A stretch of DNA of 64,000 nucleotides. Source: Isoetes taiwanensis. Taxonomy: Eukaryota; Streptophyta; Lycopodiopsida; Isoetales; Isoetaceae. The position numbers were made by a program, and so were the translations under genes. The notes beneath the pieces are model-generated. The model searched no databases. It was not told the origin of the DNA and was given only the letters and a program-made list of their open reading frames with translations. Shown in pieces: positions 1 through 64,000 of the stretch; the first letter of the stretch is position 1; every line of letters begins with the position of its first letter. The stretch lies in assembly GCA_021234155.1 (NCBI GenBank), contig JAJEKV010000095.1:186001-250000 (forward strand). The letters run 5' to 3'.

Positions 1-1020
1 CCCAATGTCTCCTTGTGTGTTCCCGTTTTTCTTATTCCCTTGTCCTTTTCCTTTGAATCCTTTCCAGAAGTTTCGGGGTTGTTTCTTGAGTAGTTTGGCC
101 AGTCCCCATTGGTGTTGTACCAAGTTTTTGCTTCTCTTTGTCTTCAGCATTCTCAAATATACCCTTTTCTCAGTTTGATATGTTTCCTTTCCTTTCTGCG
201 CTTTGACCTTTCTTTTTTGTTCCCTGCACTCATCATCGTACCAGACTGAGGCCCTGAAGGCACTATTCCCCCTTTTTCTTCTTCTTTTTCCAAAAACTTC
301 TGTTGCTACCTTCACTGTTATATCATTAAGCATGTCCCCATTTTCGTCTGCCCTGTGTTCTCCCCAGTTCCATCTTCCCATTTCTTCTTTGATAGACTGC
401 ACAAATATGTCTGCATGTTTACCCTGGAATTGTATTTTCAACTTTTCCTCATCTGTCCATGTTCCCTATTGTCTGTCATTTGTGATCTGCTCGTTTCCTG
501 TAAGTGTCAGCTGTATGGGGCTATGAACGCTCCGATGTTCTTTGAAGACCATCTCTATTACTTCTGCAGTTACTCGATATGTGTCCTCGTTAGGTTTCTC
601 TGCTACTCCTATCAGCCTAACATCATGCTTAATCCTACTCTATTCCTCATATTCCATGAGATGCGATTTTATTTTATCAAACGATTCCCATACATCCAAT
701 TCAACATTTCCTTTTTCTAATTCAACCAACCTCTTCAAGATTTTGGCTTTCTCCTCCTCAATCTCGTCCATTCTGCCTGCATATCCTCGCTCGTCTTCTC
801 TACTCCTTCTATCCTCACGTCCATGCTGGAGATGGCTATTTTGTTACGGTTGACCGTTTCTGCCAGCGTGTTGAGTGCATCCATACTTGGTATCCTGGAC
901 TCCAACTGCTTGTCCATCTGCGCTAGAAAATCTTTGAGGCCCTGCTGGTTGCTGGTGCCCTTGCCATATCTGCTCTCTTTTGCTGGCTGAGGCTGGTGTT
1001 TTCCGCCATTGCTTGGAAAA
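1..1020 (-). pseudogene. L1-like LINE relic: ORF1 coiled coil joined to ORF2 linker
   Basis: Read right to left on the minus strand. Positions 1020-735 encode an acidic/basic heptad-rich segment typical of LINE ORF1 coiled coils; after a frameshift near 790 it continues as a Glu/Lys-rich helix (about 770-640). Positions 640-545 resemble the start of an L1 ORF1 RRM (VRLIGVAEKPNEDTYRV). From about 310 to position 1 an open frame contains WYDDECREQKRKVKAQK, then basic residues and NFWKGF. That is the linker normally found between the endonuclease and the reverse transcriptase of LINE ORF2. Most of ORF1 and the endonuclease are therefore missing between the two parts. At least one frameshift and two stops (near 645 and 460) are present. 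The RT would lie beyond the left window edge. Confidence 0.6.
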
Positions 1021-1376
1021 ATGCAGCGTGCCGCTGTACTCTTCGTCCGGTTATCCGCTACAGACTCTGTGAGAGGAGATTTTTAGATTTTTCCTATCCG
1101 GTCTATATATTGTGTCCCTGAATGGTCTCTTATTTCAAAATGCACCGTTAATCCTAATTTTGAATTCGAATTTCGGAGTAGCCATTCTTTAATTGTTTTG
1201 CCCTCCCCTCCCCGCACTTATTATTTGTTCTGCCATGTGGGTTTCCTCGTATCACATCTTCTTCAATGATGAGTATCACATCTTCCTCGTATATTTCGGT
1301 ACTCCGCGAGGCAGTTGAGGCAGTTGGGGGTATTCTTGGAATATTCTGGTAGCATTTTTTAGTTAGTGGTCCGGAT

Positions 1377-1790
1377 ACCAGTTGGTGGGTTTAGCCCTCG
1401 CTATCCTGGTGTACGGCGGAGGTTGAACCTCTCGTCAAGTAACTTATTCCGTCAGCTTTATACTCTTTATAATCTCGCAATATGCGTTTTACACAATTTT
1501 TGCGATCTTTCGAGTTTATAGTGGTCCGGGTTTACCAGTTGGTGGGTCTAGCCCTCGCTATCCTGATGTACGGCAGAGGCTGAGCCTCTCTGTCCCGTAT
1601 CTTATTCCGTCCACCTTTTACTCTTATTTAGTCTTGCGACCCTTTGTGGTTTTTGATTTGGGTTTGCAGTAGTACAGTTTACCAGTTGGTGGGTCTGGCC
1701 CTTGCTATCCTGGTGTGCGGAGGAGGCTGGGCCTCTCGGTCCCACAGCTTTTCTGTCCACTTTTACCCTTAATCTTTCCATGTAGCTCCA
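1377..1790. repeat. Three tandem ~150-bp units behind the LINE
   Basis: The motif ACCAGTTGGTGGGT begins at 1377, 1534 and 1681, so the spacings are 157 and 147 bp. Each unit continues with GCCCT(C/T)GCTATCCTG and a small inverted repeat (GAGG...CCTC). The array lies 5' of the minus-strand LINE relic, where L1 elements of some lineages carry tandem promoter monomers. A chance or unrelated repeat is equally possible. Confidence 0.6.
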
Positions 1791-2379
1791 CTGCCCGCTC
1801 CTTTTGTTGTTTTCGTCGCGTGCATACCTTTTTACCTGTTTATCTGTCTACCTTTTGACTTTTCTCTTTCCCATTATCATGGGTTCGTCCCGGGTCCATC
1901 ACGTCCGCCACCTTTTGTACCCGTTGTGTCATAGCTTGTGTCCTTTTGTTACATCCTGTGACAATATCCTATGTTTTCTCATCTGTTTACCAATCTCTTA
2001 ACTGCCGTGCTTGCTATCACCTCTCTTGTTTTCATATAAATTCTATTACTGTTTAACTATCAAAACACAATGCTGAAAATCACAGCTTTCCCAGATTACA
2101 TTCCTTTGTTAATATAATTACAATGCAATCCTCCCATTTTCATGTCCAGGGGATGCGTTACAGAACTAATTAATGAGTCCATACCGTAAGATGAAATTTT
2201 GCAATATCATAACAGAGAATATGAAGGTGTGGAAAATTCTAGAACCAGATGATCAAAATTGGACTAGAGCATAAAACTAAGAGCAAAAGCAAAGCAAAAG
2301 AAAATTGAAAACACAACAAGAGCCCGTTGTTCTCCATCCGTCTCCGTCCTCTGCAGGTTGCCACCCGATGTTCTCTTCC
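1791..2379. other. Non-coding spacer
   Basis: AT-rich sequence between the tandem repeat and the Cys-rich reading frame. I see no conserved protein, RNA gene or transposon end here. Short open frames have no recognisable content. Confidence 0.4.
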
Positions 2380-2937
2380 TTACTTTGGTCTGCTAATTCT
2401 TCCCTTTTTTGCTGATGTTTCCCCGTCCTTTTTTATTTTCTCTGTGTTCCTGGCTACCAGGGCCCGACAGGTATACTCCAATGGGTTCTTTTCACAGCAG
2501 TTTACACAAATCTTCCCGAAGTCTCTTATTAACAAATCATGCTTATAGATATCCGATTTCTAGATTGACGCATGCATCTGCAGCACATGAAAACATTTCA
2601 TTACCCTTTCTTTGTCCCACCTTCTCACCGTATTGTTTCGATCGGCTAGAACACCGAAATATTCTAACAAATTCAGCTTGTATCCAAGATCCTTCATTGA
2701 TTGAGCGTGGTGGATCCTGTCACAGAACAGACAATGGACTCGGCCACAATTTAGGCATGAAGTAAGACCTTTTTCTAAACAAAGACAGTCTGCCTCACAG
2801 ATGCACCACGGCCCCTCATCCTCCAATTCGGAATTCCAAGGGACAGTGAGATTCCCTGGATTTTCTGTGCGGGTCTTCTTCTTTGCTGCCCGTTCTGGTT
2901 TATCATGCACCTCCAGCGCTCTCTTCCCCTTATCCAT
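2380..2937 (-). pseudogene. Cys-rich protein, one in-frame stop
   Basis: The ATG at 2937 sits in a good context (A at -3, G at +4), about 100 bp downstream of a TATA box. The first 125 codons give a basic, probably nuclear-targeted N-terminus (KGKRALEV...AAKKK). A dense cysteine block follows: C45, C47, C51, C53, C61, C64, C69, C72 and H76/H77, a likely zinc-binding module. The frame stops at TAG 2562-2560 but continues in the same frame for 59 more sense codons to TAA at 2382-2380. This extension contains another cysteine group (KICVNCCEKNPLEYTC) and a basic tail. The continuation looks coding, so I call a nonsense mutation; read-through or a spliced-out stop are alternatives. I do not recognise the family. 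It could be a mobile-element gene or a recently dead host gene. Confidence 0.5.
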
Positions 2938-3035
2938 CCTGCTTTGAGCGCACTGAGCGCAAGAAATTCCGTCTTCTTACGGGCGCTTCCTCTGTAAACT
3001 AAGTTAGAACCCTAAAACAGACAGAAGGTACCCGA

Positions 3036-3046
3036 CTATTTATATA
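3036..3046 (-). promoter_or_regulatory. TATA box of the Cys-rich frame
   Basis: On the minus strand this reads TATATAAATAG, a near-consensus plant TATA box. It lies about 100 bp upstream of the ATG at 2937, leaving room for a short 5' leader of about 70 nt. Confidence 0.45.
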
Positions 3047-3240
3047 CTGAATGATTTTTAGGGTTTTCGTCCGCCTTTCTCGCGTTTTCCTCATTACGCG
3101 ATTCTTACACCGCTGTCTTTATCATGTCGTATCCGAGAGCCGCTATCATTTATTCGTATCCGGTGCAGTTAATGAGACGTATTCACTGTCGATATTTTCT
3201 GCCAAATCGTACTCTGCCTTCTTTCGTAGGCCTGCAGATA

Positions 3241-6200
3241 GGGTCAAACATGCCACCTAGGCTCAAACATGCCACCTGCCAAGGTGGTTCAAACATGCCA
3301 AGGTGTCTCAAACATGCCACCTAGGCTCCAACGTGCCAAGGTGGCTCAAACATGCCACGTGTGCTCCAACATGCCAAGGTGGCTCAAACATGCTACGCAG
3401 GCTCCAACATGCCACCTAGCCTCCAACATGCCACCTAGACTAAAACATGCCAAGGTGGCTCAAACATGCCACCTAGGCTCCAAAACATCAAGACATGCCA
3501 CCTAGGCTCCAACATGCCAAGGTGGCTCAAACATGCCACCTAGGCTCCAACATGGCACCTATGCCAAGGTGGCTCAAATATTCCACGTGGGCTCCAACAT
3601 GCCACCTAGGCTCAAACATGCCACCTAGGATCCAACATGCCAAAGTGGCTCAAACATGCCAAGGTGCTCAAACATGCCACCAAGCTCCAACATGCCAAGG
3701 TGGCTCAAACATGCCACATGGGCTCCAACATGCCACCTAGGCTCCAACATGCCACCTAGACTCAAACATGCCAAGGTGGTTCAAACATGCCAAGGTGGCA
3801 TGGCTCAAACATGCCACACAGCTCCAACATGCCACCTAGACTCAAACATGCCAAGGTGGCTCAAACATGCCAACACAGGCTCCAACATGCCACCTAGGCT
3901 CCAACATGCCAAGGTGGCTCAAACATGTCACGTGGGCTCCAATATGCCACCTAAGCTTCAACACACCATGGTGGCTCAAACATGCCACCTAGGCTCCAAC
4001 ATGCCACCTAAGCTCAAACATGCCACGTGGGCTCCAACATGCTACCTCGAACATGGCAAGGTGTCTCAAACATGCCACGTGGGCTCCGACATGCCACCTT
4101 GGCTCAAACATGCCACCTAGGCTCCAACATGCCACCTAGGCTTAAACATGCAAAGGTGGCTCAAATATTCCACGTGGGCTCCCACATGCCACCTAGGCTC
4201 AAACATGCCACCTAGGATCCAACGTGCCAAGGTGGCTCAAACATGCCAAGGTGTCTCAAACATGCCACCTAGGCTCTAACATGCCAAGGTGGCTCAAACA
4301 TGCCATGTGTGCTCCAACATGCCAAGGTGGCTCAAACATGCTACGCAGGCTCCAACATGCCACCTAGGCTCCAACATGCCACCTAGACTAAAACATGCCA
4401 AGGTGGCTCAAACATGCCACCTAGGCTCCAAAACATCAAGACATGCCACCTAGGCTCCAACATGCCAAGGTGGCCCAAACATGCCACCTAGGCTCTAACA
4501 TGCCACCTAGACTCAAACATGCCAAGGTGGCTCAAATATTCCACGTGGGCTCCAATATGCCACCTAGGCTCAAACATGCCACCTAGGATCCAACATGCCA
4601 AGGTGGCTCAAACATCTCAAGGTGCTCAAACATGCCACCTAGGCTCCAACATGCCAAGGTGGCTCAAACATGCCACGTGGGCTCCAACATGCCACCTAGG
4701 CTCCAACATGCCAAGGTGTCTCAAACATGCCACCTAGGCTCCAACATGCGAAGGTGGCTCAAACATGCCACGTGTGCTCCAACATGCCACCTAGGCTATA
4801 ACATGCCAAGGTGGCTCAAACATGCTACGCAGGCTCCAACATGCCACCTAGGCTCCAACATGCCACCTCGACTAAAACATGCCAAGGTGGCTCAAACATG
4901 CCACGCTGGGCTCCAACATGCCACCTAGGCTCCAACATGCCAAGGTGGCTCAAACATGCCACGCGGGCTCCAACATGCCACCTAGGCTCCAACACATCGA
5001 CATGCCACCTACGCTCCAACATGCCAAGGTGGCTCAAACATGCCACCTAGGCTCCAACATTCCACCTAGACTCAAACATGCCATGGTTGCTCAAGCATGC
5101 CACGCGGGCTCCAAGACCACCTAGGCTCCAACATGCCAAGGTGGCTCAAACATGGGACGTGGACTCCAACATGCCAAGGTGGCTCAAACATGCCACCTAG
5201 GCACCAATATGCCACCTAGGCTCAAACATGCCAAGGTGGCTCAAACATGCCACGTGTGCTCCAACATGCCACCTAGGCTCCAGCATGCCAAAGCGGCTCA
5301 AACATACCAAGGTGCTCAAAGATGCCACTTAGGCTCCAACATGCCATCTAAGCTCAAACATGCCACCTAGGCTTGAACATGCCACCTAGGCTCCAACATG
5401 CCAAGGTGGCTCAAACATGCCACCTAGGCTCAACGCATGCAATAGAGGCTCCAACATGCCAAGGTGGCACCAACATGCGACCTAGGCTAAAACATGCCAA
5501 GGTGGCTCAAACATGTCATGTGGGCTCCAAAATGCCACCTGGGCTCCAACACACCAAGACATGCCACCTAGGCTCCAACATGCCAAGGTGGCTCAAACAT
5601 GTCACGTGGGCTCCAACATGCCACCTAGGCTCCAACACACCAAGACATGCCACCTAGGCTCCTCAATGCCAAAGTGGCTCAAACATGCCACCTAGGCTCC
5701 AACGCACCACAGGGGAGGCTCCAACATGCCAAGGTGGCTCCAACATCGACCTAGGCTCAAACATGCCAAGGTGGCTCAAACATGTCAATGGGCTCCAACA
5801 TGCCACCTAGGCTCCAACACACCAAGACATGCCACCTAGGCTCCAACATGCCAAGGTGGCTCAAACATGCCACCTAGGCTCCAACATACCACCGAGGCTC
5901 CAGCATGCCATGTGGGCTCCAATATGCCACCTTGGCTCCAACATGCCAAGGTTGGCTCAAACATGCCACCTAGGCTCGAACATACCACCTAGGCTCAAAC
6001 ATGCCAAGGTGGCTCAAACATGCCGTGGGGCTCCATCATGCCACCTAGTCTCAAACATGCCAAGGTGCTCAAACATGCCACCTAGGCTCCAACATCTCAC
6101 CTAGGCTCAAACATGCCAAGGTGGCTCAAACATGCCACGCGGGCTCCAACATGCCACCAAGGCTCCAACATGCCAAGGTGGCTCAAACATGCTACGTGGA

Positions 6201-7097
6201 CTCCAACATGCCACCTAGGCTCCAACATGCCAAGGTCTCAAACATGCCATCTAGGCTCCAAATGCCACCTATGCTCAAACATGCCACGTGTGCTCCAAGG
6301 CCACCTAAGCTCCAACATGCCAAGGTGGCTCAAATATGGCACGCAGGCTCCAACATGCCACCTAGGCTCAAACATGTCAAAGTGCGTTAAACATGTTGAG
6401 GTGACTCAAACATGCCACCTAGGCTCAAACATGCCAAGGTGGCTCCAACATGACAATGTGTCTGAAACATGCCAATGTGGCTCAAACATGCCACCTAGGC
6501 TCCAACATGCCACGTTGGCTCCAACATGCCACCTAGGCTCGAACATGGCAAGGTGGCTCAAACATGCCACGTGGGCTCCAACATGCCAGCTTGGTTCCAA
6601 CATGCCAGCTTGGCTCCAACATGCCAAGGTTGGCTCAAACATGCCACCTAGGCTCCAACATGCCAAGGTGGTTCAAACATGCCACGTGGGCTCCAACATG
6701 CCACTTAGGCTCCAACATGCCAAGGTGTCTCAAACATGCCACCTGGGCTCCAACATGCCACCTAGGCTCAAACATGCCAAGATGGCTCAGACATGCCACG
6801 TGTGCTCCAACATGCCACCTAGGCTCCAACATGCCAAGGTGGCTCAAACATGCCATGCGGGGCTCCAACATGCCACCTAGGCTCTAACATGCCAAGGTGG
6901 CTCAAACATGGCACCTAGGCTCCAACACATCAAGACATGCCACCTGGGCTCCAACATGGCAAGGTGGCTCAAACATGCCACCGAGGCTCCAACATGTCAC
7001 CTAGGCTTAGACATGCCAAGGTGGCTCAAACATGCCACATGGGCTCCAAGGCCACCTAGGCTCCAACATGCCAAGGTAGCTTAGACATGGCACGTGG
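3241..7097. repeat. Minisatellite of ~19-bp units (about 200 copies)
   Basis: Units follow CTC(A/C)AACATGCCANNTNGG. There are three main tail types: CCACCTAGG, CCAAGGTGG and CCACGTGGG (the last contains a G-box core, CACGTG). Types often alternate. Higher-order repetition is visible: a stretch beginning near 3290 with the rare variants CTACGCAGG and CCAAAACATCAAGACATG recurs almost intact near 4245, about 955 bp later. The rare block CAAATATTCCACGTGGG appears near 3577, 4163 and 4535. Because 19 is not a multiple of 3, any frame repeats a 19-residue peptide every 57 bp; the long open frames here (both strands) are by-products and not genes. Confidence 0.95.
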
Positions 7098-8143
7098 GAA
7101 ACGATTTTATGATAAATATACATTTTATTTTCTATAGTTCTTTGAATCATTCTCAGAAGAGACCTTCAAGTCCATAAGACAATAGTTACATCCAATAAAA
7201 GATCACCGTAGATCATAGTTTAGTCTGAGAAGTCACGAGTTTATATGGCTTCGATGCATGCATGAAAATCTATAGTTTAATCTCGATCTTTTCACCATGC
7301 AGATGCTCGATTAGATGCCCTATTGCTACCAAGGTCTCTTTTATTGGACTTTCTTGAGATATCACTCCCAAACTACATAGATTAAGCATGCTTAAGACTA
7401 TAAGTAGGATGCAAAAAAACATCAAAGAGAGGTTCCTTACACCGGCGTATGATCAAGTACAACAATAATGAAGACACCTATGAGTAAGTGCAGCGAAGAT
7501 CATGAATCAATGCCTCAAGGAGAAAGTATTGCCACATGTGTATCCTGAATCATGCTTTTTTCTCCCATGCATTCTGTAGATGAAGGTTGAAATGCATGCT
7601 GTAAAGTCAGACTAGAAATAACTACGTGCTAGGCAAATGAAAACAAGCTGACCTGACCAAAAATATGGTGTGTTATCCTCCATTTCACTGCCTGCCTCAA
7701 ACCTGCCAACACATGTTCAGGTGCACTACTTATTGGCTGTCAACAACTGTCCTACTTCAATGTCCTTACATTTTAATGAAGTAAGGTTGCTTGGTGATAC
7801 GTGCCTCCATTTCCACCTTGCCAACATTTGCAATGAAGGATCATGCCACTGATGTTTCATTGCTACATCAACTAATTATGCACTTCTGGCATTACATTCA
7901 TTAAGGTTGATGCTGTATAACTCCACATGGCAACTCTTCCTGGAACTCAAAAGTACTTAAACTTAATTTGGCAGATGCATTAGTGTCTATAGGCCTTGCC
8001 CCTGCGAACACAATTCTTGCTTAAAATGAAGGATGCACTATCAATGCTCCCTATTACTTTGTAATGTTGCAATAGAAGACAATATTATTCTAGAATCTGA
8101 CTTTGAAGGCCAGTGTACCAAAAGACTTCGTCGCCCAAATGCA
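7098..8143. other. Unannotated spacer
   Basis: AT-rich single-copy-looking sequence directly after the minisatellite. I found no conserved protein fragment, hairpin terminus or RNA gene. A short open frame near 7670-7852 has no recognisable features. Confidence 0.4.
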
Positions 8144-8632
8144 TCATGTCCAACCCATGAAATTTGTGATTTTGCCTACAAGTTGGAAGGAAGTTGCCTT
8201 TAGTTCCATGCATTGATACCAATTTGTAATATAACAACCATGGGCCTCATGCGGTGGGTTCTTCCATAACAGGATGAGTCCATTGCTGTGTTCACAAGAG
8301 TGTATCACCTGCAATTCGTGGGCAGTTAAACTGTAGCCAAGGTTCTGAATCCTGGTTCCTAAATCCAAACTTGTTGTGTTGTAGAGTGTGAGCGAAGTCA
8401 AATGTGGTCTTTTGAAGCTGGTGTGGTGGGTGTACACCCCATCTAAGTTGGACAAGTTCAGAAGCCATGAAGAAAAAATGAGTCGATTTGCAGGTGTTAG
8501 AACAGGGCTTTCGACATTACCTATCTCTCTAACGTTCCACGCATGAAAACTCCCGAATTCCCTCTGCTCTCTGGCTCTTACGGCTTTTTGCATGAGAGGT
8601 CCACTATCTTGAATCTCATCTATCCCCTTCAT
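8144..8632 (-). CDS. Hypothetical reading frame, possible first exon
   Basis: A 162-codon open frame on the minus strand. Its first 37 codons (MKGIDEIQDSGPLMQKA..., ending ...FHAWNVREIG) look protein-like and are followed by a good donor (G|GTAATG, intron starting at 8520). The real coding part may therefore be only 8521-8632. The rest has the composition of an intron read through. The frame is open a little upstream of the ATG, to a TAA. I do not recognise the product. It could be a captured exon or chance. Confidence 0.25.
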   Translation of the reverse strand: MKGIDEIQDSGPLMQKAVRAREQREFGSFHAWNVREIGNVESPVLTPANRLIFSSWLLNLSNLDGVYTHHTSFKRPHLTSLTLYNTTSLDLGTRIQNLGYSLTAHELQVIHSCEHSNGLILLWKNPPHEAHGCYITNWYQCMELKATSFQLVGKITNFMGWT

Positions 8633-8982
8633 CGCATGCTCAAATCTGGGCCCTGTTCTGGTTTAAACGAGGCATATTCCTTTCTCACCTCCACTAGACC
8701 TAGGGTTGGCCCTTCGGGGAACCCAAAAACAAAAACCCTTAATTCTCGCTTGGCAATATCATAGGAAACAGATGTTATAGTTCGATGGCCAGGATAAGCT
8801 TAGATGAACGGCCAGGATTTCGATCCAGATCCTCTCATCCTATTGGTTGGACTTAAACGGCTTTGTTTCCCGCCTGCACCGTATCCCGCCTTGGCTGTTT
8901 TGGTATGGCCATGGCAATGGCTCCAGTGATCCACGGCTCCAGCGATGGCGAGGGCGATGGCGCATATAGCATCTTGAAGCTT

Positions 8983-9175
8983 GCACAGAGGCCAGAAAAT
9001 AGTGTTGGAAAATTCGGTGGAGGATGAAGGCACTGGCTTGATACCTCAGTCTGAAATCCGGTGAAGCTTCTGAAGCCTAGCAGTGCACAGAGGCCAAGAA
9101 ATGGTGTTGGAAAATCCGGTGGGGGATGAAGGCGCCGGCTTCATATCTAGCTCTGAAATCCAGTGAAGCATGAAG
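8983..9175. repeat. Tandem duplication, ~102-bp unit
   Basis: GCACAGAGGCCA(A)GAAAT... starts at 8983 and again at 9085. Both copies contain GTGTTGGAAAAT(T/C)CGGTGG, GGATGAAGGC and CTGAAATCC(G/A)GTGAAGC. Divergence is roughly 10-15%, so the duplication is not recent. Confidence 0.75.
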
Positions 9176-9901
9176 AGGGTAACCTCCTTCCCTCTTTCCC
9201 TTTTATTTTTCCTTCAGATTAGTCACTGACTGTTTTATTTAATCAGAGACATCGATGGGGTGAAGCATTGTGATTCATTGTGGCAAAGGCATTCCTCTTG
9301 CAGAAAGCTCATGAGCAAACGATTATCTACGGTGAGGGTGAGCCTACCATGCTGCTACTATTTCATTGATCTCTATTCCTTAACATTTTCATCTTTCTTT
9401 GTAGAGAAGTGTAAGGCCATAGATCTATGGCTGCTTGCAGCTGTAATTTGGTTGGAAGTGCTCCTAAGCAGAGAGTAAGAAAATAGTAAGAACCTCTCTC
9501 TGAGTCAGAAGATGATGACGAATTTGATGAAGAACAAATCCAGCCTAATCAGGTCTTCTATTGTTCTGAGCCTTTTTGGGTTTGGTTATTGGTTTTTGTT
9601 GGATTATATACTGAACTAAACCTTTAGATTGATAGTTTTGGATATGTGTCACTCTATCTGGTTATACTATAGTTCAGAGTGTGTATGGCTGACCTTGCAT
9701 TTATGGTTACCATTTTTTCTGGATCAGATGCATAAATAAGTGGCAACCACTTGATATTCTATACCCGATTTTCTCTGTTACATAGTACTTTGGTTTATCC
9801 TTTGGTGTAGTTGCTGGTTTAGACCATTTAGGTTTACTATTGCTCTACTCACCTGTTTACATGTTAATTTTAAGCACATCTCATCTTATCTTATCTCATC
9901 T
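9176..9901. other. Unannotated spacer before Helitron A
   Basis: No gene recognised. The stretch ends with short TCTTATC/TCTCATC repetitions just before the Helitron 5' terminus, which makes the exact junction uncertain by about 20 bp. Confidence 0.35.
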
Positions 9902-9953
9902 TCTTATATTATAATGTTTTAGTGCAAGCAATGGACCACGCCCTAAATTCGGA

Positions 9954-10145
9954 CGGACGGCCGAGATTCTTAGGGCTAAAAAGTGGCCGGATTAGAGCTT
10001 CAAAAAGGGACAGGGCCATAAATACTGGGCTCTCTTTTTTTGCAAAAACGGACGGCCGAGATTCTTAGGGCTAAAAAGTGGCCGGATTATTAGAGCTTCA
10101 AAAAGGGACAGTGCCATAAATACTGGGCTCTCTTTTTTTGCAAAA
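9954..10145 (+). repeat. 95-bp tandem duplication with TATA-like motif
   Basis: CGGACGGCCGAGATTC starts at 9954 and at 10049. Each copy carries CCATAAATACTGGGC followed by a T-run. The copies differ at only a few sites (an extra ATT and one base change), so the duplication is recent. CATAAATA could serve as a TATA box for the pectinesterase piece that starts about 300 bp downstream, suggesting its promoter was captured with it. That last point is inference. Confidence 0.8.
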
Positions 10146-10439
10146 ACCCATGCAGTCGGTAGATCCAAAAGGGGGCAGACTGCTTAACAGAGGTCCGGTG
10201 GCGCATTGTTTTCTTAGACCAAGACCTCTGATCCAACACTTTCGATCCAACCCCGTTCTTAGGTCTTATTCAATCCTGCGTTTCTGTGTTTTCTGGGTTT
10301 TTAGATTTGGCCAAAAAACGCAGAAAAACCACTTGATTCTTGCCTTATCGTACCCAGTGTCAGGCTCAAGATCCCTGTCGCAGAGTTGTTGAATCCGGCG
10401 ATATTATACTCCCATTTTGCTGCAGAATTTCTTCCCAAA

Positions 10440-11657
10440 ATGTTTCCTCTGCAAGCATTTACTACTTTCTTCTCCGTTTTTCTGGTTTCTACCCTATTTT
10501 ATTCGTTGGAGGTTGGAGCGCGAGCAATTCTGCTGCAAAATGGGTTGAATCCCAATAATTCTTCCCCGCCGGAGTTGATTCTAGATCATTTAAACCGTGA
10601 AAATGTTTCCTATCCAGCTCGGATTCTTAATACTTTTAGTTCTATGGCGATCTCTAAGTATCTTGTGGTTGATCAGCATGGAAAAGGGGATTTCAATACG
10701 ATTCAAGCAGCTGTTGATTCAATACCAATCTACAACAGCCAGTGGGTGTATATTCAGATCAATGCAGGAATCTACCGGTAAGATCCCAGCACCCTTTTTT
10801 TCTGATCTTGAAAATATATTTCAAGATCTGGGTGCCACATTCTTGAGCTGGGTATACAGAAATATTTGTATAATTAAGCTCCCGTTCATATGAGATTTGA
10901 GAGCAGGGATTAAAATTGTTTCTTATTTTTTTGCAGCGAGAAGGTTACCATATCTTTCTGGAAGCCCTACATTATTTTTCAAGGAGCTGGTATGCAATCA
11001 ACGATTATTACATGGAGCCAGACTGCTGGAACCTCTGGAACGGCAGATAGTGCAACTTTTACAGCATGGGCACCGAATTTTATTGCGAAGGGGATCGGCT
11101 TCAAGGTCGGAATCACAACTTCTTGTCAGATTTGTAATGCATGCATTCATTATTCTGTATTCCAGGTTTAGATCAATCAATTTGACCTGTTTGAACATTA
11201 AATTCTTCGCAGATTTGTTATTAGGTTCCTAATTGGTGTTTCTAAAGGTTCGTAGATCAAGATTTCTGATCGATTTCTAGCTCGGAAGGGAAAATTCTTG
11301 CCAGATTTACTGTTGGGTGCTTGCGTTTTGATTAGAAATAGAATTAGATCGAGAGATTTGATCAGTTTGAAGCTCGAAACAGCAAAATCATGCCGGAATT
11401 TACATTTGGTAGATTAGAACGCACTGATTTTGGATTTAGATCTAACAGATTTGATACATTTTGCTACAGAACGGATCTCCAGCTCCACCTCCAGGGGCAC
11501 AGAACAGGCAAGCTGTGGCAGCTCTGGCAGCGGCAGATATGCAAGCATTTTACTCCTGTGGGTTCTACGGAGCTCAGGATACATTATTCGACTATGAAGG
11601 ACGGCATTATTACAAAGACTGCTACATTGAGGGCTCCATAGATGTGATTTTCGGCGG
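10440..11657 (+). pseudogene. Captured pectinesterase fragment (three exons)
   Basis: Exon 1 (10440-10777) starts with a hydrophobic signal-peptide-like stretch (MFPLQAFTTFFSVFLVSTL) and reaches VVDQHGKGDFNTIQAAVDSI, the start of the pectinesterase fold. Exon 2 (10937-11105) encodes KPYIIFQGAG and GTADSATFTAWAPNFIAKG. Exon 3 (11470-about 11657) encodes [17 protein letters not shown], the catalytic-region motif [16 protein letters not shown] with the QDT signature, and [10 protein letters not shown]. The family then expects an Asn-rich continuation and about 120 more residues, but homology stops at IFGG and a different sequence follows. Introns are retained, so capture was at DNA level. The exon 2 donor (AAG|GTCGGA) is weak. 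The intact family de-esterifies cell-wall pectin; this copy lacks the C-terminal third and is presumably inactive. Confidence 0.88.
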
Positions 11658-11853
11658 TGCCCTCCAACTGATGATGGAGCTCGCCGAATTATTCAACAGC
11701 GCCAGGCTTGGGAAAGCCAGCTTCGTAAGAATCAGGGAAGCCAAGCTAAGGCTACAAAGTGGATCCGTCGAACTCCAACCTTCTTTGGGAGGATATCATT
11801 GAAGCAAACGTGCAGCCACTTCCTCAAACTTTTGTTCTTATGTAGGAAAGTTT
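11658..11853 (+). other. Unassigned captured segment
   Basis: The pectinesterase exon 3 frame runs open into this stretch to a TGA near 11801, but similarity to the family is lost at IFGG. Another frame reads [16 protein letters not shown], which looks coding. This may be a third captured fragment at the pectinesterase/PPR junction. I cannot name it. Confidence 0.35.
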
Positions 11854-12120
11854 GTGGAAGGTTTGAAAGTGTTTGAAGACATGCAAGTTGCTGGCCATTA
11901 TCCTGATGAAATTGTGTATAACATGGCTATTCCAACCTATGAAGTTGCAGTGCAGGGGATAAGCCCAAACAAGGTCACTTATTCATCTATGTTGCACCTC
12001 TGTGATAAAGCTGGAAACTATGAACTCGCAGCATCAATATTTTCTGAGATGGTAAAGAGTGGGTGTCCAGCAGATGAGGCGGTCTATACTACAATCATTA
12101 CTATATATGGCAAGGCTGGG
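11845..12120 (+). pseudogene. Captured PPR-protein fragment
   Basis: The open frame reads two to three pentatricopeptide motifs: GHYPDEIVYNMAI, then GISPNKVTYSSMLHLCDKAG, then GCPADEAVYTTIITIYGKAG. These have the PPR spacing and helix signatures (V-x-Y-x-x-x-I and C-x-K-A-G). The first motif is joined directly to the second with about 15 residues missing. After the last KAG the sequence switches at 12121 to an unrelated segment (PPLPRERKISSP) that is also present in Helitron B. PPR proteins bind organellar RNA; this fragment is too short to do so. It has the same orientation as the pectinesterase piece and the Helitron. Confidence 0.85.
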
Positions 12121-12200
12121 CCTCCACTTCCTAGAGAAAGAAAAATCTCATCTCCAGAAGTGCATGTTGATCCTTATGATTGGTGGCAGATAGACACTGT
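12121..12200 (+). other. Captured exon-like segment shared with Helitron B
   Basis: CCTCCACTTCCTAGAGAAAG and the following bases recur at about 19671 in Helitron B. The frame PPLPRERKISSPEVHVD...WWQIDT ends at a good donor (ACT|GTAAGT at 12198). Product unknown. Confidence 0.5.
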
Positions 12201-12370
12201 AAGTCAAATGATTTCTACATTTGTTTGAATTTTCTTTTGCTTTCATACACATTATGCACCATTCATGCTTTGTGGTTTATTCATGCATTGTTGCACTGCA
12301 GCAGGACTTTACAACGGAGCCATTGATGAATGGTCGGGGCAATGATATGATAATGGAAGCCACAAAGCAA

Positions 12371-12470
12371 TATACCATTCATGCATTGTGCTCTATTCAT
12401 GCATTATTGCCCTGCAGCAATATACCATTCATGCATTGTGCTCTATTCATGCATTATTGCCCTGCAGCAA
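12371..12470. repeat. 50-bp tandem duplication
   Basis: TATACCATTCATGCATTGTG begins at 12371 and 12421; the two 50-bp copies are identical. A less perfect relative with TTCATGCATTGTTGCACTGC lies at about 12280. The identity implies a very recent event. Confidence 0.9.
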
Positions 12471-12519
12471 GACTTCGTAATGATTATGTTTGTGACATTA
12501 ATCATCTACCAGCCCTTTA

Positions 12520-13790
12520 GCCTTTCCTACTTTTGTTTCTACCAGCCTTCAAGCTTTGCATTTGGAGAGTGCCAAGCTGTATCTTAGGCCAAATATCCAT
12601 GTTAAACAAACAAACATGTTGAGATTGAGGTTGAGCTTAGGCCAAAGATCCATGTAACAAATTATCCTTATCCTGTATCACCAAACAAACATGTTGAGAT
12701 TGAGGTTGAGCATGTTGAGATTGAGGTTGAGCTTAGGCCAAAGATCCATGTAACAAATTATCCTGTATCACCAAGGACTTCAGATGAACCATGACCTCAC
12801 GTCAAAACATGTCAAAACATTTCCAGTGACCTTTTGTTCATTACTCCAATCTCAAATAAACAAACACATCAAATATCCATTCACGTCAAAACATTTCCAG
12901 TGCATCGTAAACATTTCCAATGGTTCTCTTTTAAAAAAGGCTTTTCTTTTTAGAAAAAGGTCTATGCCTTTTTATTTTTTCATCTACGGCCCTTCTTTAG
13001 CCCTTTAGCCTTTCTGTTTTTGTTTCTACCAACTTTCAAGCTTTGCATTTGGAGAGTGGCAAGTTTATCTTAGGCCAAATATCCATGCATCACCAAGGAC
13101 TTTAGATGAACCGTGACCCTTTGTCCACTGCTCCAATCTCAAATAAACAAACACATCAAATATCTATTCACGCCAAAACAGTTCCAGCGGATCATAAATA
13201 TAAATAGGGTCGTTTATATACTTTCGTTCCTAAGAAAGCACTTTTTTATACTCTCTTTTAAAAAGGCTTTCCCTTTTAGAAAAAGGCCTTTGCCTTTTTA
13301 TCTTTTCATATACGACCCTTCCTTTCTACTTTTGTTTCTACCAACTTTCAAGACCCTTCTTTAGCCCTTTAGCCTTTCTACTTTTGTTTCTACCAACTTT
13401 CAACCTTTGCATTTGGAGAGTGCCAAGCTTTATCTTAGGCCAAATATCCATGTCAAATAAACAAACACATTGACATTGAGAACAAACACGTTGACATTGA
13501 GCTTAGGCCAAAGATCCATGTCAAATAAACAAACACGTTGAGGTTGAGCATTCAACTAAAAAAAAATAGATCTTTAGAAGTACAATAAAAAAGGCCATAC
13601 CTTTTGCCTTTTACACCTTTTCACTTTTGCTTTTCTACCATGTAGGCCAAATATCCATGTCAAATAAACAAACACGTTGAGGTTGAGCTTAGGCCAAAGA
13701 TCCATGCCAAATAAACAAACACGTTGAGGTTGAGCACCCATACAACTAATATACCTAATTTGCCTTTTGACCTTTTTACCTTTTACCTTT
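12520..13790. repeat. Interleaved short repeats in Helitron A spacer
   Basis: Two motif families alternate. One is (A/T)AGGCCAAA(T/G)ATCCATG, often followed by AAATAAACAAACAC(A/G)TTGA and GGTTGAGC; it occurs near 12588, 12636, 12735, 13073, 13437, 13507, 13644 and 13691. The other is TTTGTTTCTACCA(A/G)C(T/C)TTCAA(G/C) with CTTTGCATTTGGAGAGTG, near 12532, 13020, 13332 and 13387. No coding content is evident. The block separates the captured genes from the Rep-helicase relic. Confidence 0.7.
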
Positions 13791-13870
13791 TACCTTTTAG
13801 TTAGGTTTAAAAAGATTCATGGAGGAGTAATGACCCACACAACTAACATCGTTTGGACACGTAATCTGCA

Positions 13871-16800
13871 ATGACGGAAGAACGAGAGAGAAGGCTTGCG
13901 GTCGAGCGAGAGAGGTACAGAAAGAAGCGTCATCACAGAGAACAACAATTAACGTGAAGTTCGATTGGAGAAACGAAGAGAGAATTACAAAAGAAGAAAG
14001 CAGCACAGCTTCAATAGAAACAAGACCAACATCGACAAAGATTAAGAAAACACTCAATATCGGTCGCCAATGGAGAGCCCCAACACTTGCCCGCGTAAAG
14101 CGTAAGAAGAGCATCAAGAGAGACTTGACGAACTTGCACAATATCATCGTCGTCCGGAGCCAGATCCATCTACATCTGAGAATAGCAAGGACACTTGAAA
14201 TCACACAAGTAGAACGACACCAGCGTGGGCCGCGTTCAATAGGGAATGCATATCGCGTGGTGCATTGTCGTTCAAAGACGATGGCACGAATGCTAACGTC
14301 ATGATGGACAAATCAACTGGAACCTCTACAACCAATGCCCCACCTAATTGGGAGATTATTGAGCCACCAAGACCCAAAAGCACTAACTTCCACCAACACA
14401 TTAGGACCTACAATAGTGCTCGCCTTTGCTTCCTTTGCCAACATCGAGCAGTTTGAAGGACCACGGACCGTATTGTTTCAAGATCCAAGGACAAACCTAC
14501 CATAGGGTAGGGCCCGACTCATCTTAGATAATTCCCGCCCCTTAACATACTCCGGCTCTACATTCTAGATGCCGACTATGCACATGAAGCCGAACCCAAA
14601 ATCCTCGGAATGCAAATTGCGATAGTGACCTACTCAAAGAGCGTATATGCGGAACTACGCGTAACCCCTATGCACGGCTCTCATGATGATGCACAGGTAG
14701 AAGAAGCGGGCACAACGTTGGTGAAGGCGTGATGACATCGGGGATGTACTTCAATGTTTCTCGAAACCTGGACCTTAGGAGATACAATTCAAGATGCTCA
14801 AATGAAGTTGCGGTAATATTTGTCAATGCGGGGCGGAGAGCCACCATTCGATAGGGACATCTGCATACATCAAAAGGGTGGCGGCCTCAAGAAGATTCCA
14901 ATCACAAACCCAAATCTTGATCCTTAGTTTACCCCATTTCTCTTTCCCTTTGGTGACCAAGAACGGACACGGGGAATCAAAAGCGGCGACTGCATCGGCG
15001 TCCTCTAACAAGCGAGAACCGCATTGACTATGTTTCAATTCTACAATTATCGGTGGCAATAAGGGAGGAGATTGGAACCCATTGCTTTGTCTTAGGGAAG
15101 CTAACACGGCAATTCATTGTTGATGTGTACTCAAAAGTGGAAACAAACAATCTAAAAGTGGATCAAACAAAATCAAAGGAAGTTGCAGTAGAGTTGTACC
15201 AAGGTCTCATTGACTACATAGATCCGCGGCGAGCAAAGAGGCTTAAGATCCCAAAATTTCGGTTATCCCGCCTTCTTCATACAATGGAAGCCCGAGAGCA
15301 ATGCAACGGGAACTACGAGGATTGATGGCCTTGATCCGAAGATTTGGCAAAGCTGATCTCTTTGTAACATTTACGTCCAACCCAAATTGGGTAGAGATTA
15401 GACACAACACCGCTACGGACAGCGGCCACATGATAGGCCGGATTTGGTTGTCTGGCGTATTTCACACAAAGCTCAAAGCATTCTTCCACGACCTCTTTGA
15501 AAATGATATCTTAGGCAAGGTGAAGGCACACATATACGATAGAGTTCGAAAGCGAGGCTTGCCACATTGCCACCTCCTCATGATTCTCGAACAAAGAAGA
15601 CAAAATCGAGATAGCGATGCCATTGACATCTGGCCAGTGCAGAGACCGAGAAAGCCGAACCTATCAAACCCATGGCCCATGCGGGGGACCCTCAACCCAA
15701 GCAGCTCCTTGCATACAAGCCAAGGAAGGCAATAGCGAAGGAATGCACAAAAGGATTTCCAAAACCATTTATTGACAATACCAAAGTCAGCGCCAAATGG
15801 CTATCCGAGTGAGAAGGCGGACCTGAGGCCACTTCATGAGGGGCAACCGCCCATTGACAACGGATGGATAGTTCCCCACAATCAATGGCTGCTTGAAAGT
15901 CTGAAGCACATATCAATGTTGAGCGGTGTTTCCATGGGCGTCGGTGGCGTGAAGTATATCTATAAGTACATCCACAAAGGCCGCGATCGGGCATCCATCA
16001 AGATCAGCGAAGAACCGGCGGGGAATCCACGTCCACATTCAATTGGGACGGTGGAGCAATACCTTGACACGAGATCGTCTACGCAATTGAAGCAATGTGG
16101 AGGCTATATGGATTCAAGATGCATGGCAACTCCCCACGATTACCACGGGCTACTGTTCACCTACCAAACAACCAAGGCACGTCTATTATCAAGAAGGCCA
16201 TGAAAGACAAGCCATCGGCGGCGGATGCAAAAAGCAAAGCGATGTTGATCGCATGGTTTGAACTCAACAAGGGCGACCCAGACGCGTGAATACACTTATC
16301 CGAAATCCCTCGGCACTATACATTCCGGCGGGCGTCCGGAAAAAGGGAGGGGAAGTTCAAGCTCATCACCACGGATGTACAACGTGAGCCCTAAGGACGG
16401 TGATATTACCTCCACCTCCTATTGCTACATATCAAAGGCAACTAGCTTTGAAGACATCGCGCACTGTTAATGGAAAACTATGTTCAACTTTCAAGGAAGT
16501 CGCCAAAGAGCTCGGCTTTTATTGGAAGACGATACCGAATGGGGAGTAATTTCGAAGGCGCAAGCGTCTTCCGGATGCCAATCCGCCTCGCCCGGACATT
16601 CGCATTCATTTGCCTATACAATGACCCACAAGATCCAATGCGGCTATGGGAGCTCTTCAAGGAGGACTGACGACGAAGACTACCAACGGAAGATGCCACA
16701 AGAGCGGGCTTATAACCACGCACGAAAGACATCGATGACATATTCCGGATGAGTGGTACGCACATGCCCGACAACTTGACTTTGAGAACCACGGATGGAC

Positions 16801-18250
16801 ATTCTAGGCAATCTCCCAAATGAACCCACCAGCCGATGCGAGAAAAGGAATTGAAAGAAGGGCAAGAAAACTACGGAAAGCTCAAGCGTGGGGGAGCGGA
16901 AGCACATAGCCGACATTATCCTCGATGCAATCAGCCCGACATCAAGCCCCATGTATCAATGTGGGCGGCCCGGGAGAGCCGCAGGCAAGACATTCCTCTT
17001 CAACGGTCGATCGGCATACTAAGAGGATGCGGCGTGGATGTTGTATCGGTAGCAGACGGGCATTACCCGACCTCCTCTTGAAGGGAGCACAAAAGTTCAT
17101 TCGGCGTTCAAGTTACCACTCAACCTCACACAAGAGGCAACCTACACTTTTCGTGCAACAAGCCAACAATGGGCGTACTTAGAAAGGCAAAGCGGGGCCG
17201 AAATGGGAATGACACATGCGCCAAGCACTCAGCTGCCCGTCGGCCGGGGTTCTACGCGAGATCGCCAAGATGACAGCCGTTTGGGGGAATGATAATGCTC
17301 ACGGGCGGCGATTTCGACAACAATTGCACGTGATCAAGCGTGCAACAAAGGCGAGAAATCATCTCGAAATGTGTCAAGAGAAACCCGTTGTGGATTAATT
17401 TCAAAACCCACAAGTCGACACAAAACATGCTGGTCGGAAAAGGCGAGCAAATCTTCTCAAAATTGGCGCTACGACTCATTAATGGGGAACGGATGAACAA
17501 TGAATCGGGACTCGACATTGACTTGGTTGAGATACCGAAGAATCGCGTGGTAGAAGAGGCGACCTGATTGGCGACATCTTCGGCAAGGAAATAACAGAGG
17601 CAAATGTGCACCTATTGTATGACAAGGCCATCTTGACTCCAAAGAATGAAGACACGCTAAGAATCAACGATAAGGTCCTTCTAAGGTTGAATGGACAACT
17701 CCATGCATTACCTGCAGTATAGATGCCATCATTGCGCGAAGATGCTACAAAGGGATTTCCCAATTGAGTTCATCAACCACCTGACTCCTTCTGGCATGCC
17801 ACCGCATAAGTTGCACATCAAGGACGGTGCCATCATCATCCTACTCAGAAACATGAACCCAAAGGCCGGTCTCTGCAATGGCACCCGCCTCCGTGTAATC
17901 AAAGCGCACCCAAGAATCATAGATGCGAGAAAAATAATCGGCACCTACAAAGGAACACGGGTCCTCATACCAAGGATAACACTGGAGCCATCGGATAGCG
18001 ACCTCCTCCCCTTCAGCGAAGCGGGTTCTCCATCGACTTGCATTCTCGATGACCATAAACAAGTCGCGCAAAAGGGCGATCAATGACCTCCGTTGGCATC
18101 TACCTACCAACTCGGTATTCGCACACGGCCCAGACTCTATGTCGCATTCTCAAGGTGCACCACACAACCGGAGTGAAGGTATACATTCAAGAAACCTCAA
18201 GGCAAAGAACCTGGCGCTAAAAACAAAAGGAGGTTCACTCCAAATGTAGT
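13871..18250 (+). pseudogene. Helitron Rep-helicase (RepHel), decayed
   Basis: A start at 13871 gives MTEERERRLAVERERYRKKR, the basic N-terminus usual in plant RepHel. The frame then breaks repeatedly, but conserved blocks follow in order: CFKIQGQTYHRVGP (14470-14515); LYILDADYAHEAEPKILG (about 14560); the rolling-circle nuclease with DLFVTFTSNPNW and the HUH motif KRGLPHCH (about 15355-15575); the two-tyrosine motif YIYKYIHKG (15955-15981); a PIF1-type Walker A remnant GKTFLFN (16984-17004, frameshifted just upstream); STKVHSAFKLPLNLTQEATY (about 17085-17145); GGDFRQQL (about 17303-17326); FPIEFINHLTPSGMPPHK and NGTRLRVIKAH (17757-17910); and TINKS plus VYIQETS at the C-terminus. Many frameshifts and stops show it is dead. 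The intact family nicks DNA at TC and CTRR ends and unwinds it for rolling-circle-like transposition. Confidence 0.92.
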
Positions 18251-18317
18251 CTACAAAGAAATTCTACAGGATGAAATAGCCCCTTAGTTTCTATAGATTT
18301 CTTACATTGTACTAATA

Positions 18318-18344
18318 CCCAGCAGCACTGGGCACTATAACTAT
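18318..18344 (+). terminator. Degenerate upstream Helitron 3' hairpin
   Basis: CCCAGCAGCACTGGG followed by CACTATAACTAT matches the family terminator, but ends in CTAT instead of CTAG. It lies about 114 bp before the functional-looking end at 18458. It looks like a disabled or by-passed transposition terminator. Confidence 0.6.
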
Positions 18345-18431
18345 ATTTGCATATTTCTCTACTCCAATAATAAAAGCTTACTGCACACATTTCTTATTGC
18401 AATAAAAACATTTACAAACTTCCAACGAATG

Positions 18432-18458
18432 CCCAGCAACGCTGGGCACCGTTACTAG
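18432..18458 (+). terminator. Helitron A 3' terminus
   Basis: Perfect 6-bp stem CCCAGC/GCTGGG with loop AAC, then CACCGTTACTAG. This hairpin is the transposition termination signal; cleavage is expected after CTAG (18458). Confidence 0.9.
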
Positions 18459-18812
18459 TCTTTTTATATTATAATGTTGTGTAATGGACCACGCCCTAGA
18501 TCGGACGGTTGTCGTTCGTTTGGCGAATCCGACGGTTCATATGCAGACCCATCTTTTGTTTTCACCCTAAAAAAAACATCCAGAGAATCTCAATGCCAAG
18601 AAAAAAAGAAGCCCTGTTCTGGCGATTGGCGATCTCTTCAGCTCTTGGTGATGGCAGTTTTGCAGGACGAAATGTCTTCAAGGTGGGTATGGCTATGGCG
18701 GCCTGCTATAGTGCAGGCTGCTATAGTGCAGGCGGCAACGGCAGCAGCAAAACACCTACGGATTTAGAACGACTTTAAGCAGTAAAGCAATTATGGCTAC
18801 TTCTTACTCTAA

Positions 18813-19046
18813 GTGATGGGAGAAAACGACAAAGGTAAGGGTTGTTGGGGATTGTCCGGATGTGGAAGATCAGAATCCAGTCGGTCAAAGACAGCTAAAA
18901 AAGAAGAGGTTGATGTTGTGCTACAATGCTTAAGATATGAACTTGAAAGAAGCCTGATTACTCTCCATTTTTCTGAGGCCGGCCTTAGGCGTGAAGCGAT
19001 CAACAACGGCAAGCGAGGAAGAACGATCCGGTCATGCATGCACTGA
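18813..19046 (+). CDS. Hypothetical captured exon
   Basis: A 77-codon frame starting MGENDKGKGCWGLSGCGRSE and including KKEEVDVVLQCLRYELERSL, which looks protein-like. An in-frame ATG in reasonable context begins it. I do not recognise a family. Its position in a non-autonomous Helitron suggests a captured fragment. The opposite strand is also open, so chance cannot be excluded. Confidence 0.25.
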   Translation: MMGENDKGKGCWGLSGCGRSESSRSKTAKKEEVDVVLQCLRYELERSLITLHFSEAGLRREAINNGKRGRTIRSCMH

Positions 19047-20424
19047 TTCTTTTACGCTCCACTTTTTTGGCCCATGGGATTTTCTTCCTTTGAATCCTTG
19101 ATGGGATGCAATACCGGCACCTTGGGCTTCCGACCCATCTCTTTTTCATCCCAAAACAGTGGTAAATTCGCTCTTGGCACAAATTATCTGAAGCACTTCT
19201 TACGAAATGAGGAGGAATCTACCTCGAGTTTTATCTTGTGAAACAGGGCGCCATCTTGATGCAAACGATTGGGCACCACGAAGAATTTGATTCGATGAAG
19301 AAGATCACGAAGGCGGATTTGATTTCTTTGAAGATGATCATTTTAGGGTTTTAGATCCATGAGAGAAAAGGGACCATTTTACTTTGGGATTATCATCTCC
19401 ATAGGTACATTTGAAAACTTCCTCGCATGATGATGCATTAATTCTGGTCTTCCGGATGATCTAGCCCAGCTATGTCTTATGAGGATTCCCTTTATCAAAT
19501 ATGAGCCATCTTACTGATTCGTTTCTAGGGCATGGATGAAGACACTTTCATCACGGGTTTTATGGCATGAGAAAAGCTCTCAATTTAGGTCGAGGCTCAT
19601 ATATGCTTTGTGGTCCATGGAAATAGAGTTAAAATTTTTTAATCTTGAGACATGTACATGGTGTTGTTTGCCTCCACTTCCTAGAGAAAGAAACATCTCA
19701 TCTCGAAGTGCATGATTGGTGTGAATGATAGACAACCTGTGGGCCTGTTAAATGGTACCCTCTTTGTATTGGGCGGTGATCATACAGAGATGCATGTTGT
19801 GGAGCCAGCGTACTAGACCTTTAAGGCGAGTTCATTATTATAATTATTGCAGGAATTCTTTGGGTGAAGTGGCATCCATAGTCGCATCCATGCGTTCTCA
19901 TTCAAAGCAATTCCCCTTAGATAAGCAAATATATGTTATAGGTGGTGGCGGAGGATCTCATTGATGGTGCTTCTATCGAGCAAGAAGTCCCTTTTCCTTC
20001 CCCTTTTTTTTTTAGTTTTCAAAGCATGTTAATTTGTCGTATTAGCACACCGATTTGCGGGGCTATTTGATTATGGGCTCAGATATTCATATTGTTAACC
20101 CAAGCTTGATATCTTGCTTCACCGAAAGCAGTAAGTCCCTTTTCCTTCCCTTTTTTTTTTAATTTTCAAAGCATGTTAATTTAATGTATTAGCGATGATC
20201 ATTGATTTAAAGCTTAAAGCTCTCAAAATTTTAAGACAATAAGAGTTTAATCCGTCTTCCGAGTAAAATCCTTCCCTCTGTCTAGAACATTCCCTTCTAT
20301 TGTAAAGAAGCTTGATTGAGCAAATCTTCTGCAAATGAATCAGTATGGAGCCATTTTTTGTTTGTTTGTTTTTTGATTCTATAGATATTATATTTGATGA
20401 TCGTTCATTTTTTAGATATGATGG
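19047..20424. other. Helitron B interior with duplicated short segments
   Basis: A segment matching the Helitron A exon-like piece occurs at about 19671-19715. A ~60-bp segment AGTCCCTTTTCCTTCC...CAAAGCATGTTAATTT occurs twice (about 19987 and 20131). An open stretch at 19752-19964 (GVLFVLGGDHTEM-like and VIGGGGGSH) has glycine motifs that loosely recall Kelch repeats, but I cannot support a family call. Confidence 0.4.
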
Positions 20425-21905
20425 CCATGTTGTAAAAGCTAAATCCCTGAATCAATCCTCATTTTTCAACTTTGTACAATTTTGTAAGTGTTGTTATTTG
20501 TTGTTGTTGCAAGGATGATAGAAGCTTGATTCTTATTCTAGGTACGCAGGACATTTATTGATTATGGAGCTATTATGATTATTCTCTATTCTAAGAGATC
20601 CTGATTTGTTGGGCTCCTAATTTTATTGTGGGCACAAAATAGAAGATAAACTGGTTTGGTAAGTGCAAACGGTGCCATTATCCATTTAACCAGTAGCATA
20701 GTGGAATCCACCACGGTTTTGCTCCAGGCCATGCTGCAAAGGCTAAATCCCTGAATCAATCCTCATTTTCTAACTTTAAACGTTGTTGCAAGTGCTGTTA
20801 TTTATTGTTGTTGCAAGGATGATAGAAGCTTGCTTTCTAGGTTGTTGTAAGTGCTGTTATTTGTTGATCTTGCAAGGATGATAGAAGCTTGCTTCCTATT
20901 CTAGGTACGCAAGACATTTGTTGATTATGTATTAGATAATTTCCGGACGGGAGGAATTGCGGGAAAAACTGAGGGCGGCGCCGCTAAGCCGGCGCGGCGC
21001 CTGGCGAGCCGAGTCGCGCCCACCGAGGGCTGGCGGCTCCGAGAAATTTTTCCCGGCGGAATTCGACCGCCGGAAATTAACAAACGTGAATAAACGTTCT
21101 TTGAAATTACGCATCGTAAAAATTTTCCTGAGATTTTTGTGGCGAAACTTTTGTTCAACGGCTATGGCGGAGAAAGAGAAGGAAGAAAACGGCGATGGCA
21201 AAGGCGGAATTTGTTTTTTTTTTTCCCAACATAACGATATCTCTATGATTTGCCATGATTTGGTTCATTTCCCTGCCAAAAAAGAAAAGGGGCCGATTTC
21301 TAACAATTAGAATGTGCATCGAGAGTGTTCTTTTTTGTTTGCAAGGAAGAAACAGCGATGGGCAAGGATATGGCAGAGATATGGAATATGGATATGGAGA
21401 TATGGATATGGTAGATAAACAACGGGATATCCGTTTCAACGGATATGGAAGAAATGGCTTGAAACAAATGATGGGCTAGGCTAGGGGAGAGAAGATAGAA
21501 GGAAGAAATGGCTCAAAACAAATGATGGGCTAGGCTAGAGCAGAAGAAGAAGGATCTACCGGATCTAGGCAACGAAACTGCCAGAATTGAATGCAAAATG
21601 CAAATGCAAAAGTATGAAACAGAGGTGCTTGCAAAAAACAGAGCCGAGCGGCGCCGCTCCGCGAAACCTGCAAAATATTCTGCCTTATAAAAGTGACAGA
21701 TTTTGACAGTAATTTCAAGCAAACGTTTATTACGGAGATATTATGACTATTCTCTATTCTAAGAGATCCTGATTTGTTGGGCTCCTACTTTTATTGTGGG
21801 CAGAAAACAGAAGATAAAATGATCTGGCAAGTGCAAAACATGCGCTGCCATTATATATTTAACCAGTAGCATAGTGGAATCCACCACGGTTTTGCTCCAT
21901 ATAAT
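20425..21905. repeat. ~300-bp tandem duplication, second copy split by an insertion
   Basis: Copy 1 is about 20425-20724; copy 2 starts at 20725 and resumes after an insertion at about 21736, ending near 21905. Shared landmarks are GGCTAAATCCCTGAATCAAT (with a variant in copy 1), GCAAGGATGATAGAAGCTTG, CTCTATTCTAAGAGATCCTG and CCAGTAGCATAGTGGAATCC. Copy 2 also holds an extra short internal repeat of the GTTGTAAGTGCTGTTATTTG segment. Confidence 0.7.
20930..21735. mobile_element. ~0.8-kb insertion with internal inverted repeats
   Basis: The insertion interrupts TTGATTATG|GAG of the duplicated unit. Near its left part AATAAACGTTCTTTGAAATT (21087-21107) is matched in inverse near its right end (21707-21733, reading AATAAACGTTTGCTTGAAAT on the minus strand). 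GC-rich GGCGGCGCCGC blocks lie near both ends. It also contains (GATATG)n at about 21365-21410 and a 55-bp duplication GAAATGGCT(T/C)(G/A)AAACAAATG at about 21451 and 21507. Superfamily unknown; I could not define a clean target duplication. Confidence 0.45.
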
Positions 21906-22692
21906 TCTCAATTACCAATGTTATGACCGAAGATTAAATAAATACCCATTTACTTATTTGCACGATGATTATATTTTTAAGGGGTGATCATTTACCACAT
22001 TGAATGTTGAAATGTAATTAAATATGCTTCATCTTTCCTCCCATGTCTACAAGGACTTTCATATTGCACTCATATGAAAAGAGCTTAATTGCAATGTATC
22101 TTTAGATCAAACAAATGCGTTATAGTCTTTCTTTAGCTCAAGCAATATTGTGGAGCATTGCTCCTTTGGCAACTGTAAGTTTAAAATCCCATAAATCTCC
22201 ATAGACTATCAAGCTCAATTCGAATTAACGGGTTCAATATTCTTTCTGAAAGTTTCAAAGTAAATTTGATTATTTCTCCTAGAAAGTAATTCTAATTCAA
22301 GGCATAACTCAATGGGGTTTATTCAAACTTTATGTCATGCCCTAATATGGAACCAAGTTCTAGAATATTGCAATAGTCAACAACTGCCTATAGCTCTGCA
22401 ACCACCTTTAGACAACTAAACTTAGAGCTACCACCTTTAAACAATTGAACTTATGCGATAGTGAGGAATTCCTATGCGCATAAATTCCTTATAGCCTTGC
22501 CTTATGTCTTGGCCATGAGATATTGCCTATTGGTCTAACATGCCAGTTGACATTAAAGAGTGGGAGTTGCATATAGCATTGCTTCGAAAGACCAATATGC
22601 TACCATGCATTAAGATTAAATGTGAACAAATCAAAGAGGTGATCTTTCTAAAGTGAATCCACAAGCTTATCATTTACAAGTTACCAACTTCT
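21906..22692. other. 3' part of Helitron B, no gene seen
   Basis: AT-rich sequence with no recognised coding or repeat content, running into the 3' hairpin. Confidence 0.4.
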
Positions 22693-22721
22693 CCCAGCAA
22701 CGCTGGGCACCGTTACTAGTA

Positions 22722-24643
22722 TCTTATATTATAATGTTATACCGTAAGTGTGTAGTGCATCGAGCCCTAATTTGAATGGCCGAGATCATCTGGATGCATC
22801 CGAAGGCCTAGATTTATTGCACGACTTATCAACACTGTGATTGGTCGTGCTTCGATCTCTTAAGGGGAAAGGGTAAATGAAAAGGGGGAAAAGGAAAAGA
22901 GAAGTGGAAAGAGAGAATATGAAGGGCAAAAAGGCATGGGGAAAAGGGAAAAGGGTAAAAGGAAAAGGGAAAAGGGTGGAGATAAGAGAAGAGAAAAAGA
23001 CATGGAAAACGAAAAAGGGAAAGGGAACCTAGGAAAAGGGCATGAGGGAAGGAGGAAGAGATAAAGTGGAAACGGTAAATGGAAGAATTTGTAAATTGAG
23101 GAAACCGGGTGGGAAAGGGCATAAAAAAAAAAAGGAAAGAGGAAAAGGTTGGAAAAAGGAGAAAATGAAGGAGAAAAAAAACATGGAAAAGGGGAGGAGA
23201 AAAAAAGCATGGGAAAAGGAAGGAGCATGGGAAAACGGGGAAAAAGAGAAGCGTTAAGGAAAGAGGAAAAAGGAAGGGACAAATGGCATAGGAAAAGGGA
23301 AAAAAAAAAGCGAGGGAAAGGGAAGGGAAAAAACGCATCAAGAAAAGGGGAAGAGTGAAAGGTTGAAAAAATGAGGAAAAGGGAAGGGACAAGGGGGAAC
23401 AAGAAAAGGATGGGGAGAGGGGAAAAGAAAAGGGGCATAGAAAAAGGGAAAGTGAGAAGAACGAAAAAGGAAAGGGAAAAGGGGAAAGGGAACCTAGGTA
23501 AAGGTCCACAAGGAAAAAGAAAGAGGGAAACGAGAAAAGGGAAGGGGGAAGGGCATGAGAAAAGGGAAGAGGAAAATGGTGAAGAAAGCGAAAAAAGAAA
23601 AAAGGGAAAAGAAAAGGGGCAAGAGAGAAAGGGTGGGGAAAAGAGAAAAAATGGGTATAGGAAATAAGAGAATAAAACAAATGTGCAAAAGGCATGGAAA
23701 AAGGGAAAAGGAAAAGAAAAGGAAGGGAAAAAGTGCACAGGAAAAGGATCGGCAAAGGAGGAAAACGGAAAGAAAAAATCCATCAAAAAAAGGAAAAGGG
23801 AAAGGAAAGGGAAGGGAGGCGGGGGAGTGATGGAGGGAGGAAAAAAAAAAAAGGATAAGGAAAGGAAAAGAGAAAAAGAAAAAAGAAGGGTTGAAAGAAG
23901 GAAAAATTTAGGGGGAAGAGGGAAAGGGTGGGAAAGCGGAGGAAAAGGAAGCCGCGGAAAAATAGAAAGAAGAAAACGGTGGGAAAAAGGGCATGGAAAA
24001 AGGAAAATAGAAAAGAAAAAAGAATGGAAAAGGGGGGAAAGAGAGAGAGGCACGGGAAAAATGAAATGAGGAAAATGGAAAAGGGGAAGAGAAAAACGAA
24101 ACATGGAAAAGGGAAAGAGAAAAAGGGTGAGGAGATGGAAAAAAGGAAGGTAAAAAGGGCATGGAAAACGGGAGGGAGAAAAGAAAAATGGAAAGGAAAG
24201 GGCACACAAAAAAGGAGGAAAATAGTGGAAAAAGGAGGAAAAGAAAAGGGAAAATAGGCATGGAAAAGGGCGAAAGAGTAAAAGGTTGAGAAAAAGGGAA
24301 GACATGGAAAAATGGTGGGGAAAAGAGAAGGCATAAAAAAGGGGAAGGGAAAAGGCCAAAGAAAAAAGAGAAGAGGGAAAAGGTGTAGAAAGGAGCAAAG
24401 GGAAGGGAAAAATATTATCGGGAACAAGGAAGGGGGAAGGAAAGGGATGGGAAAACAAAAAAACATGTGAGAAAGACGAGAAAAAAAAAAAGAAAAGAAA
24501 GAAAAAATAGAGAAAATAAGAAAAAATGAAATGGGGATAGAGCAAAAGGGAAAGGGAAAGGGATAGGGCTTTTCTCACTGCATCCCAAAGCATTTACAGG
24601 CTCTCAATTTATGCCCAGCAACGCTGGGCACCATATTTACTAG
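22722..24643 (+). mobile_element. Helitron C (1.9 kb) filled by a polypurine tract
   Basis: It starts TCTTATATTATAATGTTATA, preceded by A as expected for insertion between A and T. It ends with hairpin CCCAGCAACGCTGGG (24614-24628) and CACCATATTTACTAG (CTAG 24640-24643), followed by T. It begins two bases after Helitron B ends. There is no protein-coding content; almost the whole interior is the purine tract. Confidence 0.85.
22859..24575 (+). repeat. 1.7-kb polypurine (GGGAAA-like) tract
   Basis: The plus strand is almost entirely A and G, built from irregular (A)2-6(G)1-5 runs, with isolated CAT or T/C interruptions every 30-60 bases. Such mirror-rich homopurine DNA can form triplex structures in vitro. 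The very long open frames on both strands (Lys/Glu/Gly-rich on plus, Phe/Pro/Ser/Leu-rich on minus) follow simply from the lack of TAA/TAG/TGA in skewed sequence and are not genes. Confidence 0.95.
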
Positions 24644-26361
24644 TAGTTGTTTAAGTGCATTGAAATATGTAGTTCTGGAAATGGGGTTATTGTAATGTTG
24701 CATTAGCCTCATTGTTGTCTCATAGAAAGCTAGGTTGCTTAGCCTGTTGTTGAATTTAGTAGATCGATGCTAATACAACTCTCCTGTTTTTTTGGTCCTA
24801 CCATGAACTGTGGTTGTATTCTGTGGCAGCATTGATCATCTCACTGTAACCCCTAGACCTGAGCCTTTGCCTCTATTTTAATTTGTTTCTTACCCCTTCA
24901 TGTGGATCTGTTCCAACCCTATCAGTCTCGTTTAGGTGGAAATACCCTAGAGTTGGAAATTTTTTATTTAATAGGAATATTTGATAAACATTTAATAGTG
25001 ATAGAGATGAATGAGCATCTTTTTGACTAAAGGCCAGAAGTCTCTTCTTAAAAAATTCGCTAACATTTCCTTGTAATGCATACTATCTAAGATTGTTATA
25101 TCATTGCTTGAATGGATTTATTTCGGTTCAACTCCTAAACTACTTTATTAAACCATGGTTCTAAGTGAAAATATAATTGTGAGTAGAACAATCGAAAAAA
25201 CAATGACCATGTGGAATTTTTTTTTTTATCTACGGTTATTTGTTGCTGCTTTTTTTTTTTTTGTTAGTATAGTTTTTCAATGATTTTCTTTAGAACTATG
25301 TGTCCTTATCTGAGAAAGACTACATTTGAAAACAACTATTTAAAAAAAACAACAAGTGGATGTTATGTTAAGCCACATATTATTTTTTAGTGAAAACAAC
25401 ACTTGGAAAACTATTATTTTAAAAAACTACACATGGATGTTATATTAAGACACATTATTTTTTAGTAAAAACAACATTGGAAAACTACTATCCATGTGTA
25501 TATTTTGTAAACCACATGTTATTTTTTAGTAAAAACAACACTTAAAACAACTTCTATTCTAAAAAATGACACGTGGATATTCTGTTAAGCCACATGTTGT
25601 TTTATAGTAAAAACAACACTTCAAAACAATACATCGAATTTTTTTTTTTTTCTGTTCATTTCCTATGCATAGACTTTTTGGATAAAAACTACATGTTGTT
25701 TCTAGCATTTTCGGAACAAAACAATGGGTACTGTTTAAGTGTTGTTTTTTCGCAAAAAAGATACTAAAAAACTATACGTTGAGCAAATTTTGGGGTTATA
25801 GTGCTCCCGATGCCTTTGGCAAAGGAAGCAGATTAAGGGATCAAGCTTATAGTACCACAAGGGATCAAAGGAAGAAAGTCAAGACCTTTGAAGCGACATA
25901 ATTCAGGTTAGATAAGGAGAATGATAATTAAATTCTGTGATATATGCACAGTTCTGCAAAATTGGTTAGTCTAAGCTATTGAAGGCGACAATTTAGACGG
26001 TGGATATATTTATGGATGCTATGTGATTCACATGTCTTAAAGTTTTTGAATAGAGTTAATGCATTCAAAAATTTTATTGGCAGCTGTCTCTTAGCGGGGC
26101 CAAACAAAAATGCTAATACAAACAGGAAGAAGACTTATGTGATAATTGCGATAATATTTTAGAGTAGAGTTATTGGCTTATAGATCCATTCCTTTGCTTG
26201 CTTGCATAGTGTTGTAGCAGATGGTTGCTTTATTCTAGATGTGTAGGATTGTTTGTTGTTGTTAAAAACATGTAATTATAGGTGCCTACAAGTCTTTGCA
26301 TGTATTCTGCAGAAACGTAAACCGCTGTTTTGGAGAAATTCCTCGAATATTCCATATTTCT
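24644..26361. other. AT-rich spacer between Helitron C and the TIR element
   Basis: No gene recognised. It contains a small tandem array (25326-25620) and is otherwise single-copy-looking. It is the left flank into which the large TIR element inserted. Confidence 0.4.
25326..25620. repeat. Four degenerate 65-78-bp tandem units
   Basis: Units start at about 25326, 25403, 25477 and 25542 and end with TTATTTTTTAGT(G/A)AAAACAACA or a close variant. Each carries a CACA-TGGAT-type core and AAGCCACAT-type motif. Divergence is high. Confidence 0.65.
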
Positions 26362-26369
26362 TTACTTAA
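26362..26369. other. Left target-site duplication of the TIR element
   Basis: TTACTTAA lies directly outside the left inverted repeat; TTACTTTA lies directly outside the right one at 37784-37791. Seven of eight bases match. Confidence 0.6.
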
Positions 26370-26392
26370 CAAGATTGCGTATTAAACGGGAG
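26370..26392 (+). repeat. Left terminal inverted repeat
   Basis: It begins CAAGATTGC and ends AAACGGGAG. Mismatches to the right repeat are at positions 3, 10 and 11. A second AAACG(A)GAG copy follows at about 26402-26410. Confidence 0.75.
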
Positions 26393-26879
26393 CAAATCAT
26401 TGAAACGAGAGCAAAAGGAATATTCCTCAAAGATTCCCTTTTTTTTTACAAAAAGGGGGTAAAATGAGGTTAAAAAAAAAAAAGATGCATGAAATTCTAT
26501 TTTGACCCCCCCCCCCAAATGACTAATTTTTTTTTGCAACGAAAGAATTGACTTTTTTAAAGTGTCACTTTTCTTAGCAAATAGAATGTTCTTCAAGTAT
26601 GTTTAAAGAGAGAAACTCTAATTTCGGAGGATAAAATATTTAACAAAAAATTGAAGTAAGTCCAGAATCGAGGCTTGATACCTTTTCATCTCCGAAGGGT
26701 ATGTCCGGTATGGTGACTGCGTTGGCGGGGGTTAAGCCGTTTTGCTAAGGTCTTTGGTAGGCGTGTCGGCGGCAGCAGAGCGGCGAGGAGTTGCATAGTC
26801 TTTATCGAGTTGAGAAGATTCGCGCTGACCTTCGATGGCATTAGGGGAGAATGCAAAGGTTGCAGTATTGTTGCTTTGG

Positions 26880-29790
26880 AGCAGATTAAAGTGCATGAGG
26901 CTGCGTGTGAAGGCAGCCCCACCTGGTTGAAGGAGGGGGATACAAGTTAAATTGTTCTTCTTGAGCGGCTAGGGCGGGCGATATCAAAGCATCTATGGCG
27001 CCCCTTGCTTTGCTCGATGGCCGGACTTTGGAGGATCCCGGCCGAGTTGCAGAGGTATGTGCATGCTCATTTCTCGGGTTTTTTTCGCAAACAAGACTCT
27101 TCCCTATGAGCGAGGGGAGATCACGGGAGCTTGTTTTGGGGGCTGTTAAGCCATCTATTTTGCCTCACCAATGTGAGAGCTTGGAGCAGGAGCTCTCCAG
27201 AGAGGATTTAGCGGAGGCATGTATGTGCATGGCCAAGGATAAATGTCCTGGGCTGGATGGCATCCCTGTGGGAGTTCTTTGGACTTATTGGGAGTGGGCT
27301 GGTGAGTCCGCGGTACGTGTGTATCTTGAGTTCTTTGCAGTCTTCTCACATGGATAGGATCTTGAATACCGCATGCATTTCCTTGATTCCTAAGGTTAGC
27401 GACCTTCTACTATTAATGATTGGAGGCCTATATCCTTGTTGTCCTCTGTGTACAAGATTATTGCGAAAGCCCTCGCCGAGAAGTTGAAGCCGGTGTTGAC
27501 TTCTTCCATTAGTAAGGTGCAGTCTGGGTTTGTTCCTGGGAGGAACATTTTGACTAATGTTGCCGCAGCTTATGAGGGCCTTTATTGGGCCAGGAGAACA
27601 GTCAAAGCATTGCCTATCTTAAAGCTTGACTTTGCCAAAGCTTATGATAGTGTCCGTTGGGGAGTTCTTGTCCGCCATGATGTTAGCGTTGGGGCTGGGT
27701 CCACGCTTTTCGTGAGACGATCATGAAGCTGCATAGGTCAAAGACGGGCTACGGTGGTGTGCCAGGGTGAACCCTCCGCCTTTTTCTCCTTAGGCAGAGG
27801 GGTGCGTCAGGGGTGCCCTTTGGCACCATTTTGTTTCGATTGTGGCGGAGGCAACCGTCTCGCCTTGTTTTTGGGCTGCAGTGGAGGAGGGGGTGGTGGA
27901 TGGGCTTTGGATGCGGGATGGTAGTCGCCAGATTATTAACCGGATTCGCCGATGACACTTTTCTCTTCTTGGTGGCGTAAGAGAGGAATTTTGCTAAATG
28001 TGAAGGGTTTCTTTGGATACTTTCTCCTTGGCCTCGGGCATTCTTCGAATTGGGGTAAATGTCTCGCATTATGGGCCCGATTGACTCGCCTCCCCCTTGT
28101 TTGGCTCTATTCCCTTGGAAGGTGCTTCCGGGTAATGTGTGTACTAAGTGTTGGGTATTCCCTTTGGAGGGATGTTTCCATGGGGAGGGTGTGGGATGAG
28201 ATTTTGCGGGGGGTTGCGTAAAACACCTCAATTGGTGGAAGGGTAGCAAGTTGTCCATGGCGGGTAGGATCACTATTGTCAAGTCAATGACTTTGTAGCA
28301 CTCATGTGTATACAAAGATCTGCGATGTTAGCTCCCTCGAGGGTAAGATACGGGCTTTGGATAAGATTGTTCAAATTTTGTGGGGGGGGGATGATGAAGG
28401 GGCGGTTGTTAAAGTGGCTTGGTAGAAGTGTCTCCGCCCCGGGAGGATGGGGGGCTTGGCCATTCTGGATTTGGCACCGCATAGTAAGGTGTTGGTCTCT
28501 AAGTTTATTTGGAGCATTCCCCCGGGATGGAGCATCTTCTCACGGTGCGGCACTATTGTGGCAATCTCTTCGCCATTGTGTGGCATTTGGAAAGTCGATG
28601 CGTGCATGTAGAGTTGCCCCGGCACTATTGTATGGTCTCCGCCTTTCCCACATGCGCCCCTTTTCTCCACGGGGGTGTTAGGGCTTGGGATCACGTATGC
28701 GTGTGCTCTTCCGACTAGATTATGCCTCAGTTTATCACCACTCTTCTCCTTTCTTGTGGGTTCCTCTACCTCCTAGCGACTTGCCCCTTGGCTGCCATCG
28801 CGGCATGCTCTGACGCAGGGGCGCTGGAGGCGAAGGAAACTCAGGCTCACCTTGGAGGATTGGTATTGGGATGGTCAGCTAGCCGTGGGAGTTCTTTTCG
28901 AGCTCGCCGCGAAGGACAGTGGACAAGGGCTATTCGGGAACAAGTGGAAGGGAGTATTCCGCTACATATACCTATAGTCCTTCGTGGTGATGTGGTGGTG
29001 CAGTTTGGAAGGTTCATCCGGATGTTGTATCTTCTTGTTTTGTGCGGTCTTGTTACCCGGTGTTGGCTATTCATGACACTCTGCCCCTCTCGGGCAAGTG
29101 GTCTCCGCAGCCTTCCAGGGTTCTCCGATGGCGCTTCGGTTTGGGCGTGGACATGGAGCTCACTTCCCCACCGGAAGGTTCGGGTGCTTATGTGGCGGTG
29201 GTGCACCGCATTTGTCTGTGGTGAATGTCCTTGTGAGTCGGGTTTAGGGCCGGTGTGAGCCCTCTTTGCCCCTTGTTGTGGTCTTCATCGTGAGAGGCGT
29301 GGAGCATTGTCTGGTTTTATGCCCTCATTTGCGGGTTGCTGGGATTGGGTCGGGGGCCTGTTTCGTGAGATTGAATAGCCAACAATTCTTTGCTTCATGT
29401 GTATCCCGGTGTTTGGCCACTTTCGTATGGCGGCAAGCCTTGCATCCGTGGCGTGGCTTGGTTGGTGTGGTTGATTTGGAAGCGGCGGCGGTTGTGGATC
29501 TTTCGGGGGATTCAAGACTGCGGCCTCTCCGATTCCTCGACTCGGTACAAGCTATTTCAAAGCTTTTTTGGTGTTCCGGGATTAGTAGGCGGAAGTTTTC
29601 CATTTGGCGGGACTTCTTGGGTGTGGTAGATGGTGATGGTCGGTTTGTACAAAGATGGAGTTGCGCTTGTTGTGGAGTGTCGAGGTATCACTGTCTCTTT
29701 GGGGCGTTCTCCTTCCTCCTCACTTGCTTTGTAACATTACCATTCTTTTAATATATATTGAATACGAGTTCTTCAAAAAAAAATTTGAAG
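26880..29790 (+). pseudogene. L1-type LINE ORF2 (reverse transcriptase), decayed
   Basis: Family blocks appear in order with frameshifts between them: the pre-RT linker WLKEG (about 26920); KDKCPGLDGIPVGVL (27230-27275); LSSVYKIIAKALAEKLKP, QSGFVPGRNI and KLDFAKAYDSVRW (27436-27660, one open frame); RGVRQGCPLAP (27797-27830); the catalytic FADD in LTGFADDTFLFLVA (27934-27975); and the C-terminal zf-RVT region (about 29155-29360: LPHRKVRVLMWR, then Cys residues, then EHCLVLCPHLR). The 3' end is TTGAATACGAGTTCTTC plus a run of nine A (29775-29783). The 5' end is truncated; no endonuclease or ORF1 is seen. It lies inside the TIR element, so it inserted later. TTGAAG occurs just outside both ends (about 26653 and 29786), a weak candidate target duplication. 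Confidence 0.9.
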
Positions 29791-29904
29791 ATAGAATCTT
29801 CATATTCACATGCAAAATTCACGGTTTTTTCTAAGACTCGATTATGTGCAAAAGTGTGAGGAGTGATGAGAGAGGGATCCGGGACGTCTTCATATTCATT
29901 TATG

Positions 29905-32900
29905 CCATCGTCATCACCTTCACTTCTTTCATGTCATCCGAGGAAGTGCTCGAGTTATCTTCCTCATCACTATCAACAGACGGTGAAGCATTGTCACCAC
30001 CTTCTTCATCATCTTCTTCGTAATTACAAGCTTTTTTAAGCAAATTGATAGTCTTCTGGCGTAGACGATTGTCAGATTTCAATTTAAAATCATAGCACAA
30101 AATAGTCACGTCATTAAGGTTCAGCTCGTCCCTACAACCCACCTTCTTGGACTTTCTCCCTTTTCCTTGACTTCTCATTTCTAACTCATATCTACCTTCA
30201 AAAGCATTTTTACGGCGTGTTGCAAGCCAATGAATCTTGAGTTTAGTGACTAAGCCTTCCTCCTTGATTTATGTCAAGCACTTTTGCTATCGAGCAACGG
30301 TCGACCTTTGTCATCCTCCTCGTCCCGGAAGAGCAATTAGCATACCTTTGGTAATTTACGTGATATTACCTTGAGGCTCATTCTGCGTCTTGGTCCGAGG
30401 TACATGACTCGGTCCTCCTCGTCTTCTCTACTACTCGCAGGTGCAAATGTAGCATTTGCTTGGACTGCTTGGTCTTTGGGGTTGATGGAAGGTGTTAGGC
30501 CATTGAAATGGTTCTTGCAACTGTCTTAGAGCTATATGTTGTACAACAATTTTCTGTTCGAGAAAGAAATTACTCCACCACATCCGATCTTCTTCTAAGA
30601 AGTACTTAAAGCCTGAGGAAATTCCATTTTCAATGGCTTTTAAGGATGACTCGGGGTACTGTACCTTGGACTCCTTAGGATTTTTGAGAGGAAGTTGTTC
30701 AAAGACGCTCTATGAAGGAAGTGTCGGAATATATTTAAGGAAGCGTAATCCCTCCGGTGGACTCCAGTCCTTAGTTGTGGTATACTTCTTCCCTGAAGAA
30801 GCTTTGGCCATCCTTCAAGTAGAACTTGATATGATCTTTGAAAGGTGAGATCATTCAACTTGTTCGCTGACTTGTTCTCTGTTTGAGCGTTGAGAGAAAA
30901 CAAACTCTCTAAAATCAGCGGTCTCTTTAAGAAGATCGACCTTTGGAGTAGGAGTGTAAGAATCTTCAATAATTGAACTAAAGAAGGAAGACGTAAAAGC
31001 CTTCTTCCTTCTAAGTATACGTAAAATCTCTTTGAACATTTGGTCAATCGATCATGAGTGTGGCCTACAAGTAAGAAACCGAAGCTTCACTTTTCTAAAG
31101 ATCCCTAGCTCCACTAACATGGCATGATGACGCTAAAGAGTGTTTGATTCTTGTTCTCCCTTGTAGTATTGTCAAGTTTGCAGATAAAGCACCGGGTGGT
31201 AATTGCTCTTGCTTTCATACGGGACCTTGTTAAGAATTGTAATTGTGAGGTTCGGGTCACCATGCAAGTTTGGATACGTCAAAAATACTTTGCACTTTAG
31301 ACTTCCTTTGAAGACCATAGCTCCTACAAGGTGGACCTTAACAAAACATTCCTCTCGCACATCCTTAGGAATGTTCAAGAAATGTGGTAGAGTTGTTTTT
31401 TTGGTCCATTCCATCAATCACAAATGAGACATGTATTGCGATTGGGCGTTCAAGAGCTTTTTTTCTATGCTTGGCAAGCTTTCTTCTCTCTGCTGCTTGT
31501 TGTTCACGATGTCTGGCAAGGTTCTGTTGCACAATATCTGTAGAAGAAATCAGGTCAAAACATTTTCTCAGAAACAAGTGAGAGATTGGAGAACATGAGC
31601 TTACTTCTTTCGACCTCTGTCTTTGCAGTTTCTCGTTGACTCTTTAATTCTGCACACCTCGAGCAAAACGGACATTCTATGTTTTCTAGGAATTTTCACA
31701 AGACCCGAATTCACTTTTCCCGGTCCCGGTGAAGTGTGAGTAAGAGATGTCTTTGAAGCGGAGTGCAAATCTCTTTGTACTCATTAAAAACATCTTTTTG
31801 GTGATGTTATCAGTTAAATGATACATGTTCTTTGTTAGGTAGCTTCTCACATGTTTCTCTAAAATATTTCTCCATCCATGACACAACAAAGAAGGGCATG
31901 CATGGTTACAACTCTTCTTGGTCCACAATGATCATCGATTGCTGGATTTTTGTCGATCTTTTGTGTATTCTAGACATTACGGTGGACCCTAAGCGGTGGA
32001 CAACCATAAAGCATTTTCGGCAAACTTCTTGGCGGTTAATGTAGTGCAAGAAGGTGTTGCGGTCTGGTCTTACATGATAAGCTAAGTAGGCATGCAGTGC
32101 GCCAATGTCATGGAACTGTAGTTGTCTCTAGCGCTTTCGTAATTTAGCCATATTAAATCTGTTGATGCAACCCAATGAGCAGCATTTAGTTCTCAAAAGT
32201 CTCCTCATTTTGTGTTCATACATAAGATTTCTTCTTCTTTAGGAGGAGCAGCCCTCAAACCAAAATCCACCTTGAATTTCTTTGAAGATTGGCTTGAGAA
32301 CATGTAATCTCTTTGTTCCTCGTTGGTGTCTTCATCTTTGATGAAACTTCTACTGGGGGGGTGACTTCCTCTGTCTCCGAGTGGTGTGCTTGTAGAGGAA
32401 AAGCAGACCACGTGAAGTTGTTCCGGAATAGGCGGGGTGCAGGTGTTAAAGGATGGTGATGGCCCATAAGAGGTTGTGGCATCATTTGTTCTTGTACCAT
32501 CTTGAAAAGGAGTTCTTGCAAACATCTCCTTTAGGCCCGGACTGGAATTACGCAAATCCATGTGTCACAACCGTTGTTGTGTGAAGAGGAGTGCATCTTT
32601 GGGCGTCGTCCTCATTTGTAGTGAAGTCTGGTGAGAGAAATTGTAGTGAATCTCCACGGTCTTACGTGTTTTCTACGTGTTCCTTGTATGTTTGCAACGA
32701 AGGGGCGAAACTACAAAAGGGGGTAGCTTGTTCTTGAGCACCCTTTGTTGTGGAGCTTCAGAGGTCGGGGATGGAACAAAGGGTGGTGGCAACCCTCTCC
32801 GAACTGGTGGTGATTCTTTGGAAGGAGATGCGGTGTCTTTGTCTACGAGGACTTGGTGACGGTTGGAAGGGTGGTGGAAGTGGTTGTTATGTCTTTGGAC

Positions 32901-33080
32901 TCGGTGTGTCTTGAGAAGCAACAACGATGAAGCAGGTAGGAGGAGTCGGAGAATGCCGGTCTTCACTAGAAATAGCGTTGTTCCCAAAGCGTGTCCTCGG
33001 GGAGCAGGCGAGCTTGAGACAACAAAAGGTGGTGGAAGCTTGTTTCACGGCGGTTCGTCATCTTGACAAGCGCAAAATAG
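29905..33080 (-). pseudogene. DUF7869-type transposon protein, decayed
   Basis: Read right to left. The N-terminal half (33080-32200) is Pro/Ser/His-rich and low-similarity (VRRGLPPPFVPSPTSEAP). A block NTFLHYINRQEVCRKCFMVV (about 32060-32000) resembles the conserved VCR.xF segment of the family. Then come HREQQAAERRKLAKHRKKA; VSFVIDGMDQK (about 31397-31430); KVHLVGAMVFKGSLK, VFLTYPNLHGDPNLTITIL and PVLYLQ (31172-31345); VELGIFRKVK with a frameshifted HTHD-type motif (about 31115-31050); and DQMFKEILRI (31045-31010). The order VIDGMDQ - DPN/YLQ - HTHxxIDQ is what I recall for DUF7869 proteins of non-seed plants and cnidarians, thought to be transposon-derived with an RNase H-like core. The C-terminus is acidic (29900-30178, EEDDEEGGDNASPSVDSDEE). 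Numerous frameshifts and stops. Confidence 0.7.
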
Positions 33081-33890
33081 TAAAGAGATTTGAGAAACTT
33101 TACGTAATGCAGAGCTTTTCTTATTCGAATACTGCGCCCGCGTAGTACAAGTAGAAGTTCGGTACTAATCAAGTGAAAGTCAAAATAAAAGCTATTACGG
33201 AATACACAAGAGTAGGATAGTAAAAGCTAAGCGTATTAGGATCACATAGAAAAAGAGCAAGGCGAAAATGATACCTTTAAAAGGAAATTTGGTAGCCTTC
33301 GGTTCGCGTATTCAGTCCGAGCTCAAGTGGCCCGGTGCCGGCCGCCGATTATTATATTCTGTATTCGATTCACATAGAAACCATGGACGGGTCGGTGAGA
33401 AAGTACAACGTACAATCATTTGCATGTCTGTTTCTTATGAAGAATACCTTTGGCCTTCGGGAGTAACCTAAAAGTGTATTCCAATACTTTACCGCCCAGT
33501 GGAAGCGAAGTGTGTCCGAATACACTTTAAGCCCTCCACTTTCGAAAGTGTGTTCGAATACACTTTTTTCAAAGTGAAACGAAGTGTCATTCGGACAATA
33601 GTGTGAACCCCAACCGGTGAACTCTCCGGCTCCCGGCTTCGATCGAAGAAAGTGTATTCGAATACTTCCGTGTTTTAGGTTTTAGGGGTTACTTTTCCTT
33701 TTTTTTTAGTTAATTTAGGCGTTCTTGCTGCATTTTTAGCTTGTTTAGACCACTTTTTTGTCAAGATTGCAGTGCTTTTTGGCATTTTTGTCCTCTTTTT
33801 GCCCTCTTTTTTTCCCTTTTTGTAAGCCATTTTATATTGGAATAGTTCTTTGCCTTTTTTTTTCTAACAAGGTCGTGTTTACACAATTTG
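33081..33890. promoter_or_regulatory. Divergent intergenic region with palindromes
   Basis: The two element genes point away from here. Palindromic units related to AAGTGTATTCGAATACACTT lie at about 33118-33135, 33470-33490, 33508-33527, 33545-33568 and 33648-33667, and a half-unit at about 33188. The right half is T-rich with polypyrimidine runs. I infer a shared promoter or protein-binding region. Confidence 0.55.
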
Positions 33891-33897
33891 CCTGAAC

Positions 33898-35273
33898 ATG
33901 GCGGCAGCAGAAAGAGCGAGAAGAAGCCCCAAAAAATCTCACGAAACCGCACCCCACGAGAAGGGTTGAGGAGTCGGATCGCTTTGCTATCTCTGAAAAC
34001 TTCCAAACTCAATGGTTTTACAAGGGGTACTTACGGAAAGTCAAACACCCGACTTTTCTACATGTCTGCCGGAACCACGGAACCAAAGGTCACGATGGCG
34101 GGGAATTTGTGCGCATGGGCACCATCCGTCCGTGAGTGAGGTAGTAGGTGGCCCCGGTAAGGGAGGGAGATTGTCTTTTCGGACATCTCAAGGCTTTATT
34201 CATGTTGATGAATCCTACCTTAGAGTTGTGAAGGTAAATCCACATCCTCTTTATAAAGTATGTTTCTCACTACGAACAAGAGGTGGCTCTCGCCATCATT
34301 AATTACGTTCGGGAAATAACGGCGAGGACTTCCCCCCTGGCCGAGTCGGAGAACAAGGGAAGAGGAAGATCGAGGGAATTTATCGGGGAGTCCATCACGG
34401 TCTGCGAGCCCATCCGAAGTGAGTTCATCGAGGTTCGGGAAGAGCAGCCACCTCCACCACCACCCAAAAAGCGAGGCAAACCGTAGGCTGCTAAAAGAGC
34501 CTAAGAAAAAAAGCGGCTATCATTGAAGCAGAAGATGCTCTCGAGGAGAATGCACACAAGAAGAAGAAGGGGAAAGGCAAAGCACACGGCGTTGCCATCA
34601 AAAAAAAAAGTTGATAAAGCAATGAGAGAAAATGGAAGAGATAAACCTGCACAAATTTGTGCAAGGTGTCATTTATTTGCCGGTCACATCTATGAAGCTT
34701 CCTCCAAAAATGAAGCTGGAGAAGCGACCGCTGCGGGTTCGAAAGATATATCTGAGACCATCTAAGGAACCTCAAGGACGAGAATCCGGAACAATCCCAA
34801 TGCACATGTAGCTCAATTGTTGTTCTTGTTGATAGAAAGCGATGCACAACTCTGCAGAGTACGATAGAAAAAATGCGGACACATATATCGCATTATGTTT
34901 TGGGTGGGAACCCGGCTTTAAGGCAAGGAGGCAATTATACAAGGAAAAAAAGAATCCTAGGTACTTATGCGTTCTCAAATCTTCGTCTCGTGGTTTGACC
35001 AAACGAGGAAGCCAAAATCGTTGCCAACACTCACAATGCCGACAACGAGTACAAGTTAAAATGAGCTTTGTCGACAAAATCAGATTCATGCACAGAGAAT
35101 ATGTTATCTTCAAGGAAAAGTATGGAGAGGATCTCAAAAAGCCCACGATACTCCCTTGAACTTAAAGAAGCTTGTGCCATTGAGTGTTGCCTTAAATCTG
35201 ACGAGGCGAACAAGCGGGCATCACTCATTGGTCATGACAATTGGTTTCATCTAGCGTTCGGGGATGGCGGGTA
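33898..35273 (+). pseudogene. Broken frames upstream of the methyltransferase
   Basis: ATG 33898 opens MAAAERARRSPKKSHE; after a frameshift near 33966 it continues SDRFAISENFQTQWFYKGYL and HVCRNHGTKGHDGGEFVRMG, which look coding. Further pieces are VGGPGKGGRLSFRTSQGFIH (34150-34210), HYEQEVALAIINYVREITAR ending in a Pro run (34268-34485), a basic piece with a CARCHLFAGH motif (34655-34685), and FVDKIRFMHREYVIFKEKYG (35065-35125). All are on the plus strand in changing frames. I do not recognise a family. They may be the N-terminal exons of the methyltransferase gene or a third gene of the element. Confidence 0.45.
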
Positions 35274-35571
35274 AGGTTACAAAGCGTATTCGAGAATAAG
35301 ATTTAGTGTGCAACTAGCTTCTAAGTTTTTAATTTGTTTGCGGTAGATCGGGAGCTTGAGCGAAATATTTAATATGTTTGGAGCGGTGAGCTAAAAAGTA
35401 AGGAAAGGTGTGGGAGAAGAAAGAAAGCGGCGTCCCAAAGAAAGAAATGACCATCAGCATGCGGAGGGAGATGCGGGGGTTCACCGACCGCGAATTACTA
35501 GAACGACTTACGCAAAAGGTGGTGGACAAAGGAGTTCACACTTTCGAAGAAATGTCGAAGGAGTTGCACAA

Positions 35572-35991
35572 GTAAGCATACAATCATTGCTGCCTTTTCA
35601 CTTGTAGAATTACTGTCGGATAATGACAATCTAGTGCTCACGGAAATGCTTTCTCACCCTCGAGGGAGCGAAAGTGTATTCCGAATACGTTCTCTCTTCT
35701 TGTAGTGTAAAAGTGTATTCGAATACACTTTTACTCCTTTGAGTCGCTTAAAGCGTGATACGGAATACACACTCTAACTTGTTGCGTTGTAGAAGTGTAT
35801 TCCGAATACACTTTTTGCTTCTTCTTTTTGCGAGTTAAAGTGTATTCTGGAATACACTTCTGCAACAAGAAAAATATTGATTACAGCGCTTGTATTCTAG
35901 AATAACTTTAGGTGGCAGGAAGATAGTTTACTTCGCGTTTTCTCTTTTCAACTGCTAAAAAGGTTGTGTTTTTCTTTCTAGCCAAAAAAAT
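35572..35991 (+). other. Intron of the methyltransferase gene with palindromes
   Basis: Donor GTAAGC at 35572 and acceptor TTTCTTTCTAG ending at 35991. The intron holds at least six palindromic GTATTCNGAATAC-type units: about 35670-35689, 35707-35734 (a perfect 28-bp palindrome), 35752-35775, 35791-35816, 35836-35863 and 35889-35909. Confidence 0.6.
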
Positions 35992-36626
35992 GTTATCACC
36001 TGCCAGACATGTCTGATGGAGCAACTCAGCGTGGAGGCGTGGGAGAGGTGCAAGGAGCTTTATCCCATAGCTACATCCGGCTGGCGTATGCTTGATGCGC
36101 ACCAAATTTTGAAGGATGGGTACGCTGACTAAACACGTCATACTTTACTTGTCTCTGTCTCAATCTCCCCTTTGTTTGCAGAACAAGAAGAAAAATAAGG
36201 ACCTGCCAGAAGGTTTCATGCACCTCGTCAGACTGGCACGAGAAGAAAGAACACTGGCAGAGAGGAGAACTCTAGATGTGGAGCCTTCTGATTATGAAAA
36301 GTTTAATTTATTTGACCAAAATAATTTGTTTTCCATCATTTCGGAATTTGCACTAATTTGGTTGGGACGATAAAAGCCACAAGATTTCCTGCTTTGGTGA
36401 TTGCGGACCTTCCTTATGGCTTTAAACTAAAGGGACACCGTTCTGACGACCAGCCTTTTAAATTTTTAGAGTTTAACGCTTTCGTCGACGGCATCAAACA
36501 AGTCACAACGGCCAAGCACTGGCGTCTTGTCGTGTTTCACTCGAGCATGCAATCTGGCCTTGTGGAGTCCACGTTAAAAAACTCGCCGGATCCCCGGTGC
36601 AAATTTGGTTATGAGAATTTGGTTTG

Positions 36627-36745
36627 GTGAGTACTTTATTCGGAATACGTTGGGCTTGTTTCTTCTTTTTGTTTTAGTTTTCTATTCGAATATAATTGCC
36701 TTTGACTTGTTCTCTTTGTTTGTTTCTTGTTACGTTTTTCGTTAG
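36627..36745 (+). other. 119-bp intron of the methyltransferase gene
   Basis: Donor GTGAGT after ...GAGAATTTGGTTTG and acceptor TTTTTCGTTAG. It joins ...YENLVC with DTTLISLV in frame. Two more palindrome relatives (TATTCGGAATACG at about 36639 and TATTCGAATAT at about 36683) lie inside. Confidence 0.6.
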
Positions 36746-37760
36746 TGACACCACTCTAATTTCTCTGGTACAAAACAAATATAAACTACCACCATGGTGG
36801 GCGAGATTCTTTGAGTAAGGTTGAATACCTCCATGTTGCTTCTTGGAGTTTCGATGGAAAAGCGCACCATGGAGCATTTTAACCACAATGACATGCCGAA
36901 TTTTTCTAATGTGTTGGAATTTCCATTTGTGCTTCAAAAGCTCTGAGGACCCTAGTGCACAAGGTAGAATTGTTAATCACTACCCGAAGCCTCAAAGCTA
37001 ATCAACCATCTCCTAGACATGTTTTCCGTCCGGAGATTGGGTGCTTGATGCCTTCTCGGCTCACGGTACAACAATAGCTTGTGCACTTAGGAAGGGCCGG
37101 AATTGTGTAGCAGTGGACATTGATAAAGAAGCTGTGCAATTCATCAAGATGAGACTGGCAGCCTTGCCTACCCTACCAGATGAGCACCAAGAGTTAGGGG
37201 CTAAATCCTCATCCGATTTTGCCAAGCTGACCTCTTCTGAGATCAGCCTCCATTCACTAGCTCTTTAAAGGATGAAGCTACTTTTGCAGCTGAAAGAAGT
37301 GGCACTAGCTACCATTCCTGAAGACACTACAAAAGTAGACAAGGGTAAGGCACAAAAAAAGGATCAGACTGTAGAATCTGGCACAGCAGAATCAAGCAAA
37401 AAGCATGATGAAGACTTGATTTGGACCTTTAGTGCGTCTTTTTCAAAAACATTATCTCGACCACCATGTGATGTTACAAATTGTATCATTGAAACACTCT
37501 TCATTATATAATAATTATTTTATTCACTACATTCTGGTGTTTTCAAGATAGTACTTTTTGAGAATACAAAAGCATGTCTAAATTCTTCCCTTTTCAAGTG
37601 TTGGTTTTGGCAAATTCCAAGTTATTTTACACTAGGGGGCCAAAAAAGAGGTAAAAAAAAATTAAGCCTATTGGAATTCCCAATTAGAAGGAAAAAAGTG
37701 TCATTTTCTAGATCAGGCTGTTTTTTTCAAGGGAATCTTTGAAACGGGAGTGCTGCAACA

Positions 37761-37783
37761 CTCCCGTTTAATTTGCAATCGTG
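37761..37783 (-). repeat. Right terminal inverted repeat
   Basis: It reads CACGATTGC...AAACGGGAG on the minus strand. The inner GGGAG forms a further short hairpin with 37742-37750 (AAACGGGAG...CTCCCGTTT). Confidence 0.75.
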
Positions 37784-37791
37784 TTACTTTA
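37784..37791. other. Right target-site duplication of the TIR element
   Basis: TTACTTTA, matching TTACTTAA at 26362-26369 in seven of eight bases. Confidence 0.6.
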
Positions 37792-38812
37792 GGTATTTTT
37801 AGGTTTATGCGATTCCGGTGGCGCCGCTTATAGCATCGCCCGGCAGATTCTGGTGGCGCTCACAGCCGACCGGCACTGGCAGAGTAATCTTGTGCTTGTG
37901 TTCAGAATCATCACTTGCAGATCCGGCAGATAAGGAAGATCCGTCAGAAACAAGGACGATCCGTCAGAAACAAAGAAGATCCGGCAGAGCAAGGAAACAA
38001 GGAAGATCCGGCAGAGCAAAACAAGAAAGTTCATGTAGCAAAACCCTGTTCTTCATGTAGTGAGACCCTGTGCTTCAGATCCTGTTTGACCCAGTTTTTT
38101 AATCATATTTTTGATCCGGCGAAGCATCAAGAGCGGTAGAAACAACTTGCAGATCCGGCAGAGCTACAATGCATCAGACAATGAAATAGGAACGGAGGAG
38201 CTTCTTGATCCCTTATTCTTGATCCCCTGTTCTTGAGCCTCTGTTCTTCAGATTTGGCGGAGCATCAAGGGCGGTAGAAACAGGGTCGGAGCAAGAAGCT
38301 GAGATCCGACAGTAGAAACAGGTGTAGGACTTATCTCCTTGCTCAAAGATTCTTGCTTAAAGGGGCCAGGACTTATCTTCTTGCTCAAAGTTTGGATCAA
38401 ATCGAAAGAGAAACACAGATTAGATGGAACATACTAGACATCAAGTATTCCTCGCGTAATCAAGTATTCCTCGAGCTTCTGTGATTTTACAAAAAAACCC
38501 AAAGATCTGTGACTGGTCCCGCTAATGATTTTCCCTCAAATCCGTTGATTCAGAAGCTAACAAGAAAATTCGCAATGTCCAACACGCCGGAAACAAGCAC
38601 AAACAAGCACGGAATTTCTCCAAACCAGCGGTTCCGCATTGGTAACCCGGGCCAGATCTCGGGGGTTTCTACGGTAAAGCGGCGGCGGCGGCGGCGGCGG
38701 CTAACGCCCGGCGGCGGCGCCGCTTCGATTTATCGCCGAAACCCTCGATCCGCCGGTTACCTAGCACATGTAGACTTTGCTCTGATCTTAGATTTCAGGT
38801 GGTTGCATATTA
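37792..38812. other. Flank of the TIR element with GATCCG minisatellite
   Basis: GATCCG(G/T)CAGA-type units spaced 20-27 bp run from about 37919 to 38020, with further copies near 38112 and 38153. A (CGG)n run lies at about 38680-38700. Two stretches AG(A/G)C(A/C)AGATTCGGCGG-like recur loosely. No gene recognised. Confidence 0.5.
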
Positions 38813-39217
38813 TCTTATATTATAATGTTTTAGTGCAAGTAATGGACCACGCTCTAATTTGAACGGTTCGGATTGATCTACCCAACGGTGCAGATGATGC
38901 CACATTAAATGCCTTTTTAGCTAAAAAAAGGCAAAAAAAAAGGGGTTTGGACGTATTATGCTGCTCTGCTTCGTTGTTTAATACGGTCATTGCTATGGAA
39001 TAGGTGGACCGTGCACAATGTTTTTGGCTGAACAGCGAGTAGATGGGTGGATCGTGCACTGAAGATTTCATCAGTCTCTTCATCTAAACATAAACATGAG
39101 GAATTAATAACATATAATGTTTAGGTTTGCTTCCTATCAAAGACATCTTCGACGACACTGTAATTCTTCTTTGGCGGCACCTTGACCTCTGGCGCTTGAA
39201 TCTGGATCCATGACTTT

Positions 39218-39420
39218 ATGCAAAGCAGAGAAGCGGTGATGGCTCCAGGGTTTGGGTTAATTGGGCGTTCCATTGTTTGCAGAAATTCTGTTCGAAAGGC
39301 CTTGAAATCATGTTTTACACCAGTTGGATTTATTAAAGTATATGCTTGGCACTCCAACGGCGGAAATGATCTCCAGGGTATGATCCTTTCTTTAATCATA
39401 ACATGGAATGCTATGATTGG
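39218..39420 (+). pseudogene. Captured exon, unknown gene (copy 1)
   Basis: The frame reads MAPGFGLIGRSIVCRNSVRK, then SCFTPVGFIKVYAWHSNGGN and DLQG. A shorter, rearranged copy of the same region (GGGTTAATTGGGTGTTCCAT onward) lies at 39838-39965, lacking the middle ~70 bases. The copies are separated by the CACTA-type MITE. I do not recognise the protein; it is probably a captured host exon. Confidence 0.35.
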
Positions 39421-39507
39421 GTATTGCTGTCACTTACAGAGAAATAGGATAGTCTGTGCATGTTTTGAGCCATTGGTTTTTTTCAATCTATTTTGATCCG
39501 TTAGATA

Positions 39508-39703
39508 CACTACTACAAAAATAGGTAGAAATGGCACAAAAGTGACATTTATCCTCCGCCGTTTTACCGGGCATAAACGTCACTTTTGTGCCATTTGGGG
39601 AGCACAAACGTCATAAACGGCACAAAAGTGACGTTTATGCCCGGTAAAAAGGCGGAGGATAAATGTCACTTTTGTGCCATTTCTACCTATTTTTGTAGTA
39701 GTG
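39508..39703. mobile_element. CACTA-type MITE (196 bp), near-perfect hairpin
   Basis: The terminal inverted repeats begin CACTACTACAAAAATAGG and extend nearly to the centre (GGCACAAAAGTGAC, CCGGGCATAAACGTCAC). The flanking target duplication is ATA on both sides (39505-39507 and 39704-39706), the 3-bp size expected for CACTA (En/Spm) elements. There is no coding capacity. Confidence 0.93.
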
Positions 39704-40159
39704 ATAGGCGGTTGTTTTATCCGTTTTTGATTGGGGTCTGTGCTTCCGGATGCACATCCCATGCATTTCGGTCCTCAAACAACTCTGTTGAATCTGCTGC
39801 TTAAATTATTTGGAGCCGTACTTTAAAGGGCAGATGTGGGTTAATTGGGTGTTCCATCGTTTGCAGAAATTCTGTCCGGCGGAAACGATCTCCAGGGTAT
39901 GATCCTTTCTTCAATCATAACATGGAATGCTATGATTGGGTATTGCTGTCGCTTATAGAGCTCTGCAGGTCTAGGAGAAGGCAAGTTCTTTTGGCCTGGC
40001 ATCACCTGGAAGTATAGCTGCCTCAAAGCAAAGGCTGCGTTGGACACTTGAACTTCATGAGCGCTTTGTAAATTCAGTTGCTTAACTTGGTGGTTCATAA
40101 AGTAAGTATCAAACTCAAATTCATATAATTGCAAGCTTTCGAATAGCTGAATCAAATTG

Positions 40160-41040
40160 CATTCTATGCTTGAAGAGAATCAAGTTGTCTCATTCTTTAC
40201 TTATCCTTCCTTTCCAGCTGTTTGCTGTGCTCTTCAGGGCTGTCATATTTAATCTACCTAAGCAACCGGTATGCATGATATTATAAGGACTCTGGATCCA
40301 AACCTGGTGTGTAAAAATACAAATTGAAGGAGTTTTTTTAATTCTTAAATAGATATAAAGGTTAGAGTATGTGAGCATGAAGTGACTTGGGACTGTTGTA
40401 AACAAAATATGAAGTGACTTGGGATTTGTTATAAACAAAGTGCAGATGCAATGAAGCCGAGGCTAATGATTATATGCATCACTCTTCTGCTATCAGATAT
40501 TTGGTATATAATGCAGGAGCAACTCCAAAAGGAGTTTTGAGTATGATGGAGATGTCGGCTCTTACTATTTACCATATAAAGAGTCATTTGCAAGAAATGA
40601 TCTTTGTATTTCTGGCCAATTTTACTTCCCATTTTGTATAATGATTTATTATGTTCTATTTGCAGAAATATCTTCTAACAAAATATTTCCCAACGACTCT
40701 CAATGGTAATTAGGGATTGGCGACATCATGGCCGTTCCTTATTCATTTGTTGTTCATTGGATAATTACGTTGGGCATATGTTTCAGAAGGAAACCCAAGC
40801 AACCCAAAGGCAGGCCTTTTGGATAATGCACCGTAAGTTACATTCCTAATTTCTTTTTAATAAATGTAGAAAATGCTTTTTAGTTTAGAGTAAGGTACAA
40901 AAATGACATAGTTTTGGTGAAGGGTTTTTAATAAGTACATCAGTATTAAGCTGTTTATGCATGTTCCAGAGGGACACAAATAATAGAAGCATTGCAGTTG
41001 CAGATTGAAGTTCAGAAGTGACTTCATGAGCAGCTTGAGG
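40160..41040. other. Helitron D spacer
   Basis: No gene or clear repeat recognised. Short duplications such as GAAGTGACTTGGGA (about 40379 and 40411) occur. Confidence 0.35.
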
Positions 41041-42457
41041 TAGGGTATGGTCGCCATATTCCGCGCACTTAAGGGGCAAATTGTCCTCATGCACCCGGAT
41101 TTCACCCGCCTTTCGATCCGTCAAATTATTCGGATACCTAATGTTGTCTGTACATCTTCCCGAAGACAATTTTCCGAAATTCAATCTCGCCGAAAGTTAT
41201 GGTCGCATCAAGGAAGGGGGGTCAAAGGTCCACCGTCGCCAGGCTCATAACCACACTTCGTGATATCCGAGGCCGTCTTGAAATTGGGTTATTGCACGCT
41301 TGGCGTCGCCGCGTTGCCTCCCTACCGCGACCGGTTGCTACCTATCGCCCACGCATGCTTGGATCTTCACGCCATCTGACCTCCGCCTTAGAGGCCACAA
41401 TACATTAATATCGTACCCTAGGTGCCGTATCACGAGGCCTAGGTCGCCCGACTCATCGATCACGTATGGTACCGGCTATCGAGGTACCGCCAACGGTAAT
41501 GGTTGCCTTTTTGGCCCTCTTTGTGCAAAAATCGAGGCGATTTTCTGCACTCCACCTCCAATTCGTAAGCCAAATTAGATAGAACATTCTCTACCATGTC
41601 CGGATGAAAATTAATTATTTTGTAAAAGCCGATTTTTGAAATCCTTACCCATCATTGCGGTTCAGCCTTTAAATGGAGAGATCGAAAAGCGGTAGATCCA
41701 TTCGCTCAAGCATCCGGGTTTTAAGGCGTCGGAGGTAAGTTACGGCGGCCTGAATTGTTTTTGTTTGAATCATGCATTGATCTTCGTTTTTGGATTTGTC
41801 TTCACGGGGTTTAGAAGCCATGGATCGGAAAGAACCCGGTTATCCGGGGTCCGCGGCGGAGGTGGGATGTGGTGAGAGGTAGGGGTATGGTCCGTCGAAG
41901 AGGGGGCTCGCCCTACCCCGAAAGTGCTCCTTCCTCCCCGTCGGCTCCTCCTCGACCTCAACGACTCCTAATTCCTTCAAAATTAGGAACTGTTTGGTTA
42001 CCCGAGAGATCCGCGGTAAGTAGGTTCTTCTGTCGCCGTGGAGGTCTGCGCCCAAAATTGTCTCTCAAGTTGGCGGGCTCGTTGAGAGAATGATCTGATC
42101 CTTTGCCGGATCGTAGTCCAGGGGCAGCGACCATGTGCTCTTCGAGCCACTCAGAGGTTAAAGACCTCGCCCCCTTTGTCTGAGAAAGGCCAACCCGGAC
42201 GATCCTCCCTCCTCTTCCTTCTTGGTTTAGCTTTAGAAACTTGACCCTTGGGCTAATTTTGTCTGACTGAGGGCACAATTTTGTATGATCATTATTTTTG
42301 TTTAATGGAATGATCTTATTACTGTCACTGTTGCTTATGTTCATTGATGTTCATTGCCATTGTTCATTGCTGCTGTTATTTATGTATGATAATGATCGTG
42401 TCTGGTCCATGCTCCATACTTCTAATGGATTTGCAAATCATGGAAACAGCAGAATGT
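41041..42457. other. Higher-GC segment, possible captured sequence
   Basis: The composition changes from AT-rich to about balanced here. A stretch on plus (about 41818-42016) reads MDRKEPGYPGSAAEVGCGER, and in a shifted frame SGRGGPRPHKRNCLVTREIRG-like text ending at a possible donor (GCG|GTAAGT at 42013). Opposite-strand frames are also open. I cannot name a gene. Confidence 0.3.
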
Positions 42458-42732
42458 GGGTGTAAATATGGTAATGCTACCCAAAAAAGCGCGAAAGCAC
42501 ATAGCACCTAAAGCACCTATGACTAAGAAAAAATGTGTCATATAACTTGACCTCCACAATTTGTATGCTCCTCCACGAGATCTATATCATCGCTCCTTGC
42601 CTTCCTACATCATATATATTGTTTTTTAAGTAATAACTCTAAGGTCGTTGAAGCGAAATATCTTCAAACGTGTATCACCTAAAGCACCTAACCGGATGGT
42701 GCTTTTTGGGTAGCATTACCATATTTACACCC
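42458..42732. mobile_element. MITE (275 bp) with ~30-bp TIRs
   Basis: The inverted repeats read GGGTGTAAATATGGTAATGC, then TACCCAAAAA(A)GC, at both ends, with AAAGCACCTA also near both ends internally. Flanks are ATGT at 42454-42457 and at 42733-42736. The superfamily is unclear from the TIR alone. Confidence 0.85.
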
Positions 42733-43437
42733 ATGTGCAACAGTCTTATCACTATTTTAATCATAAAACTTGTACAACAAGTTCACTATTTTGTGCATAT
42801 ATTATGTACAATAAGTTGTCGAGATACTTAATTGTCTTGGGTTTCATCCGAGTCTTCAGATACCTGTGCACATTGTCTGTTAATAGCAATGTCAAATGAA
42901 AGGTGAACCGAAAATTATGATTGCAAAGTGACCAAACATACCTGACTATCAGCGGGTGTAGCTATGAATGAGGTCCCCCTCTCCAAACCTTGGAGTTGGG
43001 CGGGTGACTCGAGCCATGTCGACCCTCGGATCCTTGCAAAGTCAACATCCATCTCCTTTGCCGCGGCTTAATTCTGGGGTCCCGCCAATTTCCACCATCT
43101 CCCCGATAATCCTTGCCTTGTCTATTGCGGCAACCTGGTCATGTTGAGGGTCCTGAATTGGCGGCGTAGTTCACCCATCCACGGGTGTCCAGTCTCATTG
43201 AGTTCAAGTGAACAATATCGGCATGTTGTTGTATAGCTGGCTGACCCCACCTCTTCAATGGTGAATTGGCGTCTTTGATTGGGTTTTACTCTGAGGCCTA
43301 ACTAGAGGTATGCAACCCTCTATACTTACATTATGCTCATGACCCGGCATCAACCAGAAAGCAGATATGTGTGTCATCTAAAAGCGCACATGACTTGCTC
43401 CTCATCAAAGCATCATCCAATGGTTGTGAGTTGAGGT

Positions 43438-45420
43438 CTACACGGGGGAGTAGCAGGAACAGCGAGGTCCAAGAGCTTGGTCAATTCCTGGGGACGTCTG
43501 ATTTGCAGCAATGGGTGCCCCAAGTGGACTTAACCCTTGTCTCACCCTAAGTCTGTTTCTCACCTGTAACCTTTGAAAACCAAATATGGATGCCACTCTA
43601 GACATCCCTCTTGGGTACATGAACTCCCTAAGCCTTACTGACGCTGCGGCTTCCCTTGCATCGGCCAACTTCCCTCTGCTCTCTCTCCTCCCTATTAGCT
43701 TTGTGCCCTTTTGGCGGCATCCTCCTTTCAGCCTTCCTTCTTGCGGTCTCAACCTTCCTTGTCGCCAATTTGTTCCATTTTCAATTTTCGGCCTCTGCCC
43801 TTCTAGCACATTACGCTCTCAATGCCTCCACGAAACCATCACTTGATATGTGAACTCTCCCTCCTAGATCGGGGGGCAAAGCCTCTCTTCCTTGCCCTTA
43901 TGGTGCGTGATGGCATGCCACATGTTTGAGACCCTCAACATCATTGACATGCACGACTCACAACAGGTTCCTTCCATGGGTAATTCATGGGTATGTTCCA
44001 CATTCTCGGCTTGTGGCACTTGCTCCAGCGGATGAATTGTGTGGTGTTTGGTCATTTTGCACATCAATTGGGAGTTGTCGGTAAGGCCTCCCCATAGCTG
44101 GTGCATACGCCATGTCAAAGGCCTCCACTTGTGCCATATCACGGATGATAATCTTCTCCGGCTGCTCGGCTGGCTTGTAATGTCTTCAACATGCACCCTC
44201 CCAAACTGGTACATTCTTGGCACGGCTTAACCTTCTCTGGTCAAGGGCGGATACGGTGGCTCTAAACCTGCCTTGATGTTTTGTGGTGTGAGGCCACATG
44301 CAATTGATTGTGAAATCAACTCTGCTATCTCCTCCTTCTTTGGTTCAGCCCTCCCTTTGCTAACCATATAGGCGCTCTATGCCTCTTGAATCTTTGCCTT
44401 AAAGGGGCAAAGCATGCCACATCTAGAGGTTGAAGTCTATGAGATGTGTGTGGAGGCAATAAGGCAAAGTGGATGCCCTTCTCTTTTGCCTCCAATATGA
44501 CTTCCAGCTCTCACGTGAGCGCCATGACCATCCAATATGATAAGGTGAGGCTGGTGCGGGGATACACCACACGGAACTCTTCTCGCAAAATGTGGATGAG
44601 CCATGACTTACTTGATTCGATGTCATCCAAGCCGAAGATTGGGTGGACAGCTGAATGGCACCTTCTTCACATCTTGCAATGTGATCATGCCTCATCGTTA
44701 CCTTTAAAATATACATGTTGGGAATCCTGTACCCCTCGGCATTAACACAAACCAAATTGTAACCCATTCCCTATTGTTCATGACTACTTCACTCACTCTA
44801 TTCCCCCCCTTTCTAGTAATGATTTTTAGCCCTTTCACTTTCCCCGCCTGAATTCCGGTTAAAATTCGGCATTCCATATCCTTGAGGTTGGGAAGGCAAA
44901 TTAAAGATAAATCTGCTTAAGCCCGGCATAGAAGTTGTCGAGGGTTATCTGTGTCATGGCACGGGCCCGGCCACATCTAGGGTTTACGGACTCCTTAGAG
45001 CAACCGGGGTGTCTTTGCTAAAAGAGCTTCCACCACTTAGTGCACGGTACTCCCAGATTCACCACATGACCCCCACAGCTTTAGCCATCTCTGCTGCCTT
45101 CTCCTTGGCCAGATAGTGTAACCCCATCCCTTGCTTTCGCCTGCTAAAGGGTGGTTGACTCCTCCTCTTGGAGAGTTGTCAATATTTGTGGATGGTTTGT
45201 GCGCTTGTGGCTTGTTCAACCATATAGCCAATCCCCGATTGTGGACTCGGTATACAGACCTCCTAGATGCTTCTCTTATCGAAATGCCAAATTCGCTTAC
45301 CTCTTCGAGGATGTCGAGCATTTGCTCTTAGTCCATTGACCTCTCTGCTTTCGGCCTCCTTGACATTGGACTGGTAACAGCCGACTGTGGTGCCCTCCTC
45401 TTTGTCTGGGCGCTTGAGAC
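43438..45420 (-). pseudogene. Pogo-like (Tc1/mariner) DDE transposase, decayed
   Basis: Read right to left. 45321-45230 encodes VSEFGISIREASRRSVYRVH, a psq-type helix-turn-helix. 45050-44940 resembles the CENP-B-like domain, continuing RARAMTQITLDNFYAGLKQI. 44767-44423 encodes a DDE_1-like catalytic core: NLVCVNAEGYRIPNMYILK, RCEEGAIQLSTQSSAWMTSN, then a frameshifted HIGWSWRSRESW region where LDGHGSH is expected, and THLIDFNL where TSH..QPLD is expected. 44400-44330 continues KDSRGIERLYG...KEEIAELIS in shifting frames. 44223-43438 is the degenerate C-terminal tail. The catalytic Asp residues cannot all be identified because of frameshifts. Terminal inverted repeats were not found. The element would be nested within Helitron D. 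Confidence 0.65.
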
Positions 45421-46419
45421 CCTCTTGGATGATGCGGTCTCACGGTACCCCTCACGCATCAGTTCTCTTCCGTGCCCTCGTCGAAACCATGGCTACCGCC
45501 GTGCTTTTAAACCCTCGCTTTCGATAACATATGAACTATGGAAGGAGGGCAAGATTTTTATGGCCATGGAAGCCATAGCGGGTGTCGAAGTTGAAATTCA
45601 ATTGAAATTCGAAGAATGCAATCGAGTGCAAGCTTTGGCCAAATCGTTTTAAACCGCATTGAATTCGGTTCAAATCGGCATGCTTTCGGGGTTTTTCTTC
45701 AACATGGACACCGGGGATTCACCTTTGATGGCGTATAACCCATGAGAGTTCAGCGGAGGGGTGTTTTTGGACCATTTCGCGCATTATACTTAGGGGTTAG
45801 GGGTGTTTTAGGCACTAATTTGGAGCAATATCTATACACGAGAGGGTCAAATTGCCTTGTATAACTGCGTATACAAGGGGGGTTTTTTGCTACCCTCCGA
45901 ACGCAGATGCCATACCCCCTTATGTATAAGTGCACCCCCCGGGCATGGACATGGTAGACCGATTACGCAGTATGGTGTCTCAGGGGCGCGATTATGCGGG
46001 ACATGCGCTCACTACAGAGGCCACTGCAGGCATGGTTGATGGACCCTGGTGTCTCGGTTGACGGAATACCAGATAATGACACCTGGCCACAAAAGGACGG
46101 TACATGGACGCATATACCCATGACAGCATGACAACAACACGCGAAAGGAGGGGGGGTTTTCCGTCGCTACGAGGTGAGGTCACGGCAGAAGGCAACCATA
46201 CCCTAAGCTATAAAACAGTTGAAAATTTATTCCTCAAGGGATTACTGATTGGTTTGTGAAAACAATTTGCCAGGTTCAAAGGCATTTACAAGTATTGAGG
46301 CTCAAGGAAAATATTTGCAAAAGATATTGGAAGAACAGCAAAAATGAACAAGGTTCTTAGCTCTATCGGGAGCCTAAATGGGTCAACAGAACATCCTGAT
46401 TAGAACATCCTGATTTGGA
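45421..46419. other. Spacer after the pogo relic
   Basis: Mixed-composition sequence with G-runs (45880-45945). It may include the 5' untranslated part and terminus of the pogo element, but I could not find a terminus pair. Confidence 0.3.
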
Positions 46420-46800
46420 TGTTGATGCTTTTGAACCAAGTTCAATTACTTTAGCTAAGGATGATTCTCTAGCATTAGTGTCGGTTGCTTCAGGCAAGGA
46501 TGATTCTCCACCGTTAGTGCCTTTCTCATCTGCTGAAGCAGACAAGAGGATGATGATAATCACAGTGGTGGCATTGAAAATTTGACAATGCAAGGAGTTT
46601 GCAAGCCTCCACCTTCTAAAAGATGCAAACTGGATGTGTGCGAGCCAAAAATGGCAGCGCAATATGGAGGGGGTGATACTCAGTCACAGAGTGATTATTA
46701 CATACATTTGTATCAGGCAATACCTACACAACATGGATCATTCGATTATGCTGTGCATACCTCCACAAACAATGTTCTTAATGGTGTAGATCATGAATGA
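46420..46800 (+). pseudogene. Captured exon(s), unknown gene
   Basis: One frame reads DVDAFEPSSITLAKDDSLAL, then VSVASGKDDSPPLVPFSSAE; after a frameshift near 46555 it continues NLTMQGVCKPPPSKRCKLD and YYIHLYQAIPTQHGSFDYAV to a TGA at 46798. The composition is protein-like and the two halves are in consistent orientation. The opposite strand is partly open too. Family not recognised. Confidence 0.4.
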
Positions 46801-47930
46801 AGACCATTATAAGGAAGTGATGGTAGGGAAGATGAGCCTGAGAACACAGGGAATGGTTATTTGGAGTTGCCGAGATGAAGAACACCCTTGAGAGCCCCGA
46901 AATCTTTGACAAGTTGACCCAATAAACTTCAAGTGGGGACTTTGCTTTTTGAAATTAGACACGCTTGCTTCTGGCGCATGCTTTTTGGAAAGTATCATTA
47001 GAGCGTTCTTGGTTGAAGAACAAAAAATTGTGGAAAAGGTATTGAAGATTCACAAGGCAAAAGAAAAGCATTCTGCTAAAGCACAAGCTTAAGTTCTGCT
47101 GCTCATAGAGAAAGTTGAATTGTGCGCAGAAATAATTTTACCGAACTCATTTTGTAGTCAGTGCATTTTCCTTTTGATGACAAACTACTTACAAATAAGG
47201 TGATACACATTCAAAAAATTGAATTCTAAAGACATATAGACTAGGCCAAATTTTCATTCTACTTTCTACTTGGAAAACAAATGTAACTACAAGTAATGTG
47301 ATGTTATGCATAGTCCATAGAGTTTACAAGGGAGCATAAGTGTGCAAGAGATTTAAGAGGCATTTATAGTGGCCTTTAATATTTGGTTATTAATGTTTGT
47401 AGACATGGGTGGAATCTGGTATTTGCCATCCAATGCCCCTCACCCAAATATTATAACGAATTCCTTGAAAAGAAGACATAGGTAGAATCTGATCCTTCAA
47501 ATTTGCTATCAAATGGCCTTCATCGAAAATAGTAAGAAAACCAAGTACAACGTATGAGGTTGATATTTTAAGATGATTTATTAACAATTTGTATTGTAGT
47601 GCTTTTAGGTTCTGTTGGGCCCAGACTTGGGCCAGTACTTGAAGCATCTCTCAATCCCACTACCCAGTGAGACGCAAAGCCATTGTGGTATGATATGTGC
47701 CACTTTTAGCATGTGGCAATGTGGAGACCTAACAATTGCTATGAACAAGCATCATCCTGTTCTACTCAAAGCTCTCAGATAGATACCGATGCAACACTAT
47801 CTAACATGAAGGAGCTAGATGTCTTATAGACATTGTTATACCTTTGAAAAGTTTTCGCTATAATAAAGAATTAAATAGTTGGATTATTCCCGCAAGCTTT
47901 TCTTTTGCAACCAAAAACTTACAGGCTCCC
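46801..47930. other. 3' part of Helitron D, no gene seen
   Basis: AT-rich. The usual family subterminal text (ACTTACAGGCTCCCAAC) appears just before the 3' hairpin. Confidence 0.4.
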
Positions 47931-47965
47931 AACATATGCCCAACAACGCTGGGCACCATTACTAG

Positions 47966-49607
47966 TGCAACTAGATAGATTAGGTGTCGGACACATGATT
48001 ATGTAGTTCTGTTCTGTACATGCAGGTCTGTCAAAGCATATATCTTTAGCTAAAGATGGCTGCTTCGGATATGGTGCTTAATTTTTTTTGAAGGTTCTGC
48101 TTGCAACAAGCGTAAGTTTGATATATGCAAAATATTTCTAAGCTTAGTGGTCTACTTAGGTTGTGACCTTCTATTAAAGCCCCTTCGTAACCCTATAAGT
48201 TTATTAGTTAGTTGCTATTTTTGCAGATATTTCACAGGCCTGGCATCAAGATGGAGCCAGGATTTGCCATAGCCGAAAGACGAGATAGAGACTTTTTTTT
48301 CTGCCCAAATGGTTAAAGTTGCATAGTGGAAGAGGTTTGTGGAGTTGAAATAGGCATCCTTCACACAATATTTGGAAGCCTATGACATTCATTTTAGTGC
48401 ATCCTGATGAGATGTATTAGTGTATTTTAGTGCAACCTAATTAGATTCGTTTTCTGTGATTCTTAAGGAAAACCAAGCCTCTTAAGGCACCGATGTTCTC
48501 AATCAATGATGTTCTCAAGCAATGTTATAATATTTTTAAAACACCCATGCACTTTGCTTGAGAGTTCTAGCTTAAACTTAGAAAATGTTGTGGAGGGATC
48601 AGACGCTGTAATAAAGAATATATTAATTCTGGAATATGGCCCTCATTTTAGTCAAATAGAGCATGAACTACCTACAGCAAGACAAACTTCTGTGAGTTTC
48701 TTATGGCAAAGCAAGCCGCAATCATTGTTTTAAGAATGGGAACACACCATGCGCTTCAATTAGAGTTAGAACATGATGTGCTCTCCATTGTTGAATTGAA
48801 GTCGAGAGCTGACCTTCATTGCTTTGTGTCATCAGAGATTGCACAATTTCACATGTATTCTAAGTGTTTTTGGGATCAACAATTGTGAGAGTTGAACAAT
48901 GAAAGAAACTAATTGCACAATTTCACATGTATTCTAAGTGTTTTTGGGATCAACAATTGTGAGAGTTTTTTACCATAACGTAAAAAGTTGAATGCTTCCT
49001 AACACTTAGCATGCCATGTTTCTGAAGAGGAGTTTGTATGCTCATTTGTCAATATATGCAAGTATTGATATGAGTCATTACTCTTTGAGGAGTCCATGAC
49101 CATAATTGAAAAGATATTAAAGACAAAAAATAATAAAATTTATTACAAAAACATAAAAAGATGTAACATAGCATTCAACCACTTACATAGCATAATAATA
49201 TCCATGGGATGTAACAAACTTTCCATCATAATTATAGTTATCGTTATCATTTTGTGACAATGTGGGACTTGGTAGAAGAAGAGTTATAGAAGCAAAGATA
49301 ATTGAAACCAAATATTATAGATACAAAGGACACAAAAGTTCTGCCCAAATTACACATTATCAATTGCATGAATCTCACACTATCCTAAGGCACGATTATG
49401 TATAACGACATGTCTCCGACTTTGCCCATGAATTTCCATAGAACGAAGATGACGTGTCTCCAGCCCATGAATTTTCATATTACAACAAAGAAGCTCTAAA
49501 GTTTATAATATTTAGCTTATCTCACGATTAGAAACTTAGTTTATGTCTGGCTCTGATCATCTACATGTATTCAACTTATGCCCAGCAACGCTGGGCACCA
49601 TTACTAG
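47966..49607 (+). mobile_element. Segment ending in a Helitron 3' terminus (E1)
   Basis: It ends with the perfect hairpin CCCAGCAACGCTGGG (49581-49595) and CACCATTACTAG (CTAG 49604-49607), followed by T. No TC...TATAATG 5' end is visible between 47966 and this point. It contains a ~76-bp tandem duplication (GCACAATTTCACATGTATTC at about 48839 and 48914) and no recognised gene. Confidence 0.6.
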
Positions 49608-51145
49608 TTGGTTTATACTTTGAGCATTACTATAGACAAGGTAGAAAGGTTTATTCCAAGTTTCAAGTAGCACCTTGCAAGATTTGTAATAAAGAATAGT
49701 TCCAGCTAGAGAATTGAGTTCAGATCTGCCATTTAACCATTTCTTTTAATCATTTCTTTTTTTTCTTTTTTTCTTTTTTGCTTTTAACCTTTTCTTTCTT
49801 TTTTACCAGAGTTAAGGAAATGAGGGTACCTTCTGTCAGTGGATTCAAGTCCAATTCTATCTCAATGTAAGCAGCATAGAGTTCTTGAGCTTGGAGCAAG
49901 CAAGAAGTTCAAAACAAGGTAAATTTGGAGCTATATATGGTATTATCCTATTTTTTGGACTGAGGAGATGGGGCCAGAGGTAATAATATATCATCCTTTT
50001 AAACAAATACCCTTAAAGCTACTAGGGAGTTGATGCTTTTAGAAGATGCATAAGTTGACATTGCAGAATTATGAAGAAGTAGCTTTGCTGCCTCTCTTAA
50101 ATTAATTAGTAGTACTTTGCAGGATTTGTAACAAAAAGAAGAAAGATACAGGTCAAGAATAAGTTCCAGCTAGAGGAATAAGTTTAGATCTACCATTTAA
50201 GTAGATGTGTACATTGAGGACCAATTCTTTCTCAACATAAGTAGCACGTAGTTTGAGCACATATGAAGAAGTTTAAAAAGAGGTAATTCTGGTTGTTTGG
50301 GGCTAAAGAGATGGTAATCTACTTCATTAATGCAAGTTGCTTTACTATTCGGGTCATTTGTTTTTTGTTTTCAATGCTTACCTCCCATGCAACCTGTTCT
50401 TGAAGTGCACAAAGGAATGTAATGTTGGACATGGTCCACGGATTGCAATTCTATAGGGAAGGCAAAGAAGAAATTAGAGCATAAATTATAGAAAGCAAGG
50501 AATCATACCTGTAGTACGAAATTGCAATAAGAAGCAAAAGCAAATAGAAAAAGAGCATCATAGACAACGTGATTGTTCAGAAGCAAAGCAACAAATGGAC
50601 AAAAAAAACCCTTCATTTATGATGGGCAATTGAATTGGATTGAATGCCAAACTTGGCTTTCAATCCCATCTCATTCCATCCAATGATTAGGATCTATAGT
50701 GTGACATCGCAATAACATGGTGAAAAACAAAAGAGGATCATATGCCACTCAATTGTACACAACACGAAGACACATTCACTCGCTTATATATTCTATATAG
50801 ATAGCATCACAACTAAATAAAATTCTAAGACATTCCTATTGAAGACATTCTATATAGATAGCTTCACAACTAAATAAAATTTTAAGACATTCCTATTAAG
50901 ACATTCTATATAGATAGCATCACAAATGAATAAATTCTAAGACAAGAAATATACACACAATGCCCCTTCTCCGGATATTATAAATTGGAATGCCCACCAA
51001 TATTTATAGACCCCCAACATTTACAGGTCATCACAAGATACCCACCAGCATTTACACTTATCACCCACCAGCATTTACATTTATCGGTTCCCAAACATTT
51101 AGAAGCCCTCACACGATGCCCCGCAACACTGGGCACCATAACTAG
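49608..51145 (+). mobile_element. Segment ending in a Helitron 3' terminus (E2)
   Basis: It ends with a slightly degenerate hairpin (CCCCGCAACACTGGG, 51119-51133) and CACCATAACTAG (CTAG 51142-51145). The subterminal region repeats CACCA(G/A)CATTTACA-type text. A ~63-bp tandem repeat with GACATTCCTATT and TTCTATATAGATAGC lies at about 50790-50930. No 5' terminus or gene recognised. Confidence 0.6.
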
Positions 51146-52767
51146 TAGGTACTATAAAAGGTATAACTAGTTGGTACTATAAAAGGTACATTCAAGGAAA
51201 CAGGTGAAAGATAAAAAGAGCTGCCTTTCTAATATAGGCAGCTTGGGTAACACCAATGCATAGCCACCAGCAACTCGTACAAAGATCCAAATAGCAACAG
51301 GTGGATTTCTTAGATGTACTAAAGGATTAAGTGGTAACAAATAATCTGTTCATTCTTCTATATGTTCCACGTTCAACACAATCAATACATAGCAATAGCA
51401 ATGCATAGCGCAGCATCAACGCTGAGCACTTTGCACTCTTTCTGATAAATTTTGCTAACCTGTATTTCGCACAAAAGAATGAAGAATATGAGTCAAGAAA
51501 GCTTGTTCATCCATACCTTTGAGGCTATCATCTCTTTCATTCTTGTACCAATTCCTACCGTCCCGGTACATGCGGGAGCATATAATAAAGAGTGGAACAT
51601 TCTTCTGGTTGTAAAGGCTCTTCTTCAATTCTGCCTGGAATTCATGAGCTAATTCTGCCATTATTTTACCCTTCCACTTCATATCATAAGCTTTGTTCTT
51701 TAAGCTCTGATCTGCTTTGGTTCGAACCATAGCACATTCTTTGTTCCAATTTGCGGCTTCTACAGCGAGTTGAACATCTACCTCTAAGAATATATCACTG
51801 GTTAAAATGAGAATAAAATCAAAGGCGTAGAGCTTTTTATCCTTAAAATAAGTTGCTGCTGGATGTTTTAAAGTGTCAGCACCAAGAAGCTTCCAAAAAA
51901 CAACATTGGGAAATCTAGAATTACTATAACGCTTTACTTCATCAGTGGTTTGCATTGTTGACCTACCATTAGATCATTACTTCACCATTTAATCTTAACC
52001 TAAGTCCCATATTAAAACTCAACTTCATATAGCAACCCCTGAGTGCATATAAGAAGAAGACGACTTACACTCACTAAAGCAATATCTTGCAATTCAGAAG
52101 CAAAAATTAGTAAAGTTTGCAGCTTTTTGGGAAGCTTGCATGCATATAAGTTTTGACATGGTAATTATTGGGTTATAAGTTCTTTAAGGTTTTGCCTTAT
52201 GATAATGTGAGTAAAGAAGAACCTATTGTGTTGCAACATATTTTTTTGGCAATGGTTCGACAAAGCTTTTGTTTCCTACGATATTATAGTAGCATAACAC
52301 ATATATTATAGGAGGCTTTATTTGCAATGTTTTACATTTAATAAGCAAGAGTCATGAACACAGACAGGTTCATATTTTGTTTGCATACACCAAGTATTTT
52401 TAAAGATACTCTAGGTAGATGTGCAAAGTTCTTTTAAAGGTAGCTATACATAAGGGTGCAACACAATGAACAAGCTATCTATGTTAACAGTAAATAACGC
52501 AAGAATACCTTCAAAGGATTACATGGTGGTGGTGTTCACAAGGCATCTATAGCCACAATACATCCACATCCATGTGCAAGCAACAAGAAAGAGTAAGTAT
52601 ATGAAATTTAGTACAATACAACATCAACCCCCCATAGAAATGACCACTTGCAATTTACAGGTTCCTAAAACGATTCAATGGCCCAGAAGTTGCTCTATAC
52701 AAATACACAAGTTTCTAACATTTATAGGTTTCCAAATTATGCCAGCAACGCTGGGTACCGTTACTAG
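51146..52767 (+). mobile_element. Segment ending in a Helitron 3' terminus (E3)
   Basis: It ends GCCAGCAACGCTGGG (52741-52755), then TACCGTTACTAG (CTAG 52764-52767), followed by T. It contains the minus-strand IRG-like fragment. No 5' terminus seen. Segment boundaries are set only by the neighbouring 3' ends. Confidence 0.55.
51455..51955 (-). pseudogene. IRG-like (immunity-related GTPase) fragment
   Basis: A 166-codon open frame. It contains FPNVVFWKLLGADTLKHPAA where IRG-type GTPases have a W-D-L-P-G-x-G-T switch-II (G3) motif, then TYFKDKKLYAFDFILILTSD, LAVEAANWNKECAMVRTKAD with a G4-type TKAD, and AELAHEFQAELKKSLYNQ, PLFIICSRMY. The spacing from G3 to G4 fits the family. The G3 motif is damaged (Asp to Lys, Pro to Leu, Gly to Asp), and the P-loop (G1) is absent because only one exon is present. 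The upstream base context (about 51956-51975) could be an acceptor. It is a remnant inside Helitron-derived DNA, on the strand opposite to the flanking termini. In animals the family acts in cell-autonomous immunity; the role in plants is not known to me. Confidence 0.55.
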
Positions 52768-53020
52768 TTTGGAATAATGGAATGATGTTTAAAAAAGAGA
52801 CCAACCATGGTACAATCTGGCAAACCATGCATGCTTTTACAAGAATGGATGAGTATTTATAATTATAAATTGCCTTCGATTTTAAATATATTATTGTATT
52901 GCTTACCACTACAAATGGCATAGTGGATAAATCACAAAAACATACAACTTGATATATGCCAATTCGATTAACAAGCACTAAACAATACATCTATTTCTCT
53001 CAAAATGGCAATGGTTTATA
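52768..53020. other. Spacer between Helitron ends E3 and F
   Basis: 253 bp of AT-rich sequence between a CTAG 3' end and the TC 5' end of the next Helitron. Nothing recognised. Confidence 0.4.
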
Positions 53021-54760
53021 TCTTTATATAATAAAAATATAGCGTGTGTCTTCCATGGAGACCTAAATCCAATGGTTGAGGATTTGATCGACCAACGGTG
53101 AAGATGACATGTGCACGACTTCAACTAAGATTAACTCAATCCGACAGTCAAGGGGTGAAATGGGAAAGGGAAAAGGAAAAAGAAAGGGAAAATGGAGAAA
53201 AAAGGAAAAGGGAGGGGAAAAGGACAAAAGGAAAGGGAGAAAGAAACAAAAAAAAAAGGAAATGGGAAAATAAAATAAAAAAGGAAAAAAGGCAGAATAG
53301 AAAAAAAAGGGGAAAAGGGAGAAAAAGAACAAAAAATGAAGTAGAAAGGGAAAGGGGAGGAGAAAATTATAAAGGGAGGCAAAAGGGCGAAGAAGAAGGA
53401 AGACAAAAGAGATTGAAGGAAAAGGGAAGGAAAAAAGGAGAAAATAAGAAAAAAAAGTGGAGAAAAAGGGAAAAGAAAAAGTAGAAGGCAAAATAAGCAG
53501 AAGGAAAAGGGGAAGACAAAAGGGCGAAGGAAAAGGAAGAAAAAAAAGAAGAAAAGAAAAAATGGAGAAAGGGTTGGGAAAAAGAAAAGGTTAAAAAAGA
53601 AAGGGAAAGAAAAAGGAAAGGCCAAAGGGGAAATGGAAGTGAAAAAAGGGGAGAAGAAAAGTTAGGAGAGGATAGAAAAGGGCCATTGGGAAAGGAAAAG
53701 GGAAAAGGGAAGCCAAAAAGGAAGGGAAGAAGGGAAAAGGAAAAAGGAAAGGTGAAAAAGGGGAAAATAAAAAAAAGAAGAAGCGGGAAAAATGGGGAGG
53801 AGAAAAATGAAAAAATTGAAGGGGAAAAAAAAAGGAGAAAGAGCGAAAAAGGAAAAAGGAGAAAAAAATAAGTAGAAAAGGAAGGGGGAGAAAATGATAA
53901 AGGGAGACAAAAGGGCCAAAGGAAAAAGGGAAAGGAAAAAGGAGAAATGAGAAAAAAGTGGAGAAAAAGGGGAAGAAAAAAAGGGGAAGGCAAAAAATAG
54001 GAAGGAAAGGGAAAGACAAAGGGCCAAAAGGAAAAGGGAAGACAAAAGGGCGAAGGAAAAGGAAAAAGAAAGGGGAAGGAAAAAAAAAAAAGAGAAGGAA
54101 AAAAAAGGTGGAGAAAGGGGTTGGGAAAAGGGCTTAGGAAAAGAAAGGGGAAAGAAAGAAAAAGGGGCCAAAGGGAGGGAAATGGAAGGGAAAAAAGGGG
54201 AAAGAAAGGATTGGGAGGAGGAAAAAGGGCCATTGAGAAAGGAAAAGCAAAGGAAGGAAAGGGAAGGAGGAAAAGGAAAAAAAGGAAGGTGAAAAGAAGG
54301 AGGAAATAAAAAAAAAAAAAAGCGGGGAAAAATAGGAAGGCGAGAAAATGTAGAAAAATTGAAGAAGGAAAAAAGAAAAGGAGAATTGGCAAGCGAAAAG
54401 GGAAAAGCAGAAAAAGGGGGGGAAAAGGGAAAACACAACGAAAAAAGAAAAAGTAAAAGGACAAAATGGAAATGGGGAGAAAAGGAAAGGAAAAACAGAA
54501 AGGGAAAAAAAGAGTGAAAAAGAACAGCGGAAGAAATGGGATAGTGGAAAAAAGGTAAATAGAAAATAGAAAAAAAAAGGAAAAAGGGGGAAAAATGGAA
54601 AGTAGAAAAAGGCAAAAGGGGAAAAGGGGAAAAACTTGGGAACCTTTGGGAAATCGTGGAATGCCTTAATTGTACAATCTTAAAAATGTGAGTTCATTTA
54701 ACAATCGGCCCAATGTATCATTGTTCTAGCTATGCCAAAGAACGCCGGTCTCCATTCTAG
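53021..54760 (+). mobile_element. Helitron F (1.7 kb) filled by a polypurine tract
   Basis: It starts TCTTTATATAATAAAAATAT after an A and carries a subterminal GACCTAAATCCAATGG similar to the family's CTAATTTGAACGG. It ends with a worn hairpin (GCCAAAGAACGCCGGTC, about 54733-54750) and CCATTCTAG (CTAG 54757-54760). Its architecture matches Helitron C: a short unique 5' part, a long purine tract and a short 3' part. Confidence 0.7.
53155..54640 (+). repeat. 1.5-kb polypurine (GGAAAA-like) tract
   Basis: The plus strand is nearly pure A/G, with scattered C in AAAGGC(A/C)AAA-type interruptions (for example GGCAAAAGGGCGAAGG, GGCCAAAGGG). It resembles the tract in Helitron C, but the interruption motifs differ (CATGG there, GGCC/GGGCGAAGG here). 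The long Phe/Pro/Ser-rich minus-strand frames are by-products. Confidence 0.95.
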
Positions 54761-55833
54761 TAAATAAATAAGCTTTGGTTTTGTGAACAATTTATTGTTG
54801 GTTTCCACGCCATTATCTTTGCCTTTATGATAAAACCAATATGAGGTAGAGATAAACCTAAGTTATTTTTAATTTGTACATCTAAACTAAAATTGATATG
54901 TAATATAAAACATCATTGGTTTGCTTGAACACGGGATATTTTAAAAAGATGGAATGCCATTATCTATATTTTGATAGAAAACATACATTATCTTTGGTAA
55001 TAAACTTGAATACTTATCACATAAGGCAACAATTGCTCATATGAAAAGACATTGATGAGTTCATACAACAACTACTGTGTGAGTGCATAATACTTCAAGC
55101 TAAAGCCACTAGTAGTTTACAAATAGAATATGTCTTAGTTTTTTTACTAAGTTGATACCAAATGTTAATTCAAAGCATAATTGGCTTACCTCATCCATAA
55201 AATACTTTGAAGATGCAAAACCACCACGGTATTGAGAGATAACCTGTTAATCGTTTTAATAAAGAACTTAAAGCCTTTATTCTATGCAAACACTGGTGGT
55301 TTACAAATGGAATATCTCGCAATTTTCTTACTAAGCTAAATTCGAAACATAATTGGCTTATCCCCAACACAAAATATTTTGAAGATTCAAAGCCACCACT
55401 ATGTTGAGACATAAAGTGTTACTTGTTTTCATAAGAAACTTGACGCCTTTATTCGATGCAACATCAATGATTCATGCAACAAGATATTAATGAGATGATT
55501 CAGAGACCACTATGAGTTGCCCAATTCTTTAAAATTAAAAACACTAGTGGTTTACAACCTATACTATTATTTGAGCCACATATCACCTGGCCACAAAACA
55601 TAGCAATAAACCAAGAGAATTGACCACCCTAAGGAACCATAGTAAACAAGGTGCTACGCACGGAGGGTTGCCCTCTGTGCCCCGAGGGTGAAGTGGCTTA
55701 AATCATAATTCAAAGTCATGTTTTCACAATCAATTAAAATTGCTACAATACGTGATGCTTGATTCTTGTTTTCAACCAGAATTTCTTCCTTTATCCCTAA
55801 AATATTATTTTAGTACAAACAAACTTACCCAAA
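54761..55833. other. AT-rich spacer with a repeated segment
   Basis: CAAAGCATAATTGGCTTA(C/T)C-like text followed by AAAATA(C/T)TTTGAAGAT occurs at about 55171 and 55348, suggesting an old ~175-bp duplication. The candidate minus-strand exon there (about 55191-55412) has no recognised family. Confidence 0.4.
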
Positions 55834-56293
55834 TCACAACAACCATGTCAGCATCTTGTAGATTCTCATTTCCTTTAAGCGACTACGTCCAGTGTGCATC
55901 AGACTTGGATCTAGCACGATGTTCATCAATGATTTTCTGCACAAAGAACGTGACTTTTGGAACCCAAACTTGGCAATGAGGATCGACAGATTGCAAAAAG
56001 GAAAGATGGCCAGCTCAATTGAAAGCAAGCAAAAGCTCAAATCCTTCTCTAGCTATATTCTGTAGATCATGATCCTCAATGCAATCAGAAGCAAATTTTC
56101 TTTCAAACACAGTACTCGTGATATTTTTAAGGGATGCTCTTCGGAGAAAAGGTCTTAACATAAATTGCTTCATCATGTTTGGAGCTAGAAATAATTTCTT
56201 GAACCATACGTGCAGTTTCCATCTCTCTTGGAGGGCGAAGTCTGAAGTTTCAGTTATGTAAGCAATTTCAGTGCCCTGCAATTTCAATATCAT
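55834..56293 (-). pseudogene. Captured exon(s), unknown gene
   Basis: After an acceptor-like AAATTGCAG (about 56275) the frame reads [20 protein letters not shown], then LHVWFKKLFLAPNMMKQFML and CIEDHDLQNIAREGFELLL, to TGA near 56015. A second frame continues VTFFVQKIIDEHRARSKSDA. The composition and exon-like boundary suggest real coding sequence, but I cannot assign a family. A stop separates the pieces. Confidence 0.4.
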
Positions 56294-57099
56294 GGATAGC
56301 CAGCCTTGCCCAAGATAGAAGTGGACCTGGAGGGTGCATTCTTAAACTTTTCTTTACTACTGCCTGCATAGAATTATTCTGTGATAACCAATTTTTACCA
56401 AGTATGCAATGAGATATATTGATTATCCTTTGCACAGAGACAATTGAGATATAATGCAGTTTACAAAAGTGATCGGCTTAGTTTCTATTTATGTGTTTGA
56501 AGTGAAAGCCAATAGACTGCTTGGATAAATACAAATGGTTACCCATTTTAGGTAAAGACAATCTGAGACTGGATATCCATTGTTGATCAATGAAACCGTA
56601 GATCAAGTGCACAGGAACTGATCTTGTTCAACTTAACAAATACACAGCCCAAGCATAACTCTTTGATGCAAGAAAAGTCACAAAGCAATCAGGGAACAGT
56701 AGTTGCAAGCTTTTTCACTTTAGTTTCAAGGCCAATAGTGTTGTTCTTCAGTAACTGCAAAATGGAGAAGACAATTGGTCAACAATCACAATAAGAAAAG
56801 CAGAATGCAACATCGCTTTTGTCCACACATATTCGTATCTACAAGCATCATGCACAAACATATATCCCGACCAAAAAACAATTTTCTAAGAACAATTAGG
56901 CTTTGATCATAATGTTCCAAGAGAACCTCGACAATGCTTGCATAGCATGTGTTGTGACTTTAAGGGCAGTCTTTCTACAAAAATTGATATACTCGTTTTA
57001 TCCTTGATGCCACAGCAACTTGCTGACTACACATGCTTAAAGGACATCTCCCTAACTCTATGGAAATAACGTCGTACATCGCACTTGCACTTGCATTAT
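56294..57099. other. Spacer, nothing recognised
   Basis: AT-rich, no coding or repeat feature that I can support. Confidence 0.4.
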
Positions 57100-57106
57100 C
57101 CGTAGT

Positions 57107-57684
57107 CACCAGGGAAAAAAATAGCGGCTAATATTAGCCAAATGGCGATTTTTTGGACATTTTTGGAAAAAGTACGGCTAAACTATAAAGGAGAAAATTT
57201 TTGGAAAAAAGAAAAAAATCGCCAAATATTTTCAAAGTTGATCTCCCTTACACCAAGGTTTAGCCAAACATAAGAAAGAAGGAGAGGAAAAATTCTTCCA
57301 CTTTAGCCAAACGTTCGAAAGTTTTCCTACGCATTTAGGGATAGATTAGCCATACTTTTTAATAACTAATGTAAAATATGAGATTATTCATGAGATTATG
57401 GAATAGATGTTGCTAATACTATATTAGATGGACAGTTTTTTGTTCTCCAACTAGTAGATTTCTATTATTAATATGTTCGTACAATAAAAAGTTTGGCATA
57501 GCATAAATGTTTGGCTAAACTTTATATAAAGGTTGAAACAAAAAATAGCCAAACATTCAAAACTAGTAAAGGAAAATTATTCAACTTTAGCCAAACATTC
57601 GAAAGTTTTCCTATGTATTTTGGGTTAAATTAGCCAAAGTTGTTCTAGCTAATCTAAAATATGACTTTAGTAATTTTTTCCCTG
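57107..57684. mobile_element. hAT-like MITE (~578 bp)
   Basis: The left end reads (CAC)CAGGGAAAAAAATAG at 57107-57124 and the right end GTAATTTTTTCCCTG at 57670-57684, an inverted match. CCGTAGT flanks both sides (57100-57106 and 57685-57691), and an 8-bp reading gives 7/8. CAGGG ends with an ~8-bp duplication are typical of hAT elements. The interior has repeated TTTAGCCAAAC(A/G)TTCGAAAG motifs (about 57303 and 57587) and no coding capacity. Confidence 0.8.
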
Positions 57685-57691
57685 CCGTAGT

Positions 57692-59309
57692 GGCTTCTGT
57701 TTAAAGCCAAAAATGTGTTAGCATTGGTGCCATCTTAGGATGCATACTTCTGATGCCACATAGAGGTGCAGATGTTTTTAAGAGAGATACTTGATTCAAA
57801 AGACAAACATAAGAACATAGTAAAATCCAGCATTATACCATGGACTACCATGGGCTAGTGCGTAATTAGACAACAACATGTCTGCAACAAGTCCTATATT
57901 ATGTCCTCCTTTATTGGCTTATGATGTTTTCTGCAATCAGGCTATTTGGATAGCTTGCAAAGCTTCCACAGAAAATTTGACAGTCATTGATCTTATGCAA
58001 TGTCACATGAATACAGAATACGTTGCAGAATTACCAGCTTTATTAGATCGAAAAAACATCTGGAATCAATACTAATTTGTCAAACAGATAATATTGCATT
58101 GGCATCCACTGATATTCCTTTTAAGAACTGGCAAGCAGTGAACTGGCATCTTATTTAGCTCTAGCAAGGAAAAAAGATCGATATGTGAGGCATGGTATTC
58201 TCTATTGCATGTTAAATTGAGCAGGCAAAACAACTTCACCTAATGAAAAGAAAAGACTCAAACCTGACAAATTTGGCAAAAATTTGAGGAAGATGCAGTG
58301 GCTCATTCAGAAGTTGCCTCATGCAATTTCGTGTTTGTCTACTGCTGCGATTTAGTGGCTTGGAATAGAAGAAAACCTCCAGCAACAGGATAGCTACCTC
58401 CAGTGCTTGATTAAGAACTGACTCTGTGCATATATGAAAATCGATATATGAAGTCTACAAAAAAGTCATGGTGGGCTAATATAATAAGCATTATAATAAA
58501 TCATGCTCTTCCTAGATTTACATCCTTATCCCTGTCCAATTCACAATCTAAGCTACCTAAGCTCACAAATTCATGGGTTCTGTGGCAAAAAGGGGGATGT
58601 ACGAACATCTATTAGAAGTTATATATATCAGATCTAATTGCTGACCTGACATGTCAATCCCAAGTTCATAACTAATACACAACTTATGCATCAAGACCAT
58701 CAGTATCCATTGGGATGGGATATTTAACATCACTTTAGAAAAAACAACATCCTCAGCATTTATTACCTCTTTTCTTCCTGCAATATAAGTGAGAGATGCT
58801 ACTTAGGGTTTGTCTCAGAGAAATTTAGAGATATGAATCATAGCATAGCGATTTGAGAATAGAAGGAGCAAATATAGAGATTGTAGAAACAACTGCCGGT
58901 GAGAAAAATTTACAGATATGAATCATAGTAGAATAGAAAGAGCAAATATAGAGATTGCAGAAACATCTACCGGTAAGCATGACGCTCGTAGAAGTAGATA
59001 AAAAATTGAAACATCTCTTACCTATGATAAAATATCACCTAGGTTATGGTGATTTATGGCCGAATACCAATTTGCATGAAAATGCCAAACGGCCCCCTTC
59101 TTCAAAAGTCTCCTCTTTCGAATCCAAATTAGCCAATTAGTCTCTGTTAATCCAAGCAGTGGTCGGAACTGCATGCCATCTATTCCTCAGAGTAAACCCC
59201 AAATTCCAAAGTAAACTGAAGAGTAGGCATTCCAATGGACATTAACCAGAGCCCCATATCTACTACTCTTAACTTTTTAACTGTATGTTTATATTAATAG
59301 TTACTACTA
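57692..59309. other. Spacer before Helitron G
   Basis: AT-rich. A ~60-bp duplicated piece (ATAGAGATTGTAGAAAC and ATAGAGATTGCAGAAAC, about 58875 and 58948) and a short frame at 58955-59140 are the only features; neither is recognisable. Confidence 0.35.
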
Positions 59310-59839
59310 CTAGTAATGGTGCCCAGCGTTGCTGGGCAGAAGTTCTTAATGTTGCTCTGCGACTCGCTTGAAAACAACAACAAGCTAGCTAGGCTTTTCA
59401 TTCATCTCAGCAGTTTTTTCTACAATGGTATAGGGTGGGTAGCTGCACATCGCAGGCTACCCAAAAAAATGAAAAACATAGGGAATATCCGGTTATAACA
59501 CTTGGACCCCAAAAAAATTTGTGTGCTTTCTGAGATGTTGGCTAGTGTGTACTGCTTAGAGAGTTTATCGGAGGGATTAAAAAACCCCAGCCCTTCGGGT
59601 TTTCTGGAAAAACCCTAGCGATAAAATCTTTGAAGGGGCTTGAACAACGCGAGGGCTAAGCGTTCCTTAATAAAAACCCACGCTCCGGGAGAATACCGCT
59701 GATCGGCGCATCACCTCGGACTGCACATCATCAGGAAAACGTAAAATCAATAGAAAAAACCCGAAAAAGCGAGGGCCCCGGTCCGCAGCGTGCCAGCCAT
59801 GACAAAGAAAACAATATTTACACCTCAAAAAGCTATGGG

Positions 59840-60245
59840 GCCTGGTCTAATGCATGCATGCTTTCGTCTTGAGCAAGCTGATCCATTCTGGCGGACATTT
59901 ATAACAAAAACAACAACATAACATATAAATAACAAATTTAAGGGGGGAAGGGTGGGAGCCATGGATCTTGAGATCAAAGAATAGAAACCATGGACTGAGA
60001 GAGATGAGAAAGCCAGATGAAACGGTCGATGAAGAACTCGCAATAAATAGCTCAACCCTAACCCGATGAACGGCCCTAAAATGCATCGCGATGCATGCAT
60101 GTGCGGCGATGCAATGCATGCATGCTCGCCTTGAGCAAGAATCCCGATCCACGCGGATCGATAGCATTTCTTGCTCGCGATCGCTTTTGAAAACAACAAA
60201 TATCCCGATACCGAGAACTTCAAATACTAGATCCAAGAGAAACAT
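59840..60245 (-). pseudogene. Promoter plus first exon, unknown secreted-type gene (copy 1)
   Basis: Minus strand: RY-rich region (about 60078-60125, several GCATGCATG), then TATA-like CTATTTATTGCG (about 60045-60055), then ATG at 59961 starting MAPTLPPLNLLFICYVVVFV, a hydrophobic signal-like N-terminus that continues to 59825. A second start further upstream (60223) spans the RY region and is probably not used. Similar organisation appears in copy 2. No family recognised. Confidence 0.35.
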
Positions 60246-60514
60246 TGAAGAATTGTCCTATCCTGGGACTAAAGGACAAGGATAGAAGAGGTTAGAAAGG
60301 ATAGGAATGGTCAAGAAAAAGAGTAGCTCATGCAAGAAGAAGCCCCTCCGCATGAGATCAAAAAGAATAGAAGCCATGGATCCGCCGAGATGAGAAAGCG
60401 CCCGATGAACGGTCGATGAAGAACTCTGCAATAAATAGCGATCGCCCAACCTGATGAACGGCCTAAAAATGCATGCGATGCATGCATGTGGCGCATGCAA
60501 TGCATGCATGCTCG
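60078..60514 (-). promoter_or_regulatory. Duplicated RY-element clusters (CATGCATG)
   Basis: CATGCATG/GCATGC motifs cluster at 60078-60125 and 60464-60514, each 30-60 bp upstream of a TATA-like box on the minus strand; one more lies at 59852-59861. RY elements are bound by B3-domain factors such as ABI3 in plants. Use here is inferred only from spacing. Confidence 0.45.
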
Positions 60515-60600
60515 TCTTGAGCAAGAATCCCGATCCGCTACGCGGATCGATAGCAATAGCATCGGTCTCGCAAAACAGTAATATATGCAACTCCCACACT
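60258..60600 (-). pseudogene. Promoter plus first exon, copy 2
   Basis: Same layout as copy 1 about 390 bp away: GCATGCATG cluster (60464-60514), CTATTTATTGCAGAG TATA-like box (about 60428-60440), GTTCTTCATCGACCGTTCATC leader shared nearly base for base, then ATG at 60378 giving MASILFDLMRRGFFLHELLF. Both copies also share TCTTGAGCAAGAATCCCGATC upstream. Frames diverge after the ATG, so at least one copy is not the ancestral protein. Confidence 0.35.
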
Positions 60601-61796
60601 CTTTAATGTCTTCTCACCGACATGTTAGACCAATAACCAACATGGCCAAGGCATAAGGTAAGGCTGTAAGGAATCCATCATGTCTTCTCGTAGAAATCCC
60701 TCCAATAAGAAGATGAACACATTGTTGTCACTTGTTTCTATTAAAACCATAACTATCCATAAGATTTATGAATTATTTCATAATGTTTCTTTTAGACTAC
60801 ACTTGCTTAAATTGTTTCAATGCTTATATGGCATCATATTTGCAAGTCTTTGATGAAATATAGTGCAATTGACGGATACTTTTTAAAAACACTTTATGCC
60901 AAAACCATCATTTTGATTTATGCTCATTAGGCTTAAATTTAAGCATACCATCATTACATATATTACATTATGAAATTGCACAAACGATTAATGTTGAAAT
61001 CAGATAGATATATTTAGACTGAGAGCATATATTGTACAAATCCTCTCTTTTAATTTTTGTAATGAACAACTCATTATACTGATGATACTACCATCCATGA
61101 GACTTCAACTTACACCCAGGGTATCCATATGCATTTCAGAGGCCAAATTTCTAGCCGAATCACCTGCAACTCGAACTATGAGCATCAACAATTTGCACCA
61201 TCTCATGTGCATCATTTTTATCTACTCTCAATTCACGAATTAATTACATCCTGAAATTCTTCCATGCTTCTAACATTGTCTCTCTTTTTACCAAACATCA
61301 TAAAGATCAACTGCAAATATTTACAATAAGAACTTGCCCCACTGTTACCTAAAATTCTCCCACAACTCATACTGCTCTTAACAGCGTTCTAATGCAAGCT
61401 GCAGTCCCTCATGACATTATACAAATGTAAATCACATGCTAAATATGGTCATTCTTGGAGGCTTTTATTTCTACAAACATTGCGATTGGGATGATAAGAT
61501 TGTAAATATGTAGGCAATTTGTGGTTCGCAAGTTTTCCAAAGTAAGGCTAGCTTTTGCGAAACTGCAAAAGAAGGTGAATGACAAAAGAAGGTGAAGTGT
61601 CTTCCATCCAAAATAGAGGACAAAGCTATTTGAAAACACAAAGCACATCCACACTGATTACATGCCAATATACCTGGGAATAATAGTGCATTTTCTGCTC
61701 CTGAACTACAACTTTCTGAGCATCAATGGCACAACAAACCTCAAATTATCAATCACGTATCACTAGAACCTAGATTTTGCAACATAATTATGACTG
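60601..61796. other. Spacer within Helitron G
   Basis: AT-rich. Minus-strand frames near 61439-61668 have no recognisable family. Nothing else seen. Confidence 0.35.
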
Positions 61797-62400
61797 TGTC
61801 CAACAACAAAGAGAAAAAACAGAATGATTTTATATCACTGCAAAGACTTCAAAAGAACATACCTTGAGAAGAGCAGTTCTGTTATACAGGAGAGGAGGAC
61901 AATTTAATTATGTAGTGCATATGCACATAGTGGATCTGTCTACCAAATTATGGCTTTAGCCCATTTCTCAACTTCTGAAAAACAGTCAAATCGTCTCCAA
62001 AAGATCATCCCGTTCATCTGCAACATAAAACGTCTCGTCATTAGAAAAGAACAGGAAATAGAGACAGGGAAAATAGTAAAAAGAAGGGGATGAAATATCT
62101 TGCCGTGTCCAACAACAAAGAGAAATAAACAGAATGACTTCATATCTCTGCAAAGACTTCAAAAGAACATATCTTGAGAAGAGCAGTTCTGTTATACAGG
62201 AGGACAATTTAATTATATAATGCATATGCACATAGTGGATCCGTCTTCTAAATTATGACTTGAGCCCATATCTCAACTTCTGGAGAACAGTGAAATCGTC
62301 TCCAAAAGATTATCCCATTCATCTGCAACATAAAATGTCTTAGAATTAAAAAAGAACAGGAAATAGAGACATGGAAAATAGTAAAAAGACGGGGCAAAGA
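61797..62400. repeat. ~309-bp tandem duplication
   Basis: TGTCCAACAACAAAGAGAAA starts at 61797 and 62106. The shared content includes TGAGAAGAGCAGTTCTGTTA and CATCTGCAACATAAAA(C/T)GTCT. The copies differ at roughly 5-8% of sites and by small indels. They may be duplicated exon-intron sequence of the captured gene to the right, but I found no convincing frame. Confidence 0.85.
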
Positions 62401-62685
62401 TTTACCGGAATAGATTTCTCAGACAGATTTGTTGTCTCAGATTCTAAAAATCAGTCTCATTTGAAGCTATTTAGTGCACTGAGCAACTCCTCCTGTTAGA
62501 ATATGAACATGAATTCTTTCTTTAAAATTTGCCATAGCCTGAGTAAAGCTTCCTTGCTGTGAATCGGCATAGTTAAACCTGTCGTAATACACCTAACACA
62601 CGACCTGAAGGATGGTGCAAAAGCCATTTGAATGCATGCCAGAGCAAAATAATAATTTAACAGTCAAAAAATTCTGAAATAACTA

Positions 62686-63023
62686 CTTACACTATTGAGA
62701 CGATTCTTGATCATGGGAAGCTGGAAATTGGTGTTGGATAATTTCTCTCTAAACTGCAACATCACATCGTCTGCATCAAGCCCCTTGGCCTCATTTCCTT
62801 CTAACTTTGATATAACATTCATATCATGGGCAAAGACCTCAGTCTTGATCTTTTTAATCCTTTTAGCCTGGGTTGAATCAGAAATTGTTATGAAGCTGTT
62901 GTCATCTTTGCTTTCTTGAGAGGTTTTTGTTGAATCTAGACTACGTTGCCTTTTAAATCTTATAGACATGGCAATACATATGCCAGACCTTCGCCCGTTG
63001 GAGATAAAACTACGTTTTACCAT
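62686..63023 (-). pseudogene. Captured exon, unknown nuclear-type protein
   Basis: The minus-strand frame starts MVKRSFISNGRRSGICIAMS and includes basic KRQRSLDSTKTSQESKDDNS, KRIKKIKTEVFAHDMNVISK, and DADDVMLQFREKLSNTNFQL-type helical sequence, ending at LNS with a consensus donor GTAAGT (about 62686). The exon-like end and biased composition support real coding origin. Family not recognised. It lies 3' of the lyase fragment in the same orientation. Confidence 0.45.
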
Positions 63024-63401
63024 TCACATGGGTATTCCACCTGCAAAATAGTATAATCGAATTGAACCAGGACGGTATTCCAGTATTTAATTGTAAATAA
63101 TTTTGCAATCAAATAGTTCATCCTTGCCAATCAAATCTCTCCATTTGACCCTTCAAATGACATGAATATGCGCAGCTTGCAGGCTTGCAGTTGGCAAACC
63201 AAAATAAAAATCTTGAACAAATTCACTTGCTTCACCCTCCATTAGCACCACAGCTTCTAAATGTTCCAAATAATATGAATATGAGCAAAAAAAAACTAGC
63301 CAGAGAAATGAACATGCATTTTTCACTTCAACTTGCACAAGGTTTCTTATTCAGACTAAAAATTATTGCACCTAAAGTTGTTTCTCCAGTATGTTTCACA
63401 A

Positions 63402-64000
63402 CTAAGTGCTGCTTAAAATCTCCAGCTTCTGGCACCAATAGTCCATTTGGTCTTTTACAGCAGTTGCACCAGTCGGTCCAAAGGATTGAAATTTCCTAAT
63501 TGCGTTTTCAACACCAAGAAAACCATAGACGTCATCTTCAAATACTGGATGGATACTTCTTAGCTAATGTAATGCAAGGTTTTGCAGCTCTGTTTGTTTG
63601 CTAATAGCTAATGCCACAGCTTTGCCTACAATCTCGTGAGATGTGCGAAATGGTATGCCCTAGCAACATAAGAACATTGTTTAGAAAGCCAAAAGAACAT
63701 ATAAAAGTAATGGTTAAAAAGTCAACCTTTGAAACCAGGTAATCGGCCATTGTTGTGGCATCAAGGTGTCTAGCAGACAAGGATTGTGCAATTCTTTCTC
63801 GATTGAAAGTCACATTTCTAGCAAACTCGGTGCTCATTTCTAACATAGCCATGGTAGTTCTTACACTATCAAATAGAGGCTCTTTATCCTCCTGGACATG
63901 AAAGTTTTTATCACTGGACATGAAAGTTTTTATCATTGAGACTACAGAACATAAATGGCAACAGCATACGAACAAGTTCCATAGAATCAGGATTTTTCTT
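63402..64000 (-). pseudogene. Argininosuccinate lyase, C-terminal fragment, broken
   Basis: Exon at 64000-63970 encodes QKKNPDSMELVR-type sequence (the visible part starts KKNPDSMELV), matching the lyase signature G-S-S-x-M-P-Q-K-K-N-P-D. The next exon (63891-63727) reads EDKEPLFDSVRTTMAMLEMS and NVTFNRERIAQSL, HLDATTMADYLVSK. The last (63659-63402) reads GIPFRTSHEIVGKAVALAIS, then H-TAG-LRSIHPVFEDDVYGFLG, DQMDYWCQKLEIL and a terminal TAG. Exon phases are consistent (phase 0 at 63727/63659). Two defects: the segment between MELVR and QEDKEP (about 28 residues, GKSARV...YNRDL in the family) is missing, and TAG at 63566-63564 interrupts the last exon. The enzyme normally splits argininosuccinate into arginine and fumarate in plastids; this copy cannot. 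Likely a Helitron-captured fragment. Confidence 0.9.

Follow-up and report, generated by a model that had tools for sequence, protein, structure and literature searches.

Positions 26368 to 37785 of the 64-kb window (the whole stretch of Isoetes taiwanensis DNA analysed here) are a decayed copy of a high-copy plant DNA transposon of the cut-and-paste type, bounded by terminal inverted repeats (TIRs) and a 4-bp target duplication (Table 1). We consider it likely that this family is a two-gene transposon combining a DUF7869 transposase with a selected methyltransferase that acts on element DNA. In the literature searched, no description of such an element was found. As the initial annotation had proposed, the window holds two divergent decayed genes, DUF7869 on the minus strand and N6_N4_Mtase on the plus strand, with stops in both frames, and paired ends and recurrent gene pairing across the genome support a single TIR element that bears both. 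The window copy, 11,418 bp in all, includes a nested LINE fragment of ~3.1 kb; without it the element is ~8.2 kb long, and complete copies fetched from the genome measure 8,046-8,288 bp.

Table 1. Positions in the 64-kb window of the transposon copy and its parts.
Feature	Position	Strand	Details and basis
Whole transposon copy	26368..37785	.	11,418 bp including nested LINE; end pairing and length
Left target duplication	26364..26367	.	ACTT, 4 bp
Right target duplication	37786..37789	.	ACTT, 4 bp
Left terminal inverted repeat	26368..26392	+	Inverted-repeat match and left-end genome search
Right terminal inverted repeat	37761..37785	-	Inverted-repeat match and right-end genome search
Nested LINE fragment	26670..29779 (approximate)	+	Break points from alignment to copy L069; RVT_1 E 2.4e-15 at 27400-27726
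Aligned part of the decayed DUF7869 gene (probable transposase)	29780..32639	-	89% DNA identity to copy L069
DUF7869 domain, frame interrupted	30863..31363	-	PF25273 E 7.7e-24
Palindrome between the two genes, GTATTCGAATAC	33654..33665	.	
Remains of ParB-like region, methyltransferase gene	34542..35275	+	L069 alignment; weak ParB matches in other copies
Second palindrome cluster, inside methyltransferase gene	35676..35855	.	At 35676, 35715, 35797 and 35842
Methyltransferase exon region (catalytic motif ADLPYG, 36403-36420)	35976..36636	+	L069 alignment, translation
Methyltransferase exon region (SAM-binding motif, altered, 37047-37073)	36767..37328	+	PF01555 match, translation

The inverted arms in the window span 26 bp (26367-26392 and 37761-37786) and are 88% complementary. 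Taken alone, this match is not decisive, because, under loose scoring, 25 of 2000 dinucleotide-shuffled sequences did as well, and higher scores occurred at some other positions of the window. We accept the ends as real because copies elsewhere in the genome (1.658 Gb, the source of every copy described here) show them paired, contrary to the outcome that the initial annotation had named as refuting it: from ~1,350 candidates per end, a loose first-look count, 40 left and 40 right ends were scored, the window's included, and yielded 19 left-right pairs on one strand where 0.01 were expected, 17 of them spaced 8232-8463 bp. The alternative that two unrelated elements lie side by side with ends that match by chance, which would fit the score attained by the shuffles, is practically negligible and was ruled out, as paired ends, target duplications and the gene pairing described below all recur genome-wide.

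These copies also fixed the limits of the element. The 23-bp inverted ends (20/23) annotated at 26370 and 37783 are genuine, but the element extends 2 bp farther on each side, to AACAAG (26368) and GTGTT (37785), because other copies retain sequence up to these points and then diverge; the imperfect inverted ends thereby start with AACA. The 8-bp flanking repeat (7/8) taken for a target duplication overcounts, because its AA/TT is element sequence; the real duplication is 4 bp (ACTT/ACTT in the window), exact in all 23 copies with both ends read (18 end pairs besides the window, the four of eight fetched copies whose stretch contained both ends, and the window itself), and the element thus has the fixed-length target duplication of TIR transposons. 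In the 18 end pairs besides the window, 4 bp matched in every case and 5 bp or more in none. This length decides against a KDZ-type element with 8-bp duplications, a reading for which the 7 of 8 bases matching beside the ends first proposed might be cited: Zisupton and Dileera generate 8-bp and Kyakuja 7-bp duplications (PMC12730594), whereas a match of 5-10 bp occurred in 0/18 pairs. KDZ elements and other TET/JBP-carrying fungal transposons likewise carry a DNA-modifying enzyme (PMC12730594), but TET/JBP oxidises 5mC, while the enzyme here is an amino-methyltransferase, and duplications of 7 or 8 bp contrast with 4 bp here. The comparison with KDZ elements drawn in the initial annotation is, like the 8-bp duplication, not supported, and judged by duplication length we hold this reading to be highly improbable.

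The two genes recur together between such ends. The methyltransferase was present in all 30 right-end loci examined (the window's own included), a right end at 22/27 or better was found in 22 of 30 methyltransferase loci, and DUF7869 lay at the expected place in each of six end pairs sampled from 18 eligible ones. Genome-wide, loose first-look counts gave 9,902 DUF7869 and 1,443 PF01555 candidates, of which 150 each were scored; 24 of the 150 methyltransferase matches had a scored DUF7869 match within 15 kb (0.41 expected), and 22 of these 24 neighbours were divergent. The genes are thus not found in unrelated contexts. The eight best DUF7869 loci (L001-L008) had no methyltransferase or palindromes within 1.5 kb per side, both being expected farther away.

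We take the DUF7869 protein to be, in all likelihood, a DDD transposase of the RNase H type. In a 16-row alignment (A1), IDG(M/I)D is present in all 14 rows covering the site, LQLDN in 16/16 rows, and each aspartate of GHTHDQID in 15/16 rows. DUF7869 is the only Pfam family over cut-off in this gene, and the N-terminal regions of both element proteins matched no Pfam family over cut-off. No PDB sequence match provided a solved relative, no relatives were found in viral_contigs, and no paper in the literature searched names DUF7869. Its position, its copy number, the conserved aspartates and the selection on it favour the putative transposase role assigned in the initial annotation. As DUF7869, a Pfam domain of unknown function, occupies a constant position between inverted ends flanked by exact target duplications, it becomes a candidate transposase family open to testing.

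By published description, the element resembles Sola transposons, which have a DDD transposase and a 4-bp duplication. Sola1-3 elements are 2-9 kb long, carry TIRs and a DDD-type transposase, duplicate a 4-bp target and are reported from the moss Physcomitrella (PMC10741241); the element shares the 4-bp duplication, and the conserved DUF7869 aspartates fit a DDD enzyme. It differs in having a methyltransferase, which was not met in a Sola element in the literature examined. A mariner-type transposon with a methyltransferase similarly unites transposase and methyltransferase genes in one element, but its components are a Mariner transposase, Methyltransf_26 and C5 methyltransferases and an endonuclease (PMC3627910).

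The second gene encodes, after an N-terminal domain and a weakly ParB-like region, a permuted (beta-class) amino-methyltransferase that is most likely adenine-specific. The exon with the catalytic motif ADLPYG precedes the exon with the SAM-binding motif DAFSGSGTT, which is the beta-class order, and these motifs are largely conserved among copies (alignments A3 and A4). The N6_N4_Mtase (PF01555) match has an E value of 1e-6 in the window (37002-37148, plus strand) and 5.3e-18 in the protein of another copy. PF01555 domains have repeatedly evolved 6mA or 4mC specificity (PMC8885841); the nearest named relatives here are adenine enzymes, and the closest named solved structures are CcrM, MboIIA and RsrI. 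A viral source of the enzyme was considered and rejected: its viral relatives are of ordinary phage type. Viral contigs gave 43 loci that match parts of the query at 28-58% identity; the 86 phage records found stay below 60%, and none spans 80% of the query. The ParB-like region gave weak matches to TIGR03764 (E 5.8e-4, far below the curated cut-off), phrog_1033 (E 7.6e-4) and DUF6551 (E 0.0078), and had no relatives in viral_contigs, genome_contigs or plasmids.

The methyltransferase exons are under purifying selection; the transposon carries the enzyme as a selected component, kept intact in other copies. Median dN/dS was 0.078 and 0.082 for the two methyltransferase exons, 0.188 for the ParB-like region and 0.183 for DUF7869, with sequences preselected for open frames and single pairs reaching up to 1.67. 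The pair sets behind these medians kept 105/120, 26/78, 7/36 and 21/21 pairs; the remainder were saturated or offered no silent change that could be used, and were left out. We therefore regard as unlikely that the methyltransferase is an idle passenger, once captured and now carried along. Many scored copies, the window's included, do have stops in the methyltransferase frame, and at most right-end loci of the window's subfamily the gene is in several pieces, pointing to spread without an intact enzyme in cis; against this stand the median dN/dS of ~0.08, the largely conserved motifs and the presence of the enzyme at all 30 right-end loci.

The palindrome-rich centre, from which the two genes are read outward, was borne out, and further palindromes lie within the methyltransferase gene. 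No palindromes were found elsewhere in the 64-kb window, whereas 65 palindromes in two clusters recur in the eight fetched copies (8/8), spaced ~42 bp apart (36 of 46 spacings are 41-43 bp). An exact 22-mer occurs 1,810 times in the genome, the reversed control 0 times.

We propose that the DUF7869 transposase would cut both ends and join them to a 4-bp staggered target cut, that the methyltransferase, steered by the palindrome arrays, would methylate transposon DNA, and that the methyl mark might gate promoter activity or restrict excision to newly replicated, half-methylated copies. The ends, target duplications, gene pairing, purifying selection, palindrome arrays and module exchange are observed; the marking of element DNA, the catalytic activities, the methylated base, the palindrome binding and the effect on transposition we infer. 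Element copies show elevated CG and CHG transitions. Cytosine methylation is therefore not simply evaded by the element, and we do not favour such evasion as the purpose of the enzyme. A plant transposon with a strongly selected amino-methyltransferase makes it possible to study directly whether 6mA or 4mC plays a role in plant DNA and whether eukaryotic mobile elements mark their own DNA, and it raises the question of why a transposon should mark DNA at all.

Two other roles for the enzyme were weighed. In a restriction-modification-like arrangement, the ParB-like region would nick unmarked DNA and the methyltransferase would protect the element, as an addiction or self/non-self module. The Bacillus cereus Bce_0392 fusion of a ParB domain with an adenine methylase nicks nonspecifically (PMC5512222), and it and a phage counterpart (IMG/VR contig L087, from translation) share with the element the order of ParB followed by permuted methylase. 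These bacterial and phage fusions are nevertheless no close relatives of the ParB-like part of the element (hhalign profile comparison with phage ParB-methylase proteins, probability 1.4%), the ParB assignment is weak and host chromosomes would be endangered, which makes such a module slightly less probable again than a passenger enzyme. We give somewhat less credence still to a chromatin-directed mark, by which methylation of element or host DNA would alter host silencing or transcription. The bdelloid N4CMT, like the enzyme of the element a bacterial-type PF01555 protein in a eukaryote, deposits 4mC at transposons for silencing (PMC8885841), but N4CMT belongs to the host and contains a chromodomain, while no chromodomain over cut-off was found here (a single MSL3_chromo-like match, E 0.12). 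Both N4CMT and the 4mC enzyme of Marchantia, also of bacterial origin, are described as host enzymes (PMC8885841), whereas the present enzyme sits inside a mobile element in at least 150 scored copies.

Returning to the methyltransferase as an enzyme that marks the element, we also consider a more specific and decidedly tentative version, a bacterial-style self-recognition: a ParB-like adenine methyltransferase may load on parS-like arrays about four helical turns apart, mark its own element and license or time excision, with modules passing from one subfamily to another, much as happens among bacterial restriction-modification loci. The transposase and methyltransferase blocks give conflicting trees, indicating that modules have been swapped and that the blocks are not strictly co-inherited. 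Sola2 chimeras, in which a constant transposase half is joined to a variable half with Fanzor, have been described (PMC3627910). Together, palindrome arrays and natural chimeras provide concrete material for the question of self-marking. The weakly ParB-like region, the ~42-bp palindrome spacing and the module swapping go beyond the account given in the initial annotation.

The copy in the window belongs to a transposon that makes 4-bp duplications and carries two genes, one of them a methyltransferase gene under selection, and a TIR transposon with this pair of enzymes appears to be unreported. Loose first-look counts across the genome (1,658,258,908 bases in 1,110 pieces) gave 1,354 left-end and 1,335 right-end candidates, and the 40 of each that were scored, the window's own included, had identities of 99-100% and 98-100%, respectively. 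Among these 40 x 40 scored ends, 19 same-strand left-right pairs lie less than 20 kb apart, against 0.01 expected, confirming that the inverted ends recognized in the initial annotation are real element ends. The other copies of both ends that it proposed to look for were found, 17 of the 19 pairs being spaced 8,232-8,463 bp apart; the window copy spans 11,418 bp and one pair 14,949 bp. At the right end, the conserved sequence stops after GTGTT with an exact core in 28 of 30 loci of the window's subfamily, the flanks diverging beyond, and the remaining two carry one mismatch. The 4 bp outside the ends are identical in 18/18 non-window pairs and five or more in 0/18, so that the 8-bp flanking repeat described earlier is a 4-bp duplication to which two element bases per end had been added. 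Eight genomic copies (L069-L076) were fetched on the proximity of a scored DUF7869 match to a scored methyltransferase match; in four of them both ends fall inside the fetched sequence, in two the left end alone and in two the right end alone, and the exact 4-bp duplication is present in all four two-ended copies as well as in the window.

The genes of the window copy are decayed, as first thought: the DUF7869 match (E 7.7e-24) spans stops, the methyltransferase match reaches just E 1e-6, and a LINE fragment of ~3.1 kb is nested in the copy. In the longer open frames of other copies, the DUF7869 gene points to the left end; the second gene, which has several exons, diverges from it and points to the right end. 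Both methyltransferase exons were found in 30/30 right-end loci (of 40 scored; the window is one of the 30), and DUF7869 stood at the expected place in all six end pairs sampled from the 18, which were picked blind to content at that position. In the 30 methyltransferase loci, the right-end match was at least 22/27 in 22, 20-21 in five and 16 in three. A scored DUF7869 match lies within 15 kb of 24 of the 150 scored methyltransferase matches (0.41 expected). This is a minimum, since scoring covered 150 of the 9,902 DUF7869 candidates and 150 of the 1,443 methyltransferase candidates; 22 of these neighbours are divergent, one convergent and one tandem, which upholds the view of two divergent genes in one TIR element. 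The 9,902 first-look DUF7869 candidates compare with ~1,350 per element end, and this genome may contain additional lineages of DUF7869 transposons that have different ends. Within the window's subfamily, median identity is 94% (range 89-98%, 28 of 30 loci compared) and the methyltransferase is split into several pieces in most copies, which looks like the spread of a non-autonomous subfamily.

Across 16 aligned DUF7869 frames, IDG(M/I)D is conserved in 14/14 covering rows, LQLDN in 16/16, and each aspartate of GHTHDQID in 15/16. We infer that the conserved aspartates make up a transposase triad of the RNase H type, and the element resembles Sola in its 4-bp duplication and probable triad; a PDB sequence search found no solved structural relative of DUF7869. 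The C-terminal part of the second gene is an amino-methyltransferase of the permuted kind (in the fetched copy L072, PF01555 at E 5.3e-18) with mostly conserved motifs, whose nearest named solved structures are CcrM, MboIIA and RsrI, and for which CcrM is also nearest in NCBIfam, below its cut-off. The region upstream has weak ParB matches (E 5.8e-4, E 7.6e-4 and, for DUF6551, E 0.0078); profile comparison with phage ParB-methylase proteins gave no support (1.4%), and PDB held no relevant match to this region. Pairwise Nei-Gojobori dN/dS, dropping pairs with saturated or zero silent divergence (both causes pooled), had a median of 0.078 for one methyltransferase exon (105/120 pairs usable, range 0.021-1.666), 0.082 for the other (26/78, 0.028-0.375) and 0.188 for the ParB-like exon (7/36, 0.040-0.581), and of 0.183 for the DUF7869 exon in methyltransferase-carrying copies (21/21, 0.101-0.393) and 0.174 in 15 copies (37/105). 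Choosing open frames lowers dN/dS somewhat; even so, these low values suggest that the ancestors of these copies needed the methyltransferase.

The eight fetched copies contain 65 instances of the palindrome GTATTC(0-2)GAATAC and the window copy five, and 27/30 methyltransferase loci have it; an exact 22-mer, AAGTGTATTCCGGAATACACTT, has 1,810 genomic occurrences and its reversed control none. The palindrome-rich centre reported between the two genes is borne out as one intergenic cluster, joined by a second inside the methyltransferase gene, and 36 of 46 spacings below 200 bp measure 41-43 bp, or roughly four turns of the helix. The sequences separating the palindromes vary among the five copies compared, so that it is the palindromes that seem to be conserved. 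Their centres read CCGG in 41/65 and CTGG or CCAG in 21/65, as methylation and decay of the central CpG would predict. The DUF7869 protein would cut and join DNA, and the methyltransferase, guided by its upstream regions, would mark element DNA at or near the palindrome arrays, a mark that might govern expression or the timing of excision. Tn10 and Dam of bacteria provide a model for such mark-based timing. Another proposed role for the enzyme, helping the element to escape silencing, is unlikely as simple escape from cytosine methylation, because CG and CHG transitions are elevated in element copies and suggest host cytosine methylation. In the window's subfamily transversions are elevated too (CG 0.046 and CHG 0.040 vs CHH 0.007); five of the best DUF7869 loci (L003, L005-L008) have no such excess.

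Parts of the element have different histories. In the putative transposase core, all pairwise identities among the eight copies are 85-100% over five comparison windows from ~750 to 3,200, the block at ~3.2-4.8 kb splits into two classes, and the ParB-methyltransferase block groups the copies otherwise than that block. Trees of the DUF7869 N-terminal block (L070, L074 and L075 together, support 100) and the methyltransferase block (L072 with L074, and L071-L074 together, each with support 100) are in strongly supported conflict, which recombination between subfamilies would explain simply. Sola2-Fanzor elements, with a constant half and an exchanged half, offer a parallel in the literature (PMC3627910). 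In titles and abstract openings of the open literature, we found no DUF7869 transposon and no PF01555 enzyme in a plant transposon, and subscription papers or Repbase may describe either; the comparison literature covered Sola (PMC10741241), TET/JBP transposons (PMC12730594), Fanzor (PMC3627910), plant (PMC9033089) and bivalve (PMC10294476) transposons, N4CMT (PMC8885841) and polyvalent proteins (PMC5512222).

Further features of the window are tabulated below; no similar inverted repeat was seen at the left end of the window copy.

Positions of the element and of other features in the window
Feature	Position	Strand	Remark
TIR transposon copy	26368-37785		DUF7869 gene (-), methyltransferase gene (+)
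End of conserved sequence	37785		right end
Inverted repeat	37742-37769		AAACGGGAGTG / CACTCCCGTTT, 6-base loop, immediately inside right end
Helitron_like_N match	15062-15229	+	weak, E 0.0034, below cut-off; perhaps a Helitron remnant
Strand-biased purine tracts	23001-24000, 53001-55000		maximum GC skew 0.755, maximum AT skew 0.781
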